A stretch of 64,000 bases of DNA from Pocillopora verrucosa (lineage: Eukaryota > Cnidaria > Anthozoa > Scleractinia > Pocilloporidae): positions 22,793,904 to 22,857,903 of the forward strand of contig NC_089312.1 in the NCBI RefSeq assembly GCF_036669915.1, written 5' to 3'. Position 1 is the first letter of the stretch, and each line of letters starts with the position of its first letter. This document shows, piece after piece, positions 1-64,000 of this stretch. The notes beneath the pieces are model-generated. The model did no database searches. It saw only the letters and a program-made list of their open reading frames with translations, and was not told the origin of the DNA. Made by a program: the position numbers and the translations under genes.

Positions 1-25
1 CATAACTGTATTACTGCTTGGTTGA

Positions 26-1015
26 TTAGTAATACAACGACTGTCCAGCAAATCGGGTTTCCGTCCTCAGTTCGTGCACTTGCAAATTGTTCCCTTTAAT
101 GAAGGCAAACGTGAGATTGAGCTCCCTTCTGATATCTTGTTTAAGAATAGCATATACCATTGGATCAGCTGCGGTATTGCCCACCAAAAAAATCCTTGAA
201 GCGTACACCATTGTGAGCGGTACATGGCACAAGGAGAAGCTGTTGCAAAGGCCTCTGTAGATAGTGAAAGACCAGCATAACACGAAGAAGAAAATTACTG
301 CGCCGAGAACCAGAACGGAATAAGACTTTCGATTGCTTTGTCTAACATTTCGCTGCGGAATTGCCGAGTTGCTAGTGATTTGCTCCACTTGAACTCGATG
401 ACGTTTTGAATGCTTTAGGGTAATGCGTGATATTTTAGCGAAGGCAAGTAAAAGCCCAGCACAAGGTAAAACGGCGAACGCAAATATTTGTATAACTCTG
501 AAAATCCTTTCGGCGTCTTTGGCTTCGGTAGTTGAGATCAGTGTAATGCAAAGCGATGGCATAAGGTAAAGAAATATGGGCAGCGTCCATCCTATACAAA
601 TGGTTAATGTCACTCGTTTAGGAGACATTAAGACGGGATAGCGCAAAGGAAATACCACTCGACAAAATCTATCTCCTGCCATCGCGCAAACATTCACTAC
701 CGAGGCACAAAGAAAGTAATTGCAGAAGTTCCAGAATACGAGAGAGCACTGTACTCCAAAGCGATCACAAATGAAAGCTCCCGGTATTGTCGTGATGGAT
801 ATTAACAAATCAGAACAAGAGAGGGACAGAATGAAGCTATTGGAGGTTGTTTGCAGCCTTCTACGAGTTGTAATCAAGAATATGACTATAGAATTACCAA
901 GGATGGCAACCACTCCAGTAGAACCCAAGATAATCCAAAACCAAACTTCATCTTTCTTTAAGCCTTTAGCAGGTGAAGTCTGCGTTGCATTAACAGATTC
1001 GTTCCTTGTATCCAT
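26..1015 (-). CDS. Class A (rhodopsin-like) GPCR, receptor 1 of the cluster
   Basis: Intronless seven-transmembrane receptor of 329 residues; the ligand is unknown and it should act at the plasma membrane through G proteins. I start it at the ATG at 1015 because TM1 begins about 24 residues later and N-glycosylation sites fall at N5 and N9; the open frame extends 50 codons further upstream without family similarity. Visible landmarks are GN in TM1 (N41), SCSDL in TM2 (D69), GDRF at 114-117 in place of DRY, CWSF in TM6 without the usual proline, and DPMVY in TM7 in place of NPxxY, followed by a KQDIRREL helix 8. Extracellular loop 1 has a C-x6-C pair and loop 3 a C-x5-C pair. The second extracellular loop is short and has no cysteine. 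DPxxY and the loop-3 cysteine pair recall melanocortin receptors, but orthology is not shown. Confidence 0.9.
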   Translation of the reverse strand: MDTRNESVNATQTSPAKGLKKDEVWFWIILGSTGVVAILGNSIVIFLITTRRRLQTTSNSFILSLSCSDLLISITTIPGAFICDRFGVQCSLVFWNFCNYFLCASVVNVCAMAGDRFCRVVFPLRYPVLMSPKRVTLTICIGWTLPIFLYLMPSLCITLISTTEAKDAERIFRVIQIFAFAVLPCAGLLLAFAKISRITLKHSKRHRVQVEQITSNSAIPQRNVRQSNRKSYSVLVLGAVIFFFVLCWSFTIYRGLCNSFSLCHVPLTMVYASRIFLVGNTAADPMVYAILKQDIRRELNLTFAFIKGNNLQVHELRTETRFAGQSLYY

Positions 1016-1165
1016 AAAACTCCAAATTTGTGACCACTTCAGTTTAATTCTTACAACCGAAAAAAGTTGGATCGGTTTTTCGTCGCCAGACGTTTTAAGA
1101 TCAAGAGAAGCCTCTGCGTGCTGGTATCTAACAAGCCCGTGATAACCTGTACACTTATGATGCAC

Positions 1166-2977
1166 AGTACGCGAACTTTAATGCCTAACGACTCCTGGCT
1201 GTGTATTTTTATATCAACACCACCACGCAAAAGTTATACATTAAGATCTTTTAGATAGCGCTTCAATCTTTTCATTGGTTCGGCAGACAGTCTTTAGCAT
1301 TAATTGTTGACGCATGTAATTTTTATCTCCAAACTTTAGATTGCCTCGGAAGTAAGAGCAGCTGTTTCCCTCGCAACATTTTCTGAAGAACATGCAAATA
1401 AGGTAATTTTAGTTTTGAAGTTTACTTTTGTATACGTTTTTGCCGCTTTGAACTCAGATTGCTCAATAACAAATATAAGTTATTAAAGGAAAAAGCATCC
1501 ACGTTAATAAATCAAAAACAGCTAAATTTCCCATTTCTTTTGTCTAATGTTCACTTGATGCTCATTTCCAGTTATTAACTACTAAAGCTGACAAGCTTTA
1601 TCGTGCTAAAATGTTCCTAATAAGAGTCTGACAGCACCGTAAATGATGAAAAACAGTAAAGTGGATTAATCGAGTTCAAAGAAAAAACCACAGAAGAAAG
1701 CAATAATTTCGTCTTTCAGCCGATGTTTGCAAAGCGGGGTCTGTGACAGTGCTCGATATGCATACATATGCTAACGGAAATAGTAGGATAAGCTAAGCCA
1801 GTCACGGAGCAAAAACGTGTCATTCGCCTGGTGTTTAAAATCAAGACGTCAAACGCATTGACACAGAAACAATTTTTTTTTTCTTATTCTCTTTTTTTTT
1901 GCTTTTGGCTAGGCAAATTGCTTTGAGGCATACTCACAAACTTAAGTCTTCTTGTTGCAAGCAGCAAGATTGTGAGATGCGCACATATTCTTTTTGAATA
2001 TCTTAATATGATTCCTTTCATTTGAAAGAGGAGCCCACGAAACTTTCCGGTTACCTTGAATGAATTCTTTTCACCCTCAATGATGAAAGGAGACAGCCTG
2101 TCACTTGGGAGATAACTTCGCTAAACAAATTACGTTGAATAGACTGAATGGAGCGAATTTTTTTTTTGCTTGGCAAGAAGACAAATATAATTTTTTTTCG
2201 TTTTTCGTTTTTGTTTTTTGTTTGTTGTTGTTGTTGTTGTTTTTTTTTATTATCGGTACAAAGACTACTCTCTATGACAAGAAAAGGGCGTTTAAGCTGC
2301 TGAACGTGATCAATCGGAAACAATTTTTTAGGAAAAAATACAGACGGATTTGGTATGTCAATCTTTCTTTGAGCCCTTGACATTTTACTCGTTATAGCTT
2401 TTACATTAAAATCGGTAATAAACCTCTATGAATGTTTTTTGCTGTTTCATGTTTTGCTAATTACCTCATTTATAATGGGAGAGATTTTATAATGCACTCA
2501 CGTGTGGAATCAATTTTTTTTCTCCTTTAATATTGCTTGTCTTAAAGTCAATGATCAAAAAGGTTTTTCAATTTACAGAAATGTTTCAACCTTCATGCTG
2601 AAATAACTGGGTTTAATGAGCTAGAATGAACTAGGAGTGAACTAAGGTGACAATGGAAGAACTAGTAGATAGATAGCTAATAAAGCCCCGTCACGTACGA
2701 ACAAAACCGATATGCACATACTGCTTTACAATCATCAAATTAATAATGAACCTGTATAAGTTTGTTGGATCAAGCTCCGCCCAATTTCTTTTGGGCGTAA
2801 GTAGGTGCAATCAACCGCCGCCTCCAAATGATTTTACGATAATTAAAACATTTCGTGCAAGAGGCTAGATAACTTCTTTTTCGCACGCTGGCGCATGATG
2901 AAAACACTTGGTTTCTTTGGTAAAAGTGTTCTTTGCTTTTCCTTTTGTATAGTAACTGTTCCTACTGAAACCTTTGA
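1166..2977. other. Intergenic stretch between receptors 1 and 2
   Basis: No coding exon is recognisable. It contains T-rich low-complexity DNA at about 2155-2250 with a short (TTG)n run, which creates spurious open frames on both strands. Nothing else stands out. Confidence 0.6.
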
Positions 2978-3892
2978 TCAAAATCTGATCAACTGCTTTA
3001 TCTCATCTCGAATGTCACTCTTCAGCAAGGCGTATACAAAGAAATTCACAACAGAATTGAAAAAGAGAAATAACCTCGATGTTTGGACAAAAAGTAGCGA
3101 AATTGTACAGAAGTTGTAATAACTGCAAAATGCCCTGTAAGCCGACAACACCCAACATATCTCAAACATGATTATTACAGCGAAAAACGCGTTGACAGTT
3201 GATCTTTCAATCTTCCTTTTCCGCTGGGTTCTAATGTCCAAATTAAAGCGAATGGCTATTTCTAAAGCCTTTATTCGGCGACTTTGGTTTCTAACAATGA
3301 AATATAGACGAGTAAAAGTCAAAAGCATGACAATGCAAGGGAGAATTTCAAATAAAACCAGGACTATCCCTAAGTATATTTGATTGGCCCGCTCTGCTCC
3401 ATCAAACGTGCTGTTGGATGCATCTTGCGCAGCTGGCGAACTCCATTTGAGATCCTTCCAACATAGAGGCATCAGCGTTATCATCATGGGCAGAACCCAC
3501 GCCAGGGCGATCAGTCGCAGTGCCATTGAAGTTGTCATTACAGACGCATACCGAAGAGGTCTTGTGATAGCAACGTAACGATCAAAAGTCATGACGCAGA
3601 GGTTCCCGACTGAAGCATAAAAAAGTAAGTTGTAGAACATAACGAGCACTCCGAAATTGGCATCAATCCAGAACGTGTAGGCGATGTATGATGGCGCCAC
3701 AATCAGTCCTACAGAGAGATCAGCGATCGATAACGACAGCACGAACCAATTTGGCGTCACATGAAGTCTTGCGCGTGTAACGATCAAAAATATGACCAGG
3801 GAATTTCCACATATTATTACAAAGGCCATTACAGAGACTAGGATCCAGTACCAAAAGGCTCCCTTTCCCTCAATAGTGTTGGTTGCTGACAT
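2978..3892 (-). CDS. Class A GPCR, receptor 2 of the cluster
   Basis: Compact intronless receptor of 304 residues starting at an ATG. TM1 carries GN (N30), TM2 SIADL (D58), and TM3 ends in FDRYVAI (DRY at 104-106). TM6 reads EICWVLSAYR, so CW is kept but the proline is missing. TM7 reads NFFVY, so the proline of NPxxY is lost. Loop 3 has C-x5-C (FCSYYNFC). Unlike most of its neighbours it lacks the cysteine pair between TM2 and TM3, so it has no TM3 disulphide of the usual kind. An N-glycosylation site (NST) lies in the second extracellular loop. The tail is very short and stops soon after the KSDIRDEI helix 8. Its closest relative here is the receptor at 26 kb, which shares WYWIL, ITRPL and the same missing cysteines. 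Ligand unknown. Confidence 0.9.
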   Translation of the reverse strand: MSATNTIEGKGAFWYWILVSVMAFVIICGNSLVIFLIVTRARLHVTPNWFVLSLSIADLSVGLIVAPSYIAYTFWIDANFGVLVMFYNLLFYASVGNLCVMTFDRYVAITRPLRYASVMTTSMALRLIALAWVLPMMITLMPLCWKDLKWSSPAAQDASNSTFDGAERANQIYLGIVLVLFEILPCIVMLLTFTRLYFIVRNQSRRIKALEIAIRFNLDIRTQRKRKIERSTVNAFFAVIIMFEICWVLSAYRAFCSYYNFCTISLLFVQTSRLFLFFNSVVNFFVYALLKSDIRDEIKQLIRF

Positions 3893-6800
3893 GGATGCAA
3901 TTTTTTTTGATAGTCTTTATCTCCTACGAAACAAAACGAAATGAATAGATACTATTAATTTCATCGTAAATATTTCTGGTTTGTACGAATACGAAAAAGA
4001 AGGAGTGTAGGAATATTCTTCATTCACCTCTGCATACATGAGGGAAGAATCTGATACACATAAAATTTGAAAAAAAAACTTGAAATAATAAATTGGAACC
4101 GATCAGGTATTTCAAGAGCATTGTGTACAGTACGCTGAGTTGAAAGCAATCCTTCCCATGCCTGTTATGTATGGGATATATTCAGAAATTTTCAAATTAA
4201 GTAAATGAACCACTATTTAAAATTACCATATGGTAAAAATTTTGCTGAAAATTGTTCAAGTGTTCCATTGGCCTTCACTATCGATCAGACACCTCGCAGG
4301 ACTTTAGATGAATTTTCATCACCAACGTTTATCTTCATTGTTTGAAGGGAAAAAAAGCATGGAATTGATAATCGCATCTATTCAGCCAGCGGCTTAATTA
4401 ATACAAGGTTACTCGAAATCATTTTGTATGCATATACGAGTTCTCATCTTGGACTTTCGTGATCGTGGCTTAGAAGCTTATGTTCAGTTTGTTTTGTGTT
4501 TTTTTGTTTAAATTTTAATAATTCAGTTTCGATTACATATGGCGATATACAACCTACATCGAACCACTGACCTATAACTCAGTTAACTCAGTAAAAACCA
4601 TTACCATTCCTTAATGTCAGCGATCTTCAGTCAGTGAAGACATCTTTTTTGTTGTTTTTTGTTTCATTTATATCAAACACACCACAAGCCAGAATGCTAG
4701 GGAGATTAACTATTTATCTTAGTTAAGCATGCCAGGTGAAAGTCAAACTCTATTCAAAATATTTAAACCACCTTGCGAAGTTGTCAATACATACTCAGTT
4801 CTGACTCACCTTGTCAATATCAGTTTTGTGATGCCGAGGCCGAGGCCGAGGCTGAAAATAGAAGCAGGATATGTCAAACATCAGTTGCTTCCACTCAGTC
4901 CGTTGATAGGAAGTTGTTTCAGTCACTTTACCTAAACAGAGAGGATTTGTTGTTAACACCTAAAATGAATTTTTTATATGAAATAACACATCAAAATTCA
5001 AATTGACATATCATATTCAAATTCAATTCAAGCAAATTTTTGGAAGGTGTCGATGTGATCCTTTAAACACAGCACTGTAAAATTGTGTCTAAAAGTGTTC
5101 CTCAGTTTTACCGAAATTAGGCATTTCTGAATTAATTTTCTTGAGTGCTTTTAAGTCCCCGAGCCAAACACGAAAGATTAAAAATTGATCGAGTAAATAA
5201 ATCGCAATATGAGGATGAGGAGATAAGAAAGCTGTCATTAACTTGCAACTTCTTAAGTTCTTCTGCAGACGTTTGGCAAGTAACGAGTCACTAATTGTTT
5301 GTGAGTAGATAGCTTTACACTTTATCTCAGGCTTATATAAACTGTTGGCTGCAGCTCGCATTAAACCGCATCCCACTCAGTGAATTTAATCAATTTAAAC
5401 TCCGCTTTGGTATAAAAGGACGAAAATTGCCTTATAAAATTGAAAATATTATATTCACAGCAATAACGTTGCCGAAAATCAAAAAGCGAAAAGCCTTGTG
5501 GAGCTTAATAAGGCAAATCCAATACTTCCCAGGAAAACTCTGCAGCTTAAGGTGATTCCTAAATACTGCACTGCACATCCTGAACTGCGCAAAAAAATCA
5601 CGTAATCAGGCGAATAAGCGCGCGCATTCAGAGACCACGGTATCGTTTTTTAATGGACTAGGTTAAGAGGTACGATGATCTTAAGTTCTTGAACGAGCGC
5701 GGTGACCTACATTTTTTGTGTGCATAATTTTGGTGTACTTATTATTCCCCTCTAATTTAGAGAAATTTAAACCAATCATCGAAGGGAGAAAAATAGCTAA
5801 AAGCGTGGACGAACTTAATACTCGTGGATGCAAATGATAGAGTGGTTTAGCAAGAGGACGGGAACGTCATTTCAGAACGGCGCGCGCAGCAAAAATGCCG
5901 ATAGAAACTGGGTCGAGAAAGCCGTCGCGTTGTGTTGAAAAGTGATTTAGCAGTCGTTGCAACGAGAATCATCGCCTCGGCTTTTTAAAGATCACCATCA
6001 CCTTTGAATTTTCGGTTTTATAGACCACTCTAAGGACAACGAAATTATCTTCTTTGAGAGTTATGTAACGAGCGCAAACAGAGGATAGTTATAGATACGG
6101 CAAGTAAGTTGTTAACTATGAATCCACATGGGCGATTAAACTTTTAAACTAGTACATTTCAGTTTAGTCTCGAGTCTGCTGATTCATCTATTAAATTTTG
6201 AAGCCCACTAAATAGTTTTTTTCTATGATTTGTGTCGCTGTCATTTCGTTTCGTGCTACTAGATTTCAGCACTACTCGTTTTTCTTCATAATTTTGTAAA
6301 GGATAATTTGGAAATTGTCGTCGTTTTTCCCCTTGTTTACTGAATATTCTTCTCAATTATGACAATACATCTCTTTTGAGCACCACCTTCTTCGAGTTGA
6401 ATAGCATTTTGAACGGAATTATCAGGAATTATGGCGAAACCATGTAGAAATCAAGCGACCCAAAGATGGAGTTGTTTACGACGAGTTCCTATGTGAAAGA
6501 ATGAAATTAACTTAAACTAGTCATCAACGAAACGGTTAGACTTAGGAGTAAGACTTCGTTCCAGTTTTATTATTTTTTTTTGGTTTTTGTTTGATTTAAT
6601 TTTTTAAACGAATGAAGTCGTTCAAGACTGAATTAAATTAATAGATTTAGAAAGCCGTGCTGAGATCAAGTTGATTGTCATTTTATTTCGAAGCGAGAGC
6701 ATTACTTTCTTGTCTTAGTTTTCATCGGCGCTGATCAAAAATTTCAAACATAAAAAAGTGCACACCTGAGCTATTCTCAATTTTTTTTCATCTCTGACTT

Positions 6801-8505
6801 CAATTCGCAGAAAAGCCCATCATATCTCATTATTGGTACGGAGACCTATCTTTTTTATTGTAGTTTTCGAAAAATACATTATCAGGGAACATTTACGGCA
6901 AGTTTAAAGTTTAATTCAAAATAGAGCTTGTTTGCATTTTTTAATTGTATCCAGACCTGTTTAGTCGTTCTCTTACGAAGTAAGGTGAAGCGTATCTCTA
7001 CGACCTTTAATCATTGGTTTCTACCAATATCTTACTCCCTGTATTAGAGGCGCAAATATCAAAGGCAGAACTTCCTAGATCTGATTATTGTGACCTCCGA
7101 CCGCAAACGAAATTAAAGCAACGAGCAATTTACAGAACTCGAACATAAGCGATCGCTTTGCTAAAGAATTCTACGCTTGTAAAATAAAAAATTTGAATTC
7201 GTAGTTCTATAAATTAATACTTATAATTTAATACCACCGTACAAAAACACGTCTCACCGTTTAATTCAACGTCTCTACCTCTAGTAAATAGTTTTAGTAG
7301 CACTAAGTCGAGTTGTTGTTGAATTGCTGTGCTGCAATTTCCCAATGAACCTAACTCAAGCTTGATTGTGTAATCAAGTCGTTGAAACCGAGCGGATCAA
7401 TAACATGTTGATGATAACTACTTTTGTGTTTTTGGCTTTTTTCCCATAGAAACTCGTGTATTGTATCGCTCGACAGCTCTATCTTCGACTGTACGATAAA
7501 TGATAAAGACGGCTATTAAAACGCTCGACGTGATCTCAACGTGGTCGAACGGCGGGAATGACACGGCGTGGCGTGGTCAGAAATAAATTAATAAATAAAT
7601 GAAATAAGCTATTTCTAATGATAAAAATGTTGTCGATACTCGTTACAAATAACCGTTCAATGAGTACATTACAAAAACAAGAGAATATTTTACCATTCTT
7701 AAGACTTTTCGATATTTAGAACTGCTCTTAGCAATCGGTTTAAAAAGTGAGATCTGCAAGACCTTTCAACTGTTTGATGGTTAGTATAGAAGTACTTTTT
7801 TGGTGGTTGACGGTAAGAATTTATCCATTTTGACGGTTAAATTTCAGGCTGTTGGCGAATGATGGTTAAACCCCATTGAGTCACCCGGATGTTGCTAGAG
7901 GAGGTTACGTAATAACCAGTTTTTTTCTAACCTCTGTCAGGAGCGTGGATGAGTACCTTGACAGTCAAGCAAATGAAAATTCGATTTTATCCAATTACTG
8001 TGAATGCAGCCATTCTCCCAAACAGTAAATACTATCGAAGGTTTTTAAACAGAACTATCGTCTACACTGACATTGAGGTCCTCGAGTGTACAAATATTTG
8101 GGAGAGCTTCTCAGGAAGCGGCGCCTGCGATTGTTGAGCAGATACTAAAGTTTTTCTTCAATTTTGTTTCTGTTTTTCACCTTGTGTTTTATTCTTTAAA
8201 ATTACTTGTCTTTGAATATTGTGTCCAGAAAGCATTTCGTCACTAGTAAGCTGTGTCTGATAAAACCATCTCCTTGCATCCTCATTTCAGCTTGCTGATC
8301 CATTCTAACGAAATATAAATCATTGAAGCTGCAGTTTGTATAATTCATTAGATCACGAAACAAAATGACACAACTCATAGTACAATCTATTGTACTCATG
8401 GCTAAAATTCAATGTGACTCATGAGTCAAACGTCAACTTTTTTTTTGTTGTCACCATTTTTTATATTATTTATGATACTAATTTGTTCTTTAGTCGCTTT
8501 GTTAT
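3893..8505. other. Intergenic stretch between receptors 2 and 3
   Basis: No exon with family similarity was found in 4.6 kb. At 5408-5418 there is a TATA-box-like TATAAAAGG on the plus strand with no convincing gene behind it. At about 7775-7880 a stretch containing ACCCCATTGAGT and ACGGTTAA-type words looks like an inverted, diverged copy of sequence found inside the tRNA-like array near 30.9 and 31.6 kb. The rest appears to be unique AT-rich DNA. Confidence 0.5.
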
Positions 8506-9528
8506 TCAAGGAGTCTCTTTGTTAAAGATGTATGAGCTCTTCAAGGTAGCCATTTTCCTTTTCAATTCTTCCCTTAGATCACTCTTAAACGCGATGAACA
8601 CGATGGGATTCATCGCAGGATTCAACAACATTAACAGCCAAGAGATATCAAGCAAATCTGGCGATAGATTGCACAAGTCGAAATAACTGCACAATGATGC
8701 ATACAAGGACAAAGTCCAACACCCAAGAAAGATCGTTATGACTGCAACGGTTACTTTAACGGAAGATCTCGGCAGCCTTCGTCTCGGAAATCTTCGGCGA
8801 AATTCTTCTTTGCTTCTCATTTCCAGCCGTGAAAGGTGCTTACTATTAGATGAGGATCTTTCTTCTGACTCCGTATACACCCTCGAGTGCCATTTTCTGT
8901 ATTTAAACACAGCCTTTCTTGGAGGCTTTCTTGAGAATGTTTCCTTGTTATTAAAGTTTACTTGACGCAGTTGAACTGTAGCTCTTTTTGACTGTAGCTG
9001 TGCTACTCGGATTATCTTCACATTCGCAACAGTTAGCAAAATGCATGGAACAGCCACCATGAAAATCGTTTCTGTGATAGTAAAAATGCGATACCAGGCT
9101 TTTCTTGTTTCAGGCTCAGCGTAGAGCCAGCAAAAATGAAGGGAGAAATTGAACAGGGGTAAAAACCACGAGATCGCAATAATCGTCCTAGTGCAACAGT
9201 AAGTCATTAAATATGGATACCTGAGTGGGTAGGCGATGGCGATAAAGCGATCGGCTGTCATGGCGCACAGGTTATAAATAGACTCGTATAGAAAAAGTTC
9301 CTCAAATGCACCTTTAAGATAAATGTCACATGTGCCAAACCTCTTACACGCAATATTCGCGGGCGCTATGCTCAAGCCAACCATTAGGTCGCTCACAGCC
9401 AAGGAGAGAATAAACCAGTTAGTTAATGTGTGTAGTCTAGATCGCCTTATAATCAACCAGGCAACGACTCCATTCCCTGTTACAGCTACGAGGCTGACAG
9501 CCAGACTGCTGTATGTGTACCACGACAT
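8506..9528 (-). CDS. Class A GPCR with long basic third intracellular loop, receptor 3
   Basis: Seven-transmembrane receptor; the body is one exon. The first in-frame ATG is at 9528 and gives 340 residues with only a few residues before TM1. The open frame continues 11 codons further to a GTG and has a pyrimidine-rich tract ending in AG just upstream, so a separate 5' exon carrying the true start is possible. Landmarks are TGNG in TM1, AVSDL in TM2, ADRFIAI (DRF for DRY), CWTL in TM6 without proline, and NPIVF in TM7, which keeps the proline. Loop 1 has C-x5-C and loop 3 C-x5-C (LCSYFDLC). The third intracellular loop is by far the longest of the eight and is rich in Arg, Lys and Ser, including two RRR clusters, offering many phosphorylation or G-protein contact sites. 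Ligand unknown. Confidence 0.87.
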   Translation of the reverse strand: MSWYTYSSLAVSLVAVTGNGVVAWLIIRRSRLHTLTNWFILSLAVSDLMVGLSIAPANIACKRFGTCDIYLKGAFEELFLYESIYNLCAMTADRFIAIAYPLRYPYLMTYCCTRTIIAISWFLPLFNFSLHFCWLYAEPETRKAWYRIFTITETIFMVAVPCILLTVANVKIIRVAQLQSKRATVQLRQVNFNNKETFSRKPPRKAVFKYRKWHSRVYTESEERSSSNSKHLSRLEMRSKEEFRRRFPRRRLPRSSVKVTVAVITIFLGCWTLSLYASLCSYFDLCNLSPDLLDISWLLMLLNPAMNPIVFIAFKSDLREELKRKMATLKSSYIFNKETP

Positions 9529-9561
9529 GACAGCCTTCAGAACTTGAAGGTTATTCCTCAC

Positions 9562-12500
9562 TCGAAAAAAGCAAGTTTGTCAACGTGTTGAGGACGGAAT
9601 TTTTTTGTTCAGCCGTTATGCTACCTTGTGCTTGAGTCAATCATATGATACGCCCTTAGGCCACGAGTCTATATCCTTTCTTTTAAAAATCACAAATTTA
9701 AATATTCATTGGCTTCAGAGATTTTAAACTAATACATAAATTTTAATCTGTCAAACACCTGCAAAAACAAAAAAAAATTATTTTTATCCTCATTCCCGAG
9801 AAATAAAGAAAATGTAAAGCACGTCTGATCCTGCTCAGCAGCAAGTTTCCTCACCTTCGATAGCAATTTACAGGAGGAATTTCAGCAAGAAAATTCGATA
9901 AACCGGAGGGTCATAGTTCCTCAGCCAAAAGAACTGTTCTCACTTAAAAGCTTAGCTTTTATGTTATTGTAAACAAAATTTACGTTTGTTTGTTCAAGCT
10001 TGACAGAAGCGTTATTAATGTTTTTTCTTTGTCTTATTCGCACTTCAGCTCAGATGTGACACATTTTTGCCTTATTTCTTTTTGCATTGAAATAGATTGA
10101 CTTGTTAAGCCTCCACCCGCAAAGTGGCTCATTTATGGGCGATTTATTGAATAAAGTGTTTTAAAAAGATGAATTAACCTCCGACCGATACAATTACAAG
10201 ATATTACGATCTAACCTCACATCTATTTTAGTTTAATTAAACATGAACCTCTGTTAGTTGTATGGTGAGCGCTTAATGGAGAAATCTTGTTGACTGTCAG
10301 TAATTCGAGTTCACTTGTTTATTTAAATACATCGCACTAGTGCACAAACTGGGCGCCAAAAAAGCTAACAGAATTGGTTCTGAATGACTCTGAATTTATT
10401 TAACCTCCGATGCTTCTGACACCTTACTGGGTAAAATTTGCCATTGTGATGAAAACAAAAGAATAAAATTTATTCTCAAGCCGCCTAAAAAAAAGTTTTA
10501 AATCACGCGGTTGCCATCTCAGCAGATCTTTTAATAACATGTTTTCCTATCTACGATAAAACTGGGTTTAAAAACTGGCATTTTAGCTTTATCACTCAGT
10601 CCTTCAGACCTACACGGAGTAGAGAGAAAGAAGTAAATAGCTGACCGTGACGAGCTGTCAGAAATAGCTCAATTTTTATCATCATTACTACCACTACCAT
10701 TATCAGTAGTTTTATCGTCATCATTATCGTAACTGTTATTTTCATCACGTGTAAAATTATCATTATAATTATTAATATTGACATCATTATTCTTTTATAT
10801 CTTTTAGTCTTTTGTAGCTTGCAAGATTGAAACCATTTTGGACGGTAACATAAACACATTCTCAAGCTTTGCGAATTTAACTATTTGTCTCTTTTAGGAA
10901 TACTATATCGATATCACTTTTATCATTTTTTTTTGCATTGAAGTTCTGTATGTACCTGTAGCTTTCACTTGAGTTCTCGCTTGTTTTCTGAAAAGAGTTC
11001 TTATCAATATTTTTGTCATAAATCTACAATGCAAATCACTTGTAGCCTTGAACACACAGCTTTATTGACAGCAGAGAAATAAAAACAGCAGTTTTACACA
11101 AATTCCAGTTATTTAGTTTGTCTAAAGCGTTGTATGTGATCTCATGATATTTAATTTTTTTTTCTAAAATAAGAAGATAGAAAGGAATCTCTCTTTCTTG
11201 AAAGTACAACCGCCACTTGAATCTACACGCGTGTGATACTTTTTTTTACTGAAAAAGATTGTTCGTCACAGATGACTGTCTTTTGAACTCGTTCTTTTAT
11301 GTAGTGTTTACTGACTAATATATTTTCTTGGTCTACAAAAACGAAAATAATAATAATAATAATAAAAACAGCATACTGAAAAGTTTTCTATATACAGCAA
11401 TCTTTGCCATCAAAAAAGGCGAAGAATGAAATTACATAACTACATTCAAACAGAGACAAAAGAAAAGGAAACTGAAATTTGACCTGCCGTTATCATTGAC
11501 GACAAAAACGTTTTGCACTCTCAAACATATTTGCCGAACATAGGAGATGTAATCAAAGAATTCAAAAGGTTAAAAGATAATACAAGCAAGGCAAGTGCAG
11601 CTGAAATTCATTTTCACCTGATCAAAAACGTTTTACAGTCTGTATCAGAGAGTGAAAAACGTGTTCCAAACGTTTAAAGGTGCATACCTTCCATGGCAAC
11701 GAGCAAGATTCGTCACATATGCAGCATTCAGTCTGATTCAAGGTGAAAACAGCTGCCACGCCCAATTATCGCATATTTTCAGGACTGAATTCAAGTTAGA
11801 AATGATCGCTTTAGTTTGTGATAAAATTACGATGAGGTGATTTGAACCAAAGGCGAATATTTACGTTAACTATCTTTGTTTGGTGCAAAGCATGGAGTAA
11901 TGGAACATGTTCATACATTATTTTGTTTGTTTATTTTATGGCTCATTTGCGTAAAATTAAAAAAGTGTTAACTAGTGTTAAAGCATTGCCTTGGGTGCAT
12001 CTTTGTTCAGTACAGTTGTAATTAGTTCGTCTCATTTGGTATACTTTTTTTTTTCAAGAGTTTCCCTTGACGACTACAAGCACAATAAGCGGTCCCCTTT
12101 CAATCTTTAATCCCAAACACATTTCCGTCCACATAGATAAATCAGTGATATACTGCAAATATTGTTCCTCGACTCACGTTTTACCTCTTATCTTATCTAT
12201 ATTTCTGATTGCTGCTACTGCAACGGTACAAAAACAAAAAGCAAAAGAAAATGAATAACATGTTAGAGTGGATGATTTTGAAGCTAAAATAGGGAAACGA
12301 GGTATACAACATTAGTTTACGAGTGACATGAACATTTGTCAATGTTCTGTTATCCTGATGGTTTCTATAATATGGAATATCAACAGCTGCGCTGTTATCA
12401 GTTTTTCAGTTAAAAAGGCTTCATTCAAATTTAAACCAAAGCCGCCACACCTGAGACAAAATGGTACAAATTTCCATGTCAATACTTCACCAAGGCTCTA

Positions 12501-12863
12501 TTCACCTTAATTGTAATTTAAAGGGTTGGAGAGGGCTATTTTTCATACGGCTGTCAGGTAATGTTAATAAATATATATTTCCTGAACACCATCAGTGTCA
12601 ATTAGGAAATATACGTAAAATATTTAATTTATAAGTGATCTTTTTATTGGTGATAACGGTGTCTCAGTTCAAATATCAAGTTGATGTAGGATACCAAGTT
12701 GTTTTCTTTGAATTGAAAAGCCTGACTCTCGGGTAAATTAATTCAGTTTCATTTGCGTGTTAAGTAGACATGGTAGCTTTCCTCATTACTTATTACGCTG
12801 GGTCAATTAATATCTGAAGCGGTGAGTAAACACAAGGAGGAAACCTAACTTTTTTCTTCTACA
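9562..12863. other. Intergenic stretch between receptors 3 and 4
   Basis: No recognisable exon. Simple sequence occurs at 10676-10795 (ATCATT/ACC-rich) and at 11344-11366 (AAT triplets). The longer open frames here (for example 11652-11840 and 12067-12258, plus) have no family features. Confidence 0.5.
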
Positions 12864-13859
12864 ATGGAGGAAAACTTGACTTTACCCAAAGTGGATTTAG
12901 ATAACAACACTTCAAGTTCACTGCCAGTTTACTACATTATCCTCGCATCGCTTATCGGGTTCGTTGCAGTGTTTGGGAATGGGGTAGTGATCTATCTCAT
13001 TTCTACAAGAAGACGACTTCATGTGGAAACCAATTACTTTGTGGTGTCCCTTGCTTTTGCAGACATGTTGGTAGGCTTGTTTCTTCCCACTTTCATCATC
13101 GCCTGTGACTTCTGGTCGGACTGTGATAAAACAACTTATTTCATGTTTTTTAACCTGTTCACCTTAATATCCATAGCGAATTTATTTGCCATGACAGTGG
13201 ATAGGTATATATCGATTTTATATCCTCTGCGTTATCAGTCATATGCCACATCAAGGCGACTTTTTGGCACAATCTTGGTTTCGTGGATTATTCCAGCATA
13301 TCTCTCCTTCTCTCCGCTTTTCTGGACACTTGCAAGTTCGGAAACAGTTAAAAATACGGGAAAAAAAGTTCATGCTTTAATTGTTATCACTGCATTCGAG
13401 GTGATACCCACCGTTGTCATGCCAGCCATGTATATCCAAATTTTCGTAACTGCAAGGCGACACGCGCGGCAGGTTGCAACACACCAAACTCAGCTCGACT
13501 TCAACAGTCAAGTCAACAACAGAGATAACATGCAACAGGCGACAGCAGATGCGGGCAAGAGAGCCTCTCATACCTCACAACAAAGCAAAGGTAAAAGGAA
13601 GACTGCAGATTTATCGAGTGTTATAGTATTGGGAGCTGTCATAGGCCTTTTTGTTGTTTGCTGGTCTTTTGACACAGTGATTTCGCTCTGCAGTAAGTTA
13701 GAACTGTGCGTTATCAGTGATGGTCTTTTCAGAGTATCTGATTTGATGATTTTTGTAAATTCTGCCATAAATCCACTCGTCTACGCGTTTTTGAAGAAGG
13801 ACATAAAACGGGAATTTAGTTTTATTTGTTGTTGTACCGTGGCAATGAATGAGAAGTAA
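12864..13859 (+). CDS. Class A GPCR, receptor 4
   Basis: Intronless receptor of 331 residues with an ATG start. N-glycosylation sites occur at N4 and around N14-N15 in the outer N-terminus. TM1 has FGNG (N39), TM2 AFADM (D67), TM3 ends VDRYISI (DRY at 113-115), TM6 is CWSFD without proline, and TM7 is NPLVY, the only fully canonical NPxxY of the eight. It has C-x5-C between TM2 and TM3 and C-x5-C in loop 3 (LCSKLELC). The third intracellular loop is polar and Gln/Asn/Ser-rich. It is one of two plus-strand receptors in the cluster and lies upstream of, and convergent with, the minus-strand Wnt gene. Ligand unknown. Confidence 0.9.
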   Translation: MEENLTLPKVDLDNNTSSSLPVYYIILASLIGFVAVFGNGVVIYLISTRRRLHVETNYFVVSLAFADMLVGLFLPTFIIACDFWSDCDKTTYFMFFNLFTLISIANLFAMTVDRYISILYPLRYQSYATSRRLFGTILVSWIIPAYLSFSPLFWTLASSETVKNTGKKVHALIVITAFEVIPTVVMPAMYIQIFVTARRHARQVATHQTQLDFNSQVNNRDNMQQATADAGKRASHTSQQSKGKRKTADLSSVIVLGAVIGLFVVCWSFDTVISLCSKLELCVISDGLFRVSDLMIFVNSAINPLVYAFLKKDIKREFSFICCCTVAMNEK

Positions 13860-15058
13860 TTTATTTTCATGAGTTGTTATGTAAACCAGCATCAAGCTTG
13901 TTACCTCGGGTTGGTTATGATAAGTAGCTATATTACTTTCGATGTTAGAGATCTTTGAACTGCACAGTTTTAAATACAAACAAAGGGATAAATATAAGTA
14001 TAAATAAGAAATTACGCGTTTCCGCTCAAGCAATCCAAAATGTAACCTCCTGTGAAACATATAAATAATTTTATTTATGTCAATATATTAAATTTTCAAC
14101 GTTTGCAAGGTAATTAAACCAGTAATAAAATTAATTGAACTCGCTCTTTGAACCATTTCGTCATTTTTCTGAGTATGGTCATGAAGACCCGATCGTCAAA
14201 TCTTTTTTAAACCAAGCCACATTGCTTACAGCATCTATGATAGTTAATAACTATTATCCGAAGTGGGGGTGGCTAATGGTGTTCATTTTCCATGGATATC
14301 CATCGCTGGCCACCGGCACTGAGGTGAGCAGTTCTTTTAGCTTATAATAAAACAGTCACATAATATAGCGCAAAAAGATAATTCTAACTCACTTATTTCT
14401 GCAACAATTATAACCAAATCCCGCACGAGCCGCTCGGAAGTGAGAAGCAAACTATTAAAGATATTTGGGTTTAGTGGGCGCTTATCCATTGTTTTAGGAT
14501 ATGCATGCTAATATTAATTCTTCATTTAATGAGAAATAAGTACTGATACAGACTGACGTTCCAAAAGTTTTCTTGAGACTTGATGTAATGTCATTGATCC
14601 GTATGATGAGTTTCCTAACTCTTGTAATTTTTTTGGGGGGGGGGGGGAAAAAGTCAGTTATAAGCAAGCAAATGAATAATAAAAAAGCGAAGCGACAACC
14701 GAATTCAATATTTTGTTGTTTGGTAACAAATGTAATCATGGCTTTTATTCTTACTGTGTCTCATATTAATTTCTTCCACGAAAATACCATTTTTCCTGTT
14801 CCGTATCAACAATCTCGTTTTCAGTTGGTACCTTCACCATTAAGAAAATTTAAAGCTAAGAGACTAAGATAGGCGTGGGTATCATGGGTGTAGGTGCTCA
14901 TTTGCATTTTCTACTAAGCATTTATTGATACAATTGAACAAAACGGAACAAAATCGTTATTGTACAACTAACCATCTTGCGGCTACAATACTTCATCTAT
15001 CATCTTTGTCTTACTTTTTGAGCTGATTTCAACCTTAGATTAGATTAGAGGCGACCCA
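13860..15058. other. Interval between receptor 4 and the Wnt 3' end
   Basis: Convergent 3' flanks with no coding exon seen. A run of 13 consecutive G lies at 14635-14647, likely length-variable. Confidence 0.6.
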
Positions 15059-18000
15059 TTACATGCACTTATTTTCCATAATCACATCTGTGCATACTTT
15101 ACAACTGCATGGCTTATCAACACTCGTTTTACAGTCACAAAATCTCTTCTGAAGTTTTGCCTCCCGTTTGTAGCCCCGACCACAGCACATCAAGGTGCAG
15201 TCACCTTCTTTAAGAGAGTTCAATTGGCAGCGGCGGCCACGCGTGCCTGGAATGCCGTATTCATTCTGCCGATAGCAGTAGGTGGGAGAGTAACGGATGT
15301 AAACCAGAGATGATTTCCTTGGTCTCTTTCCATTTGGTCTGTCGCGGTACCGCTCAATGGTTCGCAGAAAGGGTGAATTGTTCTTTCCTCGTTTGTGCGC
15401 AGTAACCCTTGTGGCCAAGTGATACTTTCCCTTAATGATTCGGCTGATTTTGTGGAGTGGTGGTAAAGTTAGATGGCAAGACTTAACTCTCCCAGTTTTT
15501 CCCACTGTGCATTTTGCCACTCGATTCTCTTGTAGAACCTGAAAAATGTTTCACAGGTAATTAGAATCATGCTTTGGTATAATACACCATTAAATTGAAT
15601 CTTGATCTTGCTGCCGCACAAGTGCGAATCATTTGGGGCTGACAGTGCCAAGTGACCCCTACAATTGCTCAATTAAACGAAAGGGGTAGATAAGCTCTTA
15701 CGCCCCCTACATCCCCACCCTGATATGAAATAGTAGAAATATACAATTACATCCTACAAGAGACTGTAAACTGTTATATTCTCTCGCATCCTACTATGTT
15801 TTTTATATCTGGAGTAAAACCCCATCGTTGAAAACTCGTGTTTCTCTCCTGGGAGTGTCAATTTCCTATAAAAGAAGGTGCAAGACCGATTTTCTGAAAA
15901 CTCACGCCGAAAATTAAAGACAGTACGGTTTGTGACAGATGGGGACCCTACTATCTAACCATAAAATTATCTTTAAACTATTTCATAAAATGCAAGGATG
16001 GAAAAGCTCACAAATGAAGTAAAAGGATAACAACTTGAATATCCTACTGTATTCACCTGAAGTCCAACTCTGATATTGTGCTTCATGACAAGTGTATCAA
16101 TAGCGCTTTTATTTCTCCTGTCATTCAGCATAAAACGTTCAGATGAGTAAGTTCCAAAGTGAGCATTTGCACTACAACCTTTCCGTTTCCAGGTCTGCCC
16201 GTACCTGGGACGTCTGATTCCCTCGCAGCGGCATTCCGTGACGTTTTTCGCTGTGCAGGCCTTTGTTACACTGTAGGCTATTGACGCTGATAGCAATGCA
16301 GATGTAAACGCCGCCTCTCTTGTCCCAGCTGGAAAGTGAGATAATTAAATGTTATAAGAAAAAATTCCACCTTATTCAGGAATAAGAAGGAAACCTGGAG
16401 TACTAAGAACGTAAAAATATCACATACCCAGACGTTAATAGGCACGTTTACCCTCATGTTTTGTATTAGTGCGTATGCGTCTAGATGAAAATAGTTTTGT
16501 GTTTTTGATGTTAGCATAACAAATTAAAAGCGGACACGTAAAGACACGTAATGAAAAATACTGAAGATGAGGACACCAAAGACGAATTTCTTCATAAACA
16601 ACGTGAACTAAGGAACACTCAAGAGCAGGAACAGATAGGACACAAAGATAGACACTCACTGCAGAAGCTGAGCGAGATGACTAAAAGAGGCCTATCGGCG
16701 CATGCAATTACAGATCAGAGTCAGAACGAAAACTGACAGAAATAGGGCCAAAAAAAATGCAATTACAAAGGTCGCCGAAGTAAACCAACAGCTTCTTTTT
16801 ATGAATCACTCCGGATCGGGCTAAAATAATATTTAAATGGTAACTTTTAAACTGGTCGGGGTACCGTTGTGTTAATTTCGATATACGCCAAAAACTTTCA
16901 ATTAGCTTCAAGCGGGGACGATTTTGATTTCGTGCCCACAACTCAGGAGAGCAGGAAGTACTCGCTGTTCGACGTTATTTTGTCAGCATGGAGCCTTGCC
17001 AATGGAACAAAAGTTAACTTGAAATAAAACATGACTCTTTGATAGCACTTTCCGCACATTCTGTACGTCCTCAACAGAGGAATAACAAGCAGTGTGGAAA
17101 CTGGGGTGATTAAAACTGCCCTTTGTGTGCAATTTTGATGTTTAATCACATTTCTGTGGCCATTAAGACTCCATTTGATCCTTAACCTTTTTACATCTGT
17201 CAGTTTGGACTTTCCCTACAACCATAAAGAAACGTAAATACGCCAATGATAACAGATGTTGGAGTTAAGAAAAACAAAGTCATGTTGATTTAAAACAAAG
17301 CATGGCTGACGTACTCACCTGGTGCTCGTTCCAAAAGACTTTTGTTTACAAGCGCACTACAATTCCACCTACTCCACTGAAATTCTCGCTCGCATTCTGA
17401 TAATCCTCTCTCGATCCCTTTCTTTATTGCAGTCTCGAGTCCAAGCACTCTGAAGCAAAGCTTTCTTTGACTCACGGACAGTCCTGGTGCTTTGTGACAC
17501 CACGAATCAGAGCGGCGTGCCTTTTTAGCACTGCTCGTGTCACTGCGAAAAAAATTGATAGCACTTCCCACTCACTTGGAGAGCATTAACTTAATTAGCA
17601 ATTTAACGTCTGTTTTGATTTTCGTGAGGAATTGGCTTTGGACTGTACTGATCGGGTATAACTATAGCTAGGCGTATCTTTATCAAGCGCCATAATTTCA
17701 ACGCTACTCGTGAGTAACATATACGTTTCCTTTGAATTTTGATTGATATGCATCAACGGGAAAACCCAGAATTTCACCTTCGGGGAGAAAAAAGAATCTA
17801 AAGACATGGTTTCCACTGATAGCTCATTGAATTCTCCTCAACTCAGCACGACCGGGGCCGTCAGTGTCAACGCTGTTTTGAATGTCAATTGCAAGTTGAT
17901 CTTGTCCATGGAACACACATAATTTTTTGCCTGTTCTGGTTAGCAATGTGATGGATCTTAGTTCAGATCTCAGGTATTTTTTTGAAGTAGATGCGAGTGG

Positions 18001-18735
18001 ACTGTTGATTATCTCAGTCAGTCCTAATTTACCCACAGATATTAAAAATACGTCGATGTTAAACAAATTATCACTACCCAAATATCTATTTCTCTTATTT
18101 TGAAACAGACCGAGGCAAGGGGGAACTTCGCTTCAACATTATTCTCGCTCTCTATTGAAAAACGATCATGTTAACACGACGTACATGTTTTATTGTCGGA
18201 CAAAGATCTCGCTTTGCTCGAATGAAATTCCAATGGCTCTTCATCGAGACAAAGTAGGAGACGCTGAAGATGACTCGAACACAATCTATAAAGATTTAAA
18301 GTTAAATCAATGATCACGGCGTATTGACTTGTGTGTCTCTTTTTAAATCTTTGCAGAGCCTGTATTCCTTATATACCTGTATACCATGTTCTGAGGTATT
18401 AACCTCGACTTACATAGAAGAGCATAATTGCTTTTCAAAAGATACGTGGATATACGTCTTGGCTTGAATTTCGAAACTAAGTTGAATAGAATCAATTAGT
18501 CTGTGTAAACTTGATAGTGATCTTTCCTTGATTTTACAAAATCTTGCGAGAGGCTCATCAACCTCTTCGCATCGAGATCAAAACCAAGATCCCTAATTTT
18601 CATGAGCAAAAGAACCCTTTTTCATGTCCACGCTGAGATTTTTTTTTTCATTACTTAGTGACATGTATTTCTCACGCGAGTAACTTACCCAAAACAGTAC
18701 AACAGGAACACTATGAACCCTACATAAAGCTTCAT
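15059..18735 (-). CDS. Divergent Wnt-family secreted protein, four exons
   Basis: Wnt-like signalling protein of 340 residues. Exons in order are 18735-18689, 17542-17319, 16328-16057 and 15538-15059; all introns are GT..AG and phases match (2, 1, 0). Exon 1 encodes only a signal peptide (MKLYVGFIVFLLYCF) and ends at a strong GTAAGT donor. Exon 2 has PGLSVSQRKLC and ECEREFQWSRWNCS, the N-terminal Wnt hallmark with its N-glycosylation site. Exon 3 begins AGTREAAF and carries VTKAC. Exon 4 has LPPLHKI, LVYIRYSPTYC, DCTLMCCGRGY and a C-terminal cysteine cluster. The family normally has CHGxSGSC, whose serine is acylated by Porcupine; here the position reads CTVGKTGRVKSC with no serine. The usual FxWCC tip reads TSVDKPC. 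The WGGC motif is also changed to KRKGC. About 21 cysteines remain. It is an intact but aberrant Wnt; I cannot assign a subfamily. Confidence 0.9.
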
Positions 18736-19380
18736 GACTGCAGTCTCCCAACTAGCAGTGGTTTAATGCTTACATGGACCTTTACTTTGCTGCTGAGGAA
18801 TGTCCCTTCCGTGGTACCCTGCTGCAAGAATAATATTTCCAACCTATCTTGGGCAACAAGAGCTTTTTACACAGCTCGACACGCGAAAGGTATTAATTTC
18901 ATCTCCTGTTGACAGAATTCGCTGGAGTCTTTGTTTTTGTACGTTATGACACGACATGAAAAACAACTCACGACCCTGGACGCTGTTTGAATTTGTTTTG
19001 GTGCGCGTGTTCTATTTCATAGGATTTCAAAGTTCATTCCACTTTGGTTTTTTGTGTAAATGATCACTTGCTTATGTAGACAGAGTTCAAATGCATCACG
19101 TTTTCACATATAAATGTTCGAACAATGTCCTCGAACAATATGCTGGACTTATTTAGTGGTTATAACTAGCTATCTACATTCAGAATCTCAATGTTTTTAA
19201 TCAGTGCGATCGTTCAAATCAAACTAGGACTAAAGGTATGGCGATAATTACGACAAGGCACTGTGGGGATTTAGATTTGAGATTTAGAAGCTCTTTTTTG
19301 CTCCCAAAGGGCAGACCATCAAATTTCGATTTCGGCTACAAGAATAAAATGAAATGAATTTTCGGTGTTAAAAAGTTTAT
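18736..19380. other. Wnt upstream region
   Basis: This should hold the Wnt promoter and 5' UTR on the minus strand. I see no clear core promoter motif and no other gene. Confidence 0.4.
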
Positions 19381-19388
19381 CACTTACA

Positions 19389-20374
19389 GAGGGGGGCATT
19401 GGGGTCTATTAGAAACCGCAAAACCGTAGAAAAAAATTAACAAAACCGAAAAACTGAAAAAAATTCGATCAAAACCGAAAACCGCATGCAAAACTGTCGA
19501 AACCGATACATTTTCGCATCCCAGCTATTAAAACCCTGAATCGATCCGATACAGTGGTGACAAGTGGAGCATTCAGAGTAAACTACACTAATTTCATTAC
19601 AGGATTAATGAATGCCATGGACTTGGCATTCGTATCTTCTAGTATGTGCTTAAATTAACCTTAACAGCTGTTCTCTCAAGGACCTCGAGCATGGTCTCTG
19701 CGGACTCAGCAGCTGGTAATGGGGCCAAGCTAAATTAAGGAAATTCGCACAAAAGTCCTGAATAGGATTGCAATTTTGCAGTCGCAAATAGTTATAGCTC
19801 TGGAAAGTTTCATCGAAAATCCCTAATCTAACATTTCCATTTGCGAACTAAGACCTGAAAAATTGGAGATTCTATTGGAATGTTGAATCAATCAGTCACA
19901 TGTGGCGTTGATAAAGAAACTCTGGCAGTGTTCCGTGCTTAGCCGTACCCGACGTGTAGCCGTACCCGACATGTAGCTGCGCCTTCCCCTCCCCCCCCCC
20001 CACCATGGGGGAAGGGGGAGGGTGCTGTTACACGTAAGGCTACTTAGGGATTCTTGCGATATTTCAATTGGTTTGACACGCATTCCTCTCGATAACATTT
20101 AGCGGCTATTCGAGATCAGCGGAGGCGCGTAATTGCTGCTTAGATCGAAGAGAAACCGGAACCCAAATAGGTCAAATAGGAAAAACCAAAAACCGCATCG
20201 GGAAAACCCGTTAGTATTTTTCGCGAAAACCGAAAACCAAGTGCTAAAAAACGGAAAATCCGCAAACCGCAATGAACACCAAAACCGAAGTTTTTTGGCG
20301 CAAAAACCGAAAAACCGAAAAACCGAACTAAAAAATAGCCAAAACCACAGAACCGAAAATCCCAATGCCCCCTC
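19389..20374. mobile_element. AACCG-rich element with short inverted ends
   Basis: The left end (19389-19404, GAGGGGGGCATTGGGG) matches the reverse complement of the right end (20361-20374, CCCAATGCCCCCTC) over about 14 bases. Just inside both ends are low-complexity tracts built from AACCGAAA words (19408-19510 and 20150-20360) in the same orientation. No transposase or clear target-site duplication is visible. It is probably a non-autonomous DNA element, or a nested pair of them. Confidence 0.45.
19940..20033. repeat. Short tandem repeat and C-run/G-run hairpin
   Basis: AGCCGTACCCGAC followed by GTGT or ATGT occurs twice in tandem at 19940-19973. It is followed by a run of 11 C (19991-20001), then CACCATGGGGGAAGGGGGAGGG, which can fold back on the C-rich arm. 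Confidence 0.6.
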
Positions 20375-20628
20375 TTTAAATACCAGTGAATTCGAAAACT
20401 TATCATGCCATCATAATAAACAATGATTGACAGATATGAAAAATTCTTGGTTTTTTGCTTTCGTGCAATCCCTTCCTATCTATCATGTTGAGGGATTTAG
20501 TATTTACCAAGAAATGAAAACCACGTTGAATTGAAGACGGCTAAGTTTTCCCTTTATTTTCGAAGTAAACATCACCCTCCTCCTCTTTGAATCTTCACGA
20601 TATGACTGCGTTATTACGGTATTCTTGC

Positions 20629-21085
20629 CATTGGAGTATATATATATATTACAAACTCCAATGGTTCGAGTTATCGGGAGTTGAGAACAAAGGATCAGAA
20701 GTTAGGAAAAACGCTTTTTATTGCCTCATCTATTTATACAGAATACATTTAGCCAAATTTAATTAATTAGAGGTTTAGTAAAAATGAAACACTAAATTAT
20801 TGCAAAAATCCCAACGTAACGGGACTGCAGTATACTGTTTGTTCAGATGTGTCACGTCACGACAGACGTGGTGCTTGGTGGTTCGAGTTATCGAGGGTAA
20901 AAATAAGTAGAGAATGAGCTGAAGGGACACGAAAATTAGTTCGAGTCAGCGGAAGGTTCGAGTAATCGAGGGTTCGAGTTACCGAGGGTAAAATAGCAGC
21001 AATCGTATGACTCAAAGCCAGGGGAAATCGATTTTGGTTCGAGTTAGCGCGAGGTTCGAGTTGTCGATACATCGATAGCTGGACT
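20629..21085. mobile_element. TCGAGTTATCGAGGG-repeat element, likely pogo/Tigger-type end
   Basis: The word GGTTCGAGTTA(T/C)CGAGGG or a close variant recurs at about 20664, 20879, 20938, 20954, 20971, 21035 and 21053. Read on the minus strand the right edge begins CAGTCCAGCTATCGATG and continues with CTCGAACC repeats, a pattern I associate with terminal repeats of pogo/Tigger-like DNA transposons. The left edge holds the perfect short palindrome CCATTGGAGT...ACTCCAATGG around an AT run. No transposase is present. Confidence 0.4.
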
Positions 21086-21691
21086 GTCCTGCCTTCAAAT
21101 ATAAAGCAGAACACTTGAGTGGGGAATTCCATGTTAAGTATACACTTCCTGTATGCAATGGTGCGAAAACTTTGAACTGGATGAAAGAAAGACGGCTTGC
21201 AGTAATATGTAATTAAAAAACGGGAAACGACTGAAACTGAAATTACCACTGGTTAATTGCGTAGCTGTCGTATCCAAAATCTAAACTAACTAGGTTCACA
21301 AGGATTTTTTTAATTTTGAAAAGGTTATCATTAGCAGATTTCTAGGAACCAGACCCGTCATTTTAGCCATTTACCGACTCACATCGAAACACATAAATTA
21401 CAATCTCAGTAGTAATGGTCACCGATAAGAATGGATCAATTTGCTTTGCAGAAAAAACTGTCAAACCAACAGAACCCACAAAAACTTAGTAACGTATTGA
21501 ATCTAAGACTACAGATTAACAGTTTCGACGCATTCGACACTAAATAAATAAGAAAATCTATTTTCTCCCGCACGATTTGATATGATTTATTCAGTATATT
21601 TTCCATCTGCACGCAATACTAACATTATAAAATAAGATGAATACGATTGTCATTTCGAAACAGACGAAGGTTCCGCTCAACTAATCTGAAA

Positions 21692-22657
21692 CTACCGAGA
21701 GGTGTGATTAAAAATATTCAGACCCACTCCTTCGACCTTTGCTGCAATGTTGAGCTCACTGTCGCATCTAAGCAATTTTCGCAGCTCTGTGCGGAAATCT
21801 TTTTTAAGCAGCGCGTAGACCAAACAGTTGATAGCACAGTTTAGATGAATCAAGAGAATAGATGCAAGGCGTAATTGAGGAGAGGGCGAGCAAAGTTTGA
21901 AATTTAAACAGAAAGAGATATATATGCTGAGACTATAACAAACCACAAACAAGCATAAAACTGCGCCAAGAATCTTAGCTGATAGCCTTTCTCGCTTGTA
22001 TTTGTACTCGACACGGAAGGTTTGGTTGAACGATAAATGCGCTGCTTGAGAGGCAGCGCTCCTAGAGTGCCTAAAAACTATCATCAAAATTCTCACAAAG
22101 ATTATCACGAGTAGAAGACATGAAAACAAACCAAAGAATAAATCCACGAAAACCCGATAATATGACTCTATCTCTTTTCTTGGGGTATTATCATAAAACC
22201 ACAGAAGGCGAATAAATGACACTAAACCTGATGTACTCCATGGTAGGGATATGATGACTGTTATTTTACGTGTTGTCATTTCCGTCAGATATGACAGAGG
22301 ATACACGATGGCGTGATGTCTGTCGTACATCATTGCCCACAAGTTTAATGTCGATGCAAACAACAGGAAGTTGTAGAAGGCTAACTGAAGACGCCAGTCG
22401 CATGGAAACAGGTACGAGCATACTAGGCCAGTCGGCGTTAATAAAAGCCCCACACAAAAGTCTGATACAGCAAGAGATAACACAAACCAGTTACAAATAA
22501 TCTGCAAGCGCTTTTTTGTCGCTATCAGGCAAATAACAACTCCGTTTCCCAAAATGGCGAAAGCAGAGATTATCAGCCGTGCAGACCAATACCAGGCTAT
22601 TTTAGGCTCCAGTGAATAATGTCTTTCGGATGATTGTATCCCGGATGTGTTATTCAT
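21692..22657 (-). CDS. Class A GPCR, receptor 5
   Basis: Intronless receptor of 321 residues starting at an ATG, with an N-glycosylation site near N2-N3 (NNTS). TM1 has LGNG, TM2 AVSDF, and the end of TM3 reads MYDRHHAI, so DRY is DRH here, unlike any neighbour. TM6 is CYSL without proline and TM7 is NCLVY, again without the proline. C-x5-C pairs occur in loop 1 (VCSYLFPCDW) and loop 3 (FCLNFKLC). The short second loop has no cysteine. It shares CDWR, NFLL(F/L/Y), ASTLNLWAM and LIHLNCA-type words with the receptors at 48 and 52 kb, so these three form one subgroup. Whether the DRH change lowers coupling or raises basal activity is not predictable from sequence. Confidence 0.9.
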   Translation of the reverse strand: MNNTSGIQSSERHYSLEPKIAWYWSARLIISAFAILGNGVVICLIATKKRLQIICNWFVLSLAVSDFCVGLLLTPTGLVCSYLFPCDWRLQLAFYNFLLFASTLNLWAMMYDRHHAIVYPLSYLTEMTTRKITVIISLPWSTSGLVSFIRLLWFYDNTPRKEIESYYRVFVDLFFGLFSCLLLVIIFVRILMIVFRHSRSAASQAAHLSFNQTFRVEYKYKRERLSAKILGAVLCLFVVCYSLSIYISFCLNFKLCSPSPQLRLASILLIHLNCAINCLVYALLKKDFRTELRKLLRCDSELNIAAKVEGVGLNIFNHTSR

Positions 22658-25600
22658 CTGTTTTTAGCACATTTTATAGCAGTGAAATTACATGTTAGCA
22701 GGGAGTCGATCCAACGTGGAGACAATTATCGGGACGATGGTACTGGCTACCTCACGTTGCCATGTCTGTTCTCTCTATCTTCAGTTGTTAAGGGTGGTCT
22801 AGATCTTTAACAATAAAAACAGGCTACGTTCAAATGAGCGGCGATACCTGAATCTTGAGTGGAATTCTTGTAACCGATACTATCAGACTTCAGTCTGTAA
22901 GAAAACAAGTGAAGTGATTCACAACGCTCTCCTATTTTGCCTCCTTACGCACCAAATATCGTCAGTCGCAATTTCCTATCGTTAACTTCAAGACTCTCCG
23001 AAATTATTATTCTACATGCTTTCCTTGATTACCGAAAGACCGGCATTATTACGATCGAGGGCTCCTTCCGAGCAGTACTATGCGCAGATGATGTGTCTAG
23101 ATCTAGCCCCGATTCTTTTGAGTCTCCTGGCAAATGCAAGAACTGATGCGTTTGGATTAATCAGGTTGGAAACGCAAAGTTATTGTTGTCAAGTTTTCCA
23201 TCGACTTAAAAGATTACAACTTATTGCAGCAACAGAGACGTCAACAACTACGGGTGCGTGTCTGTCTCAGTTATTAAAATGATATATTAGCATTTAATTA
23301 CACGTGATGTATATTTAACTGGGTCAAAATGTTTACTCTCCAGAGAATTTAAGTTGGATTATAAAAACAAAACGTGACAAATATCACATTCAAAAACTGA
23401 ATAAAGGCACTTGTGTCAAGTTTATCGAAATTGCGACGAAAAGGCTTCCCTTACTTGTCTCATCTTACCATTCGTGCGTCGGCGTCTTCTGATCTACTTT
23501 CACCCATTTTTCGACAACAATAATAACAAACGTTTACTTGTACAAATTTTTCTAAAGTTCTGATACCTTCAAGAGCAAAAATCAGACAGTCAGCAGCTGA
23601 GAACACTTAGTGTTTTCAAATAAGTCAGCGAACCATGTCTGTTTGTCGATTCGTTATTCATAAGCATAACATTACAGGTATTTATTAATCTATAAGAAAC
23701 AAAATGTCGACAGAATATGGAGAATAATGAAATTACCAAGATTTCGGTCTCACAAAACACACACACTCCAAAATAGCAGCGCCAGTGAAAAAGAAACCAA
23801 TAACACATACAAAAAGAGAAAAAAAAACAAAACAAAAAAATAGCAAATGCAAACGAGAATAAAGAAAAAAAAGATGCTCTCTAAGCTGGCTAATTCATTT
23901 GCTCCCCGCCCGATTTTTTTGGCTGACGAAAGAAGGAAAATCGCTTATCTAGCTCAGAAGTAGTCATAATTGTTGCTGTTATTTCCCTTTTTTTAAGAAA
24001 GATAAAAATTTCATTTACTACACCTATACCCGCAGGAGCAGAACTTTCATAAGGCTACTTTGATAAATGCGTTTTCATGATTCTTTAAGAATATTACCGC
24101 AGGGCTGATATATCGAAGAAAAACAATTAGCGATATTTACTGGTGAAAATGCATGGTAACCTATCAAGTGCAGGAATATTTTTGCCATTTCGCTGTTGTT
24201 AATAAAAAGAGACAGTTTTGCATTTTAATTTTAAGTCGATTTAATTTTTGAAACGGTTTTTTCCATTCGGTCAGTTGTTTGCCAAAAATAAAAAATGACA
24301 TACCATCTTTCTTTATCCACTACCGCACTCAAAATTTTCCATGTTTCCATGCCCACTTTCTCTCAAGAATTATTAAAAATTGCTGATCTTAGCAGAATGC
24401 AAGAAGCGTGTCACATGTGAACTTCATGATGGCCTAACCCACAACACAGCCGTCTGTTATTTGGTCAGTGGTGGAGTATCGAAGGCGGAACGCCAAGCTT
24501 AGAATCTGCGTTCGATTTTTGATGAAAATTTAGATTTTTTTGCCCCACGCTGGTGACATTGCCAATAACGTTTCGCTCAGTTAATCTAATATCAAGTTCA
24601 GAAAATTATCCGTCCTTTTCATTTTATTTACCAACTCATTCTGTGTTATAATTCAATGTTTCTTTTGTTAATATTTTTCGTTATTTTCAGTTTTATTTAT
24701 TTCCATTTTTATAAGCACTCTTTTTTTTATACTTCCGTGCAGTGTTTATTAGTGAACGTAAAACCAGTTTCAGCATAATCTGAACGATCTAGCGCATTGG
24801 ACCATCGTTGTTTCATAATCAAAAAACTGTACTGAAGTTAAATAAATTCAATAGCGAAATTAACGGAAAAACTTCGTGTTGAAGCTTTGAAATCGGTCTC
24901 ACTCAAAATTAAATAATATTCATAACTTGGAATGTCGTTGAATACATTACATGTTCTGCAGCTGTGTAAATAAAGGAAAAAAAAAATAGAATTATTTTAA
25001 GTCACAGGACCACACATAGGAAGCACAAGTGATTTCCTTACCGACCATTTCCGTGTCGACCATTTGTTGAACAGTCAAAGAAAAAAGTCTGCAGCCAAAT
25101 TTCCCAATGCTCCAATTTTAGGTGAGTACAGGTATAGATATATATGTGGTCTATAAAAGCTCTAGTGCTCTTTGCTTTCTATACGATCTCAATTGAAAAA
25201 AGTGTACACAAACGGTCTCATTATTTTCTAAACCAACAATTCGACTAAGAGATTACGTTTTTATCGAAAACAGAAATAATAACAAAACGGGAGGGAAGAG
25301 GGGAGTCTACCTGCGTAAACGAAACTAAATTTTTGCAGTTCCTGATATCTAAAATTGTTTTTCCAGCACTTAAACTGGAAATTCCCTTTTGTATTTGAGG
25401 CTTTTATTCAATCAACGTAAATATTCCGTTGAAGATTTAGTAATGTATCGTACCCTAGACTTTCGCTTACTCCTGCGATGTGGTTCTTTCCTTTGTGAGG
25501 CAAACATCATATAATCTAAGCGACCTAATAATGAACAGAAAATTACAAATGACTCATAAAGACTTTTAAAGAACAAAAGCTTATTTAGAAAAGACAATGA

Positions 25601-26028
25601 ACTTCGCATCAGCTGAGCTAAAGTAACATGAATGTTAGTCCAAGTAGTAAAACAGTAGAAGGCAGCTGTCACTGAAGAGAAGAAAGAAAATGGAAACTAA
25701 ACGCTGAAGTTTACTTTACGGATTGGTAGAAGGTTATAATGAAAGGTGTTATGCCAACATCCTCTATTTGAACGGCTTGGATAGCTTTCCTTCCATTGGG
25801 TGGTTGATCAACTCTAGAATTTTCGTTGTCAGTTATTGTCAAATCGCTCTGAGAATCATTTGCTGTTCTGAGCTGGTTCCTCACGATATCTTATGAGCTT
25901 TCTGGACAATCGGCCTTTTAACCCAGTAGGATTTGTTTGTAAAATGTTTCTGCTTCAGTCCATAACAATTATCCTTTTGGTTTAATAGCCGATGTAGATG
26001 AATAGCCCGAGCTGATAACCCTTAAGAG
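22658..26028. other. Intergenic stretch between receptors 5 and 6
   Basis: No recognised exon, repeat or RNA gene in 3.4 kb. An A-rich tract lies at 23815-23870 and a short TA run at 25135-25147. Small open frames here have no family features. Confidence 0.5.
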
Positions 26029-27069
26029 ATGGTATCGTTGAATACCATACGTGACAAGGAGGCGTACTGGTACTGGATCTTGATTGTCATCATCGGAATC
26101 ACAACAGTGTGTGGGAACATGTTGGTTATATACATCATTGCGACGAGGAGAACACTGCACGTCGCAACCAATTGGTTCATACTTTCTCTCTCTTTCTCCG
26201 ATTTGCTGGTTGGACTCTTAGTAATACCAACTTACATCATCCACACGTTCTTTGTACAACTAAATCTGCATGCTCTTTTAACATTTTATAATCTTATCTT
26301 ATACGTTTCCGTTGGGAATTTGTGTGCAATGACAGGAGATAGATATCTTGCCATAACAAGACCGTTGACATACGCGTCAGAAATGACTCCTTCGAAGGTC
26401 TCGATATTTATACTTATTGCATGGATAGCACCCACTAGTTTGTCACTTTTATCATTGTCATGGAATACTTCGACCGAAACCAAAGACACCATAAACAGAA
26501 TGTACAGCGGCTTGATTGTAGTCTGTTTCGAGGTAATCCCGTGTTTTATGATGATTTTGGTCCATATCCATCTGTATCTGATAACTCGATATCACAGTCG
26601 AAGAATCGCTGCGCAGGGCAATGTCATGGACCGCCACCGCAGCATCAATTATGTCACACGAAGGAGACAAAGGAATCGGGAGAGATCCAATCTCAAGGTT
26701 TTTGCAGCAGTGGTCCTGTTGTTTGTCTTTTGTTGGGTTTTGTCAGCGTATCGTGGATTTTGTGAAGTTTTCAGCCTATGTTCTGTAGGCAACGAAATTG
26801 TTCAAATCTCCAGAATTCTCATATTTTCAAATTCCGCTGTTAATGTCGTCGTGTACTCACTTTTAAAAAGGGATATAAGGACGGAGCTAAAGCGCTTCCT
26901 TAAGTGCCGTGTAAGGCAGGAATCACTTCAATTTGGCCTGGTTACTTTACGAGAGTCGATGAGACCCAGCCGCCTGCTTGAAATTGGCGTTTATACATCA
27001 ATGCGCGCGCATCAGGGGCCGGAACCTTCTTTAAATCAAGAGCCTCTCTGTCGTAAAGTAGTCGACTGA
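26029..27069 (+). CDS. Class A GPCR, receptor 6
   Basis: Intronless receptor of 346 residues with an ATG start. TM1 has CGN (N30), TM2 SFSDL (D58), TM3 ends GDRYLAI (DRY at 104-106), TM6 is CWVLSAYR without proline, TM7 is NVVVY without proline, and helix 8 is KRDIRTEL followed by KC, a possible palmitoylation site. Loop 3 has FCEVFSLC. As in receptor 2, the loop-1 cysteine pair is absent. Receptor 2 and this gene are each other's closest relatives in the window (shared WYWIL, LHV.TNWF/PNWF, FYNL, VGNLC.MT, ITRPL.YAS.MT), although they now lie 22 kb apart on opposite strands, so a duplication with inversion is likely. It has the longest cytoplasmic tail of the set, about 55 residues. Ligand unknown. 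Confidence 0.9.
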   Translation: MVSLNTIRDKEAYWYWILIVIIGITTVCGNMLVIYIIATRRTLHVATNWFILSLSFSDLLVGLLVIPTYIIHTFFVQLNLHALLTFYNLILYVSVGNLCAMTGDRYLAITRPLTYASEMTPSKVSIFILIAWIAPTSLSLLSLSWNTSTETKDTINRMYSGLIVVCFEVIPCFMMILVHIHLYLITRYHSRRIAAQGNVMDRHRSINYVTRRRQRNRERSNLKVFAAVVLLFVFCWVLSAYRGFCEVFSLCSVGNEIVQISRILIFSNSAVNVVVYSLLKRDIRTELKRFLKCRVRQESLQFGLVTLRESMRPSRLLEIGVYTSMRAHQGPEPSLNQEPLCRKVVD

Positions 27070-27152
27070 CTTTATGAAATAATTTTATTGCTTACGAATG
27101 TTGTTAAATGCAGATGATTGTAGTAAAATCGGTAGTGACATTCACTTCATGA

Positions 27153-27872
27153 AAACGAACAGCCAACACAAAGGAACGCACGCAAGTCGCTAACGTAACA
27201 ATCAAGCACAAAGGAAAGCGCGTGAGTCATACGATTATCAACACAAAGGAAAGCGCACAAGTCACCAAAGAAACAGTCAAGCACAAAGGAAAGTAGGCTA
27301 GTCACCAAAGAAACAATCAAACATAAAGGAAATCGTGCTGTCTGTAATCCTATCAAACAAACACAAAGAAAAGCGCTTAGGTCACAAACGTGACAATAAA
27401 ACCCAAACAGCGCACGAGTCACGAACGCAACAATCAAACACAAAGCAAAGCACACAACGTGCGAGAGTCACTGACGTATCAACCAAACACAAAGGAAAGC
27501 ATGCTATTCAAAAACGTAACAATCAAACACAAAACAAAGTGCGAAAGTCACTAAAGCATCAACCAAGCACATAGCAAGGGGAGCGAGTCATTAACTCAAC
27601 AATCACATAAAACAAAGTGCTCGAATCACTAACGCCATAATCAAACAAAAAGTAAAGCGCGCAGTCAAAACGTAATAATCAAACAGAAAGTAAAGCGCGC
27701 CAGTCAATAACATAAAAATTAATCGCAAAGTAATTCGCGCCAGTCATTAACGTCACAATCAAACGCAAAGTAAAGCGCGCCAGTTACTAACGTCACAATC
27801 AAACACAAAGCAATGCGAAAGAGCCATTAACTAAACTATCAAACGCAAGTCGTTAACTCAACTATCAAACAC
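27153..27872. repeat. Minisatellite, about 40-bp unit
   Basis: Roughly 18 degenerate tandem copies of a unit of about 39-40 bases containing AATCAAACACAAAGGAAAG followed by CGCGCGAGTCACTAACGTAAC-like sequence. Copies diverge along the array by substitutions and small indels. It begins about 80 bases after the receptor 6 stop codon. Confidence 0.85.
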
Positions 27873-28442
27873 GGTTTACGGTCAATTCGCCACCACAACA
27901 AACTCGCCACCATTGAAAGCCACCGGTGGCGATTTGACTTTCATTTCCGCATTTCAAACTGTATCAGATTCCTTCAAGGGAAGAAGAGCTCCATAAAATG
28001 TGCCCCGATCTCGATGTTTGGCTTCGTAGCTCAGTTAATATTAACTCCCATTTTAGTACCTGAGAGGCACTATATAAATAGGGAAGAATCTAGTATTCAT
28101 CGAGTGCAGATAGGTCCTCGACGAAAAGTGACCAATTCAGTAAAAGCACTTACCGTCTGCGATGAAGAATAATTATGTCATAATTGGGAAATTTGCAAAG
28201 TATAGGACAAGTGTAATGGTTAAAATTTGTCAATTTGATGCCTTGGCCGTTTTACTGCTATCTATTAACTCCGAGCCATCGAGACTCTAAAAAAAATTAA
28301 AATAGGTAATAGTCAATTGTCAACCATTGCAAAGTGGATTCTCCTTCGTCCTATGGAAGCGCATATGTTTCTAGGGTTGGTCTTTGCAGTCAATAGGACA
28401 CCTAGAACATTAGTTTCAAATTCGGATCTACTTAAAGACAAG

Positions 28443-28523
28443 TTCCGCGCAGCTCAGAGGGCACAGCATCTGACCGCACCATGTTGCGGTCTGTCATTAG
28501 AGTTCAAATCCTGACGCGGAGAA
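28443..28523 (+). repeat. tRNA-like core, copy 1
   Basis: Diverged first copy; its ends read TTCCGCG and CGCGGAGAA, so the closing stem is kept by a paired change relative to other copies. Box B reads AGTTCAAATCC. Confidence 0.7.
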
Positions 28524-28923
28524 TATTTTCAGTTTGGTTTTCGTTATTTTCTTGTTTTTGTCTTGCTCTTGTTCATCGTATTTTCTCCTTGCTAAAAAAA
28601 GTCTTTTATGTCTTTATGGGTTTTAAAATACGTATATTAAGTATCATCGAACTGATTGCTTACTTTGCTCAAGAAGTACATTCCTACACGAATTTCTTAG
28701 TAAATAAAACGAGACAAGTTCTTCTTAAAAGAATAGCAAATCTAAATGGACGACGACGCCACCGACGCAGCATCACAGTTTCTTGAGAAAATTACTCTCT
28801 TTATTCATTGCAAAGATGATTCTTTTCGTCCTATCGGATAGTGCATATGTTTCTAGACTTGATCTTTTTAGTGCATAGGACTCTTAATACATGAGTTTAA
28901 AATTGAGCCTAAGATGTCGACAA

Positions 28924-28982
28924 GTTCGCAGCTCAGTGGGTAGAGCATCTGATCGCACTATGTTGCAGTCCGTGGTCAGGGA
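28924..28982 (+). repeat. tRNA-like core, copy 2, 3'-truncated
   Basis: Box A-like GCTCAGTGGGTAGAGC is intact, but the copy breaks off after CGTGGTCAGGG and lacks box B and the closing stem. Confidence 0.7.
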
Positions 28983-29151
28983 AAAGAGAGGTGATGCATT
29001 CTTTCTTCTTACTAACTGAGACAATTGCAAACCATTGCAGAAGAGATTATTTTCCTTCTATGGAATAGCGCCTATGTTTCTAGGCTTGATCTTTGTAGTG
29101 CGTAGAACAGCTAAAACATAAGTTTAGAATTGAGTCTAAGATGTTGACAAG

Positions 29152-29232
29152 TTCTCCGCAGCTCAGTGGGTAGAGCATCTGACTACACCATGTTGCGGTC
29201 CGTGGTCAGGGATCAAATCCTGGCGTGGGGAA
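29152..29232 (+). repeat. tRNA-like core, copy 3
   Basis: Full length with small changes in the closing stem (TTCTCCGC, GCGTGGGGAA) and in the anticodon-arm-like helix. Confidence 0.75.
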
Positions 29233-29633
29233 TCTTGTCATTTTATTTCATTTCATTTATGTCATTTTTGTTCTTTTTTGGTTTTCTCATGATATTTTTA
29301 TCCTTGCTGATAATAGGTCTTTGATGTCCTCATTTACTGATACACATATCATTTATCATCGATTAGATTGTACGCTTTTGCTCAAGAAGTCAAGTAGAAG
29401 TAATGCATTAGTACACAAATTTGTTAGAAAATAAAAGATGAAAGGTACTTCTTAAAAGGAACAGCAAATCGAAGTGGACAAATTTTCTTCCTACTTATTG
29501 AGACAATTGCAAACCATTGCAGAAGAGATTCTTTTTCTTCTATGGAATAGCGCCTGTGTTTCTAGGCTTGATATTTGCAGCACATAGGACACCTGAAACA
29601 TAAGTTTAGAATTGATTCTTTGGCGTTGACAAG

Positions 29634-29714
29634 TTCCCCGCAGCTCAGTGGGTAGAGCATCTGACCGCACCATGTTGCGGTCCGTGGTCAGGGATCAAAT
29701 CCTGGCGCGGGGAA
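29634..29714 (+). repeat. tRNA-like core, copy 4
   Basis: Full length with a perfect TTCCCCGC/GCGGGGAA closing stem and a CCGCA/TGCGG arm around CCATGT. Confidence 0.8.
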
Positions 29715-30100
29715 TCTTGTCATTTTATTTCTTTTTCGGGTTTTCTCATCCTTTTTTTTAATAGCTTATAATAGGTCTTTGATGTCCTCAGTTACTGATA
29801 CATATATCATTTATCATCGATTAGATTGTATACTTTTCTTCAAGAAGTAAAATAGGGATAGTGCACTATTACATAAATTTCTTAGAAAATAAAAGAAGAC
29901 AGGTGCTTCTTAAAAAAAACATGAGCAACAGCAAGTCGAAGTGGACAAAATTACTTCTTACAAATTGAGACGATTGCAAAATATTGCAAAGGAGAGTCTT
30001 TTCCTTTTAAGGAATAGCGCTTATTTTTCTCGGCTTGATATTTGCAATACGTAGAACACCTAAAACATAAGTTTGATATTGAGCCTTAGACGTTGACAAG

Positions 30101-30181
30101 TTCCCCGCAGCTCAGTGGGTAGAGCATCTGACCGCACCATGTTGCGGTCCGTGGTCCGGGATCAAATCCTGGAGCGGGGAA
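30101..30181 (+). repeat. tRNA-like core, copy 5
   Basis: Full length; differs from copy 4 only at a few positions near box B (GGTCCGGG, GGAGCGGGGAA). Confidence 0.8.
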
Positions 30182-30656
30182 TCTTGTCATTTTTGTTTCT
30201 TTTTTTGGTTAGGCTTGTTCTTTTGCAGTGCAAAGGAAACTTGAAACATGAGTTTAAGACTGAGCCTATGATATTGACAAGTGTGTCACTTATCAACGTC
30301 AAATTCTGGCGCAGAGAATTTTGTTTTTTTGTTTCTTTTTTGGTTTTTTTTATCATATTTTTTCCTTGCTGATAATAGGTCTTTGATGTCCTGATATACT
30401 GATACACATATCATTTATCATCGAATAGATTGTATGCTTTTGCTCAAGAAGCAAAATAGAAGTAATGCACTTGTATACAAAAAATAGATACTTCTTAAAA
30501 GGAACAGCAAATAGAAGTACGAAGTTTTTCTTACTGATCGAGTCAATTACAAACCATTGAAGAAGAGATTCTTTTTCTTCTATAGAATAGCGCCAATGTG
30601 TTAAGGCTTGATCTTTGCAGTGCGTAGAACACCTAATACATGAGTTTAAAATTGAG

Positions 30657-30728
30657 GCTCAGTAGGTAGAGCATCTGACCGCACCATGTTGCGGTCCGTG
30701 GTCAGGGATCAAATCCTGGCGCGGGGAA
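30657..30728 (+). repeat. tRNA-like core, copy 6, 5'-truncated
   Basis: Starts inside box A (GCTCAGTAGGTAGAGC) and lacks the 5' half of the closing stem. A remnant of another internally deleted copy lies at about 30278-30322. Confidence 0.75.
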
Positions 30729-31315
30729 TCTTGTCATTTTGTTTCTTTTTTGGTTTTCTCATCACATTTTTGTCCTTGCCGATGATAGGTCTTTAATCTC
30801 CTTATATACTGATACACATATCACTTATCATCCAGCAGATTGCATGCTTTTGCTCAAGCGGTGAAATTTGCATGCTGCATAGAACAAAAATTTCTTATTC
30901 ATATAAGAGGGTCTCAATGGGGTCATGGCTTTTGCAGTTAACGGTTTCAATTTTGGCCAATTTACGGCTGACGTTCAATAATTTCCCTTTATGGTGACCA
31001 GAAGGTTTTTTATGGTTACCTTTTCTTTACGACTAACGGTTAAAATATTTCACTTTTTACTTTGGCCGTTTTAAGGCTATTGTCTAACCACGTAACATTG
31101 TGACTCTCCAATAAAATATAACAGGTTATCATTCAGAGAAAAAGAAAATCTAAGTTTATAGAAAGAGTTGTACTTGCTTATTGAGTCAATTGCAAACCAT
31201 GGCAAAGGATTCTCTTTTCCCTCTTAGGAATAGCGCCTGTGTTTCTAGGCCTGATCTTTGCAGCGCAAAGGACACCTGAAACATAAGTTTACAATTCAGC
31301 ATTAGTGTTGACAAG

Positions 31316-31396
31316 TTCCCCGCAGCTCAGTGGGTAGAGCATTTGACCGCACCATGTTGCGGTCCGTGGTCAGGGTTCAAATCCTGGCGCGGGGAA
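31316..31396 (+). repeat. tRNA-like core, copy 7
   Basis: Full length, and the only copy besides copy 1 with a canonical box B (GGTTCAAATCC), so the best candidate for polymerase III transcription. Confidence 0.8.
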
Positions 31397-31998
31397 TCTT
31401 GTCATTTTGTTTCTTTTTTGGTTTTCTCATCATATTTTTGTCTTTTCTGATAGTAGGTCTTTGATGTCCTCATTTACTGATACACATATGATTTATCATC
31501 AAACAGATTGCATGATTTTGCCCAAGATGTGAAATTGACGTGATGCATAGAAAAAAATTCCTTACTAATATAGGAGGGTCTTAATGGGGTCATGGCTTTT
31601 GCAGCTAACGGTTTCAATTTTGGCCCATTTACGGCTGACTTTCAATAATTTACCTTCATGGTGACCAGAAGGTTTTTTACGGTTACCTTTTCTTTACGAC
31701 TAACGGTTAGAATATGTCACTTTTTACGCCTAACGGCTCAATTTTTTGCCGCTGTTAGGCTCCAAGTGAACCACGTGCCATTGCGACTCTCCAATAAAAT
31801 ATAACAGGTAATCATTGAGAGGAAAAGAAAATCTGAGTTTATGGAAAGAGTCCTACTTGCATATTCAGTCAATTGCAAACCATGGCAAAGGATTCTCTTT
31901 TCCTTCTTAGGAATAGCGCCTGTATTTCTAGGCTTGATCTTTGCAGTGCAAAGGACACCTGAAACATAAGTTTACAATTCAGCATTAGATGTGACAAG

Positions 31999-32079
31999 TT
32001 CCCCGCAGCTCAGTGGGTAGAGCATCTGACCGCACCATGTTGCGGTCCGTGGTCAGGGATCAAATCCTGGCGCGGGGAA
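31999..32079 (+). repeat. tRNA-like core, copy 8
   Basis: Full length, essentially identical to copy 4 across the core, which points to recent amplification or gene conversion. Confidence 0.8.
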
Positions 32080-32316
32080 TCTTGTCATTTTTGTTTCCTT
32101 TTAGGTTTCTCATTACATTTTTCTCCTTTTGAAAAAGGGAAAGATTTCCGCAAAATCTCATACTCTTTTAAGACAAAGCATTAGCGCCATAGTTAAACCA
32201 TTATTTTCGCCATAGTTTCTTTTAATACCCTAGATAACTTTATACAGTGCAATTAATGATGCTTTTTTTCCATCTTCTCATATGCAAATTAATCTCACAT
32301 TAAGCCTCTCGTTCTT

Positions 32317-32514
32317 TTGCACCAGATCAGTGACGCATCAGTCAATCATTGGCTGCACGTGCTTATCCATATTCATCAGGAGTTGAAGAATTTTCAGCAA
32401 ACCACGCCGTCTGTGGAAGAGTGTAGACGTACTTTCCGAAGTACTGAAAATAAAGTTCCACACTGGAAAGAAGACTTTGGGCCATTACAGAAGAGTAACA
32501 GAAGCACTCAGTAG
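32317..32514 (+). CDS. Possible coding exon, unrecognised
   Basis: A 65-codon open frame follows a pyrimidine-rich tract ending in CACCAG, a plausible splice acceptor. The peptide is amphipathic and of ordinary composition (SVNHWLHVLIHIHQEL, then VEECRRTFRSTENK, HWKEDFGPLQ) and ends at a TAG. It could be the last exon of a plus-strand gene or a non-coding RNA exon. I recognise no family and found no partner exon. Confidence 0.25.
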   Translation: MHQISDASVNHWLHVLIHIHQELKNFQQTTPSVEECRRTFRSTENKVPHWKEDFGPLQKSNRSTQ

Positions 32515-34249
32515 TTACTGACAATACAAAGTGAGTATTTATTCGTGAAAATATTGTTCCGAATTCCTTCAGAGAGCTTAATTTGTCGTATCTAGTTAAA
32601 ACGACTAAACAGAAGTCGGTTGCTTTGTCTGAGCGGCTCTCCAATTTAAAGTCTGATTGAATTAGGTTGTTGGCTTCGAGAAAAGCAGAAACTATGATTG
32701 TAAAATTTGTCCAGAGAAATTCATGGCTATCTTTTAGTGAATCAATGAAATAGATTTCAAGGAGGGCATTTTGAAGTTGAAGATGGCCACGTGAATAGGT
32801 GACAACTGCTCTTTAAATAACTCGGTGGCTTTCGCTTCGTTCAACATTATATTTCTTAAAAGTTTTGGCCTTTTTCCCTTTAGATGTGCTCTATGTGCGA
32901 AAAAATTATGGAACTTAAGATTTTAAGGTCCCAAGATTGAGCGTCTTCGTTCTGAGACAGTTAGCATTCCCTGATCATAATCATAATTTATATTTTCAGG
33001 AGAAGCAAAGTTGTCGAAACGATGGACGGACAGAGATTCTTGTGAAAAGGATACACTGGAATTACTGAATTATTAGTGGATACCGGAAAGATAAGAATTT
33101 TGTAATTATTGAGTAACAGTAGCAAAAATGGTGGCTCTTTATATGTCCTACTTTTCTAAAAAGTCTCTATTCTTTCATTGCGAGTCTTGGAATGCAGGAG
33201 TAAAGCTGGTTACCGGTAAGTGAAAGTTTTCAAAGCCACAATTTTTGGAATAGCTTGTTATGGTGCGGATTGTCACGCAAACTTTGAACGGAACTTGGAA
33301 CTGCAAGCTATAATTGGGTGGAATTTATCTCAGATGATTCCATTCCATCGAATTAACTTAAATAGCAATTAGGAATTGATTTAAAACCTGGCCACAGAAA
33401 GCATTAACTGAAATCGTAAATTTCCAAGTTTTAATCCCTCATGACATTGCGTAACACTTCGAATCACAGTTATATACTAGTTGATGTCGCAATAAGGTGG
33501 TACTTGTTGAGGGGGCACTCTAACAAAAGAAGACCCTGGAGAAAAACCAAATCAGCTTCAAAGTTCTTGAATATTTAAATTCATCTTACCTGTTTTAAAA
33601 TCTCATTTCGGAAGAGACAAAACAAACAAACCACACCCTTGACTGGTACGTTGCTTGATATTCAACCAATATTACACTATTTTCACCGACTGACTTTGAA
33701 AAGCTGGTTAACAAACTAAGAAGAGAGACTGCCATCGACAGGAGACAACCAATTACCAGCAACTTACAAACGACTTAAAAGCCAAACAAGAACGCTCTAA
33801 ACTTGTCAGCTGATCAACTGACGAACGCCAATTTCGTCTGACATCCATTTAAATTATTGCAAAACAGACTAATCAGTAGTTTTCGACTTCTAAACAAAAA
33901 AGCACTTGACTCGATGACTATTTCCGTTCACGCCAATCAACATTTCTTTTCGGGTGCAAAATCGTGCAAACGATTTCCTCAAAAAATGCCACCATGAATA
34001 AACGTTTACCAAAAACATATTGATCTAATAGAAAATTTTATTCTCGGTATGGCTTTTTCTTTTAAAATAAGTATTTGTTTGTTATACATAAAGAAAAATT
34101 CTTGTACAGTGCCATCTTAACATGTTCACTACTTTGTGTAATCAACTGAAGTTTGTCTTAATGGAGAAGTAACATTTAAAACTCAAATGCCTGTTCAAGA
34201 GCTTTATTAAGAAACTGACTAAATTGATTGAATATTCTGTTATATAGAC
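32515..34249. other. Unassigned stretch
   Basis: No recognisable exon, RNA gene or strong repeat. A possible acceptor (TATTTTCAG) lies at about 32992-33000 but the sequence behind it has no long open frame. Confidence 0.4.
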
Positions 34250-34930
34250 CAGCATACATGTAAATTGATAACGAAATATAGGTCAATATTTCGCATAAAA
34301 TCCATTCGATTGAAATGCTGTAGAGCTTTTCCTAGAGTCAGAAAAAATCGAAATTTATCTCTATTTTTACCAGTATCAATTGACGAAGAAATGTTGGTTT
34401 TCATACTTCGATTAGAGCCTTTTTTTCTAGACACAGATTAAAAAACAAATTTGCAGCTATGGGGACCAGTAAAAATTGACGAAGAATGTAGGTTTTTAAA
34501 TGGAAATAATAATAATTCGATTGAAATGCAGTAAAGCTTTTTCTAGAATCGGATGGTCAAATCGAAATTTACCGTTACATAGATCAACATAGGTAGAGGC
34601 AGAAATGTAGGTTTCAATATCTCGAGTTAATGTCAATCGAAAGAAATACCTCAGAACCTTTTTTTATAAACAAGTAAAACTGGAATTTACTGTAGTGCAG
34701 ACCAGTGTAAACTGACGAAGAAATATAGAGGTTTTCATATTTCGATAGATTTGATTTACCGTTTGGTAGACCAAGAAATTTATCGGTTTCCATTTTCGAG
34801 TAGATTTTATTCGGTAGAAATGCTGCAGAGTTTTTTCGAGAAACAGATCTAATAGAAATTTACCATTATTTAGACCAGTACAAATTGACAAAGAAATGTA
34901 TGTTTTCATATTTTGAGAATTCATTCATTC
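34250..34930. repeat. Degenerate tandem repeat, about 110-130-bp units
   Basis: Words such as AAATTTACC, AGACCAGT, AAATTGACGAAGAAATGTAGGTTTTCATATTTCGA, GATTGAAATGCTG and AGAGCTTTTTCTAGA recur in the same order about five to six times. The copies are strongly diverged, so this is an old array. Confidence 0.65.
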
Positions 34931-36260
34931 GATGAAAAGAACGAAGGAAAATTATTTTCCAAAGAGTTGAAAAACAGTTTTACAGTTCGGACGAAAATCA
35001 ACGCGAACATAGGAACCTATGTTTTGAAAAATAAACAATGAAGACAACTATTGAAAAACATTAGGAAGACCAAGAAATTGAATAAACCTTGCTATTACTT
35101 TGCTCTCAACCGTTTGAAATTTCAGTCAGCTAAGTTTATTTTTACCGGACAAACGTGCAAATCAGAAAGGCAAATTACACGATTACCGGTTTAATTCAAT
35201 GATTTGCCGAACCAAGAGAGTTGTGTTGTGTTTTCTCTAATGATGAAGAATAACATGAAACTGTAGAACATATGAATGTAGACATTCTAATAAATAAATT
35301 GACATTTTTGTACAAAGCTAGTTGATTATATCACACCGAAGTGCGAAACAAAAATGCAAAGTAGTTATGTCCAAATTCACGTTTCAGTTTTGTGTCCTTG
35401 TGATAAAAAAACTAGTACCTTTTTAATTCATATATCGTGATGGTCGACTTTTTGCTCTTCCGACCAGGCATTTGGTTTTAAAATAGTTAATTAACTAAAT
35501 CATTTACTCCTTATTTTAAGTGGGAGAAAGATCTTATGGGCCGTCGCTCAGTGTAACGCAGGAATACAGGAAAAAAATAACATTGCCAAACATTGTAGTT
35601 TCATCTTACAATCAAGTTTACTATTGCAATAAGACAGAAACTGAAAAGGTGGAAAAATTTGCTGTAATCGTACCAAAAATGAAGCTTAATTGTCATTTGT
35701 CTCGCTCTTGTGACTAAAATAAAATTAAGACTTTAAGGCGAATTTAGTTTAAGAAACTTGGAGCCCAATTGTGAGTTGTCTGAGCCTTGACGGCTGAAAT
35801 CAAATTCAAAGAGTTTGCTACAAAACTTGAAACTATTTTGATTTTTCGCATTGCTTCGCAAGTTTAGTTTAAAATCTTGGATAAATGTATCTCATCCTTT
35901 TCCAACCTGTGTCCTGTGTTACATTCGTCGGCTTTAGAGATGGATATTTTTCTCCGAAAAAGTTTTATGGCAAGCTTTAGGCTTAAAAAAAAATTGGTTG
36001 GTATGAACTGGCATATAAATTTGATTGGAATATCCAGTTCTGATTGGGCTCTCTATAGCTTGCCAAGATGCTTTTTCGTTTACAACTTCCATACATCATC
36101 TCGTGCAAAGAATCGTAGATCAAAAAGGCAAGGGAAGACATCGTTGAGTCAGAATTTCTTTTGAAAGAAATGAAATTTTTTGAACTGTGTTGATTTGTTT
36201 TTTACAAGTAGAAAAATTGGCGTTTACCTCTATTTTTTTTTTGGACGAGATGCTGTTAAT
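34931..36260. other. Unassigned stretch
   Basis: AT-rich DNA with no recognised gene. The open frame 35520-35717 (plus) follows a TTTTAAG and could be an exon, but nothing supports it further. Confidence 0.4.
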
Positions 36261-36261
36261 T

Positions 36262-36752
36262 ATTTTTTTGGCGGGAAATTTTAAAGGAAGTCTTGTTAAA
36301 ATTTTTGCCGAAAATGATGACAGGGGAAATTCTGTGCAAATTGGCCCAAATTTTCCCGCCAAAAGTCTTAGTATATATGTACAAAAAAATTTTTCTTGAC
36401 ACCTTTTCATCATTTAATTGAAAATTAACTTGTAATTAGAGAGAATTTAAAACAAATAAAAGCTTTGCTGAATATGAATGTTTCGTAGCTTAGCTTATTG
36501 AGTGAAAAGGAAGACAAAGTGGAAATAAAGATGAAGTTTATTAACTTAACTATATTCGCTTGTGTACAACTTCGATCAACAAAAAAAAAAAAAAATGGCG
36601 CATGCGTATTTTTAGGCGCCGATTTTTCTAAGTCTTTTGGCGGGAAAATAAGCCACATCTGAACAGATGTTAGTTACAGACTAAATAAAAAATTGGCGCA
36701 TGCGTAGTTAAAGGTACCCGTATTTTTTCTAAGTTTTTTGGCGGGAAAATTA
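36262..36752. promoter_or_regulatory. Cluster of four E2F-type motifs with two NRF1-like motifs
   Basis: TTTTGGCGGGAAA occurs at about 36266-36279, 36635-36648 and 36736-36749 on plus, and as TTTCCCGCCAAAA at 36352-36364 on minus. This matches the E2F consensus TTTSGCGGGAAA. GCGCATGCGTA, close to the NRF1 consensus, occurs at 36599-36609 and 36696-36706. The two right-hand NRF1-E2F pairs belong to a tandem duplication of about 95 bases. Such combinations are typical of cell-cycle gene promoters, but I see no gene directly attached. They could also be the internal words of a repeat. Confidence 0.45.
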
Positions 36753-38270
36753 AAAATTTTTAAGCAGTCCATGCCATGGATATTAGGCCGACAAATAAAA
36801 TTTCGAAGTCCAACAAAATCGCGTCACACCATTTGCTCACGTTTGGCTTCAAGTCGTCGACTTTGGTGAATGTCTCTTAGTTGACTCGCTGCATCTTGGA
36901 AGAAATGGGCTACATTTGTTTTCTACCTCTGGATAAATATTGTCTTACAGCCTTTTCTTGTTTTCTATTCGTGCATCTGTCGACCTGCAAGTAAACAAAA
37001 TAAATCGATAAATTAAAAAATGAAACTATAATTAAATTTTTCCAAGCCGTGATGATTTAGTGTGGGTCGCTCATAGACACATCAACGTTTAAACCATTAG
37101 CAATGTACAATAATTATAAATCAACGTTTAAAACCTCCGGTGTTGAAGCGCTCCGTAAAGGAAAGACAAAGTGAACGCGACTCGAATTTACCGATATATT
37201 CAATATTTCAGCCGATAAATGTTCTCATCTATTGTTGAAATTAAATTAGGTTTCATACTTGCGTTCAGACATTGAGTTCTTCATGTTTGAGTAAACAGGA
37301 CAAATATATAAACAGTTCACAATCTCTTAGTAAACAGGTTAAACTTCTTACATTCCAGTAATAACTCTCTAACTGTTTGCTAGCTATTCCTCTGAGATCA
37401 TCATGCCGGAATGTAAATACTAAATATGCGATTTGATTTTCAATTACAATTTATAATTATATTTCTTAGCGCTTGTTTCGTCCGTTCAAAAACTATTTCA
37501 AGCTACGAAAAACTGTGCTCTTCCTTACATTTACGATTAAGAAAAGAAAACGGTCGCAGAATCCAAAAATTATCGCAAGCTTGCTGTACCTGAAAATTGT
37601 GAGTAATATTTCAATGACAGTAAGACTGACTTCTCTTTTTTGTCAAACTGTTACTTGGCAACGCGATGTAACAATGTGATCGAGGTGGCAGGATACAGAT
37701 CACGCTTTTAGTTCACAGTGAATAGGCGATACTACAGAACCGGATTGTAATAAGCAATTTTGCCTTAGGAAGGGTGCGGCCTTGATTCGACGATTAAAGA
37801 AAGTTAAATAAAATAAAATAAAATTAGATTAAAATTAAAAAAAAAATTAAACATGTACGGCGCAACTAGGTAAACTTCGCTATCCTTAGAAAGTTAACGA
37901 GACGGTGGAATTTTAAACAAGTGTATGTGTCACATAATATTTACAAAATGATTTGCCGTAATTGATGTCTGACTTTTAACAAATATAGTTTTGAAATAAG
38001 CACAAAAGGCTCCCTAGGGTTTTTAATCGCACAAAATCTGGAGGCAAACAAAGCGCGCGCTTTAAAAATGCCAAGAAGCAAAACCAGCAAAAAAAACATG
38101 GCGGCTCGATACGATCGCACAATTGTTTTGTAAAAAGGTGTATAAAACAATCTGGTTTTTTTTTTTTCATAATGAACCCTAAAGTTTCACAACGATTCCC
38201 ATAACATCCATAGGCCTAAAAAGAAAGGTCGACTAAATAGAAAACCGAGGGAAAGATTACGAAAAGGAGA
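36753..38270. other. Unassigned stretch
   Basis: No recognised exon. An A-rich simple tract (AATAAAATAAAATAAAATT and following A-run) lies at 37805-37850. ACATGGCGGC at 38097-38106 resembles a start context, but the frame closes after 11 codons with no clear donor. Confidence 0.4.
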
Positions 38271-38274
38271 CAGG

Positions 38275-39635
38275 TTCGAAACTTTACGCATGTTCAGGTA
38301 TCGATCTTTATGACGTAACGTTTTGGAGTTCTCTCATAGCGTTTCCTTCGGTAGATTTTCCTGAGATTTGATGGAGAGTTTTACACATTTGTGCCTTTCC
38401 TATTGCAAATTAATGAAAACGAATTCATGGGGGAAATTCTGCGGAGGGGGGGGAGGGGCAGCAAACAAATATTTGCAAAAAGCGAAGATACTGCCTTTGT
38501 AACCCCGCCTATTTTTTTTGGACTCTGGACAAATTTCATATTTGTGAACTGTGTAAGATTTCAAGGATGAAAATTGGAAAAAAAATAAAATCAAAGCCAA
38601 AATTACCACTAGTGAACACCTTCCTCTGTAGCGTTTTAGCATAATAACGAAAACCTTCATATTAGTATTAACTAAAGATAACAATAGCCTGCCTTTTTTT
38701 TCTCCTTGAAAACACATCGCTGGCACGCGCGCCATATTCGGACTAAAACTCCTTGGAGCCACCTTCATCGAGTAACTACCCGATACTTCTAAATACTACT
38801 TCAATTCAATCATACTTCTCTATTCAATCAGGCTTTTAGGTTGTCGCACAAGATAGTAGACTGAAATACATCAAATAATTTCATTTAACTAAGACTGAAG
38901 ATGAACCTCTGAGCCCCAACGTGCACTGAATCAGTTTTGGAGAGGCAACTGTTTTTATTTGGTTTTTGGCCACAATAACAAACTACTGTAGGCTGCATCT
39001 ATGTTCGAATTCCTTACTAAATACTAAATGGTTTTAGAGAATAAAAAGAATATTCGCGTAAAGGTGACAGATTCGATAGTCTACGCATGCTTAGATATCG
39101 ATCTTGACAAAGTTCTATTCCATTACGTAATGTTTTGCGACAAAGATCTTTCGAGTAAGAGTTATCGCGTTTCCCTAAGAATTGCTGGACTGCTATACAA
39201 ATTTTTCCCTTCCGAGTGCCTGTTTACGAAAAAGTTCACAAGACAGCTTTTGAAATAGAGGGAGAAGACACAAAATTGCAAATAGCGAGGAAACTGCCTT
39301 TGGAACCGCTATTTTTTTCGGCTTTTAAATTATCGGAAGGAAAGTTTTCATAAATTGTGAAAAATTTTAAAAATTGTGAGAGATTTCACCGAAGTGAATC
39401 GTAGAAAATCAAAGGCAAAGCCAAATTATCGCTGGCGAGCGGCCCCCTTCGTAGAGCCATAGCTTGATAACGTAAATCATTTTGATAATATTTACAACAG
39501 CAAACGATAGTTCGAACCTTGCTCGTTGCCTTTTCATAGCTTTTAGTAACCTTGAAATGCGAAAACATAAAAATATTTTAGAAAAATATTGCGCTGACGC
39601 GCGCCAACATTGAACAAAAACCCTATGGAGTCTCC
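38275..39635. repeat. Two diverged direct copies of a roughly 500-bp segment
   Basis: The segment 38275-38765 and the segment 39065-39630 share an ordered series of words: ACGCATG..(C/T)TTAG or CAGG..TATCGATCTT, ACGTAA(C/T)GTTTTG, GCAAA..GCGA..ACTGCCTTTG.AACC, TTTCA.AT.TGTGA, AATCAAAG.CAAAGCCAAA.TTA, GCGCGCCA. They do not share an open frame, so this is a non-coding duplication. Confidence 0.5.
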
Positions 39636-41110
39636 TTAAATTGGTTTTGGCCTCAATAACTGAGATTTTAGAAGTTAACTTTCGAGAATTTCTTTAAATT
39701 CTGTAAATCTCATAAGCTAATGATTAAATGTAATAAAATTAAATGTAATAAATATTTGCGAACAAAGCATCTTTTTCTTGAGCATGCTATTTTCTTTAGT
39801 TTTAGCTACAAAGGCTTAAAACCTGACGTCTGAACTTGAAAGGCTAGACACTTGAAAATTGAACTTCAAAGGTTTTATTGGATGAGGTAAATGGTTGTAA
39901 TTTTGTCCAAAAACCATCAAACTTATCGGGGGTTTAAAATAGAACACGAAAAAAATTGAAATATAGCAGTTATTACAGAATAAGAAAGTTAGACTCAAGG
40001 TTTTTACGGAAATAAAGTACCCAATATCTAATTTTGAAAAGAAATCGTGGGAGCATCAAACATTTTAGAGACCTTATATCAATCCTTAACAAACGTTTAA
40101 GAAGCAACGACTTTGAAATATGCTGAATTTGGTTTTAACTGTAAGAGCTTTACAATTACTGAGATTTTAGACTTTTAGACTCTAGTATTTTATCATCAAC
40201 AAAAACAACAAGGGAGTATTGACTACTTTACCTAATGACTGAAAATCACCTCGATCAAAGAGAAACTCACCGGAAATAAAACATGCATTAAAGAAAACTA
40301 ACTCATTTCTTTGTTTGTAGTTTTCCTCAATTTTTTTACTCTGGGTATATTTTATTTGCAGACATTTCGATAAACCCAGGATGAAACGTGAATTACAGAC
40401 CAGCAGACCAGACTTGAATGCGCTGATAGCTCATTCGTCAAAACAATCAAACGAGCAAGTAACTCACGTTTTAGTAAGTTGCCTTGTCTTCCTTTCCTCC
40501 CTTGAATTCAATTCGATTTAGCCTTGATTTGGTGACAGCCTCATTCCGTGCCTAACGCTGATGAGAGAAGTTTGTGTTTTAGAAACCTGCATACCTATTT
40601 TAAGGTAATAACTTTTTTTAATGTTAATGATGAGGATCAATGTCGAGACCATTAAAGCCATCAGATTTGCGATTGACAATTTTCATGTCCCTAATTGAAC
40701 AAAGTCAACATGAAATTTCATTTCCATCTCTTGGTAAATGCTCTGTGGCATAAAACAAGGATCGCTAAGCTAAATTTGACTCCTGGCACCCAACTTAAAA
40801 AATAACAAGGGTTAGCACAACCAAGATCCAGAGTCAAATATTATAGACAGCTCGACTCTCTTTTCTTTGACGGGTTTTGGAAGCAGGGGTAATTTCAGGT
40901 GCGTTAGAACAAATCTAACGTTAAATATACTGATGTGAAGGAAACTGTATACAGCATAAATATAAGTGAAGAGTTAAAAAAAAATGTAAGATATTGAGCG
41001 ATCAAACAATTAAACGACAGGTCCTCTCAAGAACTGTCATGGCGGCTACTTCTGAAGATTTGACTTAAACTGAACTGAACATGCTCTTCCTTTTTACATT
41101 TAACCCTTAG
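39636..41110. other. Unassigned stretch
   Basis: No recognisable gene or repeat. GTCATGGCGGCTAC at 41036-41049 resembles a start context but closes after nine codons. Confidence 0.4.
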
Positions 41111-41125
41111 ATATTAATTTTACCA

Positions 41126-41335
41126 GTGCAACAAAAGGAAACACGAACGCTATATTTCTATCCAAAAAGTACTGGTACAAAAGTTATTCACCTTGAGAAA
41201 AGTTGTGACAAAAGGACATTCATCCATCCTTCTTCGTCGTCGAATTCAAACCACTCGCTTCAGCAGACTCGAAGAAACACTCTCATCGACGCCTTGGCAG
41301 AATGGACGATATGCAAGATATTTGGGTTGAAATGA
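41126..41335 (+). CDS. Possible coding exon, unrecognised
   Basis: A 69-codon open frame begins directly behind a possible splice acceptor (AATTTTACCAG). The apparent start is GTG, so translation would have to enter from an upstream exon. The peptide is hydrophilic with a serine stretch and a C-terminal ALAEWTICKIFGLK. No family recognised and no partner exon identified. Confidence 0.2.
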   Translation: MQQKETRTLYFYPKSTGTKVIHLEKSCDKRTFIHPSSSSNSNHSLQQTRRNTLIDALAEWTICKIFGLK

Positions 41336-41894
41336 CGCATTTCCCGGCCACAGAGAAGCTAAAAGAGACACTGACATTTCTTTAACTTCGTAAGAGTCTT
41401 TCCACGTGCAAGAATAATCTCAAATATGAATATTGATGTTTCAAAATTATTTGTGATTCAAATCAGTTTTCCGACGGATAGCCATCGGAGGGCCCTTCGT
41501 TAACTTTCGTTAAATTTTAAAAAGACACAGGATAACTAGCAATAGGATGATTTTCATCTCGATTCAGCTGAGTTCAACAAAGAGGAATTGAAGGAATACT
41601 TCATCGAACTCTGTTGAACTTGAACTTACCAAAAAAAATCAATCATTTACAACCTGATTACTTGAACTATCTGTAATGTCTATCTGTCTTTCGTTTCTCT
41701 TGGTGTTTCGATTAAAAGGTATTATACAGTATTTCAATCTTCAATATGTCGAAGAAATACTTAAAAGATAAAGGAAAACTGAGCTGTATTTTGCAACTTG
41801 AGAAAATAAAACTTCACAAAATCTGCATGGGATTTGGATAAAAACGGACTAATGACGTAAAAATATGGCTCGATACGAGCCTGAAGTGAGTTAG

Positions 41895-41923
41895 CCCCCC
41901 TAAACACCCCCCACCCCCCACCC
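41895..41923 (-). other. G-quadruplex-capable C-rich tract
   Basis: Runs of six, six, six and three C separated by short spacers on plus; the minus strand has the four G-runs needed for a quadruplex. Confidence 0.6.
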
Positions 41924-42134
41924 TCAATGCGCCCATATCCGTATTCAAGTCTCCTTAGTACAAATCAAATCATTTATTTCGAAGCTACGTACCTATTGTG
42001 GCCACAAAACGCCGCGAAAATGTTCCAGTCTTTTTCTTCCATTCTTGATCAAACGATCTTATATAAAGAACAAATGAATAAATGGGGAAGCGGATTTAGT
42101 ATTGAAGATGATAAGCGTTCTAATATAAGGGGGT

Positions 42135-42312
42135 AAGTTTCTAAAGAAACTGGTGCTGCGTCGGTGGAAGAGTATAACAAGGTAATTTGGTTTATCAACT
42201 GAGTTGATATTACGTAAATTGGCCACCGTAAAGAGTTTGAAAATTGACCTTTCGAACGTCAACCCTTCGTTAGAGTGAAAAAGGGCTAACGCTTGAAACG
42301 TTAGCTTGAGAA
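42135..42312 (-). mobile_element. Repeat fragment resembling Penelope-like element tails, copy B
   Basis: On the minus strand it reads ...TAACGAAGGGTTGACG, TTCGAAAGG, AACTCTTTACGGTGGCC, AATTTACG, ATCAACTCAGTTGATA, TATACTCTTCCACCGACGC, AGCACCAGTTTCTTTAGAAAC. The same ordered words occur at 51.6-51.75 kb on plus. From memory this kind of tail accompanies Penelope-like retroelements with hammerhead ribozyme motifs; the core here is mutated. No coding sequence is attached. Confidence 0.45.
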
Positions 42313-42333
42313 AACCCAATTAACTTGTTATAC

Positions 42334-42543
42334 TAACCCTTTCACTCCCACAAGTGACCAAGACAGAATTTCTCCTTACAATATCAATACAATATCAAGC
42401 AGGCAGGTGATGAGAATAAAGAAAAATATCAATTATGGGATTTTTAGTTGATCCAATACTAAATTCTCTGAACTAACGCCATAAGAGCTGTATGGCAGAC
42501 AATAAGGAGAATTACTAATGAGATCTTGGGGGTGAAAGGGTTA
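42334..42543. mobile_element. MITE with AACCCTTTCACTCCC inverted ends, copy 1
   Basis: The left end TAACCCTTTCACTCCCA (42334-42350) is mirrored by the right end TTGGGGGTGAAAGGGTTA (42526-42543). The 210-bp body has no open frame. It sits directly next to the Penelope-like fragment. Confidence 0.75.
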
Positions 42544-42810
42544 ACAACATTCAGTCGGAGTTGATCGTCCGAAGGAAAGTCTTCATCGACACTCTTTTCC
42601 CATAGGAATAAACTGAGCTGCATTGCCTTGCCAGATAAAAAGAAGAATTTAAATACGCAAGCAGACCTCCAAGACGACGGACGCAGTTCCTTACAACAAC
42701 ATCAATATTTGCCAAGTCTCGTGGAAGAGAATCGTAATATTTCTTCCATTTTTCTATTTTGAAAACTCTTCTCGTCTTTCAATAACTCTCGGTTACACAT
42801 CTCAAACCGT

Positions 42811-45800
42811 CTACTGACTTCGATCAAACTTTTTCATTTTTTGAGGGATGTCCTCCACGAGGGGCTCGCCACAATCCGGTCTCTGCATGAAGAGGAGGTC
42901 CAGTGATGACTGATCAACCGTGACTTTTGGTAAGATCTCCGTAAAACCACATACTTGCTTATGCTCTCTGTTCTCTGAAAAGAGAAAACAGAATGGGAAT
43001 AACAATAGATTGCCTTTCGATATACGACTTTGTTCTTAGAATATAAGTAAAAAACTTCATGCTGATGGACGGGTGAACCACAAATTTTGCATTTGTCAAG
43101 TATTCATATCTCCAGTTTATTTTTTGTTGCTCCTGTCATATTCATAACAATTGGCTGCCACATGCTTGGTCTCTTTCTAAAGATAGCAAACTTTTTGCTT
43201 TGGTTTGGAAAGATCAAATGGATATGGAAATCCTCAAGGACAAGTAACAGTTTGACTCTAGACTAGTGTTTTGAACAATCTTGTAAAAATCTTTACAAAA
43301 GTTTTAAGTTTGTCTAAGAGTTTGGTAAGAATCATATTTTTAAGATCAGTAAAAATTTAAAATGTTCTTGACAAGATTTCATCAAGTTTATCCCCAGTAC
43401 ATTCCTGAGTAACTTGGAATGCATATTCTGTTCTTTACACAACAGAGCATGATGCATATGGCTTAAAACCTGGCACATGTAATATCAAAAATCCTACCTC
43501 CAAAAGGGGGTCATAAGGTCAAGTAAGCTTCTATAGTGCACAAATTTAAGACCTGATAACACAATACTAACACAGTTGCTTGCTAAAGGTAATTTTTCCA
43601 CTAGAATAATGGTATTAACAGATTAAATTTGGACAGACATTTCACATTACATTTGATGATTGAGTATGAAATACACTGAACAGCTAGTTTAAAATATTTA
43701 CTAATCGTAATCATAAGGAGTGTCTTAAAAGGTGATGAAACCTTTCCCATCCTTGCCTTGAACATAAAGATACCTACTGATAATGTTACCACATTTTACA
43801 AGCAGGAGACTTTTGCTTTCATGATCCTGGAGAAAATGTTGTCCAATTAAGTTGGGATAAACAATTTCCTTCAGGACTACATCCTGTGGTGGAAGAAAGT
43901 CTTGGCAAAAATTCAATCTAGTCAAGCCATACTCCATGACCAATGCATAGGCATCATTCTGGTAGGTGATGTAGCAAATCACTCAACCGAAAAAAGCATT
44001 AAGGATTCGGGTTGATAAAACTGAAAGGAAAACTTACCTTTCACAGCATATAGAACACTGACAAAATCACACAACTGTATTTTCAGGTGGTTGAGTGTTT
44101 ATTAGAGTCATGAAATAACTATGTGTGAAATCACTTGTGTTTTGAATAAATTAGTTAAGAGCCTAGTGATAACAGTGTGCCTTAAGAGTCAGCTAGTGAA
44201 TATAGCTACCATACCATTCAGTTTTTCAATTAAAATACAAAAAAAGAAAAAACATCAAATGACAACAACAATCAGTAAAGAACATCATTATGAAATCATA
44301 CATGTGAACTGCAGATAAAGAAGTGAATAATTAAAAGCAATCTCCACAGTAATGAATACTACTCAAGCAGTAGTGAAAACAAGATCTGAAAAAAATTCAG
44401 GCCTGTGTGCAATTACTGCTTGCTTATGTATCAACCAAAAAATGTGAATAAAATGCACCAAAAATTGCATGCGATTGCAAATTTTAAAAATTGTGTGCAT
44501 CAAAAAATCGCACTTGCATGTGTATGCTTGAAACATCTGCCTCTCTAGTATGTATGAGATAGTCTTTTTGTTTTCTATTTTTGGCAGTTTATCATTTTAA
44601 CCCTTTAATCCCTGAGAGTTATCAGCATCTAATTTTTCATTTTAATATCACCTATGAATCAAACATCAAAATCATGAGCATAAAGGAAACGACAATTAAC
44701 TGAAGAACCTCTCGATTTTTACACAAATTCTCCTTGTAAGCACAGTAGGAAATGTAGAGAGAACAGTAAGGAGAATATTCATACTGATGTTAGGGTGTAA
44801 AGGCTACAATGTAATAGCACTAAAATACTACACAACTACCAACAACAAGCAAACTTGTTTGTTTCAATCACTATTTTAACTGACCTTCCCAATATGCTGT
44901 TACCAATGTGACTTAGTAATCAAAATATATAAATGATTTACCATTTTCCAGTGGAATTTTTTAATAAAAATAGCTATTTCTCACTTTGTACAACAAAACA
45001 TTCATCACAATGGGATGGGAATTTGTTCAAAATATATTTATCCTCAGTGTGTTTATAACTTGGTAGAATTAGCTAAATCGCCCATTTGTAACCAGTTGTC
45101 ACCTTCTGGATGCAAATTAAACCCAAGCACGAATGCTTATTTTATAGCTTTTATCATCGGTGAACATGCTGTTCTTGAAAGCTGGTTCATTCATATCCAC
45201 ATTTATATAAACACTAATTAGTTTTACTTGCTTATTTTTATGGTGCTGTGTTACAGTAAGGTTACCTGTTGCTACTACGTTTTGTTCTGACTCGTATGCA
45301 AATTTTTCATTGGAAACCGGATTTGCTTCTTGTTTCAATTTTTTGTCAAATCATTGATTGATGTTTACCAAATTGCTCGAAAAAAGGAGTCTGTTTTTAA
45401 AGATCTTGACATTATTCAGTTGACATGGATAGAAATGGATAACTAGCTAAAATGGGTTCTTTTTAAGGTATTTCATGTACGTAGTTTTATATAACTACGA
45501 ATTTTTACTTTTTGTAAAAGAATTGACACGGGATCGAGCAAAGCTTCCTTGGAAATATTTGAATTCCCGCATTGACTAAGGCTTTGATTAGCTTGATAAG
45601 GCACTTAATTATAATCGAATAATTTAAACAGTGTGCTGTACAGTAAAATGAACTGTGAGGTAATATGTAATTTGAGGTTCACTTAACCTATCATTAGCTG
45701 TTTACTACATGTACCTGTGCCATTCAGGATGTGAGTTCGCATGAACTCTTTCAAGTCCTTGTCTGGTTGTACATTCCTGTGACCATTCCTTCATACATAT

Positions 45801-45926
45801 ATGACCAGACCGAAGAAAAACATAATTTCCAACTAAAGAGAAGCTTAAGGAGCGTTCTCTTTCAAGTTTTGAAGTCATAATAAAAGTGAGTAATTTTCCA
45901 GCACTCTTCTCCAAACATGCCGCCAT
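42811..45926 (-). CDS. Unrecognised multi-exon gene
   Basis: I can support four exons. The first, 45926-45715, has a good start context (CCAACATGGCGGCATG), encodes 70 residues beginning MAACLEKSAGKLLTFIMTSK and ends CACAG|GTACAT in phase 2. Then come 44074-44038 (LCDFVSVLYAVK, donor AAAG|GTAAGT), 43981-43790 (VICYITYQNDAYALVMEYG to SLLLVKC) and 42974-42811 (ENREHKQVCGFTEILPK to MKKFDRSQ, stop TAG). The last three join in matching phases (1 and 1). The exon at 44074 needs phase 0, so at least one exon between 44.1 and 45.7 kb is missing from my model; a candidate segment lies near 45258-45340. There is no signal peptide in exon 1, so an intracellular protein is likely. CpG-rich sequence upstream of 45926 fits a constitutive promoter. 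No family recognised. Confidence 0.6.
44597..44806. mobile_element. MITE of the same family, copy 2
   Basis: Begins TTAACCCTTTAATCCCT and ends TTAGGGTGTAAAGGCTA, with CTCCTTGTAAGCA and GTAAGGAGAAT internal words also present in copy 1 in similar positions. It lies in an intron of the unrecognised gene and is more diverged. Confidence 0.6.
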
Positions 45927-46439
45927 GTTGGATTTCCCTTGTTTGTACCCAGTCTATTATCCCCGCACGGTTTACAGAGCCTGAGGGAGCCGTTGAAAAG
46001 CGGGCACAAGTGTTGGAAATCGGATGGAAACGTGTGAGAACGGACGTTAAAGTCCGAAGTCGATCAGAACCGACTGAATCGCCCAAAAATGAACGCAAGT
46101 GTCCGAAATCTAACACGGGAACCGTCAAAAAGCCGACTCAGGTGTCTGAAACAAGCGGACAAAGCCTTTGTATCAAAAAGACCTGCGTGGGCCACCATTT
46201 CTATTTCTTAGAGATAGAAACGTAAAAACGCCTTGTTGTTTTTCTTCCATTTTCCTATGAAAAATAAAAAAAAGGAATACTAAAATTCAAATTCGTTTTT
46301 TTTAGAACTAGAGAACAAAAGGTATGGACAGCAGCAGATTTGTAACGAATTTAAGAAAATAAAAGACACTTTTAAAAACATGTTTCGATAGTTTTTTTAG
46401 TTTGTAGCAAGAGAGTTTGTAGTTACTCCTTGCGCGCGA
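45927..46439. promoter_or_regulatory. CpG-rich upstream region of the unrecognised gene
   Basis: The first 200 bases upstream of the ATG at 45926 are visibly richer in CG dinucleotides than the surroundings (GAACGGACGTTAAAGTCCGAAGTCGATCAG and similar), as at many animal housekeeping promoters. No TATA box is evident. The plus-strand open frame in this region has no family features. Confidence 0.35.
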
Positions 46440-47745
46440 GTAATAACTTGCCTCCAACAAAAACCTCATCAGTAAAACAAGTGTCTTAGGAAACTCGATA
46501 AGCGATCACGATCTCATTGTTGCATCACTGAATCTCAAGAAACCTCGCCCAAAGCCTACGTATATATCCCCTAGAAGCTTCAAAAACTTTAAAAAAGATG
46601 CATTTTTGGCTGACATATCAAGTGCCCCTTGGTCTATATTCGACATATTCGAAGATAACGAGGGCAAACTCGACACCTTTAATTCATTATTTCATCAAAT
46701 CCTTGATCAACGTGGACCCGTCAAAATTATTAGACAAAGAGCGAGACCAAATTCGTTTATTAATTACAACATTCGCAGCTTGATGAGGACAAGAGATTGC
46801 TGACAACGACTAGCTAGACAAACAAACGACCCGGCTATTGGGTCAGGCTATCGGAATTTTAGGCGTGAAGTCAAACGGGAAGTTCGACTCGCGCAAAGGG
46901 AATGTCTTCCGAGGAATGTCTTCGAAATTATTGGACTTTCTGAAATTATCCTTACTAGGAAATGACATTAACCCGGCTCAATCAGTCAAAGACGTTAGCG
47001 TAATTTTTGACCCCACGCTATCTTTTGATAGTCATATTTCTACTGTAGTATCGTCTTGCATGTCGAAATTATCTCAAATAAGCCGTATTAGATTCGTTTT
47101 CGATGAACAACTGCTTGAAACCATAATAAACGCGCTTGTTTTCAGTAAACTATATTACTGTTCATCAGTGTGGTCATCAGCCTCAGTCTGTGATATTCGT
47201 AAATTGCATTACGTTCAAAACTTAGCCGCGCGAATTAGATCTGCAACGTAAAGAAGTATGACTATATCTCTCCTGTATTAAGAAACTTACGTTGGCTCCC
47301 TGTAAAAACACAACTGTATCGCCGAGATGCTGCTTTAACATTTAAATGCATGACGGGTCAAGCCCCGGAATACTTTACATCTATTTATATAACAAGAGGC
47401 AGCGCGTATCTGGACGTATAACCAGAAACTTTCAACGACTAATCACTCCTCTTTTAAAACTGCAACAAGACAGAAAACGTTTATTACAAAAGTGTATCTA
47501 TCTGGAACAAGTTAGATCCAAGCCTTAAATTATGTAAGAGTCCCGCTTCCTTTAGGAGAGCTCTAAAAAATGACCTTTTGAATGAATTTTTAAACTGACC
47601 ATAATTTATTTAAAGATATATAATTCGTATTATATGCATGTATTTATATAATTCGTATTATATGCATGTATTTTAATTTTGTAATCCAATTTGTTCACTG
47701 AAAAGCCCCAGATGGGGATGTGTTCAATAAATGTATGTAAATGTT
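46440..47745 (+). mobile_element. Decayed CR1/L2-type LINE, 5'-truncated with internal deletion
   Basis: The first part encodes the end of an endonuclease domain and linker (SVLGNSISDHDLIVASL, then SPRSFKNFKKDAFLADI and WSIFDIFEDNEGKLDTFN), interrupted by a stop near 46801. At about 46930 the sequence jumps to the C-terminal region of the reverse transcriptase ORF (VKDVSVIFDPTLSFDSHIS, LETIINALVFSKLYYCSSVW, KLHYVQNLAARI, then LRWLPVKTQLY, FKCMTGQAPEYFTS in shifted frames), so the catalytic core is deleted. The 3' end has AAGCCCCAGATGGGGATGTG and AATAAATGTATGTAAATGTT. Frameshifts and stops make it inactive. It lies upstream of and divergent from the unrecognised gene. Confidence 0.85.
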
Positions 47746-47796
47746 ATAACAATAACGTTTAGCAAAGTGGCGAACCTTTTTTTTTTTGTCACAACA

Positions 47797-47906
47797 AAGG
47801 GTCAGTGTAAGGTAATTTGAATAAAAGGTGGGCGTAGTTTCTGAGCCGGTCTCTGTTTTAGACACTACGCCCATCTTTTATTTCAAATGACCTTACGGTG
47901 GCCCTT
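47797..47906. mobile_element. Fold-back MITE, about 110 bp
   Basis: Two inverted arms of about 45 bases: 47797-47842 (AAAGGGTCAGTGTAAGGT, AATTTGAATAAAAGGTGGGCGTAGT) and 47862-47906, which reads as its near-perfect complement (ACTACGCCCATCTTTTATTT, CAAATGACCTTACGGTGGCCCTTT). The loop is about 20 bases. It directly follows the LINE remnant. Confidence 0.8.
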
Positions 47907-48143
47907 TTTCTGTTGCCAACATTTGTCTGTTGTAATATCTTAGCTTATTCAATTGGCAATATTTTTGGCGGTGAAATTCTTGCTAAAACATCCAGATCAA
48001 GTCCGTAAACATGTAAACTGTTTTTTTTAGCACGGGCCTTTTTCGTTAGTGAGTTTGTATTATTTACCTTTGTACCGAATGACCGCTTTGATGTGTTTTG
48101 AGTTTGGTTTTATACTATATACATAAACTTACAGTCTTTCTTT

Positions 48144-49103
48144 CTAAACCAAGGTAACTCGGCATTCAGTTAGATGAACAGGATTATCACATCTCATCGG
48201 TCTCCAAAACCTTTGTAATTCTTTGCGTATGTCCTTCTTCACGAGGGCATACACAACAAAATTCACCGCAGAATTAAGGTGCACTAACAACAAAGCTATA
48301 GTATCAACAAGACTACTAAGGTGGCACACATCAAAATTGGAGCAAAATGAAACACAGATATTAAGACTGTAACAAATTACAAACAATAAAATCACTAGTC
48401 CTAGAACTTCTGCTGATGCATTTCTTCTGGCCTTTTTAAGGCGTTGTGGAACACTTGAGGAGTGATTAAAAATTACTTGATCTATTTGTGTAGTTGATTG
48501 TCTGAGTTTTTCTCGGCAGATGTAAAAGATACGCCCATAAACAGTCACTAACATCACGCACGAGAAAACACCGAATAAAAGATCAATTACCATGCGATAG
48601 TACCTATCGATCGTTTTGTCGACTCTACCATAGAGCCAAAACAAACGGACAAATGCGGCAAGAAAGGAGGTGAACCAAGACATAGCTATCATCGCTGAAG
48701 CTCGCTTGAATGTCATTAGTGACATGTAACGCAATGGATGTACAATTCCAACATATCTGTCGATAGCCATCGCCCACAAGTTTAGTGTGGAGGTGTAAAG
48801 CAGGAAGTTGTACACTCCAATTTGTAATCGCCAGTCGCACTGAAATCCAAACGTACAAAGGATTCCAGTGGACGTTGTTATCAAGCCAATGCAAAAGTCC
48901 GCAATTGCCAAGGATAGCACAAACCAGTTGTTCGTGACGCGTAGGCGCCGTTTTGAAACGATCAAGAAGATGACGATGCCATTACCCACAATTGCTAGAA
49001 AAGCGATGATAACCTTGATGGTCCAATACCAAATTTCTTGAGGCTCAATCAGAGCATGTCCTAAATTATTTGAGTCGTTGCTTGAATGCGAAATGTTTTC
49101 CAT
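48144..49103 (-). CDS. Class A GPCR, receptor 7
   Basis: Intronless receptor of 319 residues with an ATG start and an N-glycosylation site at N3 (NIS) plus one near N9. TM1 has VGNG, TM2 AIADF, TM3 ends IDRYVGI (DRY at 115-117), TM6 is CYSLN without proline and TM7 is NFVVY without proline; helix 8 is KKDIRKEL. Loop 1 has LCTFGFQCDW and loop 3 FCSNFDVC. The third intracellular loop is basic (QRLKKARRNAS). It is closest to receptor 8, which lies 2.9 kb away on the same strand, and then to receptor 5: the three share NNWFVLSLA, CDWR, TLNLWAMAIDRYVGIVH (two of three) and LLFGVFSC or LFFGVFSC. Receptors 7 and 8 are evidently a tandem duplication. Ligand unknown. Confidence 0.92.
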   Translation of the reverse strand: MENISHSSNDSNNLGHALIEPQEIWYWTIKVIIAFLAIVGNGIVIFLIVSKRRLRVTNNWFVLSLAIADFCIGLITTSTGILCTFGFQCDWRLQIGVYNFLLYTSTLNLWAMAIDRYVGIVHPLRYMSLMTFKRASAMIAMSWFTSFLAAFVRLFWLYGRVDKTIDRYYRMVIDLLFGVFSCVMLVTVYGRIFYICREKLRQSTTQIDQVIFNHSSSVPQRLKKARRNASAEVLGLVILLFVICYSLNICVSFCSNFDVCHLSSLVDTIALLLVHLNSAVNFVVYALVKKDIRKELQRFWRPMRCDNPVHLTECRVTLV

Positions 49104-51605
49104 GATTAAAGAATTTTGACGCCCACGCTCTTTATCTCAAAGATGGTGTCTAATCATATCGTTTCAGTCAAAGCTGTCTGAGAATTCGTCTATTTGCTTT
49201 CAGCATCATTCAAGTCGCTTCACAGGTTTCTCTCTTCGTTGTTTTTGCCACCATTCAGTTCATTAGTTTCGACGATTGGTAGCTTCAATGTACTCCCTAT
49301 TCCTCTCGTTGTCGAGTCTCACGGTTGCAATATAGTAATTTGGTCGAACTGATTAAACCACCAAGTTACGTATAATCTATAAACGATGTAAACAAAACCC
49401 TTTTCAGGAGAGATGCTATCACGTAACTTACTTATCATATCATATCATGTTTGCGTGAGGTCTTCTTAAAAAAATGTTAGAAGTCATTTATTTTTTTTAG
49501 GTGTCAGGAAATCACTCCCTATTCGTTTCCTATAAGGAAAAAACTAGTATTATACTATTCTGCGTTCGATAGTTTTAAAAGCATAAAGTCTACCGTAGTG
49601 ATTTCGAAGTAATAAAGATCAGGTATTGGCTTCTAGAGAGTCCTGATGGGTTATAGTCAAATTTGAATATAGGCAACTTTTATTCATGACATCATCCTCC
49701 CTCAGTTTCCTCTTCCGGAACTGATTTGACTAAAATTCCATTTAAGAAATTATTCGTTAGCTATGTCAATGCTCAGAAGGCTTCACAACCGCTTATTCAT
49801 TTATTATGACAACGAGATATTGTGTTCTCGATGAAAGTCCAATACTTTAAAGTGCGAGAACAACGAGGTATTGAGACCAGCGTTGTTTTGACGAAAGCAT
49901 AACAGAGTTATGGAGGCACTCAATCAGGGTCAAGGTAAGATCGACAAAGGACTAAAGTAATGTAACCTCGAAAAAATTCAAGGAAAATATGCTTGTTACC
50001 AGTTGATGATACACTCTCAGATTCAATGACTTTGAAGAGAACTGCAAGAACGAAACTTTTAAAAACTAACAATAACACGGGAAAAACTGCACGTCGGAAA
50101 CGTTTCAAATATTTGGGTCTGGATAATGATGGATTCCGCGAGTAACAAGTACACTATACAGGACAAGCCTTAGGATAATATAGAAATGATGTTTAGGTAA
50201 GTTGAAGTGTGTGAGACGGTAGTTTGGTTTCCGGACGAGGTAAATTGTTCCCCATTCATTGAAAATAATTTACGGACTAAAAGGAATAGAGAGGTAAAGT
50301 TACTCTCTTAACTTTTCAGTCTTTCCTATATTCATCGATGGCAGTATAGAGATATACATGCTATATGGCTGCGATTTTACAAAACTGCCAATGACATCAT
50401 AAGCAGCCCAAGCTCGCACAATAAGCCTCCGCAGCTCAAGGTTTTGTTTTTTGGTGCCCAGTGAGTTTTTCAGGCTGATTCAGGGCCGTTTAGCTCGGTT
50501 TTGGTTCATCTGCGTTGCCTTATATGTAATAAGGATCTTGAAGGGCAACCCGTGGTAATTCAAAAGCTACCTTTTGTTACAAAGCTCGAGTATTTTGAAG
50601 TTTTTACGGCGTGACGAAGATCTCGGCGGTCTGTCAGTGCTCAACAAGGTCCGTATTGATCGTAAACCACAAACGAATACCGAAAATAATGATTTAATCG
50701 AGTAATCCTTATTTACCTGGACACAAATTCCTTGTTGACCAGCTAAAGAAGTATGGAATATAGAAGTTTACAATTGACTTTGAAAGCCTCTTCATGGATG
50801 TGTTACTTCAACAAAGCATGGGGGTAGGTCAGTGTTAAATTCGGAAACAGAAGAGAGCGCTAACTTGCATTTCGCGTAAACAAAAAAGAGGGGAAGGTCA
50901 GTGTACAATTAGAAACAGAAAAGAGAAACTGCTGACTGGACTGAACGAAAACTCCTTTTACACATAACAAACGAAATGGAAAAGGAGGAGTCAAATTTTC
51001 GTGCGATTTAAGCAAAAAGATTAAAAAATGAACCGCAGAATGAGCTAGAATGAAAAGAGGCTATCGATCCGAAACTTAGCATCAAATAACCTTTAGTAAT
51101 CAGCTTAACTTGCTAATTTTTTTAGGCGAATTTGCATTTCAATTCATTATGTCCCACCTTTATAGCATGGAAAATAATCCTAACATAACTCGCAGCGGAA
51201 ATGACTCTTTTTCCTGATCGAAGAAAGCAAATTAGAAGCTAATGATTAAGTGTTACGGTTTCAGATTATCCTGTTCATCACTCTGTCGTTCACATCCCGA
51301 AGTTTTTAGTCCTTAAAGGTCGTTGTTTAACCTGTCAGTCTTAAGATTAACTCGGGTGACATAATATATATCCGATAGAAGTTTGCAATGATGTGACATC
51401 ATGAAAAGAAATATCAATTTACTCAAGGCACTAACGAAGGTCAACTAGAAATGAAGAACAAGATCAGAGTTGTGTAAATACGAGCTCCATTTTTCATCGT
51501 TTTTTTTTCTTTTTTCATATACGCCTCTTTAAAAAAATTATACGCGGATCACGATCAAATATACTTGTACAAGTCCTTTTCCAATTCTGAGTCAGAGCAA
51601 AGGAA
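49104..51605. other. Interval between receptors 7 and 8, left part
   Basis: No recognised exon or repeat in 2.5 kb apart from ordinary AT-rich sequence. Confidence 0.5.
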
Positions 51606-51750
51606 GAAGGGCTTTCAATGGAAACGTCAGCTTTGAAACTCTTTATGGAGGCAAATTTACATTATCAACTCAGTTGATAAAATCAAATTATGTTTTTATT
51701 CTACCCCATCGACGTAGCACCACAGTTTCTTAAGAAACTTTTCCCCTTAA
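51606..51750 (+). mobile_element. Repeat fragment resembling Penelope-like element tails, copy C
   Basis: Reads AAGAAGGGCTTTCAATGG, AAACGTCAGCTTTGAAAC, TCTTTATGGAGGC, AATTTACATTATCAACTCAG, TTGATAAAATC, CATCGACGTAGCACCACAG, TTTCTTAAGAAAC. It is the inverted counterpart of the fragment at 42.1-42.3 kb; a third, very short piece (CACCGACGCAGCATCACAG, TTTCTTGAGAAA) lies at 28758-28790. Confidence 0.45.
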
Positions 51751-51758
51751 TTACTGAA

Positions 51759-51826
51759 GAAATGTAAAATGGTTTCCGTGTTTACATCAGGCCATGTAAA
51801 CACGGAAATCATTTTACATTTCTTTT
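51759..51826. repeat. Near-perfect palindrome, 31-bp arms
   Basis: AAGAAATGTAAAATGGTTTC continuing to CGTGTTTACAT (51759-51789) is followed after CAGGCC by its complement (51796-51826), with a single mismatch. A further partial copy (GTGTTTACATACGCCCATGT) lies at about 51858-51877. It would form a stable hairpin as RNA or cruciform as DNA, and is probably a small fold-back MITE. Confidence 0.85.
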
Positions 51827-52016
51827 ATAAAATAACTAATGAAAGAGGAACGAAAACCGTGTTTACATACGCCCATGTAAAATGGTTTTATGGCCAATCA
51901 GAGCGCGCGTACTATTTGAATTATTTTATAAATTAGTATGCTAAACATCTTCCATCCTAAATTGATATAACACTTACTGTTACGAAAAAAGAGTGACGAT
52001 ATAATAAGTTAAAAGG

Positions 52017-53018
52017 TTACAACGTACCACTCGTATTTCCAGCTTGATTAAGAGAAAATTCTCTTGACTGAGACTGAAGATCTCTTGGGCTTCCACATCG
52101 ACACAAGCGCTTCAATTCTCTGCGAATATCACTTTTCATGAACGCATACACCACTATATTAACGCACGAGTTACAGTGTACCAATAACAAAGAAATTAAA
52201 CCGACAAAAGTGCTTACTGAGCGAAGTTGAAAATTTGAACAAAAAGAAATATAGATGTTTAAACTGTAGCACATAACAAATAAGAAAATCACTGATCCAA
52301 GAACCGCAATTGAAGTTGAATTTCTTCGAGGCCGTCGACGACGTTTTGATGAGATATTCTGTATGTCGCGATCTTCACTCTGACCGTGATTGAAGTTAAT
52401 GTCTTTCATTTGTGAGGCTGTTTGTCTCGAGAGTTTGCGAGAAATGAACAATATACGGATGTAAATGAATAACAGTACGACACACGAGAAAACGCCGAAG
52501 AAAAGATCAAGAGCAACTCGATAGTATTTGTCGATCTTTTTCAGAGCAGGGGAATCACTAAACAACCAAATTAGACGTGCAAACGGCGCAATAAGTGAGA
52601 TTGCCCACGCCATGCTTATCATTGCAAAAACTCTTTTGCCTGTCATGAGTGATGTGTAACGCAAAGAATGTACAATCCCAACATATCTATCTATTGCCAT
52701 TGCCCACAAATTTAACGTAGAGGCAAGGAGAAGAAAGTTGTAAAATGAGAACTGAAAACGCCAATCGCAACGATAGTAAAGCGTGCAAACAAGTTCACTC
52801 GGCGTTGTAAACAAACCGACCCAAAAATCGGCAACTGCCAGGGAGAGCACGAACCAGTTATTGCTTACACGTAGGCGTCGTTTGGATACAACGAAGTAGA
52901 TGACAAGTCCATTCCCAGTGATACTTAACAATGCAATGATTCCCCTCAAAACCCAATACCAAACGTATGGTTGAATAGGATTAAATCCGCGCGTATGGTT
53001 TGCTGTTGTATTCGGCAT
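52017..53018 (-). CDS. Class A GPCR, receptor 8
   Basis: Intronless receptor of 333 residues. I start it at the ATG at 53018; the open frame runs eight codons further to a GTG, which is unlikely to be used in an animal gene. N-glycosylation sites lie at the second codon region (NTT) and NHT. TM1 has TGNG, TM2 AVADF, TM3 ends IDRYVGI, TM6 is CYSLN without proline, TM7 is NIVVY without proline, and helix 8 is KSDIRREL followed by CRC, a likely palmitoylation site. Loop 1 has VCTLYYRCDW. Loop 3 reads FCSNFQLR, so the second cysteine of the C-x5-C pair, present in the other seven receptors, is replaced by arginine. The third intracellular loop is strongly basic (SSKRRRRPRRNS). Tandem paralogue of receptor 7. 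Confidence 0.92.
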   Translation of the reverse strand: MPNTTANHTRGFNPIQPYVWYWVLRGIIALLSITGNGLVIYFVVSKRRLRVSNNWFVLSLAVADFWVGLFTTPSELVCTLYYRCDWRFQFSFYNFLLLASTLNLWAMAIDRYVGIVHSLRYTSLMTGKRVFAMISMAWAISLIAPFARLIWLFSDSPALKKIDKYYRVALDLFFGVFSCVVLLFIYIRILFISRKLSRQTASQMKDINFNHGQSEDRDIQNISSKRRRRPRRNSTSIAVLGSVIFLFVMCYSLNIYISFCSNFQLRSVSTFVGLISLLLVHCNSCVNIVVYAFMKSDIRRELKRLCRCGSPRDLQSQSREFSLNQAGNTSGTL

Positions 53019-53042
53019 GTCACTTTCTCTTCTATCTATCAC

Positions 53043-56000
53043 AAGGGTTGTCTTTGTAGTTTAAAGATATTACCAGTTTTTCTAAAAGAAACACACCTGT
53101 CAGCTGTGTGGCTTTTGGACGATTATCTAGAAGCTGTTTATGGGCGGTACAAACAGGTTTCGTCTTTCCTTGCTGTAACTACGTAATCTTGCGAAATAAA
53201 TTTTCTTTCTTTTACTGTTGTCAGTACTCTATAATTTTAAAAACGTAACAATCAACTCGCTGTGCGCCAACTTGTGTTTAATTTGTTGTTTTAGGAAGTG
53301 TGGCGACCCAAGTAAGCGGGCAATCCTTTTTAAAGACGAAAAGTTCTGAAACAAAGTCAGCGGTTTCAGTGTCACTCTAAATTAATGGTCAACTTGTGAT
53401 TTTCTGACAAAGGTGATGAATAAGTCGATTCGTAATTTAAAAAAAATAACTGGCCATTGACTCAGTGATCCGCTGGTAAACAGTTGACAATTTAAAATGA
53501 AAAGCCAAAGATTCACTAGGAACAAACAGTTGTGTCAGAAAAAAATATTAAATTTGCTTTTCTATTTCCTCCTTAACAGCCTTTTACGTCTGATTGGTCA
53601 AAGGATCAAGGATTAAATTACGTCGAGTAGAAAAACCAAGAACAAATCATTGACTTAAATGTCTTTATGTCAGTCAGGCAGATAAAAGCTGCGTTTATTC
53701 CTTATCTAACCTATTGTCCATGAGTCTCATTCGTATTTATTCAGATGAAGTTGGACCAACTCTTGATATTTTGAAAGAGAATAGGTAGGAAAACTTTCAA
53801 GTGTTCTCCGTAGCACCATTTATGTAACTCACAGGAAATAAATCTTAATAATGTTATAGATCCTTGTTTCTAATGCACGTATTCTGTAGATTGTCTTATT
53901 TCCAATGTTCTAAAATTGTGTTATTTGAATTATTAGAATTTGCACATGAATACAATTCAAATCTCGTTGTTTTCCCTTTGAGTTTAATTCATACTTTACC
54001 TAATTTCAAACTGAAATATAACCATAATTAGGTTTTGCTCTTTACACAATCCCAGCACAAAAGAAAAGATTTCCCGGTCTAGATCAAAGATATCACTCAT
54101 TTGAGAAAGCATGCGCCGTTTTAGAGAAGAATAGCCATCCTCCCATCGATCGACCGGATAACTACAAACATAATAATACCGTTTAGAGTGGCTTTCCTTC
54201 TTCAGATTCTGTTCAGCTGTGGGGTTCGGCTTAGCTTCCCACGAATATAGTACTTGTGTCTTATAAGATAGACAAGATAGTTGATCATTTTCCTCATGGC
54301 AAACGTGCCTTTCTCGAATGAGTGAAAAGTAAACGATTTATGCACAGCTCATATACCACCATAGTGTAAATCTAAAAATGTAGAAATATACGGGACCATC
54401 AGTTTTTCATGGCATGGTTTATTTAGCCACAGACGGACAAATATTAAAATTCATTTTAGTCCATGATTGCGTAATGAGAGTGCCTATGGGTTTTGGGTAT
54501 GCTAGAAACCAGAAAATTTCCTTTAGGTTGGTTAATAAACTAAAAAGTGGGTCTAAATAACGAATACTCCTTTTCCAACTTAGGAAATTGTGTTTCTTGG
54601 TTCTGCTTTGAAAGTCACTTTTGGTTAATTAAAAAACAGAGCGACCGTTTGATGATTGCCGCGTTGGAAATCTCCCTTTGCCTTTGTTTTCATTTCTGAT
54701 GTTGATAATGTTTCGCTTTTGTTCGCTAATTTATTTTTCAGTCGTCCAGCTGGCATATTATCACAAAAGACAAACTTTCACTCGTTCATTTACGTGTATA
54801 AATTTGAAAAATAATTTTCTGCCGATGCAAAGACCCCCAGTATGACGTGCACAGTTTTTATCATGATCAAGCCAGATAGACTGATAGTCAACAAACGATT
54901 TTTCAAATAACATTTTGACGTTCTATTTTTTGAATAATCTTTCTATTTACGTTTTGATAAGGTCAATGAGTTTTAATCAGCAGCTTTGTTTCTTAAACTT
55001 GATTGTCCTGTTTTAGTCATGCGCATTCCGTTTCACTGATCGGTTTCAGCGACGCATTTAAACTTGTTTCACACCGGGATGGACTAGCCTTCTCAGTACA
55101 CCAACTCACCTGAACTTCGTTTTGAATTTTTGTTTCAGTTCCAGCGTCTTACCAACTCAATCGAAAAACTTGAACGCTGTTTGTAATCTACAACCGTTTG
55201 GTTTAGTCTGATAACTTATGGCGGCTCTTAACTGAGTTAACTGCATGCACAGAGTTTCCAAAAATAAAAGAAAAACTCTGAGAGCTACGGGTTTGACTGG
55301 AAAGCGTCGAGTCAGTACGTAAGAATTGCTTGCCTAAAAATAAGACTTCCTTCCATCGCTCTATTTACAGTCCCATTTGAACTGGGCCAGCCTGGTTAGA
55401 TACTGCCGATAAGGCAATAAAAAAGATAAATAATTCATCTGAAGTTAGGACAATAATGAATTCAATCTGGTGCGACTCAACATGGATTCATCGATGCTTG
55501 TCGTGTTCAAACCCATGGATATAGCAGTGTTTATTAACCAACAAAATACTTCCAAACAGTCAGGGAATCTCAAACTCTTCGCTTGCTTACCAAAATTTTC
55601 GTTTGGTAAGTATTAATGCTTTTTGTTTCCAGTTTGATATGATGGCCATCTTTGGCTGAGTACTTGGCCTTTTGTGCGGAATACCGCTTTTTGAATGGTT
55701 TGCGGGCCTTATTGTCTCGATATTCTTAAAAACGCGCTATGTCCAAGCCTGTAAAGTCAAGCATCAAGCATAACGATATTCATCATCATGATCTTCAGCT
55801 AAGATATTAATGCAATTGGTTGTGCGGGAACTTTCACTTTAAGAAAGTGCAAAACAAAATAGCAATTTCCATAAAATTGTTTAATGTGCAAAAAGGCGGG
55901 TCAGTGTCAAGTGCGAAGATTCTTGTCTTCCTATTTGAGAAAATTTACGTGCGTGTTTCAATTTCCTTGGCGCGTGCATTAAGTAAGTTTGAAAAAAAGT

Positions 56001-56049
56001 ACCTCTTCTTTACATGACCAGCAAGTTAGAAACGCGAGAGACGTTGTGG
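53043..56049. other. Interval between receptor 8 and the furin-repeat gene
   Basis: No recognised exon, RNA gene or repeat in 3 kb. Confidence 0.5.
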
Positions 56050-59000
56050 TCAGCCGCCTTCTGAAAGAATTAGAGAGCGCTGTTCTTTTTCAAAGTCATA
56101 TATTGTTGTTCGAGAGGGAGGAAATGGAGCAGTGCTGAATTTCTTGTTTTCAAGCTTGATATTTATATCGTTGGTGCACACTTTAGGGTTGGTAACGCAA
56201 CCGGAAACTGTCCGCTTCTGCACTGAGAAAACACACAAATCTTGTGTAATAAGGGCGGGGAGTCAAGAAGTTCTGAAACTTACGGATTTCATTCTTGCAT
56301 CGAGTCTTATGTGCAGACTACTGTGATAAAACCATATCTGAACGTTGGATGAACCGTTAAATAAATTGTACAAACTGGTGGTGGGTTTGAACAGAAGCTC
56401 TTTCCTTTTTTCGCCTTTTTTCCTGAGCGGCGGTATGTCTTTCCAAAAACTATGATGTCAGAAAAACGTGATGATCGTTATCATATGTAACCAGAGCAAG
56501 GCAGATCTGTGGTGTTGGTCAAAAGAAGTTGGACCATAAGAGAACTACAGCATTCCCTCCCGTGATTTAGATCTTTAACCTTGTCCACAATGATATAAGC
56601 ACATTTTTTTTCTATCAATGGGGAATCAAAATTAGTCGCTTAATGGGGAAATTTCGACTGACAGGTAGTGAAGTTTTAAATGAATTGTCACCATGTGCAT
56701 TGCACTGAGTTGGGGTGTGTTCAGTTGTGTTATGATGGTCCATTCCGATCCTTATTATACAATGCACACAACTCGACATAATGGTGAGGATCAAAATGAG
56801 CCGATGCGAACTAAGAAAAGAGCCACATCTCGTTCAAGTAGTTACTCTTAATTATTTGATTCATCGTGTGACAAAGATAAGCAGTACAGCAGTTAACACA
56901 TGACGATTAACATTTGATGTAATAGTGTCTTTTCAACGTGAGGCAAACTGGGTGAAAAGTTTGTTTAAGAGTTACTTAAAAACAGTAAGAAAACCAAACA
57001 GCCAACTATCGCAGAACGTTTTTTACATTTATGAAATCTTCAAATAAAGAGACGGAGGTTGTTCCACAATTCCTATGCATGTGATAACTGAAACTGTTTA
57101 ATCCTTCAGCTTATAAGCGTCCAGAAAGATCGTCATTTGCTGAAATTAAACAAATCTTATTAGTAAAATTAAGTGCTAAAAGTATAAGGTTTGAAGTACA
57201 GCGAAGTCAAACCAACATGACTACAAAAATAGCGCAGATGAGGGTAGTGGGGGGGAAGTGGGTTCCCAAGGGCTTCCGGGGTAAATGTTACCCCCGCCCC
57301 CCTTCTTTTGAAACCTTACATATTAATTGTTCAAGCGATAAATCAAAGAACCTGTCAAGAATAAAAATGCCAGTAACACGCTAATGTAAAAAATACTATT
57401 GGAATATATAACAGACACCTTTAAATGTTCACAAAGGGGCGGTAAAATTTGGTTTTCGTGTCAGGGTGTCAGTTAAACGACGTTTGAGTAAGCAAACCAC
57501 ATATTGACTGTTCATTGGGCAAACTAAAGTGGCCTTTAAAACGGTGTCATCTATTCCACCACGTGATCTCTAGAATAGATGCACTGAAGCAAATTTTGTT
57601 CTTCCAAACCAATACACGTTCCTCAAGGGAAACCCCCCTTTAAATTTGATCGGAAACTGTAGAGCGATAATATGTATCCAGAAACATACGGAAGATACTG
57701 CGCTTCTGCTTAAGAAAAAAAAAAAGGTAGGAAGTTTTTGGTACAACTTTATTGAAAAAAATGAAAAAGGATTTAGGTTTACCCCTCACACATGATTTCC
57801 CATCATCTTCCAGAGGAATGTATCCTCGAGGACATTGCCAAACGCAATACAGTCTGCCACCTCGCACAACACTGAAAAGGCCCTCCTTACACTGCTTACA
57901 TTCTCGGCGACTAAGGCATTTCTGACAGTTATACGGGCACCCTTAAAACATAAACAAAAATCCAAAAAATTAGTATCAAGCTTTGACGTTATGTAGTTAA
58001 GGAAAGAGAAAGATATGTTTGTACGGTTAGAATATTTAACGTACGGTGTGAAAAAACCTGTCTAACAGGTAACAAGAAATAGCCTTCAAAGCAGCTACAC
58101 ATCCCATTCCTTTTTGTTTCCCATTTGTCATTATCTTGCTTATATTTTCCTGCCAAACTTTGTTGTTGTTATTATTGTTGTTAATGCTTACGTCCACAAA
58201 GCTTTGGTTTCCCCTCTCTCATAATCTCAAAATATCCTGTAGGACATTTTTGTCGACAATGAAAGTCTCTCCTGATACGAACTCGATACCAACCATCCTG
58301 GCAGTGCGAACAAGTTTCGTCCAAGCAACCACGTGTGTCTAAGTATCCGAGTAGAAACATAAATTTCAAAAGGCGCGAAGAGGTCGAATATTTTTCATTA
58401 AGGTGCTGGTACCTTTGTAAAACACCTATTACATCATTTATTTCGTTATTCATTTTTGGCTGTGGAGGGGGGAAGTCTTATTAAATGCGTCTTTGATGTC
58501 AACAAACTAATTTCAGAGAGACCAGCCAAGCTATCTTATTTTGCTGCTCTATCTCCTACTTCAAAGGGAAAACTCAGTTCTAGTCCCGAGTTGGTAACAA
58601 TTAGTAACCCTCTGATAAGACAGAAGAAAGTGACCTGCAATGGCGCTGTTTTTAATTTTTTTATGTGTATGGCCAAGTCTATATATGCAAAATCAACTTC
58701 AAGCTTATAGAAATGCATATTTATCGTATTATATTATATATATATTATTTCATTTCATATTATATTTCGTTATAGTTTTAGTAGTGCTGTTCACCGTTTT
58801 TTTACCCTTTTACGTATCGGCAGGAGATGACAGGTTTGAGGAGTGTGGACACGGTGCACGTAGAATCCTAATTCAAAACATAAATATCTCTTAAGATGAT
58901 TTAATATCACTCTGGTTTTGAGGAATCTGTGGAGGATCAGGAAAAAGCCGATATCGTTTAGCGAATTTTTACACGGAGGCATTTCCTCCTGTTATACATC

Positions 59001-62000
59001 GTTATGTGGACAGATGACATTATTCACGAGCGACAGGAACTCATCTCCTGTGAGAGATCATTTAAAGAATTTATAGGTAAAATTGAGAAGTAAGGATTAA
59101 GCCTTAAGATAAAGCGGTCCATCTCGGTAATAACCTATTCCTCGCTTACCTTTGTTGCACACATTACCAGACTCCAAACTATAAGCAGCAAGAAATCCAG
59201 CTGGACAACTAAGTAAGCACTTGGAAAACACATCCTTGATAAGGTAAAAGTCACTTTCACAAACATCACAATTGTAAGAATCTTGACAACTTTTGCAATT
59301 CGCCCTGCACACTAGACCGGACAGAGAGAGAGAGAGATTATTTTTCATAATATACTTTTCTATCCGTTAACCTATTAAATTACGGCGTGCGACTTGCAAA
59401 AGCAATTTTCCTCTCCATGCATATAGCCCATAACATCCTCCTCGTGTGGGGGGTAGGGGGTATGGGGGGTGGGGGGAATAATCCTTTGCAGAAGAAACCC
59501 CAAATTAATTTATAGCTAACCGCCTTTCCTAAGAACAAGACGTAACTAAGAAATCAGGGTTAAATCAACGCATAATGTTTCTTACTTTCACAGTAAGGCT
59601 GACCGCTGTACATGTCTTCTTTTCTGAAGAACCCTGATGGACAGTTGGACAGACACTTTGTTCCTTGTTTGTACTGTAGAACCCAACCATCTTTACAACG
59701 AGAACAAAAGAAGTCTTCGCACATTTCTGTAAGTTAAGATTAAAAATATCGCTGATAGAACTATTGCTTAATACTAGTGTAGAAGATATACCTTTAACGA
59801 ATTTCAAGACGAACAACTGTATTGCTTACCTGGCCTGCATTTGGTCCCGTGTTTCACGAAACCCGCGGGACAAGAAGCCACGCATTGAACCTTGGCACCA
59901 GTCCCTTGCTGCATAAGTAGATACCCGTCTTCACATCTGTCGCAGATATCATCGAACTGCTCCTCACACTGGGAACAATGCGGTATCCTACTGCATCCTA
60001 TTTATAACCAAGAGACAGAAAATTGGGTCATTCGTACAAGTAAACGATTTGGAAGAAGATGCATCGTCCTTTAATATTCTATGATCTAAAATTCATGAAT
60101 CCAATTATTATAGTTTTAGGGTCGGTTATTGGGATGAAGATTAACTTGGGCCGCGGTTTTAGACAAAGGAACCACGAGAATTCTCGCTTAATAAGTTTCT
60201 TTTTCAAATGCTCTCTATTGGCCGTCTTGACAATGGCCATAAATATAGATTTCAGACAAAACATTTGGCTAAATTGAAGACGGTCTATACGGAGTTCGCA
60301 AACCAAAAGATGATGTGTGTTTCAATAACCACCCTTGAGATTTGTGTCTTACAGCTTGATACTTGCAATGTTATAAAAGAGGATTATCTTGACATTTTTT
60401 TCAGAGAAGGGTTTTCCTGAGAGTGTCATTTGATGAAATCATGACGTTTCTACCTTCAGTAGTTCTACAGATGACACCGTTGTCCTCAGTCTGTATCGCA
60501 GTGAAGTCGTCTGGACAGCTTTCTACACAGCTTGCACCCCAATAACTTTCAAGCAAAGTAAAGCCATCCTGGCATCTATGGCATGTTCTATGGTCGAGAC
60601 ACGAGGCACAATTTGGAACGTTTACACTGCAAACTGAAATACGATAAGAATAACATTGTGTAATTACGCCTGGCGATTCCAATCTAAAATTTAAGTTCTA
60701 AGTAAAAAAAGGAAACAGGACTAGATTTCGTCTCTGCAAATTTAGACATTGAACCTTTTTGTGATGATAAACTTCAAACTTCTTCGCTATTTGCTGCGTA
60801 GAAGCAAACAGCCACTCCCAAAGTTACATGGCTTCCCTTGGTACGATCTTTTAATGCTTACTTTGGGTGTATGTTTTACTTATCTCATTTAATTCATTTT
60901 TATTTTTTTTCACTATGGCAGATGGAAGCAAAGATTCAAGAGGAGTAAGTGAAAGACTACTTAAGAAGGCAGAAAGGGATAAATATGCCTATGTTCATTC
61001 GTCTATCAATGATTTCAAAATCCTAAAAACATGATATAGGTTTTATGCTCGAGTCACCAATTTATTTGAAATGTCATTACTTTTCGAAACAGTTTGGTAC
61101 TAACAGTTCATTTTGATCATATAGACTCCTTTAAACCGCTATTTTAAGTAAGCCAATAAATGGTTTAAACAACTGACTCGTATGAGACATTGGAACCGTC
61201 TCGTGTAGGTCATTTACCTCTTCACCAAGATTATTTGGCAAATAATTGTTTTAAAAATGATCTCAATTTTACAGATTTTTCTAGAGCGATGGGTGTGTTT
61301 ACTGGAGATATATCAATAACCGAAAGACCCGTGATTGCCGCTGAGGTCAAGTGAAATGACACAGACAAGGATAATGAGTAGAATCAAAACTGTGGTGATG
61401 AGAAGTGAATTTCCTCTGTGTGTTGTGGTTCTCTACCAACTAAGTGTTCAAAAAGCCTTGAGACGGTTTGATAGGGAAAATTACATACTGCAGAGGGTTA
61501 AAATTATTACTTTTTAACGGTAGGAGATCTTTCTCCAACGGTTTCCGGGAGAATTCGGTTTAATTTCAGGTGAAAACTATTTGATGCACACATGGTTCTC
61601 TAGCCTTGACCCAAAAGAAGAATGACCTCCTGTGGTTTTTCAATATCTTCCAAAGAAACGGGAAAGGGCTTGTCAGCCGTCCGTCGGTGACAAATACCTC
61701 CATGAACCACTTGCCAACATCAAGGGGAAAAAAAGGAAAAAAAAACCGAACCTGAAGAAAACATAAATCTAACATATTTACAGCGAGAACTGCAAGAAGC
61801 AAGTCAAATATTACTTTTTAAGTGACTTTAAGAGAAAATTGAATCCTACAGAAGGAAATCATCTTGTCAACGAATTAGCCTCAAAGATATGGAAGGAACC
61901 TTCTAGATGATTTTTATTGACGACACTTAATACTTGAGAGGTTTATATCTCTTACCTTGATTGTTCAAGAGCAAAGAAGGCAGGTGTGTTTCTCTGGACT

Positions 62001-62088
62001 CACTTTTCATGTTTTCCATAGCTGCTACTGGTCTTTTTGCAAAGAAACTGGCCCAGAGGAGACATATAAGAAGAGCCCTTCCTTCCAT
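56050..62088 (-). CDS. Secreted protein with six furin-like (R-spondin-type) modules, eight exons
   Basis: Predicted 420-residue secreted protein. Exons in order are 62088-61956, 60633-60454, 59997-59830, 59726-59586, 59311-59150, 58338-58192, 57941-57783 and 56222-56050. Every intron has GT..AG ends and lies in phase 1. Exon 1 encodes a signal peptide (MEGRALLICLLWASFF) and a short spacer. Exons 2-7 each encode one cysteine-rich module of the pattern C..C..C....C..C.(D/E)G(F/Y/W/L)......C...CP.(G/D)(F/Y).......C, like the furin-like repeats of R-spondins and proprotein convertase C-terminal regions. Modules 1, 2, 4 and 6 have eight cysteines; modules 3 and 5 have six. Exon 8 encodes a polar tail (GCVTNPKVC, YDFEKEQRSLILSEGG) with no transmembrane segment, thrombospondin or protease domain. 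R-spondins have two such modules plus a thrombospondin repeat, so this is R-spondin-like only at module level. Extra exons in the 1.5-kb seventh intron cannot be excluded. Confidence 0.82.
57249..57281 (+). other. G-quadruplex motif in the last intron of the furin-repeat gene
   Basis: G7, G3, G3 and G4 runs with loops of 4, 7 and 5 bases on the plus strand, followed by C-rich sequence that could pair with it. Confidence 0.6.
59448..59476 (+). other. G-quadruplex motif in an intron of the furin-repeat gene
   Basis: Four runs of five to six G separated by TA, TAT and T within 29 bases on the plus (non-template for the plus, template for the gene) strand, in the intron between exons 4 and 5. 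Confidence 0.7.
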
Positions 62089-64000
62089 GTTGGCGGTGTT
62101 GGTTCTTTGCCCTCTTTGTCTTTAAAAGATATGATTTTTTGAACTGCGTAACCTCCCTGCCTCTGCACTGAAGATGATATTGTCAAACGGACAGCGGGCA
62201 CATCTCTTAAGTAAGGTGGGTTAGCAGCTATCTATTACGTGCTTATCACATCCTCTTGTCAAGCATAATAACATTAGTGTCAATGCGGTTAATTAAAACT
62301 GGCGCCGAGAAGCGCATCCTTCTTCCTTTTTCAAAATTGTGTTTATAAAATTTTACTTTTGAAGTATACTCATCGAGAAAACTTTTTTGTGGTACAAAGC
62401 AATATGCAATCATAATTAACACTTTCTTGAGACCATTTTTAATTTCATGTGTTTTGATGAAATCCTGAGCATTAGAAATCTGGTGGTGTCATATTTTTTT
62501 CTAGATAATTCATTCTTGACGTCAAACAAAATTATGGTTGATAACCCAAGAAAATTATTGACAGATATCACAATTCTGATTTTACGATGGTGTAGATAAA
62601 TAAAACCATCGGTGATTACTGGTAACTAAGGTTAATAAGACTTTCTTAACTGCGCTGAAAATCGAGATTTATTGAGTCAGGCATGCTACACAAACACGGT
62701 TCAAACAGCTTGACTTAGCTACTTACGTTTCGCATAAAGCTTAACTTAAATAAAGAGTATTGATTCAGCGCTAGAAAGTACTAGCCTTTGTTTAATTTGA
62801 CAGTTCCTCCCGGCCGATTGTAGTCAGCATCCAAAACCTTTTAGTCTGTGACACGATTCTCGAAAGAGCCAATTATAAACTGTCAAGTAAACGAGATCTG
62901 GCTGGATATAAAAGACTAACCCTTTGTTCAGCTCCTTCCTCGATCACATTGACTCGTCTTTGTCTTCGATGATTGTACGGCAAAAAAATTGCCTTATAGA
63001 TCGGTTTACTGAAAAATATACTCCCAAAAATCATATGTTTACAATTACATTTATCTTTTAAATCTGAGAAATTGCTTTTTGTTCTATACTGTTACTACAT
63101 AATTCACTCAAATTTTTCTTTTCTTGGTCAGTTCTATTTTTTCTCAGTTGTTTGTTCTTAGTGTGTAAACCTTCCATTATAGATTGTTCGGGTTTGTTTT
63201 GTTTTGCTGTTGTTGATGGTATTGTTTTGTTCCTTCAGACAGTGGGAAGTATATTTTCATTTCTATAAAGCTTTCAGAACCCACTGTTTAAAATTTTATC
63301 GGCTGGCAATATAAGCGGCTTTTTTATAAATCATAACGAAGAAACAATTGACTGGTTTAATACAAATCGGAACTTGAATATGGTGGTTTTGCATTTAAGA
63401 TGAGGTTTTTGAGGTTACACACGTAAGTCAGACAAGACTGACGCAAAAGCAAACGCAGTTTTTAACACTATTTAATATAATGCTTTTATGAATTTTTTTT
63501 TTCTGAGCAATCCCTTGAAATTTGCATATTGGAAAATCGTATTTTCCCCGTCTGATATCAATAATTATCCAACTGAGTGCTCTTCTGGCGTTGTAACATT
63601 GTTCCAGCCGATGCACTGATCTCTCCAGCCGATTATTAAAAAAAAGGAAAAAAAAAACACCCGACAAAACAAAAAAAAAAAAACAACAATTATAACTAGA
63701 AAGATTTGTCTGCTAGAAAGATTTGTCTGCAGCAAGACATGTGAAACGCACGATAAAGTGATTTTAAAATTCGAAGTGTTTTTAAGGGACATTTGCACCA
63801 TAACTGCGTTATGACATGATTTTATTCAACTTGATCCCTTCATTTGTTGCACTCAGTAGGAAATATGCCATTAGGAGTAGCTTTTGAGTGAACGCACTCA
63901 TCATATATTTCTGCTAAATCTCAATTTAATTGGCCTTTTTCGCTTTATAAAAACACTCGCTTTTGAGATGAGAGCACATGAAAAACCAATCCTGCAAAAA
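62089..64000. other. Upstream of the furin-repeat gene to window end
   Basis: Should contain the promoter of the furin-repeat gene on minus, but no clear core element is visible. A plus-strand TATAAAAG lies at about 62906-62913 followed 50-60 bases later by an ATG whose frame closes after 28 codons. A-rich simple sequence lies at 63636-63686. No gene recognised. Confidence 0.4.

Follow-up and report, generated by a model that had tools for sequence, protein, structure and literature searches.

In the literature covered here, lipidation and a two-point grip on Frizzled are regarded as defining for Wnt proteins, and Drosophila WntD is the one unlipidated member named. Both points of contact are described for Wnt3a in the parts of the source covered (PMC4068752). 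Site 1 comprises S209 and G210; S209A neither binds the Fz8 CRD nor signals, and its secretion is lowered by more than 90%, while G210R loses reporter signalling and apparently the lipid too. Site 2 is the tip of the index finger (F331, W333, C334-C335, V337), in which C334-C335 is the finger-tip disulphide. Binding is nearly abolished in W333A, and reporter signalling is abolished in C335A and V337R; in a zebrafish assay, F331A, W333A and C335A behaved as wild type and V337A retained reporter activity (PMC4068752). A change in the finger alone therefore need not kill activity. WntD has no acylated serine, is exported independently of Wntless (PMC10112924) and is active in vivo (PMC10112924, PMC11703082). 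A further contact lies distal from the Frizzled site: XWnt8 contacts LRP6 with its N-terminal loop and its N-C linker, and the linker is the main LRP6 contact in other Wnts (PMC10089208, in the portions covered). Among the matches listed in a partial coverage of the literature on Wnt acylation, serine-less Wnts and coral and anemone repertoires, no serine-less Wnt besides WntD appears, and none from a cnidarian; this is weak evidence rather than proof. Here we describe a coral Wnt gene in which both Frizzled-contact tips are lost.

The window gene and its place in the Wnt family

The gene lies on the minus strand of a 64,000-nucleotide stretch of Pocillopora verrucosa DNA, hereafter the window. 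It has four exons, and 15059-15538 is exactly the last of these, from acceptor to stop.

18689..18735, minus strand: exon 1, with the ATG and a hydrophobic, signal-peptide-like N-terminus (MKLYVGFIVFLLYCFG, judged by eye)
Exon 1 donor, minus strand: GG/GTAAGT, phase 2
17319..17542, minus strand: exon 2, with the first four Wnt cysteines and an RWNCS N-glycosylation sequon (N76)
16057..16328, minus strand: exon 3, GTREAAF... of the N-terminal domain, with four Wnt cysteines retained
15059..15538, minus strand: exon 4 (the feature under study), with the thumb hairpin, N-C linker, C-terminal cysteine-rich domain and stop
15476..15511, minus strand: thumb hairpin C191-TVGKTGRVKS-C202, from alignment and AlphaFold
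15308..15403, minus strand: basic N-C linker of about 32 aa, from alignment
15092..15139, minus strand: index-finger hairpin C315-D-C-K-TSVDKPC-S-C-K-V-C330, from alignment and AlphaFold
14921..14926, minus strand: candidate poly(A) signal AATAAA, a consensus match only, 133 nt past the stop

A second AATAAA is found at 14744-14749. All three introns are GT/AG and the frame is continuous through phases 2, 1 and 0, giving a coding sequence of 1023 nt and a product of 340 aa. The frame and splice phases are thus intact, as the first-pass annotation had stated; its signal peptide corresponds to an N-terminus that is hydrophobic by eye. The phase 1 intron before TRE and the phase 0 intron before exon 4 are at the positions seen in other Wnts, a comparison in which the window gene was read directly and 23 other genes were searched assuming those same phases. 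Searched against its own genome, the DNA of the locus gave a single match, with no duplicate or haplotig copy.

The Pfam wnt profile (PF00110) matches the 340-aa protein at E=5.6e-68 and 230.1 bits (cut-off 20.3), covering positions 2-304 of 305, and exon 4 alone gives E=1.1e-28. In a PDB search the best match is Wnt7a (8tzo, E=8.6e-51 over residues 24-332). Exon 4 carries the landmarks LPPLHKI and DCTLMCCGRGY, which flank the altered motif as had been noted. On these matches the gene is a member of the Wnt family, far past chance. The canonical Wnt cysteine count is 24, and 20 of these are kept (4/4 in exon 2, 4/4 in exon 3 and 12/16 in exon 4); the four that are absent are exactly the two tip pairs, of thumb and finger. 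One cysteine, C325, has been gained, leaving the mature chain with an odd count of 21. The whole protein contains 69 K/R against 25 D/E, and exons 3 and 4 are the most basic among 24 coral Wnts compared.

The Wnt gene is surrounded by GPCR-like frames that are apparently intronless, eight of which reach at least 200 aa from stop to stop in the window; 7tm_1 was confirmed in both of the two tested.

26-1177: GPCR-like frame
2978-3916: GPCR-like frame
8506-9579: GPCR-like frame
12849-13859: GPCR-like frame
21692-22663: GPCR-like frame
26026-27069: GPCR-like frame
48144-49136: GPCR-like frame
52017-53060: GPCR-like frame

Loss of both tips and constraint on the remainder

At the position of CHGxSGSC the window gene reads CTVGKTGRVKSC. 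In a MAFFT alignment of exons 3 and 4 (29 rows), CKCHGVSGSCTVKTC is replaced by C-TVGKTGRVKS-C, which is three residues shorter through deletion of C2, H and G. The acyl-serine column is Gly194, the second serine is Thr and C3 is Gly, so that both serines and two cysteines are indeed gone, as first reported from a gapless comparison. The outer cysteine pair of the thumb (C1/C4) is retained and the inner pair (C2/C3) is absent. The Porcupine acceptor Ser/Thr is lacking, a loss of the acylated serine that is shared with WntD. A motif scan of the window in all frames found no alternative exon restoring CHGxSGSC, and no WCC on the minus strand; on that strand its only returns were CHGTT at 13844 and SGSC at 14434, both short, attributable to chance and set in sequence that does not resemble a Wnt. 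Among the Pfam wnt matches listed on contig C1 there are only three exons of the window gene. An alternative last exon carrying the motif, which had been named as a possible refutation, is rejected on both searches.

The loss at the acylation motif therefore stands, but it is not confined to that motif as had been supposed, since the WCC finger is equally destroyed. In the alignment FxWCCxV has become T-S-V-D-K-P-C, with F, W, C, C and V all replaced. Read from the aligned sequence, both Frizzled-contact tips are missing from the window gene.

Exon 4 was modelled alone with AlphaFold, using an alignment of 20 of 26 open last exons. The model has a pLDDT of 81.6 and a pTM of 0.51, compared to 85.1 and 0.48 for a coral Wnt7-like control; because of the pTM of 0.51, no domain arrangement is claimed. 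Both hairpins are retained in the prediction. The thumb strands span exon-4 residues 7-12 and 18-24 (7-13 and 21-27 in the control), and the finger strands span 123-137 and 145-158 around a tip of seven residues (123-139 and 143-158 around a tip of three in the control), with finger pLDDT block means of 92-94. A Foldseek search with the model returned nine matches at E<=0.001, all of them Wnts with Wnt7a first, at low TM-scores (0.35-0.42 by query).

Conservation was judged against 18 reference rows, of which 15 are from coral (an exon 3 is used again in two of these) and three from the PDB; the other 11 of the 29 rows, namely the window gene and ten Wnt8-like rows, were left out. Near-invariant columns are lost at 11 of 11 tip positions and at 10 of the 45 others (p=2.4e-6, post hoc), and strictly invariant columns at 7/7 and 2/27, respectively. 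When the whole hairpin and finger regions are taken, 12/18 are lost compared to 9/38 elsewhere (p=0.0026, post hoc). These Fisher tests are post hoc in that the finger region was spotted by eye before testing; across 18 variants of row set, threshold and region definition, p ranged from 7.8e-7 to 0.011. The nine losses outside both regions include W139 and G118 and fit a general relaxation.

The remainder of the protein has nevertheless not drifted freely. Columns identical in coral Wnt7 and human Wnt7a were divided by conservation: the window gene keeps 33 of 51 residues in the near-invariant class and 18 of 52 in the variable class (p=0.002), or 34/52 and 24/63 (p=0.003) when the other Wnt7 last exon is used. 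In a neutral simulation that started from coral Wnt7-like exons 3 and 4 (254 codons), ended at 33% identity and included no indels, 0 of 300 frames stayed open and the mean was 9.1 stops. Neutral drift fails to explain the open reading frame, and the simulation points to constraint that lasted for most of the branch and need not persist at present. The pairwise dN/dS of the window gene is unusable because dS to the Wnt7 relative is saturated (3.7). With a four-exon frame, GT/AG introns, Gly194 in the acyl column and conserved residues preferentially kept, the initial reading of an intact Wnt that does not resemble a pseudogene and lacks the acceptor serine is borne out.

Kinship and other tip-altered Wnts in the coral genome

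A Pfam search of the genome (353.4 Mb, 52 contigs) gave at least 67 wnt exon matches. Exons 3 and 4 were modelled for 23 other genes, with exon 2 added where matched and splice sites sought at the Wnt phases. In the resulting tree, the loci at C14:20.74 Mb, C14:20.72 Mb and C13:0.32 Mb group with Wnt7a (96/93), Wnt5a (95/96) and Wnt3 (94/93), respectively. The window gene is the longest branch, at 3.36 changes per column in one tree and 7.83 in another. In the free search it joins another long branch, C4:27.55 Mb, and C9:8.46 Mb is the row at the shortest path distance. Holding it with Wnt7 gave the best likelihood of those tried, 0.54 log-likelihood above the free search (p-AU 0.599); 11 of the 12 placements tried, Wnt3 and Wnt5 among them, were not rejected at 0.05 and one was (p=0.044). 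The highest identity, 33%, is to a coral Wnt7-like row. For exon 4 by itself the top-scoring locus is C4:27.55 Mb (33%, E=1.5e-16), and its identity to 19 other coral last exons is 23-31%. Wnt7 thus appears to be the nearest match, with a kinship that is not statistically separated from that to other Wnts. DNA and protein-level searches of the genome revealed no close copy, and none of seven pattern matches in viral_contigs is related to the window gene. Membership of a Wnt8-like expansion was rejected: that clade has support of 100/98 without the window gene (bootstrap not settled), and the window gene ends in CCGRGY rather than LCxxC.

Two short sequences are common to the window gene and the coral Wnt7-like locus: IPGT, present in each of the two Wnt7-like last exons, and GTRE, present in exon 3. 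The window gene differs from Wnt7 in that identity is only about 32% and its thumb and finger tips are destroyed, and in that the coral Wnt7-like locus at C14:20.74 Mb has two last exons where one was found here. The linked Wnt7-like and Wnt5-like loci each have two last exons per single detected exon 3.

L013, 4452-4934 and 1106-1582, minus strand: paired last exons, Wnt7-like/Wnt5-like loci
L019, 7329-7826, with L021, 1272-1775, plus strand: paired last exons, Wnt7-like/Wnt5-like loci

This arrangement suggests, from the gene models, mutually exclusive 3' exons, and alternative last exons have been described for anemone Wnt7 (PMC3909931, in the part covered). An MBOAT search of the genome for a Porcupine gene yielded ten exon matches, none of which was assigned to Porcupine.

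A census was taken of 26 open last exons, from the window gene, 23 other genes and two alternatives. It leaves out L031, whose last exon looks broken, L032, a stop-containing fragment in which CNGVTGSC can still be read, and weak matches (C5:13.675 Mb) whose last exon could not be read. Of the 26, 18 have Ser in the acyl column, four have Thr and four have neither. WCC is absent from exactly the four that have neither: the window gene and three Wnt8-like genes at C5:13.449, 13.496 and 13.515 Mb.

L028, L029 and L030, C5:13.449-13.516 Mb: Wnt8-like trio with open exon 3 and 4 frames

As in the window gene, these three have no WCC finger; their C1 and C4 are close, with nothing of CHGxSGSC between them. 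They differ in an LCxxC-type C-terminus and in the loss of larger pieces, and are of separate origin, falling inside the Wnt8-like clade, which has support of 100/98 and does not include the window gene (bootstrap not settled). Wnt8 is the best PDB match of the trio member at C5:13.515 and of the clade member at C5:13.43. Pairwise dN/dS within the trio is about 0.49-0.57 (NG86). Since the trio sits in a separate clade, double tip loss appears, on the tree, to have arisen at least twice in this genome.

Other tip changes were seen among the coral Wnts. The fourth relative of the trio is L031, with its broken-looking last exon. In four Wnt8-like genes the motif reads CHGVTGSC, so that within this clade Thr has replaced Ser at precisely the Porcupine acceptor position. 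Two near-identical Wnts show a reversed pattern, in which C1 and C4 are lost (Gly, Met), C2 and C3 are kept, three residues are inserted (CEGGFFNSDPC) and WCC is kept.

L022, 2297-2764, plus strand: Thr-bearing Wnt8-like last exon
L023, 1136-1609, minus strand: Thr-bearing Wnt8-like last exon
L025, 1250-1717 and 5759-6226, both minus strand: Thr-bearing Wnt8-like last exons
L026, 4120-4590, and L027, 3852-4322, plus strand, C5:13.66 and 13.67 Mb: reversed-pattern Wnts, acyl-serine kept

Readings of the gene and comparison with known systems

What could a Wnt with neither tip do? The reading we favour, with a probability of about 0.5, is a functional, secreted and fast-evolved Wnt paralogue that has kept the disulphide core, lost both Frizzled-gripping tips and would act as a lipid-free modulator. 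From the behaviour of the Wnt3a mutants we infer that both the lipid and the grip on Frizzled are absent. No acceptor serine would mean no palmitoleate from Porcupine, and a protein without lipid would not undergo normal Wntless transport. A Wntless-independent export route such as that of WntD (PMC10112924, in the part covered) would be needed, because Wnt3a S209A is secreted so poorly. With neither tip, the protein would not bind the Frizzled CRD in the known mode. Its strong positive charge may hold it at the cell surface or matrix and favours sticking to heparan sulphate, making the "diffusible" Wnt of the first-pass annotation doubtful. Its N-terminal loop and N-C linker could then compete with real Wnts for LRP5/6, or for heparan sulphate. 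The position of the LRP6 contact away from Frizzled, together with the excess of K/R, favours a modulator at the level of LRP or matrix; it would probably be inhibitory, which is the most speculative part of the proposal.

Several other readings draw on the same evidence. A lipid-free agonist in the manner of WntD, freely secreted and using an altered interface to activate one particular Frizzled (or Ror/Ryk), would suit the two hairpins that are still predicted with new tips and the zebrafish activity of single Wnt3a finger mutants, and WntD itself shows that a Wnt without the acylated serine can work in vivo. Here, however, the finger is lost besides the thumb, and Wnt3a S209A, G210R, C335A and V337R each lose reporter activity (PMC4068752, in the parts covered), which makes a lipid-free agonist with the ordinary Frizzled grip unlikely; nor is there special kinship to WntD (4krr, E=1e-9, against E=8.6e-51 for Wnt7a). 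We consider an agonist of this kind rather unlikely. The very long branch, the 9 of 38 near-invariant columns lost outside both regions and the broken-looking last exon of L031 would also fit a gene in early decay, in which constraint was lost recently, the frame is as yet unbroken and the tips, useful only for Frizzled binding, went first. Against this, about 67% amino-acid change has left the frame and splice sites unbroken and 20 of 24 cysteines in place, retention is higher at conserved residues than at variable ones, and no simulated neutral frame remained open at the same divergence; as this last result covers most of the branch, it is compatible with a recent loss of constraint. Early decay is, on balance, improbable.

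The remaining two readings would leave an ordinary Wnt or an artefact. Acylation could persist at Thr196 (VGKTGR) or another residue, given a hydroxyl in a short turn at the thumb tip and the four coral Wnts with Thr exactly at the acyl position, from which it follows that Thr may be tolerated by the coral's own Porcupine. Counting back without gaps from C4, however, Gly fills the acyl column, Lys stands in place of the Gly that follows it and there is no tip disulphide; the Wnt3a G210R mutant loses signalling and apparently its lipid (PMC4068752, in the parts covered), and here the finger is lost too, so that continued acylation is very unlikely. A single assembly lies behind exon 4, so an assembly or sequencing error might be suspected. 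This is scarcely credible when the in-frame alterations affect two sites separated by more than 100 codons, when identity to 19 coral last exons stays at 23-31% across the exon with no local break, and when the locus matches its own genome once.

The lipid-free modulator that we favour may belong to a wider class. Tentatively, there could be at least two origins, one Wnt7-like and one Wnt8-like, of lipid-free "decoy Wnts" without Frizzled tips, with LRP5/6, heparan sulphate or a different receptor as their target. Two Wnt lineages that have shed both grips and kept much of the disulphide core would let the purpose of the remaining parts of the Wnt fold be read from a natural experiment. As native lipid-free proteins with a Wnt fold they might be handled without detergent, and used to test Wnt action on LRP5/6 or matrix without Frizzled.

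DKK1 and the secreted Frizzled-related proteins are natural Wnt inhibitors. The window protein may resemble them in taking up a receptor or a ligand partner while sending no signal itself, but it has a Wnt fold, and the likeness is one of proposed function alone; DKK1 also figures in the portions of PMC10089208 covered. With WntD, as far as the sources covered describe it, the window protein shares the absence of the conserved acyl-serine from an otherwise Wnt-type secreted protein. The window protein has lost the finger as well, the animal phylum is another, and the N-terminal domain of WntD (4krr) is the weakest of its ten PDB matches, over residues 51-126 only.
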